The translations under genes were made by a program, and so were the position numbers. The notes beneath the pieces were generated by a model, which did not search any database, had not been told where the DNA came from, and was given only the letters and a program-made list of their open reading frames with translations. Of a stretch of 53,323 nucleotides of DNA, positions 1-53,323 are shown piece after piece. Position 1 is the first letter of the stretch; every line of letters starts with the position of its first letter. The DNA comes from Chitinophagaceae bacterium (GTDB taxonomy: Bacteria; Bacteroidota; Bacteroidia; Chitinophagales; Chitinophagaceae). Where the stretch lies: assembly GCA_020847395.1 (NCBI GenBank), contig JADLCD010000104.1, forward strand, positions 1 to 53,323, written 5' to 3'.

Positions 1-2
1 AT

Positions 3-1418
3 AAAAAGATGCGGGAATGGATTTTAGCAAATGCCCTGGCTGATGAAGAAGAATTGAACGCTATAGAAATAGGAGCGAAGGCATTGGTAAAACAAAGTCG
101 TGAAATTGCCTGGAATAAATATATAACCCCGCTGAGGGAGATGGTAAAGCAAACAGTTTCCGTTTTGGAGTCTGTTAAAGAAAATGAAACAACGCAGTTA
201 CCACGTATACAAAAAGCCATAAAGGTTTTACAGCAAAACCGTGAGCCGTTGCGTAAAGACATTTTCAGAGCGCTGGCAACCGGGGTTAATTTCAGTACTT
301 CGGAAGAAGTAAAAAAATGCTACGACGAATTATACGCTGAACAAAGCCATTTATACAGGTCGCATTTATATAATGAGGGTACTAAAAATTTTGCTAATGT
401 TAAGCCTGTACCTGCAGTATATGATGATAATGCAGCATCAATAAACGGTTACCTGGTATTGAATAAATATTTTGATGAATTATTCAAATACAACCCCAGG
501 GTATTGGCTTTTGGTGAAGACCTGGGTTCCATCGGAGATGTGAACCAGGGCTTTGCAGGCTTACAGCAAAAGCATGGCGCTCAAAGAATTTTTGATACAG
601 GTATAAGAGAACTCACTATTGTGGGCCAGGCGATAGGATTAGCAATGCGCGGCTTGCGCCCTATAGCAGAAATTCAGTATGTGGATTATATGTTGTATGG
701 ATTGGAGCCGCTTAGCGATGATGTTGCCTGTTTACATTATCGTACTAAAGGCAGGCAGGGCTGCCCGTTAATTATCCGTACACGCGGGCACAGGCTTGAA
801 GGTATCTGGCATAGCGGTTCACCAATGGCAGTATTAATAAATGCGTTGAGGGGCTTTCATATATGTGTGCCAAGAAATATGGTGCAGGCAGCAGGTATGT
901 ATAATACTTTGCTGGAAGTGAACGACCCTGCTGTGATGGTGGAATGTTTGAATGCATACAGGCTTAAAGAAAAATTGCCTTCTAATTTGCTAGAATTTCG
1001 TGTTGCACTTGGAATGCCTGAAATAATAAAAGAAGGCGATGATATTACCATCGTATCATATGGCGCCACATTGCGTATTGCGCAGGAAGCTGCTGCTGTG
1101 CTTGAAGAAATGAATATTCATTGTGAGATTATAGATGTTCAAACACTTCTTCCTTTTGATGTTAATCATAGCATTATTGAATCATTAAAGAAAACCAACC
1201 GCATAATTTTTGCTGATGAAGATATGCCCGGTGGCACTGCCGCATATATGTTTAATAAAGTGATGGAAGAACAAGGTGGTTATCGCTGGCTTGATGTGGC
1301 TCCCAGAACAATCACTGCACAGGCAAGTCGCCCTGCTTATGGTTCTGATGGCGATTATTTTACCAAACCCAACGCAGAAGATATTATTAAAGCGGTGAGA
1401 GAAATGATGAGTGAATAA
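3..1418 (+). CDS. Fused alpha/beta E1 subunit of a 2-oxo-acid dehydrogenase complex (5'-partial)
   Basis: The frame is open to the window edge; the ATG at 9 lies inside the protein, so only the C-terminal ~470 residues are seen. Counting from that ATG, residues 1-120 are the end of the alpha half and a linker, the beta half carries the thiamine-diphosphate-side motif AFGEDLG (167-173) and the conserved stretch with FDTGIRE and QYVDYM, and residues ~345-465 form the transketolase C-terminal domain. The family decarboxylates a 2-oxo acid and passes the acyl group to a lipoyl E2 in the cytoplasm. Fusion of alpha and beta into one chain is common in Bacteroidota. Whether the substrate is a branched-chain 2-oxo acid or pyruvate cannot be decided here. 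The stop at 1416-1418 is followed by a separate small gene. Confidence 0.9.
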   Translation, partial: KKMREWILANALADEEELNAIEIGAKALVKQSREIAWNKYITPLREMVKQTVSVLESVKENETTQLPRIQKAIKVLQQNREPLRKDIFRALATGVNFSTSEEVKKCYDELYAEQSHLYRSHLYNEGTKNFANVKPVPAVYDDNAASINGYLVLNKYFDELFKYNPRVLAFGEDLGSIGDVNQGFAGLQQKHGAQRIFDTGIRELTIVGQAIGLAMRGLRPIAEIQYVDYMLYGLEPLSDDVACLHYRTKGRQGCPLIIRTRGHRLEGIWHSGSPMAVLINALRGFHICVPRNMVQAAGMYNTLLEVNDPAVMVECLNAYRLKEKLPSNLLEFRVALGMPEIIKEGDDITIVSYGATLRIAQEAAAVLEEMNIHCEIIDVQTLLPFDVNHSIIESLKKTNRIIFADEDMPGGTAAYMFNKVMEEQGGYRWLDVAPRTITAQASRPAYGSDGDYFTKPNAEDIIKAVREMMSE

Positions 1419-1475
1419 AAAAAATACCTGTAAATATTTCAACCAATTTTCCCTGATATTTCAAAAAGATAAAAG

Positions 1476-1781
1476 TTGAGCAAGCCTGTTACAAAAGATG
1501 ATTTAAGATTTGTTGACTTCTGGAAAGAACAACGCAAGGGATCTGTTGTTAAATATTATTTTGTTTATACCCTGGCATGGGGTTTTATAGTTTGCCTGTC
1601 CTCTTTCTTTCTTATTATTTTTATGGGCGGCATCAGCATTATTCCTATTGCGCAGGATAATTATAAAATAGCGTTTATAATAGGCGCAGGTATAGTTTTG
1701 GGCTTCATCATTGCTATAATATCGCGCAGCTTAAATGAAAAACGCTATCAGAAAATACTCGGAAAAGTAAAGAACAATTAA
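1476..1781 (+). CDS. Small two-helix membrane protein, unknown function
   Basis: 101 residues beginning with a TTG codon at 1476; no in-frame ATG lies near the start. A charged N-terminus (residues 1-24) is followed by two hydrophobic segments (about 26-51 and 64-86), separated by a short loop, and a basic tail rich in Lys/Arg. This is the pattern of a small inner-membrane protein with both ends in the cytoplasm. It sits 57 bases after the E1 gene on the same strand and may be co-transcribed with it. Its last four bases overlap the end of the convergent DCC-family gene. I do not recognise the family. Confidence 0.65.
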   Translation: MSKPVTKDDLRFVDFWKEQRKGSVVKYYFVYTLAWGFIVCLSSFFLIIFMGGISIIPIAQDNYKIAFIIGAGIVLGFIIAIISRSLNEKRYQKILGKVKNN

Positions 1782-2182
1782 TGCACGAACCTTGCATTTA
1801 ATTCAGGTGTTGGAAGCATACAGCTTTCAGATTTGCCAAACCATTTATACCTGTTTCGCGCTACCCAGTCATATACTGTATTTCGTATAAAAGGAGGTAT
1901 TATGATGAATATATACAGCAGCGGCCATAATCCGCTCAGTTTTTTTACTACACGTAAAGCTGCCGTACTTCTTGTATACGCTTTGTTATTTTCAATTAAA
2001 ACGAAAGAATCAAATTTATTTGGAGATAATTGATATTGCTTAAGCAGTTGTTGCCCTGCATTACTTTGCAATGATGTAAAATAAAATTGTTTCTTCTTAT
2101 CTTTTTTAAGAACAAACTGTATGCTGCTATTACAAAGATTGCATACACCATCAAAGAGAATTATATGATCTTTTTGTTTCAC
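1778..2182 (-). CDS. DCC-family (DUF393) thiol-disulfide oxidoreductase-like protein
   Basis: 134 residues read from a GTG start at 2182. The N-terminus has the family signature FDGVCNLC (residues 10-17), i.e. D-x-x-C-x-x-C, within a thioredoxin-like fold, then a strand/helix pattern and a conserved RVV..L.GLWPLL segment. DCC proteins are predicted redox proteins; the substrate is unknown. The length is typical of the family. The gene ends 4 bases inside the convergent small membrane gene, and no terminator is visible between them. Its 5' side abuts a repeat-rich spacer (2183-2576). Confidence 0.85.
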   Translation of the reverse strand: MKQKDHIILFDGVCNLCNSSIQFVLKKDKKKQFYFTSLQSNAGQQLLKQYQLSPNKFDSFVLIENNKAYTRSTAALRVVKKLSGLWPLLYIFIIIPPFIRNTVYDWVARNRYKWFGKSESCMLPTPELNARFVH

Positions 2183-2206
2183 CCGGTAAAGTTACAACAG
2201 AAGGAC

Positions 2207-2530
2207 GTATCCCAAATTTTCGCTCGTTTAGGATTAAGAGTAAAGTTGCAGGTTGCGGTAATCTTTGCTCATTTGTAATCGGGAACCAGGCAAACCCCTC
2301 GTGCCTCGGGGTGACAGACCGCGGTGCAATGCTGAACTATGTATTATTATTGAACATTTATCCTAACGCCAAACAACGTCTTGCCGCTTTGGTCACCCCG
2401 AGGCACGAGGGGTCTATACGTTAAACAGCATGAGGGCAAACTACATATGAAGCAAAAATTTGGGATGCACCCCAACAGGAGGATTATAAGATTAAGTTTA
2501 TAACTTTAAGGGGTGCACTTCAATTTTTCG
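2207..2530. repeat. Cluster of a dispersed ~27-bp motif in a 394-bp gene-free spacer
   Basis: The spacer between 2183 and 2576 holds no gene. It contains three copies of one motif: 2207-2224 (plus strand, 5' part truncated), 2446-2472 (minus strand, complete) and 2511-2530 (plus strand, truncated). The core read 5'-3' is GTGCAT-YY-CAAATTTT-Y-GCT. The complete copy matches a fourth copy at 53086-53112 in 24 of 27 positions. Copies 1 and 2 face each other around the 22-bp inverted repeat at 2294-2413, giving a nested palindromic layout. No transposase is present; a non-autonomous element is one explanation. Confidence 0.7.
2294..2413. repeat. Perfect 22-bp inverted repeat with 76-bp spacer
   Basis: The left arm 2294-2315 and the right arm 2392-2413 are exact reverse complements over 22 bases, with a core CCTCGTGCCTCGGGG. 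The loop of 76 bases has no coding potential. No T-tract follows either arm, so a simple rho-independent terminator is unlikely. Confidence 0.85.
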
Positions 2531-2576
2531 TATTTAAAAATATGTCTGTGCCTGATTACCAGATCAAATCTATTAT

Positions 2577-3044
2577 ATGAAAGTGCCTTTTAAGCCTATA
2601 TTATTTGCCTGGATTATTGCCGGTACTGCCGATGCAGCGGCTGCAGTAATAGTATATAGTTTTGTGTTAGATCAGGCATCCCCACTTAAAATATTTCAGG
2701 GTATTGCCAGTGGAATTGCAGGAAAATCAGCTTTTGAAGGGGGAGCAGGCTCAGCATTGACAGGGCTCGCCTTACATTATTGTATTGCCCTTTGCTGGGT
2801 TATTATTTATTTCTTTCTCTATCCTAAGATTAAGCTTTTGCAAAAAAATAAAATAGTAAGCGGGCTGTTTTACGGGCTATTCGTTTGGCTGGTTATGAAT
2901 ATTATAGTGCTTCCTGTTACATTTAACAGGCCACCGGCGCTTCTTTTGCATAATTTTTTAACCGGTAGTATTATACTCATGATCGCAATCGGGTTGCCTG
3001 TTTCAATTATAGCAGACAATTATTTTAATAAACAACGGCAGTAA
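2577..3044 (+). CDS. Four-helix integral membrane protein (possibly YagU/DUF1440-like)
   Basis: 155 residues with four hydrophobic segments at about 7-28, 60-81, 93-113 and 124-146, short loops between them and a Lys-rich pair of residues before helix 3. The pattern (ILFAWIIAGTADAAAAVIV in helix 1, GLFYGLFVWLVMN in helix 3) resembles small Bacteroidota membrane proteins sometimes placed near the YagU/DUF1440 group; I am not certain of that assignment. It starts at the ATG at 2577 after the repeat spacer and is 86 bases upstream of the methyltransferase start. No function can be given. Confidence 0.75.
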   Translation: MKVPFKPILFAWIIAGTADAAAAVIVYSFVLDQASPLKIFQGIASGIAGKSAFEGGAGSALTGLALHYCIALCWVIIYFFLYPKIKLLQKNKIVSGLFYGLFVWLVMNIIVLPVTFNRPPALLLHNFLTGSIILMIAIGLPVSIIADNYFNKQRQ

Positions 3045-3130
3045 CAGGGTTGCTCCTGAGTTCAAAGCTTATTATCTTCGCAGCTCAAATACGCTGCATA
3101 TTACAGGCATATTTGTTATTCCAGGTAAGT

Positions 3131-3910
3131 ATGAAAATATTACAAACAGCAGAAAGAGTATCTCAAAAAGATCATTCGGATAATTATGTGTACCAGCGTT
3201 CATTGCTTGCGTACCTTGAAGCAGCGAAACTGGTATCAGGTAAAGTATTGGAAATTGGCACTGGCAGTGGCTATGGTGTTGAGATAATAGCGCCGCATAC
3301 AGAAGAATTTGTGACAATCGATAAGTTTGAAACGGATATTATTCATTCCGATGCATTTAAGAATAACAATATTCAGTTTATACGAATGAATATTCCGCCA
3401 TTAACAGATATTCATTCAGATACTTTTGATTTTGTGATAACCTTCCAGGTAATAGAACATATTGCAAACGACAATGAATTTTTGAAAGAGATAAAAAGAG
3501 TTTTGAAAAAAGGCGGTAAGCTTATAGTAACTACACCGAATAAGAAAATGTCTATTACAAGAAATCCCTGGCATGTTCGTGAGTATACTGTTGAAGAACT
3601 GAAACAGTTATTGGGTCGCCATTTCAGCAATGTAAAAGCGCTTGGCGTATTCGGTAATAATGCCATTATGGATTATTATGAAAAGAATAAAGCGGCTGTA
3701 AGAAAAATTACCCGTTTCGATATTTTTAATCTTCAATACAGGTTACCGCGTCAACTGCTTCAAATTCCTTACGATATTTTAAACAGGATGAACAGGAAGA
3801 AATTATTAAAACAAAATGAAAATCTCACCACAGGTATTACGCATGAAGATTATTTTATAAAAGAGGCGGGTGATATGTGCTTTGATCTTTTTTATGTGGC
3901 GGAGAAGTGA
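3131..3910 (+). CDS. Class I SAM-dependent methyltransferase
   Basis: 259 residues from the ATG at 3131. A longer frame opens with a TTG near 3050, but those 27 extra residues are hydrophobic and lie before the domain, so the ATG was chosen. Motif I is VLEIGTGSGYG (about residues 38-48), the acidic motif II VTIDKF follows, and motif post-I/III has FDFVITFQVIEHI, typical of the Methyltransf_11/UbiG-like fold. A TPNKKMS-RNPWH-EY segment is characteristic of members linked to glycan or lipid modification, but the substrate is unknown. No signal peptide, so it acts in the cytoplasm. It converges with the CarboxypepD_reg-like gene at 3946. Confidence 0.85.
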   Translation: MKILQTAERVSQKDHSDNYVYQRSLLAYLEAAKLVSGKVLEIGTGSGYGVEIIAPHTEEFVTIDKFETDIIHSDAFKNNNIQFIRMNIPPLTDIHSDTFDFVITFQVIEHIANDNEFLKEIKRVLKKGGKLIVTTPNKKMSITRNPWHVREYTVEELKQLLGRHFSNVKALGVFGNNAIMDYYEKNKAAVRKITRFDIFNLQYRLPRQLLQIPYDILNRMNRKKLLKQNENLTTGITHEDYFIKEAGDMCFDLFYVAEK

Positions 3911-3945
3911 TGGCAAAACGAATTTTTACTGGCAAAAAATCATTG

Positions 3946-4713
3946 TTATTTTTCCGGAAATTTCCATTTCCCTTTATTGAATTGATTGTATTCTTTATAT
4001 TGTTTGTAGCATTCCAGTATATACAAACCTAATTCCGCATCATTAACAGTTGCTACAAATTCATACAGTGGCCGGTAAAATTTCATAAAATCGGTGAGTT
4101 GTTCTCCATCTAACTCCGTTAACTTTTTTATAAAAGGTTTATTAAAGCGGTAATCGATATATTTCTGTTGTTCTTCTTCAATAAGCCAGTTTTGTATAAA
4201 CCGCATATTCCTGTTTCTTCGAAAGCGAAATACATTAATCAATTCGTCAAGGTCAAGCCCAACCCCGGCACCCATACTGCCTGGCGAAAGAGAAGTAGTG
4301 CGTAAGCCTGGCTTCTGGTAGTTGAAAATTTTTTCATATTCTTTCCTGTTTTGCAGAGAATCGAAACGATAGCTGGGTTTTTTTACTGTTACGTTGGGCA
4401 ATTCAATGGCAGATAGCTGTATTGAAATATCAAAAGCTGCAGGGTTGGTAATAGTATTTACAGGGTATTTAGGGGTAACTTTTTCAAGATAAGAAAACCA
4501 TATAGAATCGTTTTTGCTTACCCGTATGCTGTAAAATCCTGTTGAATCGGTTTGAGTTCCAAATCCGGAACTGGTAAGCACCGAAACAAAAGGTAGTGGA
4601 TATTTTTGCGAAATATCATATACTCTTCCCTGGATTTCCTGGGCATGCATTGTATTTGACAAAAAAATGAATACAATGAAAAAATGAATATATTTTTTTT
4701 TATAAAACCTCAT
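3946..4713 (-). CDS. Secreted CarboxypepD_reg-like domain protein
   Basis: 255 residues. Residues 1-24 form a signal peptide (basic start, hydrophobic core, cleavage after HAQ). Residues ~26-105 carry the carboxypeptidase-regulatory-like beta-sandwich: EIQGRVYD, PLPFVSV, TDSTGFYSIRVS are the repeated marks of the family, as found at the N-terminus of TonB-dependent receptors. The rest is alpha-helical and charged, with no recognised domain. Such stand-alone proteins are common in Bacteroidota envelopes and have no assigned activity. Its ATG shares one base with the xylulokinase stop (TAATG), suggesting translational coupling, an unexpected pairing of an exported protein with a cytoplasmic kinase. 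Confidence 0.8.
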   Translation of the reverse strand: MRFYKKKYIHFFIVFIFLSNTMHAQEIQGRVYDISQKYPLPFVSVLTSSGFGTQTDSTGFYSIRVSKNDSIWFSYLEKVTPKYPVNTITNPAAFDISIQLSAIELPNVTVKKPSYRFDSLQNRKEYEKIFNYQKPGLRTTSLSPGSMGAGVGLDLDELINVFRFRRNRNMRFIQNWLIEEEQQKYIDYRFNKPFIKKLTELDGEQLTDFMKFYRPLYEFVATVNDAELGLYILECYKQYKEYNQFNKGKWKFPEK

Positions 4714-6194
4714 TAATCCAAACTCTTTTCAAGATAAACCTTCCATCTTTGATATATTTCACTGTAAGCAGTAGCGTTTCCGCCCGGTTCGGTAGTGCTA
4801 ACCGGCTTATAAGATGCAAAGGCCTCCTGTGCTGTTTTGTAAACACCTGCTCCTATACCAGCACCGATAGCAGCTCCGGCAGCTCCGTCATTTTCGTATA
4901 GCTCTACTGGCACACCTGTAATGTTTACAAAAAGTTCTGTAAACAATTTGCTAAGAAACATATTTGCTTTACCTGCACGTATAACCGTGGGGTGTATACC
5001 ATTTTGTCTTAAAATATCTAACCCGTATTTAAAGGCGCAGGCAATACCTTCCTGTACTGCTCTGAATAAATGCGCAGCACTGTGTAATGTAAGTTGTAAA
5101 TTACTTATCTGGGCTCCTGGCATTTTATTTTCAAGCATGCGTTCAGCGCCATTACCAAATGGAAGAATAGTTAAACCATCGCTGCCTAATGCAATAGCCT
5201 GCGCTTGTTGATTAATATCATCATAACTTAAACCTTTGCCTGCATTGTCTTTCACCCATCTATTCATAATACCCGTTCCATTAATGCATAATAATACTCC
5301 AATACTTTTTGCCACGCTGTCATAATTAACATGAGCAAAACTGTTTACCCGGGATTGCTGATCGTAAGTAAGTTTATTACTAACTGCATAAATAACGCCG
5401 GAAGTTCCTGCTGTTGCTGCTATTTCCCCGGGTTTCATTACATTCAAAGAAAGCGCATTGTTAGGCTGATCTCCGGCTTTATAAGCTACAGGAGTGCCGG
5501 GTTTTAATTTAAGTTGTTCAGCAATATCCTTTGTTATTTTTCCGTGTACTGAAAAAACAGGTTGCACTACAGGGATCAATGATTTATCAAAGTCATAGTA
5601 TGATATTATTTTATCAGCAATATCATCGCGTGTAAAATCCCAGAAAATACCTTCTGATAAGGCCGAGGGAGAAGTAGATATTTCACCTGTGAGCTTCAAA
5701 GCAATAAAATCTCCGGGCAGCATTATCTTATCTATCTTTTCATACACTTCAGGTTCATTTTGTTTTACCCATGATAGCTTGGATGCTGTAAAATTACCAG
5801 GAGAATTGAGGAGAGAACCAAGACAATAATCTGCTCCGAGCTTATTAAATGCGGCATTTCCAATTTCTACAGCCCTGCTGTCGCACCAAATAATGGAAGG
5901 GCGGAGCGATTGCTTATTTTTATCAACAACAACAAGTCCATGCATTTGATACGCAATACCTATAGAAACAATATCATCAGGATTGTATATACCTGAATTA
6001 TTTATTTTTTGGATAGCTTGTTTTGTATACAACCACCAGGTTTCCGGATCCTGTTCTGCCCAACCTGTTTGTTTTGATATTATGGTAGCTTCAGTTTCAG
6101 GAAATTGGGCAGAAGCGATAATTTTTGTAGTTGCTGCATCAATAACTGATACTTTAACCGAAGACGTGCCAACATCTATTCCAAGCAATAGCAT
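4713..6194 (-). CDS. xylB: Xylulokinase (FGGY family)
   Basis: 493 residues, the usual length for xylulokinases. The N-terminal FGGY half starts with the nucleotide-binding LGIDVGTSSVKVSV (residues 4-17) and has the sugar-site motifs TGWAEQDP, YQMHGLVVVD and GDQPNNALSLN, whose Asp is the expected catalytic base. The C-terminal half has an ATP-site stretch ([15 protein letters not shown]). It phosphorylates D-xylulose to D-xylulose 5-phosphate, feeding the pentose phosphate pathway. No xylose isomerase or xylose transporter is adjacent, so a different pentulose or related sugar remains possible. It is the first gene of a two-gene unit with the CarboxypepD_reg-like protein. Confidence 0.88.
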   Translation of the reverse strand: MLLLGIDVGTSSVKVSVIDAATTKIIASAQFPETEATIISKQTGWAEQDPETWWLYTKQAIQKINNSGIYNPDDIVSIGIAYQMHGLVVVDKNKQSLRPSIIWCDSRAVEIGNAAFNKLGADYCLGSLLNSPGNFTASKLSWVKQNEPEVYEKIDKIMLPGDFIALKLTGEISTSPSALSEGIFWDFTRDDIADKIISYYDFDKSLIPVVQPVFSVHGKITKDIAEQLKLKPGTPVAYKAGDQPNNALSLNVMKPGEIAATAGTSGVIYAVSNKLTYDQQSRVNSFAHVNYDSVAKSIGVLLCINGTGIMNRWVKDNAGKGLSYDDINQQAQAIALGSDGLTILPFGNGAERMLENKMPGAQISNLQLTLHSAAHLFRAVQEGIACAFKYGLDILRQNGIHPTVIRAGKANMFLSKLFTELFVNITGVPVELYENDGAAGAAIGAGIGAGVYKTAQEAFASYKPVSTTEPGGNATAYSEIYQRWKVYLEKSLD

Positions 6195-6362
6195 AAATAA
6201 TAATTAATGATCGTGCAATAATAAGGCAAGATACTTAAACCGCTTGGTTATTTTGTTGCCTGCAAGATCAGTTTTAAACAGGATAATGCTTATACTCGTT
6301 AAATACAGTTGTTTTAACGCAATTTTACCGCTTTTTTATTTTCCTTACTTAAAGGCAAATCT

Positions 6363-6370
6363 TATATTTG
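6363..6370 (+). promoter_or_regulatory. Candidate -7 promoter element (TAnnTTTG) for the BatD-like gene
   Basis: TATATTTG fits the Bacteroidota sigma-ABfr -7 consensus TAnnTTTG at all six fixed positions and lies 48 bases before the ATG at 6418. No clear -33 TTTG is present 19-21 bases upstream, so this is only a candidate. Confidence 0.45.
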
Positions 6371-6417
6371 ATCAGGTACTTATTGTAAAGTGTTATTGAT
6401 TTTGCCGCAACGATAAA

Positions 6418-8298
6418 ATGAAATCTATAGGAAAATATTTACGTAAGCTTTTTCTATTTTCTCTGATCTGCTGCCACTGGACATTATATGTTTCAGCACA
6501 GGTGAAAGTTATTGCCTCGGCGAATAAGCAGATACTTACTCCCAATGACTTATTAACACTGCATTTTAGCGTTGAAAACGCGGATGATGTTCAGCAGTTT
6601 ATTCCTCCTTCATTTACTGGTTGTAAAATTGTGCAGGGGCCAACTCATATTAATAGCTCGTCTGTTATCAACGGTGTTAAAAGCAATGCGTTATCTTTTG
6701 TGTATGTTGTACAACCTGCCGCTCCGGGTAAATATTGCTTTAGTGGTGCGTCTGCCAAAGTAAATGGAAAGCGATTGGTATTTAATACGCTGAATATATT
6801 AGTAAAGAAAATACCGGGAAAATCGCGATATGATTTTATTGAAGAAGAAGGAGATGATGGCCGCCACGAATTATACAGTGATTATATTTTAAGACGGAAT
6901 GAAAATATACAGGATAAGATCAGGAAGAATCTTTTTATAAAAGTTGATGTTGATAAAACTTTATGTTATGAAGGAGAGGCTGTTGTTGCTACGTATAAAT
7001 TGTATACGCGTTTGCGGTCAGAATCAAAAGTAGTAAGAAGGCCCTCTTTCAATGGATTTAGTGTGTATGACATGCTTGATCCAACGGTGGCACCTTCAAC
7101 TATTGAAAAATTGAATGGTAAAGATTTTAATGTTTACCTTATTCGTAAAGTACAGCTTTTTCCGCTTCAGTCCGGGTCCCTGGAATTGGATGCTGCTGAA
7201 GTGGAAAACTCCATTACATTTTTAAAGGCTGATGATGCAATAAAAAATAATGGCAACAACCTGAGTGCGCTTCTCCGGGCTTTTGAAATGGATGATATAA
7301 AAAACAGCGGTATAGCAACAGAGCAGGTAAGCATAAGAAGCAATCCTATTGCTATAACGGTTAAACCTTTGCCAGAAGGAAAACCCGGCACTTTTAACGG
7401 GGCAGTTGGATCATTCAGTATTCAGTCTACGGTGAGTAAAAATCAAATCCCTTTAAATGATGCTGCCGTGTTTAAGGTGATTATTAAAGGAGAAGGGAAT
7501 TTTGGAGTGATGAATACGCCTGTTATACATTGGGCCAAAAGCATTGATGCATATGAGCCTAACATTAAGGAAGATTTTTTGAAAAATGTTGTGCCGATGC
7601 GCGGCTACAAAGCTTACGAATTTACTTTTACCCCCAAACAAACAGGTGAAGTAGTACTTGATCCTGTAGAATTTTCTTTTTTTGACCCGGTAGCAAATCA
7701 ATATAAAACAATTAACACTGATGCAATAAAAATTATAGCAACAGCACCTTTGCAGCAGGGCAGTGCTTTTCTTAACACGATGCCGAATAATAACCAGGAA
7801 ACAGTTTCGCCTTTATCCCGTCCGTGGATTTTATCTATTGCCGGGGGCTTATTATTTTTATTTGCGTATGTGCTTTACCGTTATATAAGAGCATCCGGCA
7901 GTGATAATACTCCTGCACCCGGTAAAAAAACTGATATCCCGGTCAAAGATGAAATGCCGGCGAATAACAAACAATCATCTTCAATATCGCAGAGCCCGTT
8001 ATTTAATTCAAAACTTATGCTTGTTCAACAAAACTCACGCGGCTTTTATAGTGAATTGAACAGGGCATTAAGAAATTACGTTTCTGAGAAATATAATCTT
8101 TCTTATAATCTCAATATAAAAGAGCTGGAGCAGCATATGAAACTTAAAGGTGTGGATAATGATGTTGTTTCTCAATTTTCATTGGTTGTTCAGCAATGTG
8201 AAATTGCATTGTATAATCCATACCTGAATGAAGCAGATATGCAATCCGTTTATGAGCTTGCAGAAGATTTTATATTCAATACAAGTAAAATTTCATAA
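6418..8298 (+). CDS. batD: BatD-like protein (aerotolerance operon type)
   Basis: 626 residues. A signal peptide ends near residue 28 (VSAQ). Residues ~30-450 form repeated beta-sandwich domains with the BatD marks: ILTPNDLLTLHFSVENA near the start, PPSFTGCKIVQGP, and later VSKNQIPLNDAAVFKVIIKGEGN with a PVEFSFFDP strand. One transmembrane helix (about 471-491) precedes a cytoplasmic tail with helical segments (RGFYSELNRALRNYV). BatD works with BatA/BatB, which carry VWA domains, and a MoxR ATPase in other Bacteroidota. None of these partners is in the window, so this is an isolated copy here. Confidence 0.82.
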   Translation: MKSIGKYLRKLFLFSLICCHWTLYVSAQVKVIASANKQILTPNDLLTLHFSVENADDVQQFIPPSFTGCKIVQGPTHINSSSVINGVKSNALSFVYVVQPAAPGKYCFSGASAKVNGKRLVFNTLNILVKKIPGKSRYDFIEEEGDDGRHELYSDYILRRNENIQDKIRKNLFIKVDVDKTLCYEGEAVVATYKLYTRLRSESKVVRRPSFNGFSVYDMLDPTVAPSTIEKLNGKDFNVYLIRKVQLFPLQSGSLELDAAEVENSITFLKADDAIKNNGNNLSALLRAFEMDDIKNSGIATEQVSIRSNPIAITVKPLPEGKPGTFNGAVGSFSIQSTVSKNQIPLNDAAVFKVIIKGEGNFGVMNTPVIHWAKSIDAYEPNIKEDFLKNVVPMRGYKAYEFTFTPKQTGEVVLDPVEFSFFDPVANQYKTINTDAIKIIATAPLQQGSAFLNTMPNNNQETVSPLSRPWILSIAGGLLFLFAYVLYRYIRASGSDNTPAPGKKTDIPVKDEMPANNKQSSSISQSPLFNSKLMLVQQNSRGFYSELNRALRNYVSEKYNLSYNLNIKELEQHMKLKGVDNDVVSQFSLVVQQCEIALYNPYLNEADMQSVYELAEDFIFNTSKIS

Positions 8299-8325
8299 TG
8301 AATAATCCTGTATTGAATCTTCAGC

Positions 8326-8362
8326 AAAAAAAAACAGCATTTCTATAATAAGAAATGCTGTT
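8326..8362 (-). terminator. Rho-independent terminator of the large T9SS cargo gene
   Basis: Arms 8333-8344 and 8351-8362 pair over 12 bp (AACAGCATTTCT and its complement) with a 6-base loop. Read on the minus strand, the stem is followed by nine T residues (A-tract 8326-8334). It lies 25 bases after the stop of the minus-strand gene and also separates it from the end of the BatD-like gene. Confidence 0.9.
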
Positions 8363-8386
8363 GTGAAAATATTCTATGAGATGAAT

Positions 8387-11300
8387 TTATTTCCTGATAA
8401 CTATACGTTCTCTTTCCCACCTGTCGCCAATATGGATTAATACGGTATAAACACCCGCACTGTATCTGCCTAACTGATCTATCTCTATACTGTTTTGACC
8501 AGATTCAACCATTCTTTGTCCACGAATTATAACTTTACCGGTCATATCTATGAGTTGATATTCTACATTTCCACGTAATGCAGTATAAAAGCTCATGGTT
8601 AAAGATGATACAGCCGGGTTAGGACTTATCTTTATTTTATTATTATTTATACCCGATAATCTTACCGATAACACAGCGCTGTATTTAAGCGCGCCATCCT
8701 TGCTTGATACTTTTATGCGATAGTATAATATGTTATTACCTGTCTCAATATCAGCATCCCTGTATTTAAAGCTTTGTGTTCCTATAAAAGCTGTTTCAGG
8801 GTTAATTCTTCCTATGGCTGTGAAGTTTTTGCTGTCAGTAGATTTTTCTACATCAAAATAACCTATCTGTTCACTTGTAAGTATTTTCCAGTTAAGATCT
8901 ACGGCATCACTTTGCTGAACAGCGTTGAATTGAAGGAAATCTACCGGCAGTACACTACATGTAGTAACTGTTAATGTAATCGATGCACAGGTTGTTATAT
9001 TACAATCTCCCTCTGCGCGTACATAGTATGTTGTTGTGGCAGTTGGGTATACTACTATTGAGTTTCCTGTGCCAATAGCAGTTCCTCCACAGCTTCCGGT
9101 GTACCACATCCATACGGCATTTGTGCCTGCTGAGCCGCCATTCCTTGTTAAGGTTATAGCATTACCCGGGCATATTGATCCGGTTGCCGGAGAGCGTGTT
9201 ATGCTTGTTGGCGCTACGGACGATGTTTTAGCGGATAACAGGAATGGATCGGATGTGTATGCACAATCCCTGTCAAGATAAGCGCCTGCGGAATCAGGAC
9301 CAACCAATACCCTGTAGTATTTGCCTATATCGCTCGCTGTAAGAGGATTTATGGTATAAGCACTGCTTGTGGCTGATGCAATGTCTGTCCACGGACCACT
9401 GCTATTATTGCTTCTTTGCCATTGATAATATACCGTTCCGGAAATTACTGTCGGATCGCTTAATGCTGCACTGAATGTAGTTGTTCCGTTGGTGCATCCC
9501 GCTGTATTATTGACCGAAACAGTTGGTGTAGGATCGCATAATCCAAATTGTATATCATCTATTGCCAGATCATTACCGCAACCACCTGGCGCAGCATTAG
9601 TGATTTCAATAATTATACTCGTTATTCCTGATGGCATCACGAATTTCATACCATACTGTGTCCATGCACTGCTGGTAATTTCAGGCGTAGTAATATTGGT
9701 GATGATATTGTTTGTAGCTGCATCTCTTACAGTAAAAATTAATTTAGGTTTTATTAGTCCGCCAAATGCATCACAAAAAGTGGAATAGGTAGAGTTGCCA
9801 ATATTAGACACAAAAGCAAACAGCGAATATTTAAGATTGCTACATGATACATTTACCTGGTCTTTGTAAACCCTATTAGAGCGTACATCAGCATTAACTA
9901 CCATCATCCTTCCACTACCGGTTGTATGGTCTGTAAGGCTTATCCATCTTGAGGTATTACCATTATTTGCATTGTTGGTTAATGTATATTTTTCCACATC
10001 AACAGGTTGACTTGTACTGCCTGTATAATCAGTTGTGGCAGTGCCGGCAGAACCTGTAGCGGCAGGAATTGAGGTACTCAAGCCTGAGCCTGTTCCAAAG
10101 TTTTGAAGGAATAATATTTTTTCTAAGGCTTCACAAGGAGGCATTTCTGCAACTGTTGCAATTACAAATGGTGTTGGGTGATCTTCTCCCGGATCATCTG
10201 GCTTTGAGTTATTATTAAGGTCAGGATTATTACCGTCTGTAGACACATCTTCAAGATCTATCCCGGCATATCCTGTGCCGGTAACTCTGGCATTATTATT
10301 ATATACTTTACCAACTGTAATATTGTTTACCCTGAAAGAAACACGTATAATAAAATAGTTATTGGCTAACGGGTAATTGGGAAGCGTTTGCCCCGCAGTT
10401 AATAAATTTGATTTAGCGGTTGTTAAACCTGTGTAATCAGATGCAAGGGTTAAGCCCAAGGGATTATATACCCATGAAACCGACAGGTTACTTATAGTAT
10501 TACCACCCCCTCCTGAAAGAAACGGGTTTCCGGCATTATTGTTTGAAGCTCTCAATAGTTCTATTACCTGCACATTGCTGATATCCCAGCTACCAACGTT
10601 TTTAACGGTAATATCATAGCTGAGATCGTATGTTCCAGGCGTACCGGTTGGCGTTGCAGAAGAAAGCTTTTTTGCTACACCCAAACCAGATATAACTTCA
10701 GTAAGGTCGTTACTTTGATAACAAGGTGATTGGGTAATAGCGGTTTTGGCGCCGGTCAAAATATTAAGATCCCAGTATTTATTACTATCGTCGGCAGCAA
10801 TAAGCTTACCCTCAGCAAAGTTTAAACCTACAATTTGGCCGCCTGATAAATTTGCAATCAGTGTAGCCTGTAAGGGATTAGGAGTAGCATAATCCTGGTA
10901 ATTTACCGATAGATATTTCTTGTCCCAAACCATCAGCATTTTACCATCGGGCGTTAACGTAAGGTCTCCTGACTGCTGGGTTATATTAACACCGCCCGGA
11001 AGTACAATGGCTTTGGTTGGACCGAAAGTGCCGGTGCTGAAATCTACTGTACGTATTGCCAGGCCATAGGGAGAACTTCCTGTAAAAATAAGCTGATAAC
11101 AAAGCCCATCCGGCGCAAAAGCAAAGCCAAGAATCGCCACATTATTATACGCGGTATATAGTGCCGTTGTTGGCGGGCAACCACTACCTGGTATCCAACG
11201 CCAAACATAGGTATTGCCTCCTGTGTATCTGTAATAGTATAATTGATGATCGGATGGATTAAAAGAGATACCTGCACCGTATATACTAAATCCAGGCCAT

Positions 11301-11548
11301 GCTAAAGATGGTTTACAATCTTCATAATTGGATAAAGTAGTAGTGAGATTATTATATTGAAATACGTGAGCAGACCATGTGCTTGTACCGCCCCCACAAG
11401 GGAGACCCACTGACACAGCCATAGATGCCGTTGCAGGATTGCTTGCAGTAGGTTGAGCATGTAAGATTTCAAGCACTCCAATACTACATATAAGCAGCAG
11501 GAATGCTTTTAGAAATGATTTACTCAAAGGGTAAAAATATGTTTTCAT
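8387..11548 (-). CDS. Large secreted multidomain protein with T9SS type A sorting domain
   Basis: 1,053 residues. Residues 1-31 are a signal peptide. Residues ~45-280 are a propeller-like beta region (repeated DHQLYYYRYTG, GFAFAPDGLCYQL, LTLTPDGKMLMVWD). A DUF11-like adhesin repeat follows (GLGVAKKLSS ... YDITVKNVGSWDISNV, about 290-460), then a jelly-roll-like region, then two Ig-like/PKD-like domains (about 690-850). The C-terminus has the VLPVDFLQFNA segment and the type A sorting domain with KISPNP and a final GVYTVLIHIGDRW strand. It should pass the inner membrane by Sec and the outer membrane by T9SS, and be anchored or released at the surface. No catalytic motif was seen; adhesion is a guess. 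Confidence 0.85.
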   Translation of the reverse strand: MKTYFYPLSKSFLKAFLLLICSIGVLEILHAQPTASNPATASMAVSVGLPCGGGTSTWSAHVFQYNNLTTTLSNYEDCKPSLAWPGFSIYGAGISFNPSDHQLYYYRYTGGNTYVWRWIPGSGCPPTTALYTAYNNVAILGFAFAPDGLCYQLIFTGSSPYGLAIRTVDFSTGTFGPTKAIVLPGGVNITQQSGDLTLTPDGKMLMVWDKKYLSVNYQDYATPNPLQATLIANLSGGQIVGLNFAEGKLIAADDSNKYWDLNILTGAKTAITQSPCYQSNDLTEVISGLGVAKKLSSATPTGTPGTYDLSYDITVKNVGSWDISNVQVIELLRASNNNAGNPFLSGGGGNTISNLSVSWVYNPLGLTLASDYTGLTTAKSNLLTAGQTLPNYPLANNYFIIRVSFRVNNITVGKVYNNNARVTGTGYAGIDLEDVSTDGNNPDLNNNSKPDDPGEDHPTPFVIATVAEMPPCEALEKILFLQNFGTGSGLSTSIPAATGSAGTATTDYTGSTSQPVDVEKYTLTNNANNGNTSRWISLTDHTTGSGRMMVVNADVRSNRVYKDQVNVSCSNLKYSLFAFVSNIGNSTYSTFCDAFGGLIKPKLIFTVRDAATNNIITNITTPEITSSAWTQYGMKFVMPSGITSIIIEITNAAPGGCGNDLAIDDIQFGLCDPTPTVSVNNTAGCTNGTTTFSAALSDPTVISGTVYYQWQRSNNSSGPWTDIASATSSAYTINPLTASDIGKYYRVLVGPDSAGAYLDRDCAYTSDPFLLSAKTSSVAPTSITRSPATGSICPGNAITLTRNGGSAGTNAVWMWYTGSCGGTAIGTGNSIVVYPTATTTYYVRAEGDCNITTCASITLTVTTCSVLPVDFLQFNAVQQSDAVDLNWKILTSEQIGYFDVEKSTDSKNFTAIGRINPETAFIGTQSFKYRDADIETGNNILYYRIKVSSKDGALKYSAVLSVRLSGINNNKIKISPNPAVSSLTMSFYTALRGNVEYQLIDMTGKVIIRGQRMVESGQNSIEIDQLGRYSAGVYTVLIHIGDRWERERIVIRK

Positions 11549-11607
11549 ACTATCGAATTAGGGCTCTTTTCAAAGGGTCAAACTGAATATTTTGTAGTAT
11601 TCTTAAG

Positions 11608-11615
11608 CAAAACTA
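11608..11615 (-). promoter_or_regulatory. Candidate -7 element for the T9SS cargo gene
   Basis: On the minus strand the bases read TAGTTTTG, an exact fit to TAnnTTTG, 59 bases before the start codon. The same octamer occurs 55 bases before the PKD adhesin gene (28059-28066). No matching -33 element is clear. Confidence 0.45.
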
Positions 11616-11778
11616 ATATGTGTTAACCATTAGAAATCCTTATTTCGATACACCTCTTCTTTTCTTCGATTTTCCAAATCCTGGTTAACATTTATCAATC
11701 AAATAAGTGTATTCATCTATTGATTTGTAATATAACGTTATGTCTGCCTTTGAAGTATTTGATTATATCAGATAACGC

Positions 11779-11808
11779 AAAAACCCCGGCTAAAGTGCCG
11801 GGGTTTTT
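11779..11808 (-). terminator. Terminator of the atp operon
   Basis: A 12-bp perfect stem (11779-11790 with 11797-11808; AAAAACCCCGGC and complement) with a 6-base loop and T/A tracts on both sides, so it can work in both directions. It follows the atpA stop by 23 bases. Confidence 0.92.
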
Positions 11809-11831
11809 GCTAAACTCGTTTTTTATTACGA

Positions 11832-13409
11832 TTATTTATAGGCTGCCATCAGGTTTTTGGCAAGATCTGTCATCTTTTTGATACCCTCTTCCGGCAGATT
11901 GCCACGTTTAAATTCGGCTAATACTTCCGGTAATTTATTCTCCATTTCAATAAGGAAAAGTTCTTCAAATTCTTTCACTTTATGTACAGGAACATCTTTT
12001 AAAAGACCCTGGGAACCGAGGTAGATAATTGCCACCTGTTTTTCAACCGGGAAGGGGCTGTACTGTGGTTGTTTAAGTATTTCCACGTTACGTGCACCTT
12101 TATCAAGTATAAATTTGGTTGCAGCATCAAGGTCGCCACCAAACTTTGAGAAGGCTTCCATCTCACGATATTGTGCCTGGTCAAGTTTTAAAGTACCTGC
12201 TACTTTCTTCATTGATTTAATCTGCGCGTTACCACCCACACGGCTAACCGAAATACCTACGTTGATAGCAGGACGTATACCGGCGTTAAACAGGTTCGAT
12301 TCAAGGAATATCTGTCCATCGGTAATGGAAATCACGTTTGTGGGGATATACGCAGATACGTCACCAGCCTGTGTTTCAATAATTGGTAATGCTGTTAGTG
12401 AGCCACCACCTTTTATTAAATGCTTAATGCTGTCTGGCACATCATTCATTTTTTTAGCTACCGCATCATCATTAATAACTTTGGCGGCACGCTCCAATAA
12501 ACGGCTATGCAGGTAAAATACATCACCGGGATATGCTTCACGACCCGGAGGACGACGAAGTAGCAATGATACCTCGCGATAAGCTACCGCCTGTTTACTT
12601 AAATCATCATATACAATCAATGCAGGGCGCCCGGTATCACGGAAGTATTCACCTATGGCAGCGCCGGCATATGGAGCAAAGAACTGCTGGGGAGCAGGGT
12701 CAGCCGCAGATGCTGCAACAATAACAGTATAAGCCATAGCGCCGTTATCTTCAAGCGTTTTCATTACGTTAGCGATTGTAGATGCTTTTTGACCACACGC
12801 AACGTATATACAGTATACAGGTTTACCAGCCTGGTAAAATTCTCTTTGATTGATGATGGTATCAATCGCAATAGCTGTTTTACCTGTCTGGCGGTCGCCA
12901 ATAATCAACTCACGCTGACCACGACCAACGGGAATCATCGCGTCAATGGCTTTGATACCGGTTTGCAAAGGTTCTTTTACCGGCTCACGAAAGATAACGC
13001 CAGGGGCTTTACGCTCAAGTGGCATATCATATAATTCACCCGCAATAGGGCCTTTGCCATCTATCGGTTCCCCCAATACATTTATAACACGTCCAACCAA
13101 TCCTTCACCTACTTTAAGCGAAGCAATGTTACCGGTTCTTTTTACTTTATTGCCTTCTTTAATATCACCTGAGTCTCCCATCAATACCACACCCACATTG
13201 TCTTCTTCAAGGTTAAGTGCTACTGCTTTAACGCCATTCTCAAATTCAACCAGTTCACCGGCACGTACATTATTTAAACCATAAATACGTGCAATACCAT
13301 CACCTACCTGCAACACTGTTCCTACTTCTTCCAGATCAGCACCTGCATTAAAATTGCTTAACTGCTGGCGCAGTATTGCACTTATTTCGTCGGGCTTAAT
13401 TTCTGCCAT
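11832..13409 (-). CDS. atpA: ATP synthase F1 subunit alpha
   Basis: 525 residues, typical length. The N-terminal beta-barrel (residues ~25-95) is followed by the nucleotide-binding domain with the P-loop GDRQTGKT (171-178) and the regulatory-site region, then the helical C-terminal domain. Motifs such as [19 protein letters not shown] are diagnostic for the alpha chain. It forms the alpha3beta3 head of the F1 sector on the cytoplasmic side. It is the last gene of the atp unit here: 36 bases after atpH and 23 bases before a strong terminator. The gamma subunit gene, which often follows atpA, is missing. Confidence 0.98.
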
Positions 13410-13445
13410 ATCTGTTTTTTTATATTGTTGTTAATCTTTTTTTAT

Positions 13446-14009
13446 TTACCTGATGTTCCTTACATATATATTGCTCTGGAACTGCCTTTGTATATCTTTC
13501 AAGTCTCTTATTATACTGGCATCAACCAGTTTATTATCAAACTCAAGTACAAAGCCACCAATCAGCTCTTCTTTTACTGCTGTTTCAAGTTCAATATTGG
13601 TTAGCGCTGTGTCTGCTTTTACTTTTTGTTCAATAGAGTTTTTCAGTTCGTCACTGATGGGTTGAGCAGTTGTAAGCTTTACTTTATGAATATTTTTCAA
13701 CTGGTTATACTGCTCAATAAAAGCATTAATGATTTCAGGCAAAATACCTTCCCTGCCTTTTTGCACCAGTAATTTATTGAATGCGGAAGTTAAATCGCTT
13801 ACTTTTCCCGCAGTAATTGCTTCAATGATAGCATTCTTTTTATCAGCCGCAATTACAGGGCTGCGTACCAGGTTCACAAAATCCCTGCTTTGTTTACAAA
13901 TAGATTGTAAAAGCAGCATATCAGCATGTACAGCTTCCAATTGATTGCGCTCAAGGGCTAAATCAATCAGGCTTTTGGCATATCTTCCGGCTAAACGTGG
14001 CTGAAGCAT
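13446..14009 (-). CDS. atpH: ATP synthase F1 subunit delta
   Basis: 187 residues, the usual length for the delta (OSCP) subunit. It begins LAGRYAKSLIDLAL, the conserved N-terminal helix of the six-helix domain, and ends with the C-terminal segment KEELIGGFVLEFDNKLVDASIIRDLK, which is strongly conserved in the family. Delta connects the top of F1 to the b-subunit stalk. It lies 69 bases after atpF and 36 before atpA. The spacer upstream (14010-14078) contains short direct repeats of the word ATTTGAG, unusual inside an operon of core genes. Confidence 0.95.
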   Translation of the reverse strand: MLQPRLAGRYAKSLIDLALERNQLEAVHADMLLLQSICKQSRDFVNLVRSPVIAADKKNAIIEAITAGKVSDLTSAFNKLLVQKGREGILPEIINAFIEQYNQLKNIHKVKLTTAQPISDELKNSIEQKVKADTALTNIELETAVKEELIGGFVLEFDNKLVDASIIRDLKDIQRQFQSNIYVRNIR

Positions 14010-14045
14010 TTTTAAATTTGAGATTTGAGATTTGAGATTGAGACA
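14010..14045. repeat. Word-like direct repeat between atpH and atpF
   Basis: The spacer carries ATTTGAG three to four times in tandem-like order before a short purine stretch. The inverse word (CTCAAAT) appears at 43998-44022 before a Gfo/Idh gene, so it belongs to a dispersed set of degenerate spacer repeats. Confidence 0.6.
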
Positions 14046-14078
14046 GACGTAGTCCGCTCTTATTCAAAATCAAAATTT

Positions 14079-14588
14079 TTAGTTCAGTTTAATATCGTTG
14101 GCTAATTCCTTAATGTAAGTTTCCTGCTGTGCTTTGTTCAACAATTCACGGCGTAATACTTTTTCAGAAACTTCTATCACTAAGTTACCCACCTGGTTTT
14201 TAAGATCAACAACCGCAGCCATCTTTTGATTCTCAATAGCCTGCTGTGTTTCCGCCATTATTTTAGCGGCTTCTGTTTTAGCCTGTTCCTTTGCCTCGGC
14301 AATTATTTTATCTTTAATGGCTTTGGCTTCGTTCAATATCTGTGCTCTTTCTTCACGCGCCTGAACAAGTAGTTTTTCATTATCACTTTGCAACTGCGCC
14401 ATTTCAGCTTTAATCTTTTCAGCAGAAGCGATGGCTTCGTTAATACCTTTCTCTCTTTCGCCTATCGCTTTCATAATAGGCTTCCACGCAAATTTGCCCA
14501 ATACAAAAAGAAGGATCAAAAATGCAAGTGTTGACCATATCAGCAAACCTGGATCTGGAAGTACCAATGGATTTATTTCAAGAAGCAT
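14079..14588 (-). CDS. atpF: ATP synthase F0 subunit b
   Basis: 169 residues. One transmembrane helix near the N-terminus (about residues 15-32, GLLIWSTLAFLILLFVLG) is followed by the conserved KFAWKPI turn and a long charged coiled coil to about residue 150 that forms the peripheral stalk, ending in a short conserved helix. The length fits a single-gene, homodimeric b subunit. It is 87 bases downstream of atpE; that spacer contains a terminator-like hairpin (14621-14660), which may lower transcription of atpF and the genes after it relative to atpE. Confidence 0.96.
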   Translation of the reverse strand: MLLEINPLVLPDPGLLIWSTLAFLILLFVLGKFAWKPIMKAIGEREKGINEAIASAEKIKAEMAQLQSDNEKLLVQAREERAQILNEAKAIKDKIIAEAKEQAKTEAAKIMAETQQAIENQKMAAVVDLKNQVGNLVIEVSEKVLRRELLNKAQQETYIKELANDIKLN

Positions 14589-14620
14589 ATGGGTATATAT
14601 TATACTTTAGTTATAATTCA

Positions 14621-14660
14621 AAAAAAGTACAGGCTTTCCGCCCTGTGCATAAGCCTGTAC
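14621..14660 (-). terminator. Internal terminator-like hairpin between atpE and atpF
   Basis: Arms 14627-14636 and 14651-14660 are exact 10-bp complements (GTACAGGCTT type) with a 14-base loop. On the minus strand the stem is followed by six T residues (A-tract 14621-14626). It starts 16 bases after the atpE stop. It could be a partial terminator or a 3' stabiliser that raises atpE mRNA over the distal genes, in line with the high copy number of subunit c; this is inference. Confidence 0.75.
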
Positions 14661-14675
14661 AAGACGTTAAGTGCC

Positions 14676-16056
<1,381 letters not shown>

Positions 16057-16076
16057 CTCTTTCTTGAAATTTGGCG

Positions 16077-16084
16077 CAAAGATA
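16077..16084 (-). promoter_or_regulatory. Candidate -7 element of the atp operon
   Basis: On the minus strand TATCTTTG matches TAnnTTTG exactly, 20 bases before the atpB start. This would give a very short leader. No good -33 element is visible. The rest of the spacer up to 16352 (about 270 bases) shows no gene and no clear structure. Confidence 0.45.
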
Positions 16085-16352
16085 GGAGTTGGAGGCCAGA
16101 AATAATAATATCTGAAATACGAAATCGGGAAATTTCTTCAGGGATTATTAACATCAGGTAAATCCATAAAAGGCGCATCAATTTTTTCCCAGGTAAATAG
16201 TAATATTCCCGTTAAAACATGCTACAAGCACCTGACTGCGGTTGGTTGTGTTTTTAAAACCATTTTTTTAGTATTAAAAGGCGAAGCATAGCGTTATACT
16301 TTACCTGGTATTAAATAAAAAGGAAATAAATTATATAAAAATGCCCGGGAAT

Positions 16353-16799
16353 TTATAATATCAACTCACCATCTTTGACTGGCTTTAATTCAACACGGGA
16401 GGGAACAACAAAAACGCCTGTTGGATATGACTTTTTTATACGGTTTAATAATTTGTCTGCATCTTCTCTCTTCAAAAAATTTCCAATCTGAATTTTAAAG
16501 TAAGGAGAATGGTATATCAGGTAGGTTTTTTCTCCGGGAAATTCGTTCAGCAATTTAGTTTTAATATCCAGGGCTTTATTGCGATCATTTGTATTAATCA
16601 CCTGTATACGGTATCCCTGCATATTGCGGATTGTCTTGAGGTATGCTTCTTCATTAATATCCCTGTTTTTTTTAACCAGCACATCAATCCGAGGGTCTTT
16701 CTGAACAGTGATATTATTCAGTGTATCTGTTTTTGCTGTTTGGGCATTAAGCATAAAACCAAAAGATGTCATCAAAAAAAATAGCACTGTTTTTTTCAT
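16353..16799 (-). CDS. Exported SPOR-domain protein
   Basis: 148 residues. Signal peptide 1-19 (cleavage near LNAQ). After a linker, residues ~61-138 form the SPOR fold: GYRIQVINTNDRNKALDIKTKLLNEF is the first strand/helix unit and YFKIQIGNFLKREDADKLLNRI the second. SPOR domains bind peptidoglycan lacking stem peptides, often at division sites. The small size and lack of a transmembrane anchor suggest a periplasmic protein. It stands alone between the atp unit and deoC with spacers of 296 and 93 bases on the two sides. Confidence 0.85.
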   Translation of the reverse strand: MKKTVLFFLMTSFGFMLNAQTAKTDTLNNITVQKDPRIDVLVKKNRDINEEAYLKTIRNMQGYRIQVINTNDRNKALDIKTKLLNEFPGEKTYLIYHSPYFKIQIGNFLKREDADKLLNRIKKSYPTGVFVVPSRVELKPVKDGELIL

Positions 16800-16892
16800 A
16801 CTGCGCTTTGTTTAAATTAAGGATACGATATTTAAAAATAACATGAATTATGTTTATTGCCGTATTGAAATTTGTTAAAGAGTAAAAACCGG

Positions 16893-17552
16893 TTAATTAC
16901 CTGCCGATTGCTTAACAATATCAACACTTGCACTGCAGCCCAGCCGGTCTGCACCTGCTTCTATAAGCTCTTTTGCAAAAGCAAAGCTTTTTATTCCGCC
17001 TGATGCTTTTATTTTAATATGCGCCGGCAAATTTTTCCGCATCAGTTTCACTGCTTCAACCGTCGCTCCTTTTTCAGCATAGCCTGTAGAAGTCTTTACA
17101 AAATCCACGCCGGCAACACCATATATTTCACAGCATCTTATAATTTCCTGGTCTGTTAATATACCGCTTTCTATAATTACTTTCAGTAACCTGTTACTAT
17201 TCCTGATAACAGGTAATATAGTATTGATTTCATGCGCAATATATTCCCAGTCGTTATTTTTAACAGCGGAAATATTCATCACCATATCCAGCTCATCAGC
17301 GCCATCTACTATAGCTAATACCGTTTCAGCAACTTTTGCTTCAATAGCTGAATATCCAAAAGGGAAACCAATAACTGTGGCAACTTTTATATTGACGGAT
17401 GCCAATAGCTCTTTTGCTTTTTTAACAAACAATGGCGGAACACATACCGCTGCAAATTGATATTCTTCCGCCTCTTCACAAAGCTTTTGAACATCTGCCA
17501 GAACAGTAGTGGGCTTTAAAACGGTGTGGTCTATGTATGATGAGATGTTCAT
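16893..17552 (-). CDS. deoC: Deoxyribose-phosphate aldolase
   Basis: 219 residues from the ATG at 17552. A frame eight codons longer exists, but those codons lie in word-like spacer repeat, and MNISSYIDHTVLKPT is the normal family start. It is a TIM barrel: the Schiff-base lysine is K153 in VDFVKTSTGY, the second lysine is K182 in IKASGGIK, and DELDMV (86-91) supplies the helper aspartate. It cleaves 2-deoxyribose 5-phosphate to glyceraldehyde 3-phosphate and acetaldehyde during deoxynucleoside use. No other deo genes are near. Confidence 0.95.
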   Translation of the reverse strand: MNISSYIDHTVLKPTTVLADVQKLCEEAEEYQFAAVCVPPLFVKKAKELLASVNIKVATVIGFPFGYSAIEAKVAETVLAIVDGADELDMVMNISAVKNNDWEYIAHEINTILPVIRNSNRLLKVIIESGILTDQEIIRCCEIYGVAGVDFVKTSTGYAEKGATVEAVKLMRKNLPAHIKIKASGGIKSFAFAKELIEAGADRLGCSASVDIVKQSAGN

Positions 17553-17584
17553 AGAGTGTGAATAGTGAATGGCCAATAGTCAAT

Positions 17585-17690
17585 AGTTGCAGGTTGCAAG
17601 TTTCAGGTTACAGGTTTCAGGTTGTGCAAGTTGCCGGAAATTTAGCAATAGGTTTATAGTTTAAGTACCTGAAACTTGTAACCTGCAACT
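17585..17690. repeat. 24-bp imperfect inverted repeat in word-like spacer
   Basis: Arms 17585-17608 and 17667-17690 are complementary at 23 of 24 positions; both contain the words GTTGCAGGTT and AAGTTTCAGGT. Inside the loop the words CAGGTT and TTTCAGG repeat again. The right arm ends four bases before the stop codon of the DUF3365 gene. Related words occur at 35870-35915. Confidence 0.75.
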
Positions 17691-17693
17691 TGC

Positions 17694-18263
17694 TCATTTT
17701 TCCTTTGCCCAACTAATGCTCCACATACCTCTCAGTTCGCCCATTCTATAGCCGGTAGCTTTATCGTTTGGATATTTTTGTGCAATAATTTTTTGTGTGC
17801 TTTCTAAAATATCAGTTTGGGTTCCGTGGCATTTAATGCATGAAGGCATTGCTATTAAAATAGGTTTGTAATAATGCACTGCTCCGCTTGCGTCCTGCTC
17901 TATCGTTGCTGATTTGGTATTTTTTATTTTTTGCCAGGCTATACTGTCTGTAGCAGTTTGAATGGCATTAGCGGGGTTCCTGTTTTTATCACTTAGCCGG
18001 TGAACGGTTGCCTTATATAAGCTGCCAACAGAATCGGTAAGCGGCATTGCTTTGATGTTGCAAAATTCAACGGCATAATCAGTTCCGCCTTTTTGTATGG
18101 CTGCGGATACATTTTGCAGCAACACATTTTGCATAGCTGTGGAAATGCTGTCGCCCAACAGCATCATGGAAGCTTTTTCTTCTGCAGAAATATCCTTCTG
18201 TCCATTACTGCTGCAAGACGAAAGTATTATCATTGCCGCTAAGAATAGGCTAACTCTATACAT
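17694..18263 (-). CDS. DUF3365 (Tll0287-like) haem-type lipoprotein
   Basis: 189 residues. A lipobox ends at Cys17 (IILSSC), so the protein should be membrane-anchored. The remainder is the DUF3365 domain, with the early conserved Cys in FCNIKAMPLTD and the c-type haem motif CIKCH (142-146). The family is thought to be a haem-binding redox or sensor module exposed outside the inner membrane; ligands and partners are unknown. It stands 38 bases after secA on the same strand, so it may be read from the secA transcript. Confidence 0.85.
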   Translation of the reverse strand: MYRVSLFLAAMIILSSCSSNGQKDISAEEKASMMLLGDSISTAMQNVLLQNVSAAIQKGGTDYAVEFCNIKAMPLTDSVGSLYKATVHRLSDKNRNPANAIQTATDSIAWQKIKNTKSATIEQDASGAVHYYKPILIAMPSCIKCHGTQTDILESTQKIIAQKYPNDKATGYRMGELRGMWSISWAKEK

Positions 18264-18301
18264 TGCAACTGCTTATTTTACTTCTTCAAAACTTATATCC
18301 T

Positions 18302-21300
18302 TTACAAATCCTTCCCATGGCACTGCTTATACTTTTTACCGCTGCCGCAGGGACATGGATCGTTGCGGCCAATTTTTGGACCTACTTTTACAGGCTCCTG
18401 TTTAACAGATGGCGCTGAAGGATCGAAATAGTCATTTTCATTTGCTGCATAGTCGTCGCCTCTTGCATCTATTTCATCTTTATTCACCTTCATCTTACTC
18501 ATGTCTGTTTTTTGCTCCCTTCCTTCACGTATCTGGTTCACATTCTGCTCAGCAGGTATTCCTGCATGTGTAAGAAAAGAAACAATATCCCTGTTTACAT
18601 CACCATCCATATTACGGAACATTTCAAATGCGGTGGTTTTATAAATTACCAGCGGATCTTTTTGCTCGTATACTGCCGTCTGCACGCTATGCTTCAAATC
18701 ATCCATTGCACGCAAATGCTCCTTCCATGCCTCATCAATTACAGCAAGTGTGATCGTTCTTTCCAACGCGTTCGCTAATTCAAGCCCTTGAGAATCGAGC
18801 GTTTTACGCATGTTGGATAAAACCTGTATTCCTTTCTTACCATCTGAGAATGGCACAATCACATTTTCAATATGATTGCCCTGCATCAGCTTAATATTCT
18901 GAAAAACCGGCATTGCCTGTTTTGTAATAGAGCCCTTACGTTCCTGGTAATGCGCAGATGCTTCGTTATATAATTTCTCCGCTACTTTGTTGAGATCATC
19001 TCTTTTGAATTCATCATGTGTAATGGTGGTGTCAATACCAAAATGTATGATAGCCGCAAGTTTGAAACCTTCGTAATCATCCTGCTCACGGAAGGAATTT
19101 ACCAAGCCTTCACCAACGCTATAGAACGCATTGTCAAGGTCAAGCGCAAGCCTTTCACCAAAGAGCGCATGCTCACGTTTGGTATATACAACATTACGCT
19201 GCTTGTTCATTACATCATCATACTCCAGCAGGCGTTTGCGTATACCAAAGTTGTTTTCTTCTACTTTTTTCTGCGCACGTTCAATGCTCCTGGTAATCAT
19301 GCTATGCTGAATCACTTCGCCTTCTTTGTAGCCCATTCTATCCATCATGGAAGCAATACGGTCACTACCGAACATACGCATCAAATCATCTTCTAATGAT
19401 ACATAGAATTGTGAAGTGCCGGGATCACCCTGGCGGCCGGCACGACCTCTCAACTGCCTGTCTACGCGACGTGATTCGTGGCGTTCTGTACCGATGATCG
19501 CCAAACCACCCGCTTCTTTAACGCCGGCGCCGAGCTTAATATCCGTACCACGACCCGCCATATTGGTAGCGATGGTTACGGCGCCGGCCAAACCTGCTTC
19601 CTGCACTACCTGTGCTTCTCTTGCGTGCTGTTTGGCATTTAATACATTATGGGGAATTTTTCTAGATTGCAGCATCTTGCTCAACAATTCACTTACCTCA
19701 ACTGATGTAGTACCCACCAGCGTTGGTCTTCCACTGTTGCGCAATCTTTCTACTTCTTCAATTACCGCTTTATATTTTTCGCGTTTGGTTTTATAAACCA
19801 AATCCTGCTCATCTTTACGTGTTATTGCAATATTGGTAGGAATAGAAACCACATCCAGTTTGTATATACTCCAAAACTCACCGGCTTCTGTTTCCGCAGT
19901 ACCCGTCATACCAGCAAGCTTGTGGTACATACGGAAGAAGTTTTGCAGTGTGATGGTAGCATAAGTTTGTGTAGCCGCTTCTACCTTTACATTTTCTTTT
20001 GCTTCAATAGCCTGGTGCAAACCATCACTATAACGGCGTCCTTCCATTATACGGCCGGTTTGTTCATCCACTATTTTCACCTGCCCTTCAATTACGATAT
20101 ACTCCACATCTTTTTCAAATAATGTATATGCTTTAAGTAATTGCTGTACGGTGTGAATGCGGTCAGCCTTCTGCCCGTATTCATTCAATACATTTTCTTT
20201 CTTCAGCAATTTTTCATCCGTGCTGTCATTGCTTTTTTCTATATCAGATAGCAGGATGCTTAAATCGGGCAATACAAAGAAGTTTGGATCTTCGCCTGAG
20301 CGGGTAATATATTGTAAACCTTTTTCGGTTAATTCTACCTGGTTGTTTTTTTCATCAATGTGGAAATATAATTCGTCATCAACAATATGCATTTGCTTTT
20401 GCTGATCAGCGAGGTAGTAGTTTTCGGATTTTTGCAGCTTTACTTTAATGCCCGGCTCACTTAAATATTTAATAAGCGCTGTATGTTTGGGTAAACCCCT
20501 GTAGGCACGCATTAACCAAAGTCCTCCTTCTTTTGCGTCATCCTTTCCTTCAGTGATTAATTTTTTGGCTTCTATCAGCGCTTTATTCACAATTTGCTTT
20601 TGCGCTTCAAACAACTGGTTTACTCTTGGTTTAAGCTGAATATACTGCTGGTCGTCGCCACCTTTAGAAACCGGGCCGGAAATGATGAGCGGTGTACGGG
20701 CATCATCAATCAACACGCTATCCACCTCATCCACCATCGCATAATGGTGTTTGCGCTGCACCATTTCGTCAGGATTGTGCACCATGTTATCGCGGAGATA
20801 GTCAAAACCAAATTCGTTATTGGTTCCGTAGGTAATACTTGCGTGATAAGCCTTACGACGATCAGCGCTATTGGGATAATGCCTGTCTATACAATCAACT
20901 GTTAAACCGAGGAATTCATATATGGGGCCATTCCACTCAGAGTCGCGTTTTGCGAGATAATCATTTACCGTTACAATATGCACGCCTTCATCTGCAAGCG
21001 CGTTAAGATAAGCAGGCAATGTAGATACCAGTGTTTTACCTTCACCGGTAGCCATCTCAGAAATTTTACCCTGGTGCAATACGATACCACCCAGCAACTG
21101 CACATCATAATGCACCATATTCCAGGTAATTTCATTTCCACCTGCTATCCATTTATTTTTATAGAAAACCTTATCGTTATTAATAACAATGTTTGGCTTA
21201 TTTACGCTTAGCTCTCTGTCGAGGTCGGTAGCAGTAGCTTCAAGCTCGCTGTTTTGCGCAAATCTTTTTGCCGTTTCTTTTACCACCGCAAAAGCTTCGG

Positions 21301-21628
21301 GTAAAATATTATTCAGCGCTTCTTCAATTTTTTCGTTTCTCTTTTTAGCCAGCTTATCAACCTGCTGGTATATTTCATCTTTCTGCACTATTTCATTAAA
21401 AGGAAGCGCCTCAGCTTTGCTTTTCAGCTCCGCCACTTCATTATCAATATCGGCTATATGCTGTTTGATTCTTGTTTTAAATTCTGCTGTTTTACCTCTT
21501 AATTCATCGTTGGTTAAATTGCTGTAAGAAGCAAAGTGCTCGTTTATGATGGCTACTAAGGGTGAAATAGCTTTTATATCCTTTTCCGACTTGTTCCCGC
21601 CAAAAAGCTTAGAAATAAATTGCAACAT
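18302..21628 (-). CDS. secA: Preprotein translocase ATPase SecA
   Basis: 1,108 residues, longer than the ~900 of Proteobacteria, as usual in Bacteroidota because of extra sequence in the first ATPase domain (about residues 315-500) and near the N-terminus. Walker A is ATGEGKT (193-199), the DEVDSVLIDDARTP motif follows near 297, and the second ATPase domain has GTTSVEVSELL and TNMAGRGTDIKLG and RQLRGRAGRQGDPG. The C-terminal zinc-binding tail CPCGSGKKYKQCHG is intact. It drives Sec export in the cytoplasm and at the inner membrane, on which all exported proteins in this window depend. Confidence 0.98.
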   Translation of the reverse strand: MLQFISKLFGGNKSEKDIKAISPLVAIINEHFASYSNLTNDELRGKTAEFKTRIKQHIADIDNEVAELKSKAEALPFNEIVQKDEIYQQVDKLAKKRNEKIEEALNNILPEAFAVVKETAKRFAQNSELEATATDLDRELSVNKPNIVINNDKVFYKNKWIAGGNEITWNMVHYDVQLLGGIVLHQGKISEMATGEGKTLVSTLPAYLNALADEGVHIVTVNDYLAKRDSEWNGPIYEFLGLTVDCIDRHYPNSADRRKAYHASITYGTNNEFGFDYLRDNMVHNPDEMVQRKHHYAMVDEVDSVLIDDARTPLIISGPVSKGGDDQQYIQLKPRVNQLFEAQKQIVNKALIEAKKLITEGKDDAKEGGLWLMRAYRGLPKHTALIKYLSEPGIKVKLQKSENYYLADQQKQMHIVDDELYFHIDEKNNQVELTEKGLQYITRSGEDPNFFVLPDLSILLSDIEKSNDSTDEKLLKKENVLNEYGQKADRIHTVQQLLKAYTLFEKDVEYIVIEGQVKIVDEQTGRIMEGRRYSDGLHQAIEAKENVKVEAATQTYATITLQNFFRMYHKLAGMTGTAETEAGEFWSIYKLDVVSIPTNIAITRKDEQDLVYKTKREKYKAVIEEVERLRNSGRPTLVGTTSVEVSELLSKMLQSRKIPHNVLNAKQHAREAQVVQEAGLAGAVTIATNMAGRGTDIKLGAGVKEAGGLAIIGTERHESRRVDRQLRGRAGRQGDPGTSQFYVSLEDDLMRMFGSDRIASMMDRMGYKEGEVIQHSMITRSIERAQKKVEENNFGIRKRLLEYDDVMNKQRNVVYTKREHALFGERLALDLDNAFYSVGEGLVNSFREQDDYEGFKLAAIIHFGIDTTITHDEFKRDDLNKVAEKLYNEASAHYQERKGSITKQAMPVFQNIKLMQGNHIENVIVPFSDGKKGIQVLSNMRKTLDSQGLELANALERTITLAVIDEAWKEHLRAMDDLKHSVQTAVYEQKDPLVIYKTTAFEMFRNMDGDVNRDIVSFLTHAGIPAEQNVNQIREGREQKTDMSKMKVNKDEIDARGDDYAANENDYFDPSAPSVKQEPVKVGPKIGRNDPCPCGSGKKYKQCHGKDL

Positions 21629-21673
21629 GTTGAGAATGTATTATAAATGAGTTTTTCGTATTGTTCCTTATGT

Positions 21674-21681
21674 CAAATATA
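21674..21681 (-). promoter_or_regulatory. Candidate -7 element for secA
   Basis: TATATTTG on the minus strand, an exact TAnnTTTG match, 45 bases before the secA start codon. A GTTG lies 13 bases further upstream, closer than the usual -33 position, so support is partial. Confidence 0.45.
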
Positions 21682-21837
21682 ATGCTGCTTTTCTCAACAG
21701 CCATATTGACAGAAAGCGGACAAAGGTACAAAAACTCCTAAAGAAGGAAGGCAAAGAGTTTTAAGACTTTACGCATGTTTTTATGGATAATTACCAGGTC
21801 GGGAATGTGTTGAAAATAAAAATGCGTTTATGTAAGG

Positions 21838-22029
21838 CTATATCCTCCGTAATAATCTTGAAGGCAGCAGGAAGATGGATTTGATCAATGATAACACGCC
21901 TTCCACTGCAAAGCCCATTATACGGAATGGTATTAATAATAGCCAAACAATGGGATACAATACCAATGCTACGATAGCCAACGGAGCACATATTACCAGT
22001 AGTATAAGCCAGAGCAAAAAAGTGATCAT
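21838..22029 (-). CDS. Small hydrophobic membrane protein
   Basis: 63 residues from the ATG at 22029, almost wholly hydrophobic: one long segment at about 3-36 that could span the membrane once or twice, a second amphipathic stretch, and a basic C-terminus (PSRLLRRI). An overlapping frame exists on the same strand but is less plausible as a protein. It stands alone upstream of secA, with word-like repeats on its 5' side. I do not recognise a family; short length lowers confidence. Confidence 0.55.
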   Translation of the reverse strand: MITFLLWLILLVICAPLAIVALVLYPIVWLLLIPFRIMGFAVEGVLSLIKSIFLLPSRLLRRI

Positions 22030-22047
22030 GGAAGTTAGAAGTTTGTA

Positions 22048-22111
22048 GTTTATTGTTTGAAGTTTATTGTTTCATTTTAACGACAAACTATAAACCAAAA
22101 ACAATAAACTT
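22048..22111. repeat. Repeated word GTTTATTGTTT, direct and inverted
   Basis: GTTTATTGTTT occurs directly at 22048-22058 and 22062-22072, and a 13-base form at 22060-22072 is complementary to 22099-22111. It fills the spacer between the small membrane gene and the mini T9SS gene. No T-tract supports a terminator. Confidence 0.7.
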
Positions 22112-22173
22112 TTTCTCTTGCTAAAATACATTGTAGAATAAAAACACGGGGGAAAATTATGATAAACGGCAGG

Positions 22174-22518
22174 TTATTTAGATACCTGGAACTTACCCGA
22201 CTCCACTATTTTTCCACTGGCGTCGCGCAACTGGAAAATATAAACACCGCGGTTGAAATCGTTCAGGTTTACAAAGTTGGATGTTGTTGTACTCTTTATT
22301 TCATACACTTTTTTACCCATGAAATTAAATATCTGGAGCGTATAAGATGATCCTTTGGGTAGTTCAAAAGTGATATTTGTAGTGGCGGGGTTGGGGTAGA
22401 ACTTTACGATTTTTACTGACGATGTTTCCCTTGCGGCAACAGCAAATTTTTCCTGCGAAGAGCCGGAAAAATGCAATATAAGCGCCAGTAAAAATGTCAG
22501 CGTAAAATTTTTCACCAT
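22174..22518 (-). CDS. Mini T9SS type A protein: signal peptide plus sorting domain
   Basis: 114 residues from the ATG at 22518 (a GTG four codons upstream also is possible). Residues 1-21 are a signal peptide. After only about 17 residues comes the complete type A C-terminal domain: VKFYPNPATTNITFEL, LQIFNFMGKKVYEI, FNRGVYIFQLRD and a final GKFQV strand. There is no cargo domain. It sits 106 bases downstream of the PorP/SprF gene on the same strand. It might be a remnant of a longer protein or a small surface protein in its own right. Confidence 0.8.
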   Translation of the reverse strand: MVKNFTLTFLLALILHFSGSSQEKFAVAARETSSVKIVKFYPNPATTNITFELPKGSSYTLQIFNFMGKKVYEIKSTTTSNFVNLNDFNRGVYIFQLRDASGKIVESGKFQVSK

Positions 22519-22624
22519 ATAAAAGTACACATTATCCTCAAATAGTAACGTAAATTTTGTACATACCGGTATAGCCCGCTAATTTATAAATGGTAATTAA
22601 ACGAACATATTCAATTGGTTAGGA

Positions 22625-23674
22625 TCAAAATCTTGGGCAGCGGATAATATCTTTTGTGCTTCCATTGGTGTTTAAAAAGCCTGTATAGGTTAAGGATAAT
22701 TCAAAACCTCCCCTGCCCTGGCTGGCTGTACGGAGTTCGGAAATGTTCATATCGTAGCTGAATGCAAGGGAAAAAGGATTATAATCCAGCTTTACCACCG
22801 GGATAATGGCATCGTTCCATCTTAAATAAGCGCCGCCATGTATAATATAATCAGGTTCTACTTCATCGCCTATCTTTCTTGAGAACATAGCGCCGCCGAT
22901 CCATTCTTTAAAAGGCCCCTGTATACTTACATCGGCGTTCAAAGTAAGATAAGATAGTTCACCCATTGCCGTTCTCAAGCCGGCTGAGCCCACCCATTTG
23001 GGCAGATGCTGCAGCGATGAATAAAAGCTGTTTACCGGTTTATTAAAATGGTGGTAAGCCATTCCGACATAAAAATTGTTGTTCTTATTTTCTCCTATTG
23101 ATGAATTAAAGCTCATGCCTACTCCTGCATCAAAATAAGAATAATTGGCGAGGAAGGTTTCTCCATCCGGCAGCGAACCATTATACCCAAAGCCATCATA
23201 CTGGTTATTGGTGGTAACTTTTGAGCGATCTAACCTGCGTGATACCCATCCTCCAATAAAACCCAGGGAAAGATACCTGTTTTTATCCCCGCTTAATGAT
23301 TTGTGATAGTTTACTACAGGCAGGAGGTGTGTAGTGTTTAATGCAACAGTTCCCGCCTTGTCCCATAAAACCTGCAATCCTGCCGTAACAAAATCATCGC
23401 CCCTGCCAACGCCGAATTTATACTGCCCGCTCAAAGAGCCGGTTTGATAAGGTACTGTAACACTTCCCCATTGGTTGCGGTAAACCATCTGAGCCTTCAC
23501 ATCTCCTTCAAAAAGCCCGGCCAGCGCCGGGTTGCGGATCAGCGGCGCTTCAAAAAATTGTGAAAAATGAAGATCCTGTGCAGTAACAGACAACACTGTA
23601 AGCATTGCGATTATACTAAGCGTAATACGCAAACGAAAACGATGTTTGAAATATGTATTCCGGTTGATAAGCAT
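22625..23674 (-). CDS. PorP/SprF family type IX secretion outer-membrane protein
   Basis: 349 residues. Signal peptide to about residue 32 (SVTAQ), then the family start DLHFSQFFEAPLIRNPALAGLFEGD, and alternating amphipathic strands of a beta-barrel to the C-terminus. PorP/SprF proteins partner with type B T9SS adhesins in Bacteroidota and help their export or anchoring at the cell surface. The gene follows the PKD adhesin gene by only 9 bases, so the two are surely one operon. The length is typical of the family (about 300-350). Confidence 0.92.
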   Translation of the reverse strand: MLINRNTYFKHRFRLRITLSIIAMLTVLSVTAQDLHFSQFFEAPLIRNPALAGLFEGDVKAQMVYRNQWGSVTVPYQTGSLSGQYKFGVGRGDDFVTAGLQVLWDKAGTVALNTTHLLPVVNYHKSLSGDKNRYLSLGFIGGWVSRRLDRSKVTTNNQYDGFGYNGSLPDGETFLANYSYFDAGVGMSFNSSIGENKNNNFYVGMAYHHFNKPVNSFYSSLQHLPKWVGSAGLRTAMGELSYLTLNADVSIQGPFKEWIGGAMFSRKIGDEVEPDYIIHGGAYLRWNDAIIPVVKLDYNPFSLAFSYDMNISELRTASQGRGGFELSLTYTGFLNTNGSTKDIIRCPRF

Positions 23675-23683
23675 AATTTAGCA

Positions 23684-26600
23684 CTATCTGATTAATGTTA
23701 CATTCCCTTTAAGGGTTACAATCTGCGAATTGTCGCAAACAAATTCTACCACGTATACGTATACATCTGAAGGCGCTGCCGCGGTGCCGGCATTTCCTCT
23801 CCAGCCCGAAGAAGGATCATTCGCTGTAAACCCACGCTTATCGAATACAAGCTGTCCCCACCGGTTATATATACGCATAGATTGAACACGGGCTAAACCT
23901 TTCCCTCTCGGGTAAAATATATCATTCATACCATCCCCGTTTGGTGAGAATGTATTAGGTACAAAATAGTTTTCTGCCATACAGGCTACCGTAACCGTTA
24001 TGTCGGCGCTGCTTGTGCAGGTATTGCTATCGGTTACATTAACAGTATAGGTGGTTGTTTTAACCGGGCTGGCTACCGGTACGGCGCAATCGGTGCAATT
24101 CAACCCGGCAGGAGGCGTCCAGGCATATGTTTGTATGCCGCTGCTGTATGATACCGGCATTTGTGTTTGGGCACCTACCGGGATGGTTACATCCTGTACG
24201 GTGATTACCGGCAAAGGCGCAGCCGTTAGCGAAAGCGAATCTGAGTTTTTGCAACCAAGGCTGTTGGCAGCGGTAAGCGTAACCAGGTAATTGCCTGGTT
24301 TTTCATAAGTAAGCTGGTTATTCTGTTCTGTGGAGGTTCTTCCATCGCCAAAATTCCAGTTCCAGGAGATGGCAGTATCCGGTTGGGCCAATGCCCCGTT
24401 AAAATTCAGTTGCCTGCTTACACAGGTAATTGCACCCATATTGATAACAGGATCAGGTGTGCGTAAAACATGCACACTATCTGTGAATGTAGAAATGCAA
24501 CCGCTATTGGTAGTAACAGTGAGTGAAACAGGATATAACCCCGGTTGTATAAACGAATGCGCCGCAGGAGTTACGTCATTTGAAGTACTACCATCACTAA
24601 AATTCCAGGCATAAGATGTAATCGGTGCATCATTGGTAATGGTAAAGTTTGTAAGATAAATCGTTCCGGAATCACAAAACTTGCGCTGATCAATATTAAA
24701 TACCGGCACAGCTCCTTTTATATTAATGTTTGAATGCCCGGCCACATATACCTGGCAGCCTGTCGGATCTTCTAAAAATACATACGGGCGATAAGAGTTA
24801 GGATAATTATACAGGTGTTGCAAACTGGTTTGCCCTGATGAATCTATGATGGCGTCACCATAAAGAAACTTAAAGTTAGTGCCGGAAGGGGTTGCTATGT
24901 TAAAATTAACCGTTAACTCATTACATGCAAATGGTGGAACCATGTAATCAATTTGCGTTGCTGTATTTGGATTATACACATTTATTTGGTGAGAAGCCGA
25001 ATCAACACAGCCGCCATAACCCGTTACAAACAGTTTGGCAGTATAGCTCCCATACGTATCGTAGAAATGTTTTGGGTTGACTAAAGTTGACTGCGTGCTG
25101 TCCCCGAAATCCCAGTAAAAAGATTCAAAGTTTTCTCCCTTTGCAAAAAACTTTGTTTCCAGCAATCCGCATACCGATACGGTATCCTGTATATCAAATG
25201 CGGCAACCGGCGCCTTTACATTAATGTAATCTGCGCGGGTCAAAGAATCTGTGCAACCCAAAGTATCTGTTACTACAAGTTTTACAGTATATATTCCTTC
25301 CCCGTATACTACTGAGGGGTTACGGTTAGTAGAAGTTTGACCATCTCCCAATGTCCATAAATATTTCAGTCCGACACCTGTAGAAGAATCATTAAGATTT
25401 AAAGCGGGGCCGGGGCAAAACATTACTGTATTGGTTCCGAATGATGCCTTTGGAGCGGTTACCAATATATTATCTGGCAGAGTATAGGCAGCAGTACATC
25501 CTGCACCATCTTTAACGGTAAGCTTAACGGTATATGAACCTGCTGTTGTGTATTGATGCGTAAATGGTGCGGCAGTGCTGGTTTCCGTATTACCATCGCC
25601 ATAGTCCCACAGCCATTGCGCTATACCTGCATCAGCAGAAGAAGCATCATTAAAAGTTACTGTATTGTTTGTACATACACCAGGTACATTTGTTGTGAAT
25701 AATGCTACAGGGCTGCTTACCATAACGGTTTGAGAGCTGGTGTCAACACAATTATATTTATCCGTAACAATTAAGGAAATTTTTTGTTGACCGGGAGTAG
25801 CAAACAACGTATCAAAAGATTTTTCCCTGTCAAAAGATGAACCGCCAACTGTCCAATGGTACGTTGCAACATTCACGCTATCTTCCAAAGCAGTTAATGT
25901 AATGGATTCGTTCAGGCAAACTTTATCTTTTGAAACGGTAAAGTTTTTTTCTATCGGGTCAAGATATATTTTTTTAATTTTTACGCTTTCACATCCACCG
26001 CTGTTTTTTATGGTAAGCTTTACAATATACTCCCCGGGAGATGCATAAGAATGTAGTCCGGGATTTTGATTGGTTACGCTTTGTCCATCTCCAAAATCCC
26101 AGGTATAGCTTACGGGGTCGCCTGGCTTAACCAAAGAACTATCAGTGAATGTAACAAGCAGGCGGTTATTACAATCTATTGCAGCTCCAAATTTTGCCAC
26201 CGGCGCAGGAATGGTAACAAAATTTGTTTTGGTAACAGGGGCCGCCATGCATCCGTTATTCCCGGCAATTAATGTTATGGAAATTTTTCCGGTATCCTGA
26301 AAAACATGCGCAGGGTTTTCTGTATGTAAGGTATCGCCATCGTGAAAATCCCAAATCCATTGATTAGCGCCCGGTGCATTTGCAATAAATCTTACCGTAT
26401 CCTTAGCGCATGATAAAGCTAAAGGAGCTGCGGTAAAATCAACAGAAGAGGGTACATCACCAACGCTTACCGTTCTTGGTATATTCTGTACACAACCGCC
26501 ATTTGTGGTAATGGTAAGTATTAAATTGTATGTGCCAACATTCGTGTATATGTGGGCAGGTGGATTAGCACCAGTAGCAATGGGAGAGCCGTCACCCCAA

Positions 26601-28003
26601 TTCCATGCATAAGAAGCAATACCATCCGGTGATGTGGCATTTGCCGCAGGATTTATGGAGAGGGGCCTGCATCCTCCCTGCGGTAAGTTAGTTATACTAA
26701 TAGTAGCCGGTGTAATAGATACAAATCCATTTTTTGTTATGGTTGCCTCACAACCTGTAGCGGTGGTAACCGTCAAAGTCACATTATAATTACCCGGTTT
26801 TTGGTATTCATGTGTGGGGTTCTCTGTAGTGGAGGTTTGTCCATCACCAAAATCCCATTTCCAGTTGGTGGCACCGGGCGTGGCATTTTGAAAGTTAACG
26901 GTAAGCGGTGCGCCGCAACCGGTATTATTGGTTGCCGTAAAATCCACATTGGGCTTTACAATCTTTATCACTTTCGTTACAGAGTCTGCGCAATCCGCAT
27001 ATTTGCTTACAAGCTTTACGGTATAGCTGTTCGTTGCCGAATATGTTTTAACAGGAGACAGCTCTGAAGACTGGGTACCATCACCAAAATCACATAATGT
27101 AAAAAACTCACCGGGAGCAGAAGCATTCTGAAAAACTACCTGCCTGTTCACACAGGCGCTGTCGGGTATATTCATTGCCGTGGCAAAGGTTGAAACCGGA
27201 ATGGTGCTGTCAATAGTTGACACACAACCGTAGCTGCTTGTAGTAGTAAGCTTTACCTGGAAATTACCATTACTGTTATAAATATTCAAGGGATTTTTGT
27301 CAGTAGATGTATTACCATTGCCAAAATCCCATTGGTAGGTAAGGGTGCCGGGACCGCTTGATTCGTTGGTAAATGCAACATTGAAAGGTGGTTTACATTC
27401 AGCCGGCGGTATGCTTTTAAAATTTGCATCAATACCTGCCACCATTCTTATATATCGCGAAGCGCCGCTTCTGCCAATACAGCCATTGCTGCTGGTTGCC
27501 GTTAACGAAACATTATAATAGCCTGTCTGTGTGTAAGTATGTTGGGCATTCTGGGCAGCAGAAGTTCCGCCGTCACCAAAATCCCAGGCATACGAGGAAA
27601 TTGTACCATCCGTTGTTGTGGCATTGCCGGTAAAGTTTATCGCTGCGGGTATACAGGCAGTTGTGGCATCTGCCGAAAATGAAACAATTGGTGAAGGGTA
27701 TATAGTAATGTATGCCGTTTTCGTAATGCCATTAGCTCCATTTGAATTACGCACCACCAATTTTACGGTATATGTGCCGGGTTGAGAAAAAGTTACACCA
27801 GGGTTTTGAATATTGGAAAGTTGCCCGTTGCCAAAATCCCAATCCCAGTATTTGGGATTGCCTGTTGATAAATCTTTAAAAGAAACACCAAGCGGCGCAC
27901 AACCTGATACAACAGAAGCTGAAAAATCTGCAACCGGGGCCTGCGCTGAGGCAGTTAGCACAAGAAAGAGTACGAAAACGGTATTAAATAATCTCTTTTT
28001 CAA
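23684..28003 (-). CDS. Giant PKD-repeat adhesin with gliding-type (type B) T9SS C-terminus
   Basis: 1,439 residues. Signal peptide 1-20 (TASAQ). From about residue 22 to 1,270 there are about 15 PKD-like repeats of ~80-90 residues, most with WDFGDG or a close form and a following GxYxVxLTVT strand, then one Ig-like domain. The last ~90 residues are the type B sorting domain: NTFSPNGDGMNDIFYPRG, MRIYNRWGQLVF, and a final strand ending in GNVTLIR. One repeat (near 1,040) has lost the WDFGDG core. It is expected at the cell surface through T9SS, with the PorP/SprF protein 9 bases downstream as its partner. Adhesion or gliding is inferred from the family. Confidence 0.92.
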   Translation of the reverse strand: MKKRLFNTVFVLFLVLTASAQAPVADFSASVVSGCAPLGVSFKDLSTGNPKYWDWDFGNGQLSNIQNPGVTFSQPGTYTVKLVVRNSNGANGITKTAYITIYPSPIVSFSADATTACIPAAINFTGNATTTDGTISSYAWDFGDGGTSAAQNAQHTYTQTGYYNVSLTATSSNGCIGRSGASRYIRMVAGIDANFKSIPPAECKPPFNVAFTNESSGPGTLTYQWDFGNGNTSTDKNPLNIYNSNGNFQVKLTTTSSYGCVSTIDSTIPVSTFATAMNIPDSACVNRQVVFQNASAPGEFFTLCDFGDGTQSSELSPVKTYSATNSYTVKLVSKYADCADSVTKVIKIVKPNVDFTATNNTGCGAPLTVNFQNATPGATNWKWDFGDGQTSTTENPTHEYQKPGNYNVTLTVTTATGCEATITKNGFVSITPATISITNLPQGGCRPLSINPAANATSPDGIASYAWNWGDGSPIATGANPPAHIYTNVGTYNLILTITTNGGCVQNIPRTVSVGDVPSSVDFTAAPLALSCAKDTVRFIANAPGANQWIWDFHDGDTLHTENPAHVFQDTGKISITLIAGNNGCMAAPVTKTNFVTIPAPVAKFGAAIDCNNRLLVTFTDSSLVKPGDPVSYTWDFGDGQSVTNQNPGLHSYASPGEYIVKLTIKNSGGCESVKIKKIYLDPIEKNFTVSKDKVCLNESITLTALEDSVNVATYHWTVGGSSFDREKSFDTLFATPGQQKISLIVTDKYNCVDTSSQTVMVSSPVALFTTNVPGVCTNNTVTFNDASSADAGIAQWLWDYGDGNTETSTAAPFTHQYTTAGSYTVKLTVKDGAGCTAAYTLPDNILVTAPKASFGTNTVMFCPGPALNLNDSSTGVGLKYLWTLGDGQTSTNRNPSVVYGEGIYTVKLVVTDTLGCTDSLTRADYINVKAPVAAFDIQDTVSVCGLLETKFFAKGENFESFYWDFGDSTQSTLVNPKHFYDTYGSYTAKLFVTGYGGCVDSASHQINVYNPNTATQIDYMVPPFACNELTVNFNIATPSGTNFKFLYGDAIIDSSGQTSLQHLYNYPNSYRPYVFLEDPTGCQVYVAGHSNINIKGAVPVFNIDQRKFCDSGTIYLTNFTITNDAPITSYAWNFSDGSTSNDVTPAAHSFIQPGLYPVSLTVTTNSGCISTFTDSVHVLRTPDPVINMGAITCVSRQLNFNGALAQPDTAISWNWNFGDGRTSTEQNNQLTYEKPGNYLVTLTAANSLGCKNSDSLSLTAAPLPVITVQDVTIPVGAQTQMPVSYSSGIQTYAWTPPAGLNCTDCAVPVASPVKTTTYTVNVTDSNTCTSSADITVTVACMAENYFVPNTFSPNGDGMNDIFYPRGKGLARVQSMRIYNRWGQLVFDKRGFTANDPSSGWRGNAGTAAAPSDVYVYVVEFVCDNSQIVTLKGNVTLIR

Positions 28004-28058
28004 GTAAATGTGATTTATTAGAGGGTGCAGATACCAACCAGCTTGCTGCCGGGGGCGG

Positions 28059-28066
28059 CAAAACTA
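28059..28066 (-). promoter_or_regulatory. Candidate -7 element for the PKD adhesin/PorP operon
   Basis: TAGTTTTG on the minus strand matches TAnnTTTG exactly, 55 bases before the start codon. It is the same octamer as before the other T9SS cargo gene (11608-11615). The spacer to 28189 holds nothing else recognisable. Confidence 0.45.
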
Positions 28067-28189
28067 TTGCATTTTTATTCAGAAAATTTAGGTGAGCGAT
28101 AACTTTCAAAGGAGTGGATTGGAGGTTTTACGTACCGGAATGATATACGGCTACCGGAAAAATAAAGTTGGATACTGCAATTTTATATA

Positions 28190-28621
28190 TCAGCTCTTCT
28201 TTACCAGCTTCAAAAAAGCAACCCTGCCGCTGTTAAAAGGCTTCGCTTCAACAGATTTTGTAGTATTATTACTGATCTTCCACACATCATTCAATTTTTT
28301 CAGCGGATCCTCTGCCCCTGGAAAGTTTGATGTTATGGTAAGATCAGACATATTGCCTTCCCAAACACCCTGCTTTTGATCTGTATTATAATAACCATAT
28401 ACCTTACCGTCTTCTTTAAATTGAAATTCATATCCTTCAAACATAGCTGTTACATCATTCGTTTCATTTTCTGTGAATTTTTCCACTATCCATCTCCCGT
28501 CAGTCATAGCTTTTATTATAAACTGCTGGCCCAGATCTTCCTTTACTTTTTTACAGCTTATTGAAGCTGAGAATATAACAAATATCAGAATGTATATAAA
28601 TGATAAACGACTTACTTTCAT
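28190..28621 (-). CDS. Small lipoprotein, possibly lipocalin-like
   Basis: 143 residues with a lipobox ending at Cys23 (SASISC), followed by KK. The mature part has a GRWIVEKFTEN-type first strand, then alternating short strands (YEFQFKEDGKVYGYY, QGVWEGN) that resemble the lipocalin-like proteins common in Bacteroidota; the match is by pattern only. Anchored to a membrane; function unknown. It lies 12 bases downstream of the M32 carboxypeptidase gene on the same strand, so the two are likely co-transcribed. Confidence 0.75.
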   Translation of the reverse strand: MKVSRLSFIYILIFVIFSASISCKKVKEDLGQQFIIKAMTDGRWIVEKFTENETNDVTAMFEGYEFQFKEDGKVYGYYNTDQKQGVWEGNMSDLTITSNFPGAEDPLKKLNDVWKISNNTTKSVEAKPFNSGRVAFLKLVKKS

Positions 28622-28633
28622 AAAACAGCTATT

Positions 28634-30115
28634 TTAAAAACCATAAATACCAGCGTATTTATCAGTTAAATATTGTATAAGATATGATTGTTGTAACGTT
28701 TCGCCAGTTATCTTATTGCACAATCCGTCGCTTGTATACATTCTACCGTATTGATATACATTCATTTGAAGCCATTTATGTATTTTAGTATAGTCGCCCT
28801 CACCAATCAATGCTGTAATATCCGGGTAATGCTTTTGCATATGCTTAAAAAATTGTGCCGCATATAAGCTGCCGAGGCTGTAAGTGGGAAAATACCCAAA
28901 GCTTCCATGGCTCCAGTGAATGTCCTGGAGGCAGCCGCTTTTATCATCAGGCACATCAACCCCGAGATAGGTCTTATATTTTTCATTCCAGAAGCCCGGT
29001 ATATCTTTTACCGCAAGCGCTCCATCAATCAATTGCTTTTCCACTTCATATCTTATCATCACATGAAAATGATAGGTAAGCTCATCTGATTCGGTACGGA
29101 TAAGCGAAGGCTGCACCTTATTTATGGCAGCATACACCTGCTGAGCTTCTGTATTTTTCAGTTGTGGAAAATATTGAAGCATTAACGGGAAATTATACCG
29201 GATAAATTCCCTGCTCCTTCCCACACAATTTTCCCAAAGCCTGCTTTGTGATTCATGTATACCCAGCGAACAGTATTCTCCAAGAGGCAGGCCATATTGT
29301 TCTGCCGGCAAACCTTGTTCATATAGCGCATGTCCGCCTTCATGCAGGCAACTCCAGGTCATAGATGTAAAATCGTTTTCATCTATTCGGGTAGTTACCC
29401 TTACATCTTCCGCGCTGAAATTCGTGGTAAAAGGATGTTCTGATATATCCTGGCGACCTGCTTCAAAATCAAAGCCCATTCTTTTCAGCATCTCAATGCC
29501 AAATTTCCATTGAGCGTCTTTGTTGAAATGCTGGTGAAGAAAACTGTCATCAGGCGCGGGTTTGGCTTGTATTTTATCAAGCAATTTTTTTAAAGGCTCC
29601 CGCAGATCACCGAACAGGCCGTCCAGCCACTGCACAGTTGCTCCTTTTTCAAATTCATTCAACAAGGCGTCATAAGGATGTTGCGTATAGCCAAGTATCT
29701 GAGTTTCTTCTTTCTTAAGATCAACCAGTGCGTTTAAATCCCTTTCGAAAACGTTAAAATCATTTTGCTTTCTGGCGTCTATCCATGCATGATAGCTTCT
29801 GCTGGTGGCTTCAGAAAGCTTACGTACAAACCTTGAGCTATACTTTTTATGCTTATTGTAATCTTCTGATGTGAGCTCAACATTGCGCAGTTGTTTTTTA
29901 TCGAGCGATGAATCATTATTCAGTTGATCAAGCAGCACGCCCAGTTTCTCATCCGTAAACATTTTATGCGAAATCTCGCTGAGCGTTGCCATTTGCTGCC
30001 CGCGAAAAGCAGCGCCTTTAATTGGGAGATAAGTTTCCTGGTCCCATTGCAAAACAGCCAAAGCAAATTTTACATCCGCAATGCTGCGCATATGATCTAT
30101 ATAGTCCTGGTACAT
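28634..30115 (-). CDS. M32 family metallocarboxypeptidase
   Basis: 493 residues, the standard length for M32 (Taq-type) carboxypeptidases. The zinc motif HEGGH (258-262) lies in the conserved SCLHEGGHALYEQ, and the third ligand is in IHESQSRLWEN (Glu288). C-terminal conserved segments such as GSFGYFPTYSLG, which help bind the substrate's C-terminus, are present. No signal peptide, so it acts in the cytoplasm on peptides, releasing C-terminal residues one by one. It is the first gene of a two-gene unit with the small lipoprotein. Confidence 0.95.
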   Translation of the reverse strand: MYQDYIDHMRSIADVKFALAVLQWDQETYLPIKGAAFRGQQMATLSEISHKMFTDEKLGVLLDQLNNDSSLDKKQLRNVELTSEDYNKHKKYSSRFVRKLSEATSRSYHAWIDARKQNDFNVFERDLNALVDLKKEETQILGYTQHPYDALLNEFEKGATVQWLDGLFGDLREPLKKLLDKIQAKPAPDDSFLHQHFNKDAQWKFGIEMLKRMGFDFEAGRQDISEHPFTTNFSAEDVRVTTRIDENDFTSMTWSCLHEGGHALYEQGLPAEQYGLPLGEYCSLGIHESQSRLWENCVGRSREFIRYNFPLMLQYFPQLKNTEAQQVYAAINKVQPSLIRTESDELTYHFHVMIRYEVEKQLIDGALAVKDIPGFWNEKYKTYLGVDVPDDKSGCLQDIHWSHGSFGYFPTYSLGSLYAAQFFKHMQKHYPDITALIGEGDYTKIHKWLQMNVYQYGRMYTSDGLCNKITGETLQQSYLIQYLTDKYAGIYGF

Positions 30116-30193
30116 ATTTTATTTTGCATAAGTTTGGTTCTATATTCTCTGGCTTCAATGTTCACCTTACACCATCCATCTACCCCCTACCAT

Positions 30194-31018
30194 CTACCTT
30201 TCATCTTCACTCCTCACCACAAATGTTTCCCATCCATCATATTTTGCTGAATATTTCAATGCAAGTTCCCACAGGTATAATGTTACTTTATCAATGCTGT
30301 CATAATCCACTTTATCAATGCGGCTGATCTGGAGCGTATAAGGACGCTCAGTTACACCTATTTCTTTACCGGCGTTTTCAACGGTGAAGCCGTTATCCTG
30401 TACCATAAAAGCATATTCCTTTCTTTCTTTTTCTGTTTTAAAAAAAATAAAATGATTTATTTTTCTTGGAGCTGTTAAAGCGTCTCCTTTCTCCTTCAGA
30501 TTATCCACCACCCTCCTGTTTTTCATTGATTCAAGCTGTTTACCGCCGGGATACAACACGTTAAAATAATTACTGTACGCAGAATCTTTTTGCGCTTTAG
30601 CCAACCAGGAAATACCCAATGGATTAAGCACTTCGGCTATGGCTAACCGGTAGTTTGATGTATCGTTGCTGTAAAAGTAGAAATCTCTTTTGCCGTCTTT
30701 AGTAAATCGCCCTGTATACATAGCCTGGAGGCTGCCTGTAAGCTTTTCTACCAATTTATCTTCTACTGTATTCAACCTGGTAAGCTGGTTTACTGCAGGC
30801 ATTCCATTTGTGCGAATACTATCCACCCTTATGCGTACAATAATAACATTAGTCCGCAATTTAGCTTCGGCTGAGCCGCCAAAGGCGAGGTCAACCATAA
30901 CAGAACTTAACTGCTGGTTACCAAATTCATTTACATAGGTATCCCAGTCTTCATGGTATTGCGCATTCACCCTGCACATCATCAATAAACCACAACAAAA
31001 AGCAATAATTTTTTTCAT
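30194..31018 (-). CDS. Exported DUF695/RraB-like protein
   Basis: 274 residues from the ATG at 31018; a frame 78 codons longer would overlap the divergent Nif3-like gene and lacks the signal peptide at its start, so it was rejected. Signal peptide 1-19 (VNAQ). The first half (about 20-170) fits DUF695 (EDWDTYVNEFG, KRDFYFYSND); the second fits the RraB-like fold (NLKEKGDALTAPRKINHFIFFKTEKERKEYAFMV split over the region 180-215). RraB regulates RNase E in Gammaproteobacteria, but an exported protein cannot do that, so the role here is unknown. The 3' end lies in pyrimidine-rich word-like repeat. Confidence 0.78.
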   Translation of the reverse strand: MKKIIAFCCGLLMMCRVNAQYHEDWDTYVNEFGNQQLSSVMVDLAFGGSAEAKLRTNVIIVRIRVDSIRTNGMPAVNQLTRLNTVEDKLVEKLTGSLQAMYTGRFTKDGKRDFYFYSNDTSNYRLAIAEVLNPLGISWLAKAQKDSAYSNYFNVLYPGGKQLESMKNRRVVDNLKEKGDALTAPRKINHFIFFKTEKERKEYAFMVQDNGFTVENAGKEIGVTERPYTLQISRIDKVDYDSIDKVTLYLWELALKYSAKYDGWETFVVRSEDER

Positions 31019-31085
31019 GCTCTGATACCGTATTAAAATTTTTCGCAGCAAAGTAATAGCTATTTTTATATTAGTTTTTACAGAT

Positions 31086-32183
31086 ATGAAAATTAAAGAC
31101 ATCATTAACGTTTTGGAATTTATTGCGCCGCCGGCATTGCAGGAGTCGTATGACAATGCAGGATTGCTTACAGGGAACAGCCAGGAAGAATGTACCGGCA
31201 TACTCTGTACGCTGGACAGTACCGAAGCAGTAATTGAAGAAGCTATCGCCAAAAAATGTAACCTTGTAATAGCGCATCATCCTATTGTTTTCAGGGGATT
31301 GAAGCGTATAAACGGCAAAAATTACGTGGAACGTACCATTATCAAAGCCATTAAGCATGATATAGCTATTTATGCTATTCATACCAACCTTGATAATATA
31401 CTGACCGGTGTAAATGGCAAAATGGCTGACCGCCTTGGATTGATAAACCGGCAAATATTATTGTCCAAAGATGCTGTTTTGAAAAAGCTGTATACATTTG
31501 TTCCGCACACCCATTCTGAAAAACTCAGAACAGCCTTATGGCAGGCAGGCGCCGGGCATATAGGCAATTATAGTGAATGCAGTTTTAACGCCGAAGGAAC
31601 AGGTACTTTTAAAGGAGCAGCCAATACTAATCCTTTTGTGGGAGAACAGGGCAGGCTGCATTATGAAAAAGAAATAAAAATAGAGGTGATTTTCCCAGGC
31701 TGGCTGCAATCACGCATTATCCGAGCGCTTACAGGCGCTCACCCATATGAAGAGCCGGCCTTTGATATTGTCGCGCTGGATAATCAACATATGGCTGTAG
31801 GCTCCGGTTTAACGGGTAATTTGCCTGAACCTATGGAAGAAAAGGCTTTTTTGAAGCTCCTGAAACAAAAATTCAACCTGCCTGTTATCAGGCATACTCC
31901 GCTCACGGGGCGCCCTGTGCAAAAGGTCTCACTTTGCGGGGGAGCAGGTAGTTTTCTCATTTCCAATGCTTTAGCTGCTCAGTCAGATATTTATATCACC
32001 GCCGATGTAAAGTATCACGAGTTTTTTGATGCTGATGGAAAGATGGTTTTGGCAGATATTGGTCACTTTGAAAGTGAACAATTTACTATTGAGCTCTTAT
32101 ATGATATTTTGGTAGAAAAATTTCCTACCTTTGCCGTCCTTAAAACGGCGGTAAACACTAACCCGCTGGTTTATTTCGCCTAA
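31086..32183 (+). CDS. Nif3-like dinuclear metal-centre protein
   Basis: 365 residues, matching the longer YqfO-type form with an inserted middle domain (about residues 125-230). The metal ligands are in VIAHHPIVF (His64, His65), HTNLD (around 99-103) and the C-terminal DIGHFESE. Residues SYDNAGLLTG near the start are also typical. Reported activities vary (GTP cyclohydrolase-like, hydrolase), so the reaction is open. It is divergent from the DUF695 gene over 67 bases and is followed by the zinc-ribbon gene after 20 bases, a neighbour pair seen in many Bacteria. Confidence 0.92.
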   Translation: MKIKDIINVLEFIAPPALQESYDNAGLLTGNSQEECTGILCTLDSTEAVIEEAIAKKCNLVIAHHPIVFRGLKRINGKNYVERTIIKAIKHDIAIYAIHTNLDNILTGVNGKMADRLGLINRQILLSKDAVLKKLYTFVPHTHSEKLRTALWQAGAGHIGNYSECSFNAEGTGTFKGAANTNPFVGEQGRLHYEKEIKIEVIFPGWLQSRIIRALTGAHPYEEPAFDIVALDNQHMAVGSGLTGNLPEPMEEKAFLKLLKQKFNLPVIRHTPLTGRPVQKVSLCGGAGSFLISNALAAQSDIYITADVKYHEFFDADGKMVLADIGHFESEQFTIELLYDILVEKFPTFAVLKTAVNTNPLVYFA

Positions 32184-32203
32184 CAATAAAGCAGTAAGCA
32201 AAT

Positions 32204-32959
32204 ATGCCTAACGTAAAAGAATTCTCCGTAGAAGAAAAACTTTCTTCACTTGTTTCTCTCCAAAAAGTTGATTCAAAGTTAGATGAGATCAAAATACTGA
32301 AAGGAGAACTTCCTATGGAAGTACGCGACCTTGAAGATGAAATTCAGGGATTGCATGCAAGACAAACCCGTGTTGAAGAAGAAATAAACGGTATACAGGA
32401 ATTTATTGAGCAGAAGAAAAATGTGATCAAAGATTCACAGGCTTTGGTAAAAAAATACGAGAAGCAAAGTGAGAATGTAAAAAACAACCGTGAATTTGAA
32501 GCCATCAACAAAGAAATGGAACTTCAGAACCTGGAAGTGAAGCTTGCTGAAAAACATATTAAAGACGCTAACGAAGAAATTGCTGATAAAGCCCGTTTAT
32601 TGGAAAGCGCTAAAAAAGCGGTTGCTAATAAAGATGGTGTTTTAAAGCACAAGAAAGGCGAACTGGAAAAAATTATTGGTGATACTGAAAAGGAAGAAAA
32701 GGAATTTAGCACTATAGCATCCGAAGCGAAAGAAAAAGTTGAGCCGCGGTTATTGGCTTCGTATGAGCGTATCCGCAAAAGCTATAGAAACGGATTAGCT
32801 ATCGTGCCTGTATTGAGAGATGCATGCGGTGGTTGTTTTAACGCTATTCCACCTCAAAGGCAAAGTGAGATCCGCCAGCGCAAAAAAATCATTGTTTGCG
32901 AAAACTGCGGGCGCATATTAATAGATGAGGATTTATACAATAGCATAGAAGCGAAATAA
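32204..32959 (+). CDS. Coiled-coil C4-type zinc-ribbon protein
   Basis: 251 residues. Residues ~10-190 form a long charged coiled coil (heptads rich in Glu/Lys). The C-terminus carries a C4 zinc ribbon with two Cys pairs: CGGC (near 207-210) and CENC (near 230-233), joined by a basic loop with NAIPPQRQSEIR. This is the zf-RING_7-type family that often stands beside Nif3-like genes; it is thought to bind nucleic acid or act as a scaffold, but no reaction is known. Co-transcribed with the Nif3-like gene; a terminator follows at 32985. Confidence 0.9.
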   Translation: MPNVKEFSVEEKLSSLVSLQKVDSKLDEIKILKGELPMEVRDLEDEIQGLHARQTRVEEEINGIQEFIEQKKNVIKDSQALVKKYEKQSENVKNNREFEAINKEMELQNLEVKLAEKHIKDANEEIADKARLLESAKKAVANKDGVLKHKKGELEKIIGDTEKEEKEFSTIASEAKEKVEPRLLASYERIRKSYRNGLAIVPVLRDACGGCFNAIPPQRQSEIRQRKKIIVCENCGRILIDEDLYNSIEAK

Positions 32960-32984
32960 AAATTTATATACGTACATATCATTG

Positions 32985-33012
32985 AAGGCATCATGAAAAT
33001 GGTGCCTTTTTT
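32985..33012 (+). terminator. Terminator after the Nif3-like/zinc-ribbon operon
   Basis: Arms 32985-32994 (AAGGCATCAT) and 32999-33008 (ATGGTGCCTT) pair over 10 bp with one G-T pair and a GAAA loop; six T residues follow (33007-33012). Confidence 0.9.
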
Positions 33013-33062
33013 ATTTGTTCTTTTTGAACGTTTTTGCTGTGCAGTTTGCTGTGCGGGGCATC

Positions 33063-33180
33063 CCTGACTGCCGTCAGGCAGGTTCGCCTCATACAGTTTT
33101 CTTGTCGTCTCCGGCGACGGATAAACGTCGCCGGAGACGACAGCAGCATAGTGTTAAGCGAAGACGCTTAACACAGCAGA
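33063..33180. repeat. Two-hairpin dispersed element, copy A, with extra inverted arm
   Basis: The 302-base spacer before recN has three stems: CCTGAC/GTCAGG (33063-33078), a perfect 17-bp stem 33103-33119 with 33126-33142 (6-base loop), and a 10-bp stem 33151-33160 with 33165-33174 around an AAGA loop. From 33127 to 33180 it aligns base for base with the minus strand of 48315-48368 (copy C); in the second stem four base pairs differ on both sides and still pair. No T-tract follows. Confidence 0.82.
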
Positions 33181-33261
33181 ACAACTTAACTTAGCCCCGG
33201 CTTTTTATTTTGTTGGACTTAAAATCTCTAACAATTAACTTGCGCCTGTAACAGCATTACT

Positions 33262-34917
33262 ATGCTTCAAAAGTTATTTATACAGAATTACGCTATCATA
33301 GCATCTCTTGAGATTTCTTTCTCGAAAAAGCTGAATATCATTACCGGCGAAACCGGTGCGGGTAAAAGTATATTGGTTGGTGCATTGGGATTAATACTGG
33401 GCGAACGCGCTGATAGCGCTATACTATTTAATGCACAGCAAAAATGTATAGTTGAAGGAAACTTTTCAATAGCAGGCAGAAAAGACATTCATCAATTTTT
33501 AACAGAGAACGATCTTGATGCGGAGAAGGAAATTATTATCAGGAGAGAGATAGGTGCAAATGGTAAGTCAAGAGCTTTTATCAATGATACGCCGGTTACG
33601 CTCGCCCAGTTAAAACAACTGACTTCGCTGCTGGTAGATATGCATCAGCAGTTTGATACTCTTGAATTGGGCGACAACGATTTTCAAAGAGCAGTGATAG
33701 ATGCGCTGGCAGGGCATAGTGATCTGATCAACAAATATCAAACCCTGTACAGAGCATATAGCAATACTCAAAAAGAACTTGCTGCATTAAAAGAATTGCA
33801 GTCAGATGCCAATAAAGCATCTGATTACAATAAATTTCTTTTTAAAGAATTTGAAGATATTCAACTAAAAGAAAACGAGCTGGAAAAACTTGATGCGGAA
33901 CTGCAAATTTTAGGTAATGCGGAAAATATAAAATCAACACTTTCAAAAGTTAGTTACCAGCTTAATGAAAACGATGAGCCGGTAATTCAGCAATTGAAAA
34001 GTCTGACTAACCTGCTGCAATCTGCGCAAAATCATCATCCTGCCATACCGGCGCTTATTAACCGCTTTCAATCTGTGCAAATTGAATTACGTGATATTGC
34101 CGGTGAAATTGAAAGCCTGAACGACAAGCTGAATTTTGATGCGGAAAGAATACAATGGGTAAGCGACCGCGTTGCCCAGGGGTATAAGCTTTTAAAAAAG
34201 CACGGTGTACAAACCACAGCAGAATTATTAGCTATACAAAATAATCTTCAACAACAATTAGATAAAGTATTGCATCTTGATACGGATATAGCTGCGCTTG
34301 AAAAAAAAGCAGCCGACCAACTGAAAGAAGTGATGCAACAGGCAAAAGCGCTTACGGCTAACCGTGAGAAACAGGTTGCGCCATTTGAAAAACAAACCAA
34401 TAAGTTGCTGGAACAGGTGGGTATGCCTAATGCACGTATTAAAGTGCAGATAACAACAGCACCTTTACATATATCAGGTGCAGACGAAATTGAATTTTTG
34501 TTTGATGCAAACAAAAGCAATCGCTTTGAGTCTTTAAAAAAAGTTGCCAGCGGTGGTGAGCTAAGCAGGCTGATGCTATGCATAAAATCCCTGGTTGCCG
34601 CATCTGTGCAATTACCAACATTGATATTCGATGAAATTGACTCCGGCATCAGCGGGGAAGCAGCCAGGCAGGTTGGTATTATTATGAAAGCACTCGGTAA
34701 TGCACACCAGGTAATAGCCATAACACATCAACCGCAGATAGCAGCAAAAGCCGACCTGCATTTGTTTGTATACAAACAGGAAAAAAACGGAAAAATAAAT
34801 ACCCAGGTAAAAGTTTTATCTGACGCAGAAAGGGTGGATGCAATTGCGAGGATGTTGAGCGGTGAAAAGCCAACCATAACAGCGCTTGAAAACGCAAAGG
34901 AAATGATGGCTTCCTGA
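33262..34917 (+). CDS. recN: DNA repair ATPase RecN
   Basis: 551 residues. Walker A is GETGAGKS (29-36), the ABC signature is SGGELSRLML (about 428-437) and Walker B is LIFDEIDSGISGEAA, which is the RecN form. The middle is a long coiled coil (about 150-380), as in SMC-like proteins. It acts in the repair of double-strand breaks in the cytoplasm. It is a single-gene unit between a repeat-bearing spacer and fabI; the 81-base spacer to fabI contains a candidate promoter rather than a terminator. Confidence 0.97.
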   Translation: MLQKLFIQNYAIIASLEISFSKKLNIITGETGAGKSILVGALGLILGERADSAILFNAQQKCIVEGNFSIAGRKDIHQFLTENDLDAEKEIIIRREIGANGKSRAFINDTPVTLAQLKQLTSLLVDMHQQFDTLELGDNDFQRAVIDALAGHSDLINKYQTLYRAYSNTQKELAALKELQSDANKASDYNKFLFKEFEDIQLKENELEKLDAELQILGNAENIKSTLSKVSYQLNENDEPVIQQLKSLTNLLQSAQNHHPAIPALINRFQSVQIELRDIAGEIESLNDKLNFDAERIQWVSDRVAQGYKLLKKHGVQTTAELLAIQNNLQQQLDKVLHLDTDIAALEKKAADQLKEVMQQAKALTANREKQVAPFEKQTNKLLEQVGMPNARIKVQITTAPLHISGADEIEFLFDANKSNRFESLKKVASGGELSRLMLCIKSLVAASVQLPTLIFDEIDSGISGEAARQVGIIMKALGNAHQVIAITHQPQIAAKADLHLFVYKQEKNGKINTQVKVLSDAERVDAIARMLSGEKPTITALENAKEMMAS

Positions 34918-34944
34918 TGTTTATCGGCTATTAGTGCATACCTG

Positions 34945-34975
34945 TTTGGTTCTTCCCTTTGAATTCCTATTTTTA
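34945..34975 (+). promoter_or_regulatory. Candidate promoter of fabI
   Basis: TTTG at 34945-34948 and TATTTTTA at 34968-34975 are separated by 19 bases, the spacing usual for the Bacteroidota -33/-7 elements. The -7 box departs from TAnnTTTG only in the last base. The fabI start codon follows 23 bases later. Confidence 0.55.
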
Positions 34976-34998
34976 CGCTCAATTTTAAAATCATCAAT

Positions 34999-35811
34999 AT
35001 GTCTTATCATCTTTTGAAAGGAAAGAAAGGAATTATATTCGGTGCGCTGGATGAAAAATCTATCGCATGGAGAACAGCAATAAAATGTCATGAAGAAGGG
35101 GCGCAGCTTGTATTAACAAATGCCCCGGTTGCTTTGCGCATGGGTGAAATAAATAAACTCGCCGAAGCGGTAAATGCCCCTGTTATTGGCGCCGATGTTA
35201 CCAATATGGATGATTTGAAAAAATTATTTGAAGAATCAATTGCGCATTTTGGAGGGAAAATAGATTTTATACTTCATTCCATCGGCATGAGCCTTAACGT
35301 TAGAAAAGGAAAATCCTATACTGAGCTTGACTACGGGTTCAACCAGAAAACACTTGATATTTCTGCTATGTCTCTTCACCGTGTTTTACGCACTGCCTGG
35401 GATCTGGATGCCATCAATGAATGGGGCAGTGTAGTAGCGCTTACGTATATCGCGGCACAACGTGTGTTTCCTCATTATAGCGAAATGGCTGATGCCAAAT
35501 CCTTACTGGAAAGTGTTGCCCGCAGCTTCGGTTATCATTATGGGGTAAGAAAAAAAGTAAGGATCAATACTGTTTCACAATCTCCCACCAGAACAACAGC
35601 CGGCAGCGGTGTAAAAGGTTTTGATGGTTTTATTACGTATGCTGAAAAAATGAGCCCGCTCGGTAATGCAACCAGTGATGATTGCGCCAGTTATTGTGTG
35701 TCATTATTCAGTGATCTTTCAAAAATGGTAACCATGCAGAATCTTTTCCATGACGGAGGTTTTTCATTTACCGGCGTTACGGAAGAAGTGTTGCTGGCAA
35801 TGGAGAAATAA
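34999..35811 (+). CDS. fabI: Enoyl-[acyl-carrier-protein] reductase FabI
   Basis: 270 residues, a short-chain dehydrogenase fold. The family-typical start GIIFGALDEKSIAW (residues 11-24) binds NADH, and the active-site pair is Y160 and K167 (Y-x6-K in HYSEMADAK), with the second Tyr at Y150 in VALTYIAA. It reduces trans-2-enoyl-ACP in the last step of each fatty-acid elongation cycle. It has its own candidate promoter and is followed after 115 bases of word-like repeats by the SemiSWEET gene. Confidence 0.96.
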   Translation: MSYHLLKGKKGIIFGALDEKSIAWRTAIKCHEEGAQLVLTNAPVALRMGEINKLAEAVNAPVIGADVTNMDDLKKLFEESIAHFGGKIDFILHSIGMSLNVRKGKSYTELDYGFNQKTLDISAMSLHRVLRTAWDLDAINEWGSVVALTYIAAQRVFPHYSEMADAKSLLESVARSFGYHYGVRKKVRINTVSQSPTRTTAGSGVKGFDGFITYAEKMSPLGNATSDDCASYCVSLFSDLSKMVTMQNLFHDGGFSFTGVTEEVLLAMEK

Positions 35812-35819
35812 GGGCAAGG

Positions 35820-35925
35820 GGCAATAGTGAATGGGCAATGGTGAGACGTGAGAGGTGAGAACAATGCCTAACCTGAAACCCGCAACCTGAAACCGTGAAC
35901 CTGAAACTTGAAACCAGAAATACAT
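35820..35925. repeat. Word-like degenerate repeats before the SemiSWEET gene
   Basis: The spacer is built of short words: GTGAGA/GTGAGAG near 35840-35860, then ACCTGAAAC or close forms four times (35873-35913). The second word is the complement of those in the 17585-17690 inverted repeat. No protein is coded. Confidence 0.65.
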
Positions 35926-35926
35926 T

Positions 35927-36184
35927 ATGCAATGGATTGATTACGTCGGTTTGTTCGGCGCTGCGCTTTCGTCGGTTACAGTTGTGCCGCAGGTAATTAA
36001 AGCCTGGCAAACCAAATCTGTTGGTGATCTTTCTATATGGATGGTATTTATTTTGATCGGCAATGTGTCTACATGGTTGTTTTATGGGATAGTGAAACAT
36101 GACATTGCTATTATTGTTGCTAACGCTATCATACTGTTTCTTTCTTTACTGATGCTTTATTTTAAACTTTCTTTCAAAAAATAA
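35927..36184 (+). CDS. SemiSWEET / PQ-loop sugar transporter
   Basis: 85 residues with three transmembrane helices (about 6-25, 38-55, 61-80), the size of one SemiSWEET half-transporter, which works as a dimer. Helix 1 has the PQ motif in TVVPQVIKAWQTKSVGDLS, diagnostic of the family; helix 2 has the conserved Trp and Asn in a GNVSTWLFYG context. SemiSWEETs move sugars down their gradient across the inner membrane; the exact sugar is unknown. The stop codon is one base before the start of a Gfo/Idh/MocA gene, strong evidence for joint translation. Confidence 0.9.
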   Translation: MQWIDYVGLFGAALSSVTVVPQVIKAWQTKSVGDLSIWMVFILIGNVSTWLFYGIVKHDIAIIVANAIILFLSLLMLYFKLSFKK

Positions 36185-36185
36185 T

Positions 36186-37271
36186 ATGGCTGACAGATCA
36201 AATAAACTTAGGATACTTGTTGTTGGTTGCGGTAATATGGGGGCATCTCATGCAACAGCTTATCATAACATGGATGAGTTTGAAATATGCGGGCTGGTTT
36301 CGGGAAAAGATACCAAGAAAGTATTGAATGAGCAATTAGGTGGTAAGTATGCATTGTTTGATGATTATTACACAGCGCTGGAAGCTACAAAACCAGATGC
36401 GGTTAGCATATCAACCTATCCTGATACACACGAAGCTTTTGCAGTAAAAGCATTTGAAAGCGGATGCCATGTATTTGTGGAAAAACCTTTGGCAGATACG
36501 GTTGAAGGTTCTGAGCGCGTAGTTGCCGCCGCAGTTAAAGCAAATAAAAAATTAGTGATAGGGTATATTCTTCGTCATCATCCTTCCTGGGAAAAATTTA
36601 TTGAGCTGTCGCAGCAAATGGGTAAGCCTTTAGTGATGCGCATGAACCTGAACCAGCAAAGCAGCGGTAAGATGTGGACATTGCATCGCAATCTCATGAA
36701 GAGCCTTAGCCCGATAGTAGACTGCGGTGTGCATTATATTGATGTAATGTGCCAGATGGTAAGGTCAAAACCGGTTGCAGTACATGCCATAGGTGCAAGA
36801 CTGACAGAAGAAATTCCTGCGGGCAATTATAATTACGGGCAATTGCAGATACGTTTTGAAGACGGCTCTGTTGGCTGGTACGAAGCAGGCTGGGGCCCTA
36901 TGATCAGCGAAACAGCATTTTTTATTAAAGATGTTTTTGGCCCAAAAGGTTCCGTATCTATTGTAGCAAAAAGCGCCGGTGGAAAAGGTAAATCGGATTC
37001 AATAGAAGCGCATACCAAAACAGAATCATTATTGGTGCACCATGCTGAGCTGGATAGCAATGAGCAATTTAAAAAAGCTGACGAATGGATTGATCTTACG
37101 GACGAACCGGATCACCAGGAATTGTGCAACCGTGAGCAGCGTTATTTTTTGAAAGCCATCAATGAAGATATTGATCTCACAGATCATATGCAGGATGCGG
37201 TGAACAGTTTGCGTATTGCATTTGCCTGCGATAAGTCTGTTTTAACCGGGCAAGTTGTAACTTTAGTGTAA
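36186..37271 (+). CDS. Gfo/Idh/MocA family oxidoreductase (SemiSWEET-linked)
   Basis: 361 residues. The N-terminal Rossmann fold has VVGCGNMGASH (12-22) and the EKPLA motif (99-103), whose Lys is the catalytic residue of the family; the C-terminal alpha/beta domain has VDCGVHYIDV, the usual substrate-side His segment. These NAD(P)-dependent enzymes oxidise or reduce sugars and cyclitols, also in 3-keto-sugar formation. No signal peptide, so cytoplasmic. It starts one base after the SemiSWEET stop and is followed after 16 bases by a double-thioredoxin protein. Confidence 0.92.
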   Translation: MADRSNKLRILVVGCGNMGASHATAYHNMDEFEICGLVSGKDTKKVLNEQLGGKYALFDDYYTALEATKPDAVSISTYPDTHEAFAVKAFESGCHVFVEKPLADTVEGSERVVAAAVKANKKLVIGYILRHHPSWEKFIELSQQMGKPLVMRMNLNQQSSGKMWTLHRNLMKSLSPIVDCGVHYIDVMCQMVRSKPVAVHAIGARLTEEIPAGNYNYGQLQIRFEDGSVGWYEAGWGPMISETAFFIKDVFGPKGSVSIVAKSAGGKGKSDSIEAHTKTESLLVHHAELDSNEQFKKADEWIDLTDEPDHQELCNREQRYFLKAINEDIDLTDHMQDAVNSLRIAFACDKSVLTGQVVTLV

Positions 37272-37287
37272 ACAAAAATTTTCTGGT

Positions 37288-38418
37288 ATGAAAAATAAAA
37301 TTTTCATTGCCTTTACTTTTGCTTTGCTTTCCATATTTTCCAGAGCATTTGCTCATTCATTTGAAGAACATCCAACACTTGCTATTGGTGCATCTGCGCC
37401 GGATTTTACATTGCCTGGCGTTGATGGACAAACGTATACCCTTGCATCATTTAAAAAAAAGGATATACTTGTTGTAATTTTCATCTGCAATCACTGCCCT
37501 ACCGCGCAGGCGTATGAAGACCGCATTATTCAACTAACAAAAGATTATGCGGATAAAGGCGTAGCCATAGTGGCAATCATGCCTAACGATCCCGCATCTA
37601 TTACATTGAGTGAGTTGGATTATACTGATCTGAGTGATTCTTTTGAAGAAATGAAAATACGTGCAAAAGAAAAGAATTTTAATTTTCCTTACCTGTATGA
37701 CGGAGATAAAGAAGCAACCGCAAAAGCTTACGGCCCCGTTGCAACGCCGCATGTGTTTATATTTGATAAAAGCCGGAAGCTTTGCTACCAGGGACGTATA
37801 GACGATGTTGAAGATCCGACAAAAATGCCTAAAAACCACGATGCCAGAAATGCTATTGACGCATTACTGGCAAACAAAGAAGCAAATCCCGCCACTACAA
37901 AAGTTTTTGGCTGCTCTATAAAATGGATTGAAAAAAGCAACTGGATTACTAAGGCTAAAGAGGAATGGGCGAAAGAACCTGTAGAACTTCATGATATTAA
38001 TGAAAGTGGTATAAAGGAACTATTGAAAAACAGCAGCGATAAACTCCGCCTCATTAATGTGTGGGCAACATGGTGCGGACCCTGTGTAACTGAATTTCCC
38101 GAATTCATCACGATAAACCGGATGTACAGGAAAAGAGATTTTGAATTTATAAGCATCAGCGCGGATAATCTTTCAAAAAAAGAAAAAGCGTTGAAATTCC
38201 TCAAAAACCAACAGGCATCTAACACCAATTATATTTTTTCAGAGGATGATAAATATAAACTGATTGAAGCCATTGACCCGAAATGGCAGGGCGCATTACC
38301 ATACACAATATTGGTTGAGCCGGGAGGCAAAATTGTATATGCAAAACAAGGCCCGATTAATCCGGGGTTAATGAAAAAAGTGATAGTGGAAAATAAATTA
38401 TTGGGGAGATATTATTAA
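37288..38418 (+). CDS. Exported double thioredoxin-like protein (redoxin plus TlpA-like)
   Basis: 376 residues. A signal peptide ends near residue 22 (SRAFA). The first domain (about 30-205) is a redoxin/AhpC-like fold with the motif CNHC (67-70) in place of the usual peroxiredoxin site. The second (about 235-376) is TlpA/ResA-like with a WCGPC active site (262-266) and a cis-Pro-type LPYTILVEPGG segment. Fusion of the two in one exported chain suggests redox relay outside the cytoplasm. It is the last gene of the SemiSWEET operon and overlaps the convergent desaturase gene by four bases. Redox partner unknown. Confidence 0.88.
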   Translation: MKNKIFIAFTFALLSIFSRAFAHSFEEHPTLAIGASAPDFTLPGVDGQTYTLASFKKKDILVVIFICNHCPTAQAYEDRIIQLTKDYADKGVAIVAIMPNDPASITLSELDYTDLSDSFEEMKIRAKEKNFNFPYLYDGDKEATAKAYGPVATPHVFIFDKSRKLCYQGRIDDVEDPTKMPKNHDARNAIDALLANKEANPATTKVFGCSIKWIEKSNWITKAKEEWAKEPVELHDINESGIKELLKNSSDKLRLINVWATWCGPCVTEFPEFITINRMYRKRDFEFISISADNLSKKEKALKFLKNQQASNTNYIFSEDDKYKLIEAIDPKWQGALPYTILVEPGGKIVYAKQGPINPGLMKKVIVENKLLGRYY

Positions 38419-39209
38419 TATTCCTCTTCTGCTGCCATGTGCATTTTTTGGGAAATTTGCTTTTGTACGATGTTTTTCCTTTCCACCTTTACCAGCCGGA
38501 TAATATGTAATTTATTAAACAAAAGCATTACAGGGTAAACCGGATCTACTTCCCACCATTTGGCAGCAAAGTTTGGGCGTGAGCCTGCATGGTGATGATT
38601 GTTCTGAAATAACTCTCCCAGCATCAGGAAATCAAAAAACAAAGTATTTTTAGAGTGATCGCCTTCGTTAAAATTCCGGTATCCGTATTTATGCCCCGCC
38701 CAGTTAACAATAGCGCCGTGTACAGGACCCATCAGGAAGTGTATCGGTAAAAGCAAATACATCCACCATTGTGTTGCAAACGCAATATAAAATGCGATAT
38801 AACCACCCAAAAAAGCGAACCTCGTAAACCAGCTATCCGCAATTTTATCCAGTACAGGATAGGAAGGAATATTTTTCTCAAACCTTTTTTCTACTGGAAT
38901 TCTCCCGGTAAGTATCCCGCTATATATTGAGCCGGTATGCTTCATCATGCTGAATACTTCTTTAAAAAAATGTGGAGAATGAGGATCTTTTTCCGTGTCG
39001 CTGTAAGCATGATGCATTCGATGCAATATTGCATAGGCTCTGGGATTAAGATAAGAAGAGCCTTGACTAATCCATAAAAAGCAATAGAAAAACGAATCCC
39101 AGAAACGGTTCATGGTAAACATCTTGTGCGCCGCGTATCTATGCAGGTAAAACGTTTGGGAAAACAAAGATAAATACCAGTGTAAAAAAAAGAAGATCAG
39201 GATAACCAT
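38415..39209 (-). CDS. Membrane fatty-acid desaturase
   Basis: 264 residues, short for the acyl-CoA/lipid desaturase family but with all three His boxes: HRYAAH (23-28), HRMHH (63-67) and NNHHHAGS (203-210), plus the extra conserved NWAGHKYG. Hydrophobic segments at 1-20, 38-54 and ~130-170 hold it in the inner membrane. The di-iron centre inserts a double bond in a fatty-acyl chain, probably at C9. It is convergent with the double-thioredoxin gene and is not obviously tied to the sugar genes around it. Confidence 0.9.
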   Translation of the reverse strand: MVILIFFFLHWYLSLFSQTFYLHRYAAHKMFTMNRFWDSFFYCFLWISQGSSYLNPRAYAILHRMHHAYSDTEKDPHSPHFFKEVFSMMKHTGSIYSGILTGRIPVEKRFEKNIPSYPVLDKIADSWFTRFAFLGGYIAFYIAFATQWWMYLLLPIHFLMGPVHGAIVNWAGHKYGYRNFNEGDHSKNTLFFDFLMLGELFQNNHHHAGSRPNFAAKWWEVDPVYPVMLLFNKLHIIRLVKVERKNIVQKQISQKMHMAAEEEY

Positions 39210-39353
39210 GATGCAGGCAAATATTTTATTTCTTTAAGTCAGCATTGCCTTATGCGTTCATCAATGATTATGATATTAACAAAAGGGTTATACGCTTAAA
39301 ACCGGCGCGAATATAATTAAATGTAGTAAGCAAACCTATAAAGTTATCTTAAT

Positions 39354-39382
39354 AAAAAAGGGAACTAAAAATACAGTTCCCT
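39354..39382 (-). terminator. Terminator of the DUF1080 lipoprotein gene
   Basis: Arms 39359-39366 (AGGGAACT) and 39375-39382 are exact complements with an 8-base loop; on the minus strand the stem runs into six T residues (A-tract 39354-39359). It lies 24 bases after the stop. Confidence 0.88.
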
Positions 39383-39405
39383 CCTTTATGCTTTATAATA
39401 TTCAC

Positions 39406-40209
39406 CTATTTCAATTCCTTCAACTGAATATTGCGGTAACGAACTGTCATTGGCGGACCAACATGCACCTGCACGCCAATAAGTCCTGATGCTTTGCTGT
39501 GCGCAGGGTCATTATCTGTTACATCACTCATCAAGGCGCCATTTACAAAATGCTGCAAATGATTTCCCTTAGCAATGATGTGTACCTGGTTCCAGTCTTC
39601 AGCTTTAATCAACGCTTTTAATGAATCTGAATTACCAACAGAGCCATCTACCACCATCGCACTCCATGCATTTTTTTCCGGCTGACCGGGAGCATTTGGT
39701 ATGGTTGTTTTTTGTCCTCTGTATGCCAGTGTGGTACGCCCTCTTTCCTCGTAGTTCTGCCCGGTATACCTGTTGGCTCCGTCAATATCTGCCTGGTAGC
39801 CTTTCATGCCATGAGGCACTCCCGGAAACATTTCGCTTCTGTAATTAATACCACTGTTTCCGGTTGCAGCAATTTTAAATTCTGCTTTCAATTCAAAATC
39901 TTTCGGTTCACCGCCTTTCCAAACCAAAAATGTATTTGTTTTCAATAAAGTTTCAGGGGTTACTGTTCCTACTATAGCGCCATCTTCTACGCTCCAGTGT
40001 ACAGAATCGCCTTCCCAACCTTTAAGTGTTTTACCATCAAAAATAGATTTAAAACCATCTTTATCTGTGTCAGTTGTTGCGGCGGTTATGGTTTCTGTTA
40101 CCGCAGCTTCTTCTTTAATTTGACTATTGCCCGAATTACATGCAGCAGCTATCACAACACTGCCGATTAAAATGGAATGAACAAATGGTAACGCGTTTTT
40201 TGCAAGCAT
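39406..40209 (-). CDS. DUF1080 (3-keto-disaccharide hydrolase family) lipoprotein
   Basis: 267 residues from the ATG at 40209; a TTG 15 codons upstream was rejected because the signal sequence begins at the ATG. A lipobox ends at a Cys near residue 24 (VIAAAC). After a Thr/Ala-rich linker comes the concanavalin-like DUF1080 domain (about 52-265): GFKSIFDGKTLKGWEGD at its start and NSGINYRSE in the middle are diagnostic. Known members hydrolyse or open 3-keto-glycosides. The protein is membrane-anchored outside the cytoplasm. It is divergent from the DUF4432-cupin-isomerase genes over 271 bases. Confidence 0.9.
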   Translation of the reverse strand: MLAKNALPFVHSILIGSVVIAAACNSGNSQIKEEAAVTETITAATTDTDKDGFKSIFDGKTLKGWEGDSVHWSVEDGAIVGTVTPETLLKTNTFLVWKGGEPKDFELKAEFKIAATGNSGINYRSEMFPGVPHGMKGYQADIDGANRYTGQNYEERGRTTLAYRGQKTTIPNAPGQPEKNAWSAMVVDGSVGNSDSLKALIKAEDWNQVHIIAKGNHLQHFVNGALMSDVTDNDPAHSKASGLIGVQVHVGPPMTVRYRNIQLKELK

Positions 40210-40426
40210 TTTATTTTTTTTAAAGTTGAGATGATTATTTTCAATTAAAAGCAAGATATGTTAAACATATACTCCACAAAAGAATGAAATTTTTAAAAAC
40301 AACAACAAGTTTTTTTTCATCAAAGCCGCATCCGGTAAGCCTTTACGTAAAAAAAACTACTTAACTGTCCTGCTGCTTCCTGCCTTTTATATTCAAATCT
40401 ATTCACTATATTGAGTGCTCAATTTT

Positions 40427-40434
40427 TAATTTTG
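40427..40434 (+). promoter_or_regulatory. Candidate -7 element of the DUF4432 operon
   Basis: TAATTTTG matches TAnnTTTG exactly and lies 46 bases before the ATG at 40481. A TTG stands 13 bases upstream, closer than expected for a -33 box. Confidence 0.45.
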
Positions 40435-40480
40435 GGGAGCCGGAAAAAACAATAAAACTACCTCATCCTTACAGACAACG

Positions 40481-41581
40481 ATGCTTGACAACAAAGAAGA
40501 AAAAAATAGTTCGCTTCATACCTGGAAAAATAAAATTTCCAACCACGCACAAATTGGCGGAATAGAAACTTCGGTGCTTGATAATGGTTTATCGAGAGGT
40601 ACACGCATCGCATGGATAAATACCGGCACGGGTCTTCGCTATAAAGTTGTTTTGGACAGAGCAATGGATATTGCCGATGCGTTTTTCAATCAGCATAGTC
40701 TTGCATGGTTAAGCCACCCGGGCATTACAACTTCTCAGCCATTCTCAAACCAGGGCATTGACTGGTTGAAAACCTTTGGAGGTGGCTTGCTCACCACCTG
40801 CGGACTTACGCATACCGGCGGGCCTGAATCAGATGAGTTCGGCCAACGTGGATTGCACGGAGAAATCAGTAATCTTCCCGCGGAAATAGAATCTGTCATT
40901 CAGCCAGATCCTGCAACAGGTAACCTGGATATGAGCATTACCGGAACGGTTAAGCAATCAATGGCTTTAGGCCCCAATCTTGAATTGAGAAGAACAATTT
41001 CAGGTAAGCTTGGCTCATCAACTATTTCTATACACGACATGGTAATCAATCGCGGCAATCAGCCCGCACCGCATATGTTATTATATCATTGCAACTTCGG
41101 ATGGCCACTGGCAGATGAAGGAACAGATATATTGTGGGATGGCGCATGGCAATCGCGGGAAGGTGAACCTAACAATAAAATCTTCAATACAAATAATAAC
41201 TTTAGAAAATGCCCTGCTCCGCTGGATGATCATGTAGGCAGAGGAGAAGAAGCGGCATTTATAGATATTGCTGAAAACAAAGCAGGTGAGTGTTACTGCG
41301 GGTTGTATAATTCACGGTTAGACATAGCTGTTAGTGTAAAGTTTTATAAAGAAGAATTGCCCTGGCTCATCAACTGGCATCATTGGGGCAAGGGAGAATA
41401 TGTTACCGGTTTGGAGCCTGCCACGCTTCCCCCGATAGGACAGGCAAAAGCAAGAGCAGAAAACAAATTAATTTTTATAGCGCCGGGCGAATCGAAAATT
41501 TATCGTCTTGAAATAAAAGTATTACAGAACAAAGAAGACATACATCATTTTTTAAACATTTCAACGAAAGCAAATAAATAA
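40481..41581 (+). CDS. DUF4432 aldose 1-epimerase-like protein
   Basis: 366 residues of the galactose-mutarotase-like beta-sandwich. The segments VVLDRAMDIADAFF, GGGLLTTCGLTHTGGP, GQRGLHGEISN and LLYHCNFGWPL are typical of DUF4432. No signal peptide, so cytoplasmic. Members occur in sugar and sugar-acid clusters and are thought to epimerise or bind carbohydrate; no exact substrate is known. It opens a four-gene run with the cupin gene (4-base gap), the TIM-barrel gene (42 bases) and a Gfo/Idh gene (153 bases). Confidence 0.88.
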   Translation: MLDNKEEKNSSLHTWKNKISNHAQIGGIETSVLDNGLSRGTRIAWINTGTGLRYKVVLDRAMDIADAFFNQHSLAWLSHPGITTSQPFSNQGIDWLKTFGGGLLTTCGLTHTGGPESDEFGQRGLHGEISNLPAEIESVIQPDPATGNLDMSITGTVKQSMALGPNLELRRTISGKLGSSTISIHDMVINRGNQPAPHMLLYHCNFGWPLADEGTDILWDGAWQSREGEPNNKIFNTNNNFRKCPAPLDDHVGRGEEAAFIDIAENKAGECYCGLYNSRLDIAVSVKFYKEELPWLINWHHWGKGEYVTGLEPATLPPIGQAKARAENKLIFIAPGESKIYRLEIKVLQNKEDIHHFLNISTKANK

Positions 41582-41585
41582 ACCA

Positions 41586-42800
41586 ATGGAAAAATTAAGT
41601 TTAGCGCAGAAAGCGTTTGACCAGGGAAAAGGTATTGTGCGGTTAGCACCAAACTGGGTGCCGCGTTCATTTTGTGTACCGGGCAGAAGAATAAAACTTC
41701 ACCCGGATGATTATTATGTATTGGGAGGGCAACGGGGTGGTATAGACGAAAGATGGTTTTCCTCTACCACACCTGCAAAAAACGGCCCGCTTACCGGTGA
41801 ATTTGAAGGGTTGAGCCAGATTGTATTTGAAGAGGGCGGTAAAACACAACAGGTACTATTAAGAGATGCGGTAAGTGAATTGAAAGGTCAATTGATAGGC
41901 GAACGCTTATGGGCAGCATATCAAAGTTGGCCAATGTATTCCAAATTCTTTGATAATATGGGGCCGCTGCCTCATCATATTCACCACAACGATGAAAAAG
42001 CTGCTCTTGTTGGACAAGCCGGAAAACCGGAGGCCTATTACTTTCCGCCGCAGGTAAATAATCACGGAGGTGATTTTCCATATACATTTATGGGTATTGC
42101 ACCAGGCACAACCAAAGAGCAGATCAAAGAATGTTTGATGAATTTCAGCAAAGGCGATAATAAGATCACGAATTTCTCACAGGCATATCGTTTACAACCC
42201 GGTACAGGTTGGGATGTACCTCCGGGCTTGTTACACGCACCCGGCAGCCTGTGCACATACGAGCCACAAAAAGCATCTGATGTTTTTGCCATGTATCAAA
42301 GCCTGGTAAACGAAGCCATCGTTCCGGAAGAATTATTATGGAAAGATACGCCGGCAGACCGCATAGGCGATTACGATGCGCTGATAGAAGTAATTGACTG
42401 GGATCTGAACGTAGATCCCAATCAGTACCAAAACAGGTTTATGGCACCGCTACCTGTGCAGCCCTTTGAACAAACCAAACCACAAGGCTATTATGAAACA
42501 TGGGTCTGCTATAAATCAGATGCCTTCAGCGCAAAAGAATTGACGGTGTTGCCCGGTGCTACTGTAACGATTAAAGATAATGCTGCTTATGGCATTATCT
42601 TAATGCAGGGACATGGTAAATTTGGTGTTTGGAATATCGACTGTCCTGCACTTATACGTTATGGCCAGTTAACCAACGATGAATTTTTTGTGAGTGAGCA
42701 GGCCGCAAAAGAAGGTGTAGTTATTACAAACTATTCATCAACCGATCCAATTGTAATACTGAAACATTTTGGTCCGAACAATCCTGATTTAAAACTATAA
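41586..42800 (+). CDS. Cupin protein resembling mannose-6-phosphate isomerase
   Basis: 404 residues. The layout follows class I phosphomannose isomerases: a first cupin with the metal-binding run HHIHH (130-134), GKPEAYYF (146-153), and a helical insert, then VPPGLLHAPGS (211-221) where His217 is a likely ligand; a second, C-terminal cupin lies at ~305-395. The differences from true ManA are large (no QVHPDD run), so a sugar isomerase or lyxose-isomerase-like activity is as likely. Cytoplasmic. Four bases separate it from the DUF4432 gene, so the two act together. Confidence 0.72.
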   Translation: MEKLSLAQKAFDQGKGIVRLAPNWVPRSFCVPGRRIKLHPDDYYVLGGQRGGIDERWFSSTTPAKNGPLTGEFEGLSQIVFEEGGKTQQVLLRDAVSELKGQLIGERLWAAYQSWPMYSKFFDNMGPLPHHIHHNDEKAALVGQAGKPEAYYFPPQVNNHGGDFPYTFMGIAPGTTKEQIKECLMNFSKGDNKITNFSQAYRLQPGTGWDVPPGLLHAPGSLCTYEPQKASDVFAMYQSLVNEAIVPEELLWKDTPADRIGDYDALIEVIDWDLNVDPNQYQNRFMAPLPVQPFEQTKPQGYYETWVCYKSDAFSAKELTVLPGATVTIKDNAAYGIILMQGHGKFGVWNIDCPALIRYGQLTNDEFFVSEQAAKEGVVITNYSSTDPIVILKHFGPNNPDLKL

Positions 42801-42842
42801 CAGCATAGTAAATTAAATATTCACTGAATAAATACTAACGAT

Positions 42843-43871
42843 ATGTCACAAAACAATTTTCCCAAACTACACAATGCAACATGGCCTGGCGTTGTGGGTA
42901 AAGGCCCGGATTCTGAGCCGCCATTGCTGATTGAAACCATGCTTGAATACACCGCCAAAGCCGAAGTGAACGGTGTAAAATTTGATGGCGTGGATGTTGG
43001 ACTATTTGATCCTTCCATTGACCTAAACGATCCTGATGGTCCAAAAATTCTTGCAAATAAAGTAGCGAAACATAATCTTGTTATAGGCAGTGTAGTGGCG
43101 CCTATATGGGGCGGTCCCGTACTTGGCACAGCCGATGACCGTAAAACGTTTTTAGAGGAGGTACGCAAAAGCTGTGTGTTTGCTCAAAAGCTGAATGATA
43201 TCGGTATCCGCAAATATGGCATTGTACGTATAGATTCTGCCAGCAGCCCTGAGCAATATTCAAAAGATCCTGCAGGCAGCCAGAAATTAATTGTGGATAC
43301 ATTTAAGGAAGCTGCTAAAATTGCCGGCGACCATGGTGAAAAATTAGCCGCAGAAGGGGAAATATGCTGGGCAGGCATGCATAGCTGGCGCACTATGCTC
43401 AATACACTCGAAGCAGTGAACAGTCCTAACCTCGGCTTCCAGGCAGATATGTCGCATACATTTTTGTATTTGTTAGGATACAATGAACCAGGAGATCGTA
43501 TTCTTCCTGAAAATTTTCAGTGGAGTGATCGAGCTGCATTAGAAGAAGGTTTAAAAAAATTAACTGCAGCGCTTCGTCCGTGGACAATAGATTTTCATGT
43601 AGCGCAAAACGATGGTACTGTGCATGGCACAGGCTCACACGACAAAACAGGCCGCCACTGTCTTGCAACTGACCCCAACGGAAGATTAGACATTGCAAAA
43701 GATGCGGGCTACTGGCTGCGTGATGACAAAGGCAATCTCACAAAAGCGTTTAAACATATCTGTTGGGATGGTTGTATGTTCCCTAACTCGGTAATGCACA
43801 ATCAGCAAACATGGAATGATATTCTATCGGTGATGATTAAGGTAAGAGAAGCGCATGGGTGGGAGGAATAG
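42843..43871 (+). CDS. Sugar phosphate isomerase/epimerase (xylose-isomerase-like TIM barrel)
   Basis: 342 residues. It has no signal peptide. The barrel strands carry conserved acidic/His residues expected to bind a divalent metal: [55 protein letters not shown]. This pattern fits the AP-endonuclease-2-like sugar isomerase/epimerase family, which works on keto-sugars, inositol derivatives and similar compounds. It is the third gene of the DUF4432 operon, with a spacer of 42 bases, and is followed by a repeat-filled spacer before the Gfo/Idh gene. Confidence 0.87.
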
Positions 43872-43872
43872 T

Positions 43873-44022
43873 GGTAAGTGGTAAGAGGTAAGACTGTAAG
43901 AGGGTAAGATGGTAAGAGGGGTAAGACTGTAAGATGGTAAAATTGCAAAAAGTAAAACAATATTGATAAACAATGCTGATAGCCGATAGCAATCAAATTT
44001 TAAATCTCAAATTTCAAATACA
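43873..44022. repeat. Purine-rich word-like repeats in the spacer before a Gfo/Idh gene
   Basis: GGTAAGA or GTAAGA recurs about eight times between 43873 and 43941 at irregular steps of 8-14 bases; the words CTCAAAT and CAAAT follow at 43996-44022. The steps vary and there are no unique spacers, so it is not a CRISPR array. Confidence 0.7.
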
Positions 44023-44024
44023 TC

Positions 44025-45188
44025 ATGTCAAATAAAAAACAACTACGCATAGGTTTGGTCGGCACCGGCTTCATGGGCCGCACACACTCCAATGGATATA
44101 ACAGGGTGCCCAATTTCTTCCCCGATTTAGAATATTCGCCTGTATTAAAAGCAGTATGCTCACGCCATAAAGAAAAAGTGCAGGCATTTGCTGATCAGTG
44201 GGGTTATGAATCTATTGAAACCGATTGGAAAAAACTTATTGCACGCGATGATATTGATGCAATAGATATTTGTACGCCTAATGATATGCATGCAGAAATC
44301 GCTATCGCTGCTGCTAAAGCAGGAAAAATGATTTTATGCGAAAAACCTTTGGCACGCACGCTGGCAGAAGCAAAAGGAATGGTTGATGCCATTGAAAAAG
44401 CAAAAGTAAAAAATACGGTTTGGTATAATTACCGTCGTTTACCTGCCGTTACGCTTGCCAAGCAAATTATAGACAGCGGCAAGCTTGGAAAAATATTTCA
44501 CTACCGCGCAAACTTTTTGCAGGACTGGACTATCAGCGCTGATGTGCCGCAGGGTGGTACTGCCGCATGGCGCTTGGATGTGGAAGCAGCAGGCTCCGGC
44601 GTAACGGGCGACCTGTTGGCGCACTGCATTGATACCGCTATGTGGTTAAATGGCGGCATTACAGATGTATCTGCTGTTACGGAAACATTCATCAAAGAAA
44701 GATTTCACCAGATAACAGGCAAAGTAGAAAAGGTAGGTATTGACGACGCCTGTATCTTCCATTGCCATTTCGCCAATGGTTCATTAGGCTTGTTTGAATC
44801 AACCCGCTATGCACGCGGGCATAAAGCTTTATATACTTTCGAGATCAATGGCGAAAAAGGGTCCCTGCGCTGGGATTTGCACGACCTGAACCGTTTGGAA
44901 TATTTCGATCACAACGATGAAGGTATAGTACGCGGCTGGCGCTCTATACTTGTTACCGATGGCGATCAACCATATATGGGCAAATGGTGGGTGCCTGGTT
45001 TGATTATTGGTTACGAACATAGCTTTATACACCAGGCAGCAGATTTTCTGAAAGCATTACAGGACGGCACTGAATGCCATCCCAATTTTCGCGATGCATA
45101 TGAAACACAGAAAGTATGCGAAGCGGTAATTGACTCAGCAAAAAGCAGGAGCTGGAAAGAGACAGAGGTGGAGTGGGTGGAGAAATAA
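44025..45188 (+). CDS. Gfo/Idh/MocA family oxidoreductase (second copy)
   Basis: 387 residues. Rossmann motif [10 protein letters not shown] (12-21), catalytic-lysine motif EKPLA (106-110), and the substrate-domain segment [14 protein letters not shown]. It shares only the family pattern with the copy at 36186, so the two probably have different substrates. Cytoplasmic, NAD(P)-dependent. It is the last gene of the DUF4432 run and is closed by a strong terminator. In context it may oxidise a sugar to a keto-sugar that the isomerase and epimerase genes then handle; this is inference. Confidence 0.92.
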
Positions 45189-45247
45189 CAACAAATATTT
45201 TTTACGCTACGCCATGATTTCTGTCTCACGAATCATTTATTAAACTG

Positions 45248-45280
45248 AACCGCCCCGATTTAATCGGGGCGGTTTTATAT
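45248..45280 (+). terminator. Terminator after the Gfo/Idh gene
   Basis: Arms 45248-45260 (AACCGCCCCGATT) and 45262-45274 are exact 13-bp complements around a single base, followed by TTATATTTAT. It lies 60 bases after the stop codon. Confidence 0.9.
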
Positions 45281-45362
45281 TTATGTTATCAGCGGCTGTA
45301 ACACTCTTGAACTTTAGTTGCGTCGCACTCTTGTACTGCAACAATACTATTCAACTCGTATG

Positions 45363-45397
45363 CAGGGTTCCGAACCTTTCAAAGGTTCGGAACCCTG
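45363..45397. repeat. Near-perfect palindrome, 17-bp arms
   Basis: 45363-45379 and 45381-45397 are exact complements around one central C (core GGTTCCGAACCTTT). No T-tract. It lies in the 596-base gene-free spacer before the GH9 gene. Confidence 0.88.
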
Positions 45398-45416
45398 TAC
45401 ATCACCATGATGCACA

Positions 45417-45469
45417 AAACCTATAAGGTTTGCCGCCCGGCCATACAGCGCTGCAAACCTTATAGGTTT
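45417..45469. repeat. 17-bp inverted repeat with 19-base loop
   Basis: 45417-45433 (AAACCTATAAGGTTTGC) and 45453-45469 are exact complements. The loop holds GCCGCCCGG. It follows the palindrome at 45363 by 19 bases. A short frame crosses it (45407-45592) but has no protein-like features. Confidence 0.88.
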
Positions 45470-45501
45470 AAGTTGACTTTAGAAATTGTATTGCATAAAA
45501 A

Positions 45502-45555
45502 TATCGCCAGGGGCGATAGAAAAGCGATGCGTGGTGAAAACGCCACGCACAGCGG
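45502..45555 (+). repeat. Two-hairpin dispersed element, copy B
   Basis: First stem TATCGCC/GGCGATA (45502-45508, 45512-45518), second stem 45528-45536 with 45541-45549 (nine pairs, one G-T) around an AAAA loop, then CAGCGGA. It aligns with copy A (33127-33180) and with the minus strand at 48315-48368 (copy C). Compared with copy C the outer pair of the first stem is changed from G-C to A-T with pairing kept. Confidence 0.8.
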
Positions 45556-45563
45556 ATTTCACC

Positions 45564-45625
45564 CGTCATTCAGGCACGCGTACACGTTTTAGGTCAATGC
45601 ACCAAGATGTGCCTTCGGAATGACG
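45564..45625. repeat. 14-bp interrupted inverted repeat (GTCATTC-type)
   Basis: CGTCATTC-AGGCAC (45564-45577) pairs with GTGCCT (45609-45614) and GAATGACG (45618-45625), leaving a three-base bulge. The word CGTCATTC returns at 53116-53123. Such units are common between genes in this family of bacteria. Confidence 0.72.
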
Positions 45626-45784
45626 AAGGCGGGTGTCGTCATTTCGGTCACCGCTGTTACTCTAAAAGCGATATCCTGATTGATTTGCACAATTTTCAAC
45701 CTTGTTTTATTGTATCTTTATTTTTACCATAGTTTTATAACAATAAAAATTTCTAAAAAGCAAATCCAAAACTACTGTTGTTTT

Positions 45785-48238
45785 ATGCGTACAATATTCA
45801 AACTGATTTACCTAACGGTTGCCGTTATTTTCCTTACCTGCAATATTACTTATGCGCAAGTCGATAAAAAGCTTAAAGAAGAGCTACAACAAACCGGTTT
45901 TATTCACCATAGCCTTCTGCCGCTTGATGAAACCAAATCGTTTGAAGCCTTTGGCATCAGGAAAAAGGTATTGAACTCCATCATGCTTTGTGACATGGAA
46001 GACATTAGCGTGTGGAGTCACAAAGGGATTGGTAAAATATCGCAAACAGCAGAGCGGAGCAAATCAGGAAAATATAGTCTACGTTTACATGCGCCTGCTA
46101 CTTCGCCGGGAATACCTGATTGGGGTTTAGGCCGCGGAACCTGTCTCGCTTCATTTGATGTAGGTGGTGCTAATTGGGAGAAATACAACCGGCTAACATT
46201 TTACATCTACCCAAACTGTGAAGGAGATAGAAGCATCTACTTAAACTTGTACGTAGAAAACGATGGCATAACCAAAGTTCCTGATGTATACGGCAGGGAA
46301 GGTTACCATGAAATCAACCTGAAAAACAACCAGTGGAACGAATGCTTTCTTGAAATAACAGGACTGGCAAGAGATAAAGTGACTAAAATATCTTTTGCCA
46401 TAGAAACTTTTGGTAAAGAGCTAACCATGGGTGATTCGCTGATTTTTGATGTTGATGCAGTAGCATTACAAACTATTGAAAACCCTGAAACCGTTCGGGG
46501 CTGGAAACCTGCACAAGACCGTATCATTCTTTCCACAACAGGCTACAGAACTGAAAGCAAAAAAACAGCCATTGTAAATGTTGAAAAAAACACAGGTACT
46601 TTTCAGTTAAAAGATGCGCAAACAAAAAAAGTAGTATACACAGGTAAAATCCAACCACAACAAACACAGATCGGTTTGTTTAATACAATTGATTTTTCAA
46701 ATTTTAAAACGCCGGGGCAATATATAATACAAGCAGGTAATGTTGAAACTTTGCCCTTTTATATTGATAAAGATGTGTGGGATAATTCGGTATGGCGAAT
46801 GATAAACTTTCTATATGCTGAACGTTGCGGTTTTCCCGTGCCGGGTAAACACGGCGCCTGCCATACAGACCTGCATGCCAATTTTAATGGAAAAATTATT
46901 CCGATCAACGGTGGATGGCACGATGCGGCAGATATGTCGCAACAAACTTTACAAACAGGCGAAATATCTCTTTCTTTAATGCAAATGGCTGATCGCGCAA
47001 AACAAAAAAATAATACACAGTTATATAACCGGTTAATGGAAGAAGCGCTGTGGGGAATGGATTTTGTAATGCGCTCCCGCCTTGGCGATGGGTATCGGGC
47101 ACAATCCTGGGGCACCAATTTTTGGACGGATGGAATAATCGGCACTATTGACGATACAGCAAGGCGTGAAGTACATGTATATAACGGAGCCTTAGAAAAT
47201 TTTTTACTTGCAGGTATTGAAGCTTACGCATCAAAAATGGTTGAAAGGGATCAGGCATTGAAAAGTAATCTTGAAAAAATTGCCATCCAGGATTTTGACT
47301 ATGCTATGGAACGGTTTTCAAAACTTGGTTTTGCTGAATTAGTAAAAAAGGGGGGCGGGCACGCAGGCATGGCTTCTCAAAGTCAGTATATGGCAAATAT
47401 TTCCTGGGCAGCCAGCATGTTATATAAACTAACCGGTGATAAAAAATATGCTGATGAAGCGGCAAAAGCAATTGACTATGTTTTACAATGCCAGCGTATA
47501 GAACCGCTGAAAGACAAAGACGGGCTCTCTGGTTTCTTCTATAGGGATCTTGATAAAAAATCAATTGTGCATTATACACACCAGTCCAGGGATTATGCAT
47601 ATATGGAAGCATTGGCTGCATTATGCGAAACGCAACCCAATAATGCGGCATATACAAAATGGGCAAAAGCAATTCAATTATATGGTAAGTATCTCAAAAA
47701 TATTATGCAGTATGTGCAGCCTTATGGTATGGTTCCGAGTGGTGTTTATCACCGTGATGAAGTAAAAGACTCCGTTAATTTTTATGCAGTACAGGTTGGT
47801 ATAAGAAGTGGTGCAACCAATGATTACAAACAACAATTTGAAAACGGCATAAAGCTGGATGAAGAACACAGGCTGCGGTTTTTCCCGGTTTGGTTTTCGT
47901 TTAAAGGTAACGGCGCTGTTACGCTTGCTACCGGTAAAGCAGCAGCCATTTGTGCAAAATTTTTAAATGACAATGAATTGAAAAATATTGCAGAGCAACA
48001 ATTGTTTTGGATAGTAGGTAAGAATCCTTTTGGGCAGTCGCTTATTTATGGAGAAGGGAGCAATTACCCCCAGTTGTACACTGCATTACCCGGTGAAACG
48101 GTTGGTGGCATACCCGTTGGTATGCAATCTTATTTTAACGAAGACAGACCCTATTGGCCACAATTTAATACTGCAACGTATAAAGAACTATGGGGTGCAC
48201 CTGCGGCCAGATGGTTAATGTTAGTTGCTGAATTTTAA
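45785..48238 (+). CDS. Exported glycoside hydrolase family 9 endoglucanase-type enzyme
   Basis: 817 residues from the ATG at 45785; a frame 35 codons longer lacks a signal peptide at its start. Signal peptide 1-25 (ITYAQ). Residues ~55-245 are a beta-sandwich resembling a carbohydrate-binding module (MLCDMEDISVWSHKG, SGKYSLRLHAP). An Ig-like CelD_N domain follows (about 250-345), then the (alpha/alpha)6 barrel. The catalytic base region is GWHDAAD (Asp380, Asp383) and the proton donor is Glu801 in TYKELWG. GH9 enzymes cut beta-1,4-glucans. With no T9SS domain and no lipobox, it should be periplasmic or released. Its neighbours point to use of the sugar products. Confidence 0.92.
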   Translation: MRTIFKLIYLTVAVIFLTCNITYAQVDKKLKEELQQTGFIHHSLLPLDETKSFEAFGIRKKVLNSIMLCDMEDISVWSHKGIGKISQTAERSKSGKYSLRLHAPATSPGIPDWGLGRGTCLASFDVGGANWEKYNRLTFYIYPNCEGDRSIYLNLYVENDGITKVPDVYGREGYHEINLKNNQWNECFLEITGLARDKVTKISFAIETFGKELTMGDSLIFDVDAVALQTIENPETVRGWKPAQDRIILSTTGYRTESKKTAIVNVEKNTGTFQLKDAQTKKVVYTGKIQPQQTQIGLFNTIDFSNFKTPGQYIIQAGNVETLPFYIDKDVWDNSVWRMINFLYAERCGFPVPGKHGACHTDLHANFNGKIIPINGGWHDAADMSQQTLQTGEISLSLMQMADRAKQKNNTQLYNRLMEEALWGMDFVMRSRLGDGYRAQSWGTNFWTDGIIGTIDDTARREVHVYNGALENFLLAGIEAYASKMVERDQALKSNLEKIAIQDFDYAMERFSKLGFAELVKKGGGHAGMASQSQYMANISWAASMLYKLTGDKKYADEAAKAIDYVLQCQRIEPLKDKDGLSGFFYRDLDKKSIVHYTHQSRDYAYMEALAALCETQPNNAAYTKWAKAIQLYGKYLKNIMQYVQPYGMVPSGVYHRDEVKDSVNFYAVQVGIRSGATNDYKQQFENGIKLDEEHRLRFFPVWFSFKGNGAVTLATGKAAAICAKFLNDNELKNIAEQQLFWIVGKNPFGQSLIYGEGSNYPQLYTALPGETVGGIPVGMQSYFNEDRPYWPQFNTATYKELWGAPAARWLMLVAEF

Positions 48239-48314
48239 GCTTGAAAGCTAACGGAGCGCTCCAACTTTTCAACGTAAAATATTTGTAGTTAACTAATTCA
48301 GGAATCATTTGTAA

Positions 48315-48368
48315 CCCGCTGTGCGTGGCGTCTTCGCCACGCACTCTTCTGCTGTCGCCTCCGGCGAC
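48315..48368 (-). repeat. Two-hairpin dispersed element, copy C
   Basis: On the minus strand: first stem GTCGCC/GGCGAC (48363-48368 with 48354-48359), second stem 48335-48344 with 48321-48330 (10 bp) around an AAGA loop, then CAGCGGG. Over 54 bases it aligns without gaps to copy A at 33127-33180; the second stem differs by four compensated pairs. It lies between the convergent GH9 and CBM9-like genes. Confidence 0.85.
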
Positions 48369-48418
48369 TTCAACATGCAGCAAATAGTATCACAGAATAA
48401 AGTCCGGAAGGAACATAA

Positions 48419-49219
48419 CTATTCCACAAACGCAATCCTGCTCCACTTATCAGGCAAATGCGTATCATAAATACCATGACTGTTTAATGCCATAGCCGGA
48501 TGTGGCGTTACTTCCTTACCGCTGTACATAAGCTTTTGAAATCTGCCAAGAAACATATGCCATATATCACCATTTTCCGGAGGCAGCCTTCTTCCGTTTG
48601 CAAGAAGGTGCAGGCTACTCCAGGGAATGGCTATTTCAAGACTCCAGCCTTTATCAATATCGCTGTTATCATTTAATGTGCCGTCTGTTTTTGTTGCTAC
48701 CTGTAAGTCCGGCATATCAAAACAGGTGAATGCCCAACGTATGCCGCGTGGGTGACTGCCCTTCCAAAAGGTAGCGCCATCACGGTCAAAATTACCGCCG
48801 AATGTGTAGGCCTGCGGATGGTGAACATCAAATAACGGGATATCAAAACGGCTGCCTTTTGTGAAAGCATCACGCCAAATGAAAAATACCTCGTATATAG
48901 TGCCCGCTGCATTCACCTCGAGTTCATAATAGCAATCACCGCCATCAATAAAAACCTCCAGGTCGTTCTCTAAAAAAATAATACTGTCCCTTTCCGTCAA
49001 TTTTGCTTCCAGGAATGGCTCTTCTGCGGTAAATGCAATATATAAATGGTCGCTGCTCCAAAGCAACGCTGTTTGTGTGTTATACATACCCGGATCCCCG
49101 GTTACCATATCAACAAAACGTCTGCTCCATAGCGCGTTTAACCAGGGTTCTTTATTAATGTTGCCGTCTATAATAATTGGTGAAGCAATTTTATGTGCTG
49201 TATAATCGGGTTTTTGCAT
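48419..49219 (-). CDS. CBM9-like carbohydrate-binding protein without signal peptide
   Basis: 266 residues of a single CBM9-like/DOMON-type beta-sandwich: IIIDGNINKEPW at the start, LLWSSDHLYIAFTAEEP, LENDLEVFIDGGDCYYELEVNA, and SLEIAIPWSSLH. These marks are clear. No signal peptide, lipobox or catalytic domain was found, so the protein either stays in the cytoplasm or has an unrecognised export signal. No alternative start upstream gives a signal sequence. It is convergent with the GH9 gene and belongs to the same sugar region by position. Confidence 0.8.
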   Translation of the reverse strand: MQKPDYTAHKIASPIIIDGNINKEPWLNALWSRRFVDMVTGDPGMYNTQTALLWSSDHLYIAFTAEEPFLEAKLTERDSIIFLENDLEVFIDGGDCYYELEVNAAGTIYEVFFIWRDAFTKGSRFDIPLFDVHHPQAYTFGGNFDRDGATFWKGSHPRGIRWAFTCFDMPDLQVATKTDGTLNDNSDIDKGWSLEIAIPWSSLHLLANGRRLPPENGDIWHMFLGRFQKLMYSGKEVTPHPAMALNSHGIYDTHLPDKWSRIAFVE

Positions 49220-49337
49220 GCTTGTATGTATGAAGTGTCAAATGTGAGGCGTGAAAGTTTGTTTCACGTTTCACGACAATATACCGATATAATTTGATTG
49301 ACATGATACTATAATTTGTTGCATTAGCAGCTACTAA

Positions 49338-49370
49338 TAAAAAAGCCACACCGTAATGGTGCAGCCTTTT
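49338..49370 (-). terminator. Terminator of the HtrA gene
   Basis: On the minus strand a stem of about ten pairs (49344-49352 with 49358-49366, several G-U) closes a five-base loop and is followed by six T residues (A-tract 49339-49344). It begins about 20 bases after the stop. Confidence 0.85.
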
Positions 49371-49390
49371 CACATAAAACCCCTAACACT

Positions 49391-50902
49391 TTATTGTCTG
49401 AATCCGTTTATGCCATAGTAGTAAACATCTGTACCACCGGGATAAACACCTTCGATTTGAAAATTATTTCCTTGTTTGCCTAATACAGTTTTTAATTCAT
49501 CAACGGTTTTTACAGGGGTACCACCTACTTGAGTAATCCCAACTCCCTCTTTCATATTGGTTTGTGCACCTATAATACCTTCTTCACCAATATTGGTTAC
49601 CTGTACACCACCGGCAATATTTAATTGGGTTGCCTGCTCTTTGGTTAATGCCTGGAATTTTGCTCCAAGAGATTCAATTGCAGCAGCATCCTGGCTGGCG
49701 AATGATCCCATCTTTCCTTTTAAAATAGCTGAAATTGTTTTTTCTGTAGTACCGCGTGTATAAGTGATGTCTACTTTATCGCCGGGTTTCAGCCTTGCAA
49801 TCTGTTCAGAAAGCTGAGCACTTGTTGAAACATTAGTGCCATTGATTTTGGTAATAGCATCACCTTTTTTAATACCTGCTTCAGCGGCAGCTCCCTGCGG
49901 ATCAATATCTGCTACCCATACTCCATCAATATCATCATTGATGCCCAGTTCTTTTTTAGCGGCATCATCTAAATTTTCAGGAGCCATACTAATACCAAGA
50001 TATCCTCTTTGTACTGAACCATACTTCATAATATCACCTATTACTTTTTTCATCAGGTTTGAAGGAATGGAATATGCATAGCCCGCGTATGAACCGGTAG
50101 GTGATGCAATAGCCGCGTTAATACCAATCAATTCACCATTTGTATTTACAAGAGCGCCGCCACTGCTTCCGGGATTTACTGCGGCATCTGTTTGAATAAA
50201 CGCTTCAATAGGCGCTTTACCCTGGCGGTTAATGCCTATGTTACGACTCTTCGCACTAATGATACCCTGCGTAACGGTTACATCAAGATTTAAAGGATAA
50301 CCAATGGCAAGTACCCATTGCCCGAGTTTCACATCATCTGAATTACCCATTGACATTACAGGAAAATTTTTACCATCAATTTTAATGAGTGCTAAATCAG
50401 TGTTAGGATCAGTGCCAATTACTTTTGCTTTATAATTTTTTCTGTCGTTTAAGGTAACGGTAACTTCAGTAGCACCATCCACTACGTGGTTATTGGTAAC
50501 AATATATCCATCATTACTTATAATAACACCTGATCCGGATGCTTTTTGTTCAGGCTGCTGAAAGTTTCCACCACCATCACCAAAAAAACGTTTGAACATT
50601 TCATCATTACCAAAAAAGTCGCCGAATGGATTTGCCTGGCGATTCTGTTTGCCTGCTGTTTCTTTAAATTTCACTACTGTTTTTATGTGCACTACTGACG
50701 GCACTGCGTTTTCAGCAGCTTTTTGAAAATCAACCGGGCCGCCTCCTGCAGAAGGTGCATAATTAGTTTGCACGATAGGCGCTTTTTCAGCATCCAAAAT
50801 ACTGTTGTAATTTTTTTGCTTGTTACTTACAAAGGCAATACTACCAACCACCGCCAGTACGCCGATGGCTATTGCCGTAATTTTTGATGTATTTTGCTTC
50901 AT
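49391..50902 (-). CDS. Do/HtrA family serine protease-chaperone
   Basis: 503 residues. An N-terminal helix (about 8-25) is a signal anchor or uncleaved signal peptide. The trypsin-like domain has the triad His139 (TNNHVVDG), Asp169 (NTDLALIKI) and Ser247 (NPGSSGGAL); residues 88-115 form a Gly/Phe/Asp-rich loop. Two PDZ domains follow (about 285-395 and 405-500). It degrades or refolds damaged proteins in the periplasm. It follows a two-component pair by 134 bases on the same strand, the arrangement one would expect if that pair senses envelope stress. A terminator follows. Confidence 0.95.
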   Translation of the reverse strand: MKQNTSKITAIAIGVLAVVGSIAFVSNKQKNYNSILDAEKAPIVQTNYAPSAGGGPVDFQKAAENAVPSVVHIKTVVKFKETAGKQNRQANPFGDFFGNDEMFKRFFGDGGGNFQQPEQKASGSGVIISNDGYIVTNNHVVDGATEVTVTLNDRKNYKAKVIGTDPNTDLALIKIDGKNFPVMSMGNSDDVKLGQWVLAIGYPLNLDVTVTQGIISAKSRNIGINRQGKAPIEAFIQTDAAVNPGSSGGALVNTNGELIGINAAIASPTGSYAGYAYSIPSNLMKKVIGDIMKYGSVQRGYLGISMAPENLDDAAKKELGINDDIDGVWVADIDPQGAAAEAGIKKGDAITKINGTNVSTSAQLSEQIARLKPGDKVDITYTRGTTEKTISAILKGKMGSFASQDAAAIESLGAKFQALTKEQATQLNIAGGVQVTNIGEEGIIGAQTNMKEGVGITQVGGTPVKTVDELKTVLGKQGNNFQIEGVYPGGTDVYYYGINGFRQ

Positions 50903-51036
50903 ATTAACTTTTTTAAAGGGTTAAATTCTACAACAAATAGAACCCTCAAAACTGAACAGATTCTGAAGAAATGAAGCTTTATGGAGTGCTTTAACTTTTT
51001 GTAAAATGATTTTTATAAAATGCTTAACAGGCGTGG

Positions 51037-52329
51037 CTAAAATCCGGGAGAATGCGAGGATGATTCTTTCATATTAACTACAAAGCAATGCAGGCTATCC
51101 TGAAAATAATATCGCAATGTAAAATTATTTAATGAACAAATTTTTTGTGCAATTTCAAGCCCAAGCCCGATGCTGTTATTGTCGGTGCTGTTTTTCTGAA
51201 AACGGGTAAAAATTTTCTTTTGATCTAATGATTCTGCCCTGCCCGAATTTTTAACTGTGAGTACCTGCTGTTCGAGTGTAACTGATAATTTTCCAGATGG
51301 AATATTATGTCTTATTGCATTGCCCAGTAAATTACTAACCAGTATTTCTGCCAGCGTTCTGTTCATTACACAATAAGCAGTTTCAATTAGAGTAACTGTT
51401 ACTTGCAAATGCCTGGCTTTAATAGCATCGCTATATTGATGGATTATTTTTTCCACTATCTCTTTTATAGAGATTTTTTCCCGCTCTGTAAACTGGTTAT
51501 TATCCAGCCTGGTGAGTAGTAACAAGGTTTTATTCAGGCGGCTCATGCGTTGGGCAGCATCAGACAGCTCGCCAATCAGTGCAGCCTGTTCTCCTGTAAT
51601 GGGATTGGTTTGCATTAATAACTCAAGCTTGCTTTGCAATACTGCCAGTGGCGTTTGCATTTCGTGTGAGGCATTTTCAGTAAATTCTTTTTGCAATACA
51701 TACAAGCGCCGGTTATTTTCAGACAGCATGCCGATGGCATTATTCAAATCGGTAAATTCATCAATATCTGTTTTTTGGAGCCGTACCGGTTCAGGATTGT
51801 CAACCCTGAATTGTTGCAATTGAGTAAGCGTATTGTTAAACGGGCGCCATAATTTTTTTGAAAGTCTTCTGTTTATCAATAACAATCCTGCTATAATCAA
51901 AACAAGCAATAAAGCTATGATCAATACAATGCTCCTGATAAGATCTTCACTGTTTACAAGTGAGTTTTGAACAACAATTTTATAGGGTAGACCGCGGATT
52001 AATACATTGCTTTCAAGAATCCTGTAGGAAACCGGGTGCAGCGCAACCGGATCGGTTTTTTGTATGGTATATACGCTGTCATATGACCTGTATGATTGTA
52101 AGCGATTAAAAATAATATCAGGTCCAAAGGCATCCAATATTGCAAATGGGTCCCTGTCAGCCAGGCGTTCAATACGTTTTACTATGTCTGTTTTTTGTAA
52201 TCGCAGGGCTTTGTCTACATCATTGGAAATAATCTGTTGTATAACAAAATAAAAAAGTGGTACCGATATAATAAAAATACCGGCGGCATACAGCAAATAA
52301 GATTGTATGGAACGATTAAGCAACTTCAT
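51037..52329 (-). CDS. Sensor histidine kinase
   Basis: 430 residues. Two transmembrane helices (about 12-32 and 131-153) enclose a periplasmic sensor of about 100 residues with no known fold. A HAMP-like linker leads to the HisKA domain with His222 in ENASHEMQTPLAVL (the phosphorylated His), then the ATPase domain: N-box NLLGNAIRHN, a short D-box region and G-box GLGLEIAQKI. It phosphorylates the adjacent response regulator. Its start shares one base with the stop of the regulator gene (TGATG), so translation is coupled. The stimulus is unknown. Confidence 0.95.
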   Translation of the reverse strand: MKLLNRSIQSYLLYAAGIFIISVPLFYFVIQQIISNDVDKALRLQKTDIVKRIERLADRDPFAILDAFGPDIIFNRLQSYRSYDSVYTIQKTDPVALHPVSYRILESNVLIRGLPYKIVVQNSLVNSEDLIRSIVLIIALLLVLIIAGLLLINRRLSKKLWRPFNNTLTQLQQFRVDNPEPVRLQKTDIDEFTDLNNAIGMLSENNRRLYVLQKEFTENASHEMQTPLAVLQSKLELLMQTNPITGEQAALIGELSDAAQRMSRLNKTLLLLTRLDNNQFTEREKISIKEIVEKIIHQYSDAIKARHLQVTVTLIETAYCVMNRTLAEILVSNLLGNAIRHNIPSGKLSVTLEQQVLTVKNSGRAESLDQKKIFTRFQKNSTDNNSIGLGLEIAQKICSLNNFTLRYYFQDSLHCFVVNMKESSSHSPGF

Positions 52330-53003
52330 CAGATGTCAAACTTATAACCCATACCATAAATAGATTTTATGTAATCAGTACAGCCGGCCTGTGCAAGTTT
52401 CTTTTTAAGGTTTTTGATATGTGCATAAATGAAATCGAAATTATCAAAAACATCAGCTTCATCCTGCGTGAGGTGTTCAGCAATCGCGTTTTTAGAAATT
52501 ACTTTGTTTTTGTTTGATGCAAGATAAAGTAGCAAATCATATTCCTTTCGTGTAAGATCAACCGGTTTATTGTGCACAGATATTGTTTTAGCAGCCGTAT
52601 CAATAGCCAGTTCATTTAATTGTATTATACTGTTGCCATCAAATTTTCTGCGGCGGATGACGGCGGCTACCCTTGCTCCAAGTTCTGAAAGATGAAAGGG
52701 CTTGGGAAGATAATCATCTGCTCCCAGGTTTAAGCCAGTGATGCGATCATCTATTGCGTTTTTTGCCGAAATGATGATCACCCCTTCGGTTTTTTTATTT
52801 GCCTTTAAATGTTTCAGAATATTCAACCCGTTACCATCGGGCAAGGTTATATCAAGCAGGATACAATCGTAATCAAAACTTTCTATTTTATCTAAAGCTG
52901 ATTGGTAATCCACCGCCGTTTCACACAAATAGTTTTCACTACCAAGGTAAGTAACAATGCTTTTTCTAAGTTCCGGCTCATCTTCAATAATCAAAATTTT
53001 CAT
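52329..53003 (-). CDS. OmpR-family response regulator
   Basis: 224 residues. The receiver domain (1-115) has the acidic pocket EDE (7-9), the phosphorylation site Asp51 (LLDITLPDGNG), Ser79 and Lys101 (PKPF). The winged-helix DNA-binding domain (about 125-222) has the conserved LTRKEYDLL and the C-terminal YIKSIYGMGYKF. It binds DNA as a dimer when phosphorylated by the histidine kinase. First gene of the regulator-kinase pair; no TAnnTTTG promoter was found close upstream. Confidence 0.95.
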   Translation of the reverse strand: MKILIIEDEPELRKSIVTYLGSENYLCETAVDYQSALDKIESFDYDCILLDITLPDGNGLNILKHLKANKKTEGVIIISAKNAIDDRITGLNLGADDYLPKPFHLSELGARVAAVIRRRKFDGNSIIQLNELAIDTAAKTISVHNKPVDLTRKEYDLLLYLASNKNKVISKNAIAEHLTQDEADVFDNFDFIYAHIKNLKKKLAQAGCTDYIKSIYGMGYKFDI

Positions 53004-53085
53004 TCAAAGTTTTTGTAAATAAAAATAATCATTCTGAACAAAAACTGAAGAATGAACTGATTGCCTGCACGATTAAATTAGCAAC

Positions 53086-53142
53086 GGGTGCATTTCAAAT
53101 TTTCGCTTCATACGCGTCATTCTGGTCGGTGAGACACCGACC
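53086..53142 (+). repeat. Dispersed 27-bp motif plus GGTCGGTG hairpin
   Basis: 53086-53112 is a complete plus-strand copy of the motif at 2446-2472 (24 of 27 identical). It is followed at once by CGTCATTC (53116-53123) and a perfect 8-bp hairpin, 53124-53131 with 53135-53142, around an AGA loop. The remaining bases to 53323 contain short words of the same kind and no gene that I can support. Confidence 0.75.
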
Positions 53143-53323
53143 GGTAGCGGGTTTTACCACCCACCTGCGAAAAATCTCATTCTTCAAAGCTTACAGGACT
53201 GCTTCACCCGCCGCGATATACGTTCAATTCAATAGAACCTACGGGCGGGTTCGCAGTGACGCAAGAGTATTTTGGTTTTATAACCGGCACTAAAGCAAAG
53301 TATACATTAGTTAAACCTCTCGC

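Follow-up and report, generated by a model that had tools for sequence, protein, structure and literature searches.

Covarying two-hairpin repeats of Bacteroidota that are probably spread by a RAYT, a single-strand-DNA transposase

The REPs that belong to subclass 2.6 TnpA_REP proteins (group-5 RAYTs) of Bacteroidetes are characterized, in the passages of one study that deal with them, as atypical, weaker structures that lack GT[AG]G (PMC6006769). The same passages give the enzymes a length of ~179 aa, the motifs NH[LIV]H and YIH[QN]NP, an HuH-Y distance of ~82, an SS motif, and WQ. The RAYTs of E. coli and S. maltophilia cut REPs at a CT beside the hairpin, and the inverse strand was without activity in the cases reported, according to the relevant sections of PMC8266576. 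To the extent that these sources cover it, RAYT biochemistry rests on the GTAG hairpins of gammaproteobacteria. Compensatory change in REPs is already known; a two-hairpin architecture without GTAG is less described. The titles, abstract openings, and selected passages of the REP literature that we consulted contained no description of a two-hairpin REP, and a literature search for Chitinophagaceae together with "repetitive extragenic palindromic" returned no result.

We analyzed a stretch of 53,323 nucleotides from a Chitinophagaceae bacterium (contig JADLCD010000104.1; hereafter the window), in which a preliminary description had reported three copies of an intergenic two-hairpin element. 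We consider it highly probable that this element is a two-hairpin REP, that copy A and a partner form a REPIN, and that both are non-autonomous mobile DNA of subclass-2.6-like RAYTs, moved by the mechanism proposed below.

All three copies were recovered: copy A at 33127–33179 (+; inner hairpin 33127–33141, outer hairpin 33151–33174, AGC 33175–33177; 71.8 bits), copy B at 45503–45555 (+; 69.3 bits), which starts one base later than originally given, and copy C at 48316–48368 (−; 80.5 bits). B and C are solo REPs. C lies between two convergent reading frames and, read on the plus strand, consists of a GCT foot (48318–48320), an outer hairpin (48321–48344), and an inner hairpin (48354–48368). 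We also found a fourth, previously unlisted copy at 33046–33118 (−; 38.6 bits, E = 2.2e-8), which is placed head to head with A at a distance of 8 nt. The pair makes up an inverted REP doublet (REPIN; 33046–33179) with the order outer hairpin, inner hairpin, 8 nt spacer, inner hairpin, outer hairpin, and with its GCT/AGC feet pointing outward. On the GCT-foot strand, one unit comprises GCT, a 10 bp outer stem with a 4 nt loop, a 9 nt linker, and a 6 bp inner stem with a 3 nt loop; the strand written in the preliminary description is the opposite one, on which AGC comes after the outer stem.

The second stems of A (GTGTTAAGCG/CGCTTAACAC) and C (GTGCGTGGCG/CGCCACGCAC) differ at exactly the four pairs that had been claimed, and all four are complementary in both copies. 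The first stem of B has A-T where that of C has G-C, also as described. The loop that had been called constant is AAGA in A and C and is AAAA in B. The second stem of B contains one A-C mismatch and one wobble, and the first stem of A contains one mismatch. In the partner of A, the outer-hairpin loop is enlarged by a nested CCTGCCTGACGGCAGTCAGG hairpin; similar nested hairpins enlarge the outer-hairpin loops in L002, L030, L038, and L224. When the window was searched for the 27-base second hairpin of C with up to three mismatches, 2 matches were found (C itself and B), against 0.00 expected from 100 shuffles. Folded as single-stranded DNA, A, B, and C gave z values of −5.7, −4.7, and −7.3, and the partner of A gave a weaker value of −1.6.

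Other repeats are present in the window. Upstream of copy B (45410–45471) lies a palindromic repeat, AACCTATAAGGTTTGC...GCAAACCTTATAGGTT, that also adjoins a REPIN in another genome of the genus (L226) and is partially present in L223; directly after B (45561–45640) lies a long imperfect hairpin, CACCCGTCATTC...GAATGACGAAGGCGGGTG. A perfect 22 nt inverted repeat, ACCCCTCGTGCCTCGGGGTGAC, with arms 76 nt apart, occupies 2294–2413. Repeats at multiples of ~250 bp (24318–27849) fall inside a minus-strand frame (23684–28003, 1439 aa) and are probably repeated protein domains.

A genome search with a covariance model had been named beforehand as deciding, and it yielded many paired copies. The model (R1) was built from five copies, and its E-values are rough. 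At E ≤ 0.01 it had 22 matches in the genome that contains the window, which correspond to 20 places: one place was matched on both strands, and one match, a member of a different element, was left out of the count. Of the other 11 genomes of the genus, 10 contained matches (1 to 62 each), as did 15 of 37 relatives overall; in two genomes from other genera the counts reached 123 and 65. The higher counts may be underestimates, because no more than 150 candidates per genome were scored. Among the matches listed, doublets with a 7–8 nt spacer occur at 33046–33179 and at least seven other places in the genus; in the window's own genome, no other of the 20 places forms a close doublet with a neighbor as the A pair does. 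Five REPINs of the genus (L221–L225) have two unlike inner hairpins, with an ATCGCC-type stem on one side and a GTAGCC-type stem on the other, and are thus heterodimers. A pattern search using the first hairpin alone found few copies, one of them false (L008). The different element is a second dispersed palindromic, MITE-like repeat of the same genome (L034, L035, L036, L037, L040, L042, near 1500), which R1 matches weakly; its ends are long inverted repeats like GGTGCATTTAAAATTGTCGC, and inside it are hairpins (GTGGGCGGTG/CACCGCCCAC).

A Y1-transposase gene in the window's own genome has an R1 match beside it, and in relatives, copies ~650 bp apart in inverted orientation bracket a gene of ~183 aa. 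In L070, the frame (6244–6831) is flanked by copies at 6177–6229 (−) and 6837–6889 (+); in L071, by copies at 1264–1317 (−) and 1916–1968 (+), the open frame (1330–1992) extending beyond the likely start; in L072 (frame 4391–4969), by copies at 4316–4368 (−) and 4978–5030 (+); and in L073 (frame 3504–4091), by copies at 3447–3499 (−) and 4106–4158 (+). The RAYT gene of L082 lies between copies at 1407–1459 (−) and, weakly, 2068–2120 (+).

Five of the encoded proteins, trimmed by hand, were aligned (alignment A5). They are 180–183 aa long and share YIHNNP or YIHQNP, a spacing from H60 to Y143, and YLYSSA. Length, YIH[NQ]NP, HuH-Y distance, and SS motif, and the phylum as judged from named relatives, match the features reported for subclass 2.6/group 5. 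The NHxH motif is NHVH in L012 and NHMH in the four flanked genes, and a conserved W is followed by T, I, or V (WQ occurs in the second RAYT of the window's own genome, translated by eye). From these sequences, the flanked genes fit subclass-2.6-like (group-5-type) RAYTs, with reservations on NH[LIV]H and WQ. Alternatively, the repeats could be the termini of a conventional IS200/IS605 insertion sequence or a MITE mobilized by some other transposase. RAYTs are related to IS200 TnpA, and L012 scored above the PF01797 cut-off, which the other two of three scanned RAYTs missed. However, all three scanned proteins (L012, L070, and L072) matched NCBIfam NF047646 REP_Tyr_transpos (101–108 bits, cut-off 80), the sole match to an IS200 model (L012) reached 23.7 bits against a cut-off of 55, and the tyrosine motif is YIH[NQ]NP rather than the Y---Q that the consulted passages of PMC6006769 give for IS200 TnpA. 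We regard this origin as hardly credible.

We then extended the comparison beyond the genus. Within the family, a profile made from A5 detected RAYT genes in 85 of 147 genomes (E ≤ 1e-20), and within the phylum in 67 of 296 (E ≤ 1e-25). The better-scoring family matches supplied 76 loci, of which 74 had both flanks (72 distinct). Inverted flank matches with a score of at least 38 were found at 49 of the 74 loci (48 of the 72 distinct) and in 79 of 5402 cross-locus pairs; 25 of the 74 loci had no inverted match at this threshold, and 21 of the 74 reached 38 as direct repeats. In the phylum sample, 14 of 28 loci had inverted flank matches, compared with 12 of 756 cross pairs, and in a sample of named genomes, 55 of 78 loci compared with 135 of 6006 cross pairs, with direct-repeat scores as high as the threshold in 31 of the 78. 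The named and family samples overlap in three loci. One common locus is filed under Parafilimonas, a member of Chitinophagaceae.

Many of the flanking copies have two hairpins. For 114 copies from 57 loci, the score on a two-hairpin scale was 12.0 versus 4.3 after shuffling, and 99 of the 114 exceeded their own shuffles. Under a symmetric parsing rule, only 71 of 112 family flank copies were parsed as two hairpins; in the named sample, 48 of 110 were parsed, against 12.2 in shuffles. Many of the REPs at RAYT flanks follow a common plan of a foot that often ends in CT, an outer stem of ~10 bp, a linker, and an inner stem of ~6 bp. Their stem letters are strongly unlike between loci.

The preliminary description proposed that the folded form is what is kept, and covariation among copies together with flank-versus-flank comparisons bore this out. 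For covariation we aligned 92 R1 matches at E ≤ 1e-5 from 56 loci (the genus and a few other genera), of which 78 were distinct. In the distinct copies, 95.6% of 1236 cells were paired. Both sides had changed in 151 cells, versus 36.1 (SD 4.4) in shuffles, and such double changes were present at 12 of 16 pairs; one-sided changes amounted to 25 cells and unpaired states to 55 (summed). The covariation score was 0.389, compared with 0.148 in shuffles and at most 0.103 when the partners were slid. Because the copies share ancestry and were aligned to fit the structure, these figures alone are not proof. In a second test, we compared the two flanking copies of the same RAYT gene at the 29 of 57 candidate loci at which both flanks were parsed as two hairpins. 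Among pairs that had changed on both sides, 31 still paired and 1 did not. One-sided changes led to a wobble pair in 12 cases and to an unpaired state in one copy in 20; 396 pairs were unchanged, and 4 fell in gaps. The telling figure is the 31 versus 1 among double changes, because the loci were selected for folding flanks, which favors pairing.

Complementary arms could also be maintained by template switching at stalled replication forks (quasipalindrome correction) alone, with no selection for the fold, an alternative that the preliminary description had raised. It is in keeping with the fact that the four changed pairs of A and C are consecutive, and with the excess of double over one-sided changes in the model alignment. 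It is at odds with the flank comparisons, in which one-sided states are common, and by itself it does not predict that, in genus after genus, genes of one family should be surrounded by a two-hairpin plan. We judge it highly improbable as a full account, and since one-sided intermediates exist, it is not needed, although arm copying could serve as a mutational route. Most likely, the stems change letters yet stay paired because the enzyme needs the fold.

We compared G-T pairs with A-C oppositions to determine which strand folds. On the GCT-foot strand, the ratio of G-T to A-C was 65:16 in the 71 of 112 family copies parsed under the symmetric rule and 53:14 in the named sample. It was 43:26 in the model alignment that contains the window copies, the same direction even though the other strand had been used to build the model. 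These counts are not independent, because part of them comes from one G-T pair that is fixed in related REPs at 14 loci. They favor folding of the GCT-foot strand, opposite to the one first described. At those 14 family RAYT loci (for example, L121, L133, and L145), the outer stem reads CT-RGCGC...GTGY, with the G-T wobble kept at the fourth pair; this fixed wobble may be analogous to the bulge that is conserved in E. coli REPs. On the GCT-foot strand, none of the 71 family flank copies that were parsed has a GT[AG]G foot; on the other strand, 7 of the 71 do. AGC (the complement of the GCT foot) follows the outer stem in 71 of the 78 distinct copies of the model alignment. The foot depends on register: it ends in CT in 35 of 71 copies of the family and, in the wider named sample, in only 13 of 48. 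The CT foot is thus firm for the window's genus, common in the family, and at most tentative for the phylum.

The preliminary description had left the element as either an RNA or a cruciform substrate. A structured RNA (an mRNA stabilizer, terminator, or sRNA) maintained for its RNA fold would account for the hairpins, the covariation, and the intergenic position of 16 of the 20 copies in the window's genome (by a crude ORF call). It sits poorly with the absence of any Rfam family at gathering score in the window, and with the orientation of the copies relative to co-directional neighboring genes, which is even (6 versus 6). It also sits poorly with the inverted pairs that bracket a transposase gene, and with the wobble ratios, which favor the opposite strand in all three sets, if by just 43:26 in the set with the window copies. 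We therefore consider an RNA element quite improbable, although there may be a secondary RNA effect. The bracketing of RAYT genes by inverted copies, the even gene orientation, and the preference for wobble on the opposite strand point to a DNA hairpin rather than an RNA.

We next examined how REPs are distributed among lineages. The RAYT-flanking REP of G047 had 77 matches in that genome (a few places being counted on both strands), of which 54 form 27 inverted pairs with starts 111–122 bp apart, and it had no matches in five other genomes. The RAYT-flanking REP of G020 and G134 had 49 and 23 matches there, respectively, and none in four other genomes. Reversed-pattern controls for these searches gave no matches. 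Among seven G047 matches with two mismatches, four showed compensated stem changes and three did not. Across 46 loci, the more alike two RAYTs are, the more alike are their REPs (Mantel r = 0.59; 0 of 2000 permutations), a correlation to which vertical descent contributes. Within single genomes, 16 pairs of RAYTs at ≤57% identity had unlike REPs (similarity 0.09–0.33), and two pairs, at 87% and 93% identity, had similar ones.

At the threshold used, two RAYTs of this type are intact in the window's own genome (a draft of 190 contigs), and neither is flanked by inverted copies of the window element. One is accompanied by direct copies of a different two-hairpin element, with GTAGCC/CAGCGTAGCT stems, and the other by GGCGCAAGCG stems. 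A third RAYT is broken by stops, and a degenerate R1 match (E = 2.3e-4) adjoins it. At L219 (C137:31800–34200 of the same genome), the decayed RAYT with its stops is preceded, just before its recognizable part, by another inverted hairpin repeat, GTGGTTCGTG...CACGAACCAC. We found no intact RAYT with the stems of the window copies in the draft, and the window copies may therefore be relics that no longer move, or may rely on a gene that the assembly lacks.

We also looked at orthologous sites. The spacer between a zinc-ribbon gene and a RecN/SMC-type gene was found with the same neighbors in G002, G004, G007, and G008, and in none of the four did it contain an R1 match (E ≤ 0.01). Weak matches lie upstream of recN in G005 (L313, E = 3.7e-6) and G003 (L315, partial, E = 0.008), in stretches where the zinc-ribbon neighbor was not found. 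Five orthologs of the GH9 gene between B and C had no copy within 1.5 kb; this is weaker evidence, because the neighboring genes were not found within the 1.5 kb fetched. All genomes that are copy-free at these sites, except G011, contain the family elsewhere. This patchy presence marks the sites of the window copies as subject to turnover. As the syntenic recN orthologs are 63–70% identical, the absence from the recN spacer indicates turnover rather than a dated insertion. When the flanks of the A-doublet site were compared with shuffles, similarity was clearly in excess only for L316 (right) and L318 (left), and marginal for L323 (left), too little to yield an insertion point. Although the four relatives with the same two neighbors have no copy there, they revealed neither a target-site signature nor a clean empty site corresponding to the A doublet.

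The assignment to REPs and REPINs draws together the inverted flanking of RAYT genes, the dispersed copies, the doublets, the shared plan, and the strand indicated by wobble. For the action of the enzyme on these REPs (binding, cleavage, cutting at CT, strand transfer, and a link to replication), we infer the following. Binding of the hairpins by the RAYT (an HUH/Y1 enzyme of the subclass 2.6/group 5 type) most likely takes place while the GCT-foot strand is single stranded, as it may be, for example, when it serves as lagging-strand template. The enzyme would cut at the CT dinucleotides of the feet and join the REP or REPIN elsewhere; the GCT foot is a likely cutting or guide site, by analogy with the E. 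coli and Stenotrophomonas enzymes. The stems would drift by compensated pair changes together with their own RAYT lineage, as fold, foot, and linker matter more than stem letters. The doublet looks like a miniature derivative, because its outward ends are those of a RAYT between two REPs with the gene left out.

A further proposal, which we put forward tentatively and hold at somewhat below even chances, is that group-5 RAYTs of Bacteroidota read the two-hairpin tandem mainly by shape, leaving the stems nearly free, so that each lineage has its own code. If so, one genome could harbor several REP populations that do not cross-react. The GTAG-less two-hairpin REPs of many Bacteroidota, together with their enzymes, amount to a natural collection of enzymes matched to their substrates, from which one can learn what a RAYT recognizes. 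G047, in which one REP is abundant and 27 inverted pairs occur, is suited to asking whether REPINs still move. For annotation, covarying hairpins of this sort should not be taken for RNAs.

The preliminary description knew of no named family with this pattern; the element is of a known kind, the REP/REPIN, for which compensatory stem changes have been published (PMC3116915 and PMC2817692, in the portions consulted). It resembles REPINs and GTAG REPs, which are mainly proteobacterial, in its inverted doublets, inverted RAYT flanking, and compensated stems. Unlike them, it has no GTAG foot (0/71), two hairpins per REP in many copies, and, in the listed matches, a 7–8 nt spacer in at least eight doublets from the genus. 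Its strand preference fits that of the other REPs treated in the cited sections of PMC8266576, whose inverse strand is inactive in the cases reported. With CGTC-tagged REPs it shares short palindromes and the phylum, Bacteroidetes being among those reported in the relevant part of PMC3733652. Judged against the same part, it differs in several ways: a constant CGTC tag is missing (A, B, and C do not agree in the base that precedes the first hairpin), the tail is AGC without CCA, and RAYT flanking, said there to be absent for CGTC REPs, is present. There is also a close likeness to subclass 2.6 TnpA_REP as presented in the passages of PMC6006769 cited above: proteins of ~180 aa with NHxH, YIH[NQ]NP, and a long HuH-to-Y distance in the same phylum, and flanking structures without GT[AG]G that have further copies in the genome. 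Those passages call the structures only atypical and weaker; the present analysis adds measurements of their two-hairpin plan, of doublets and covariation, and of populations specific to single genomes.
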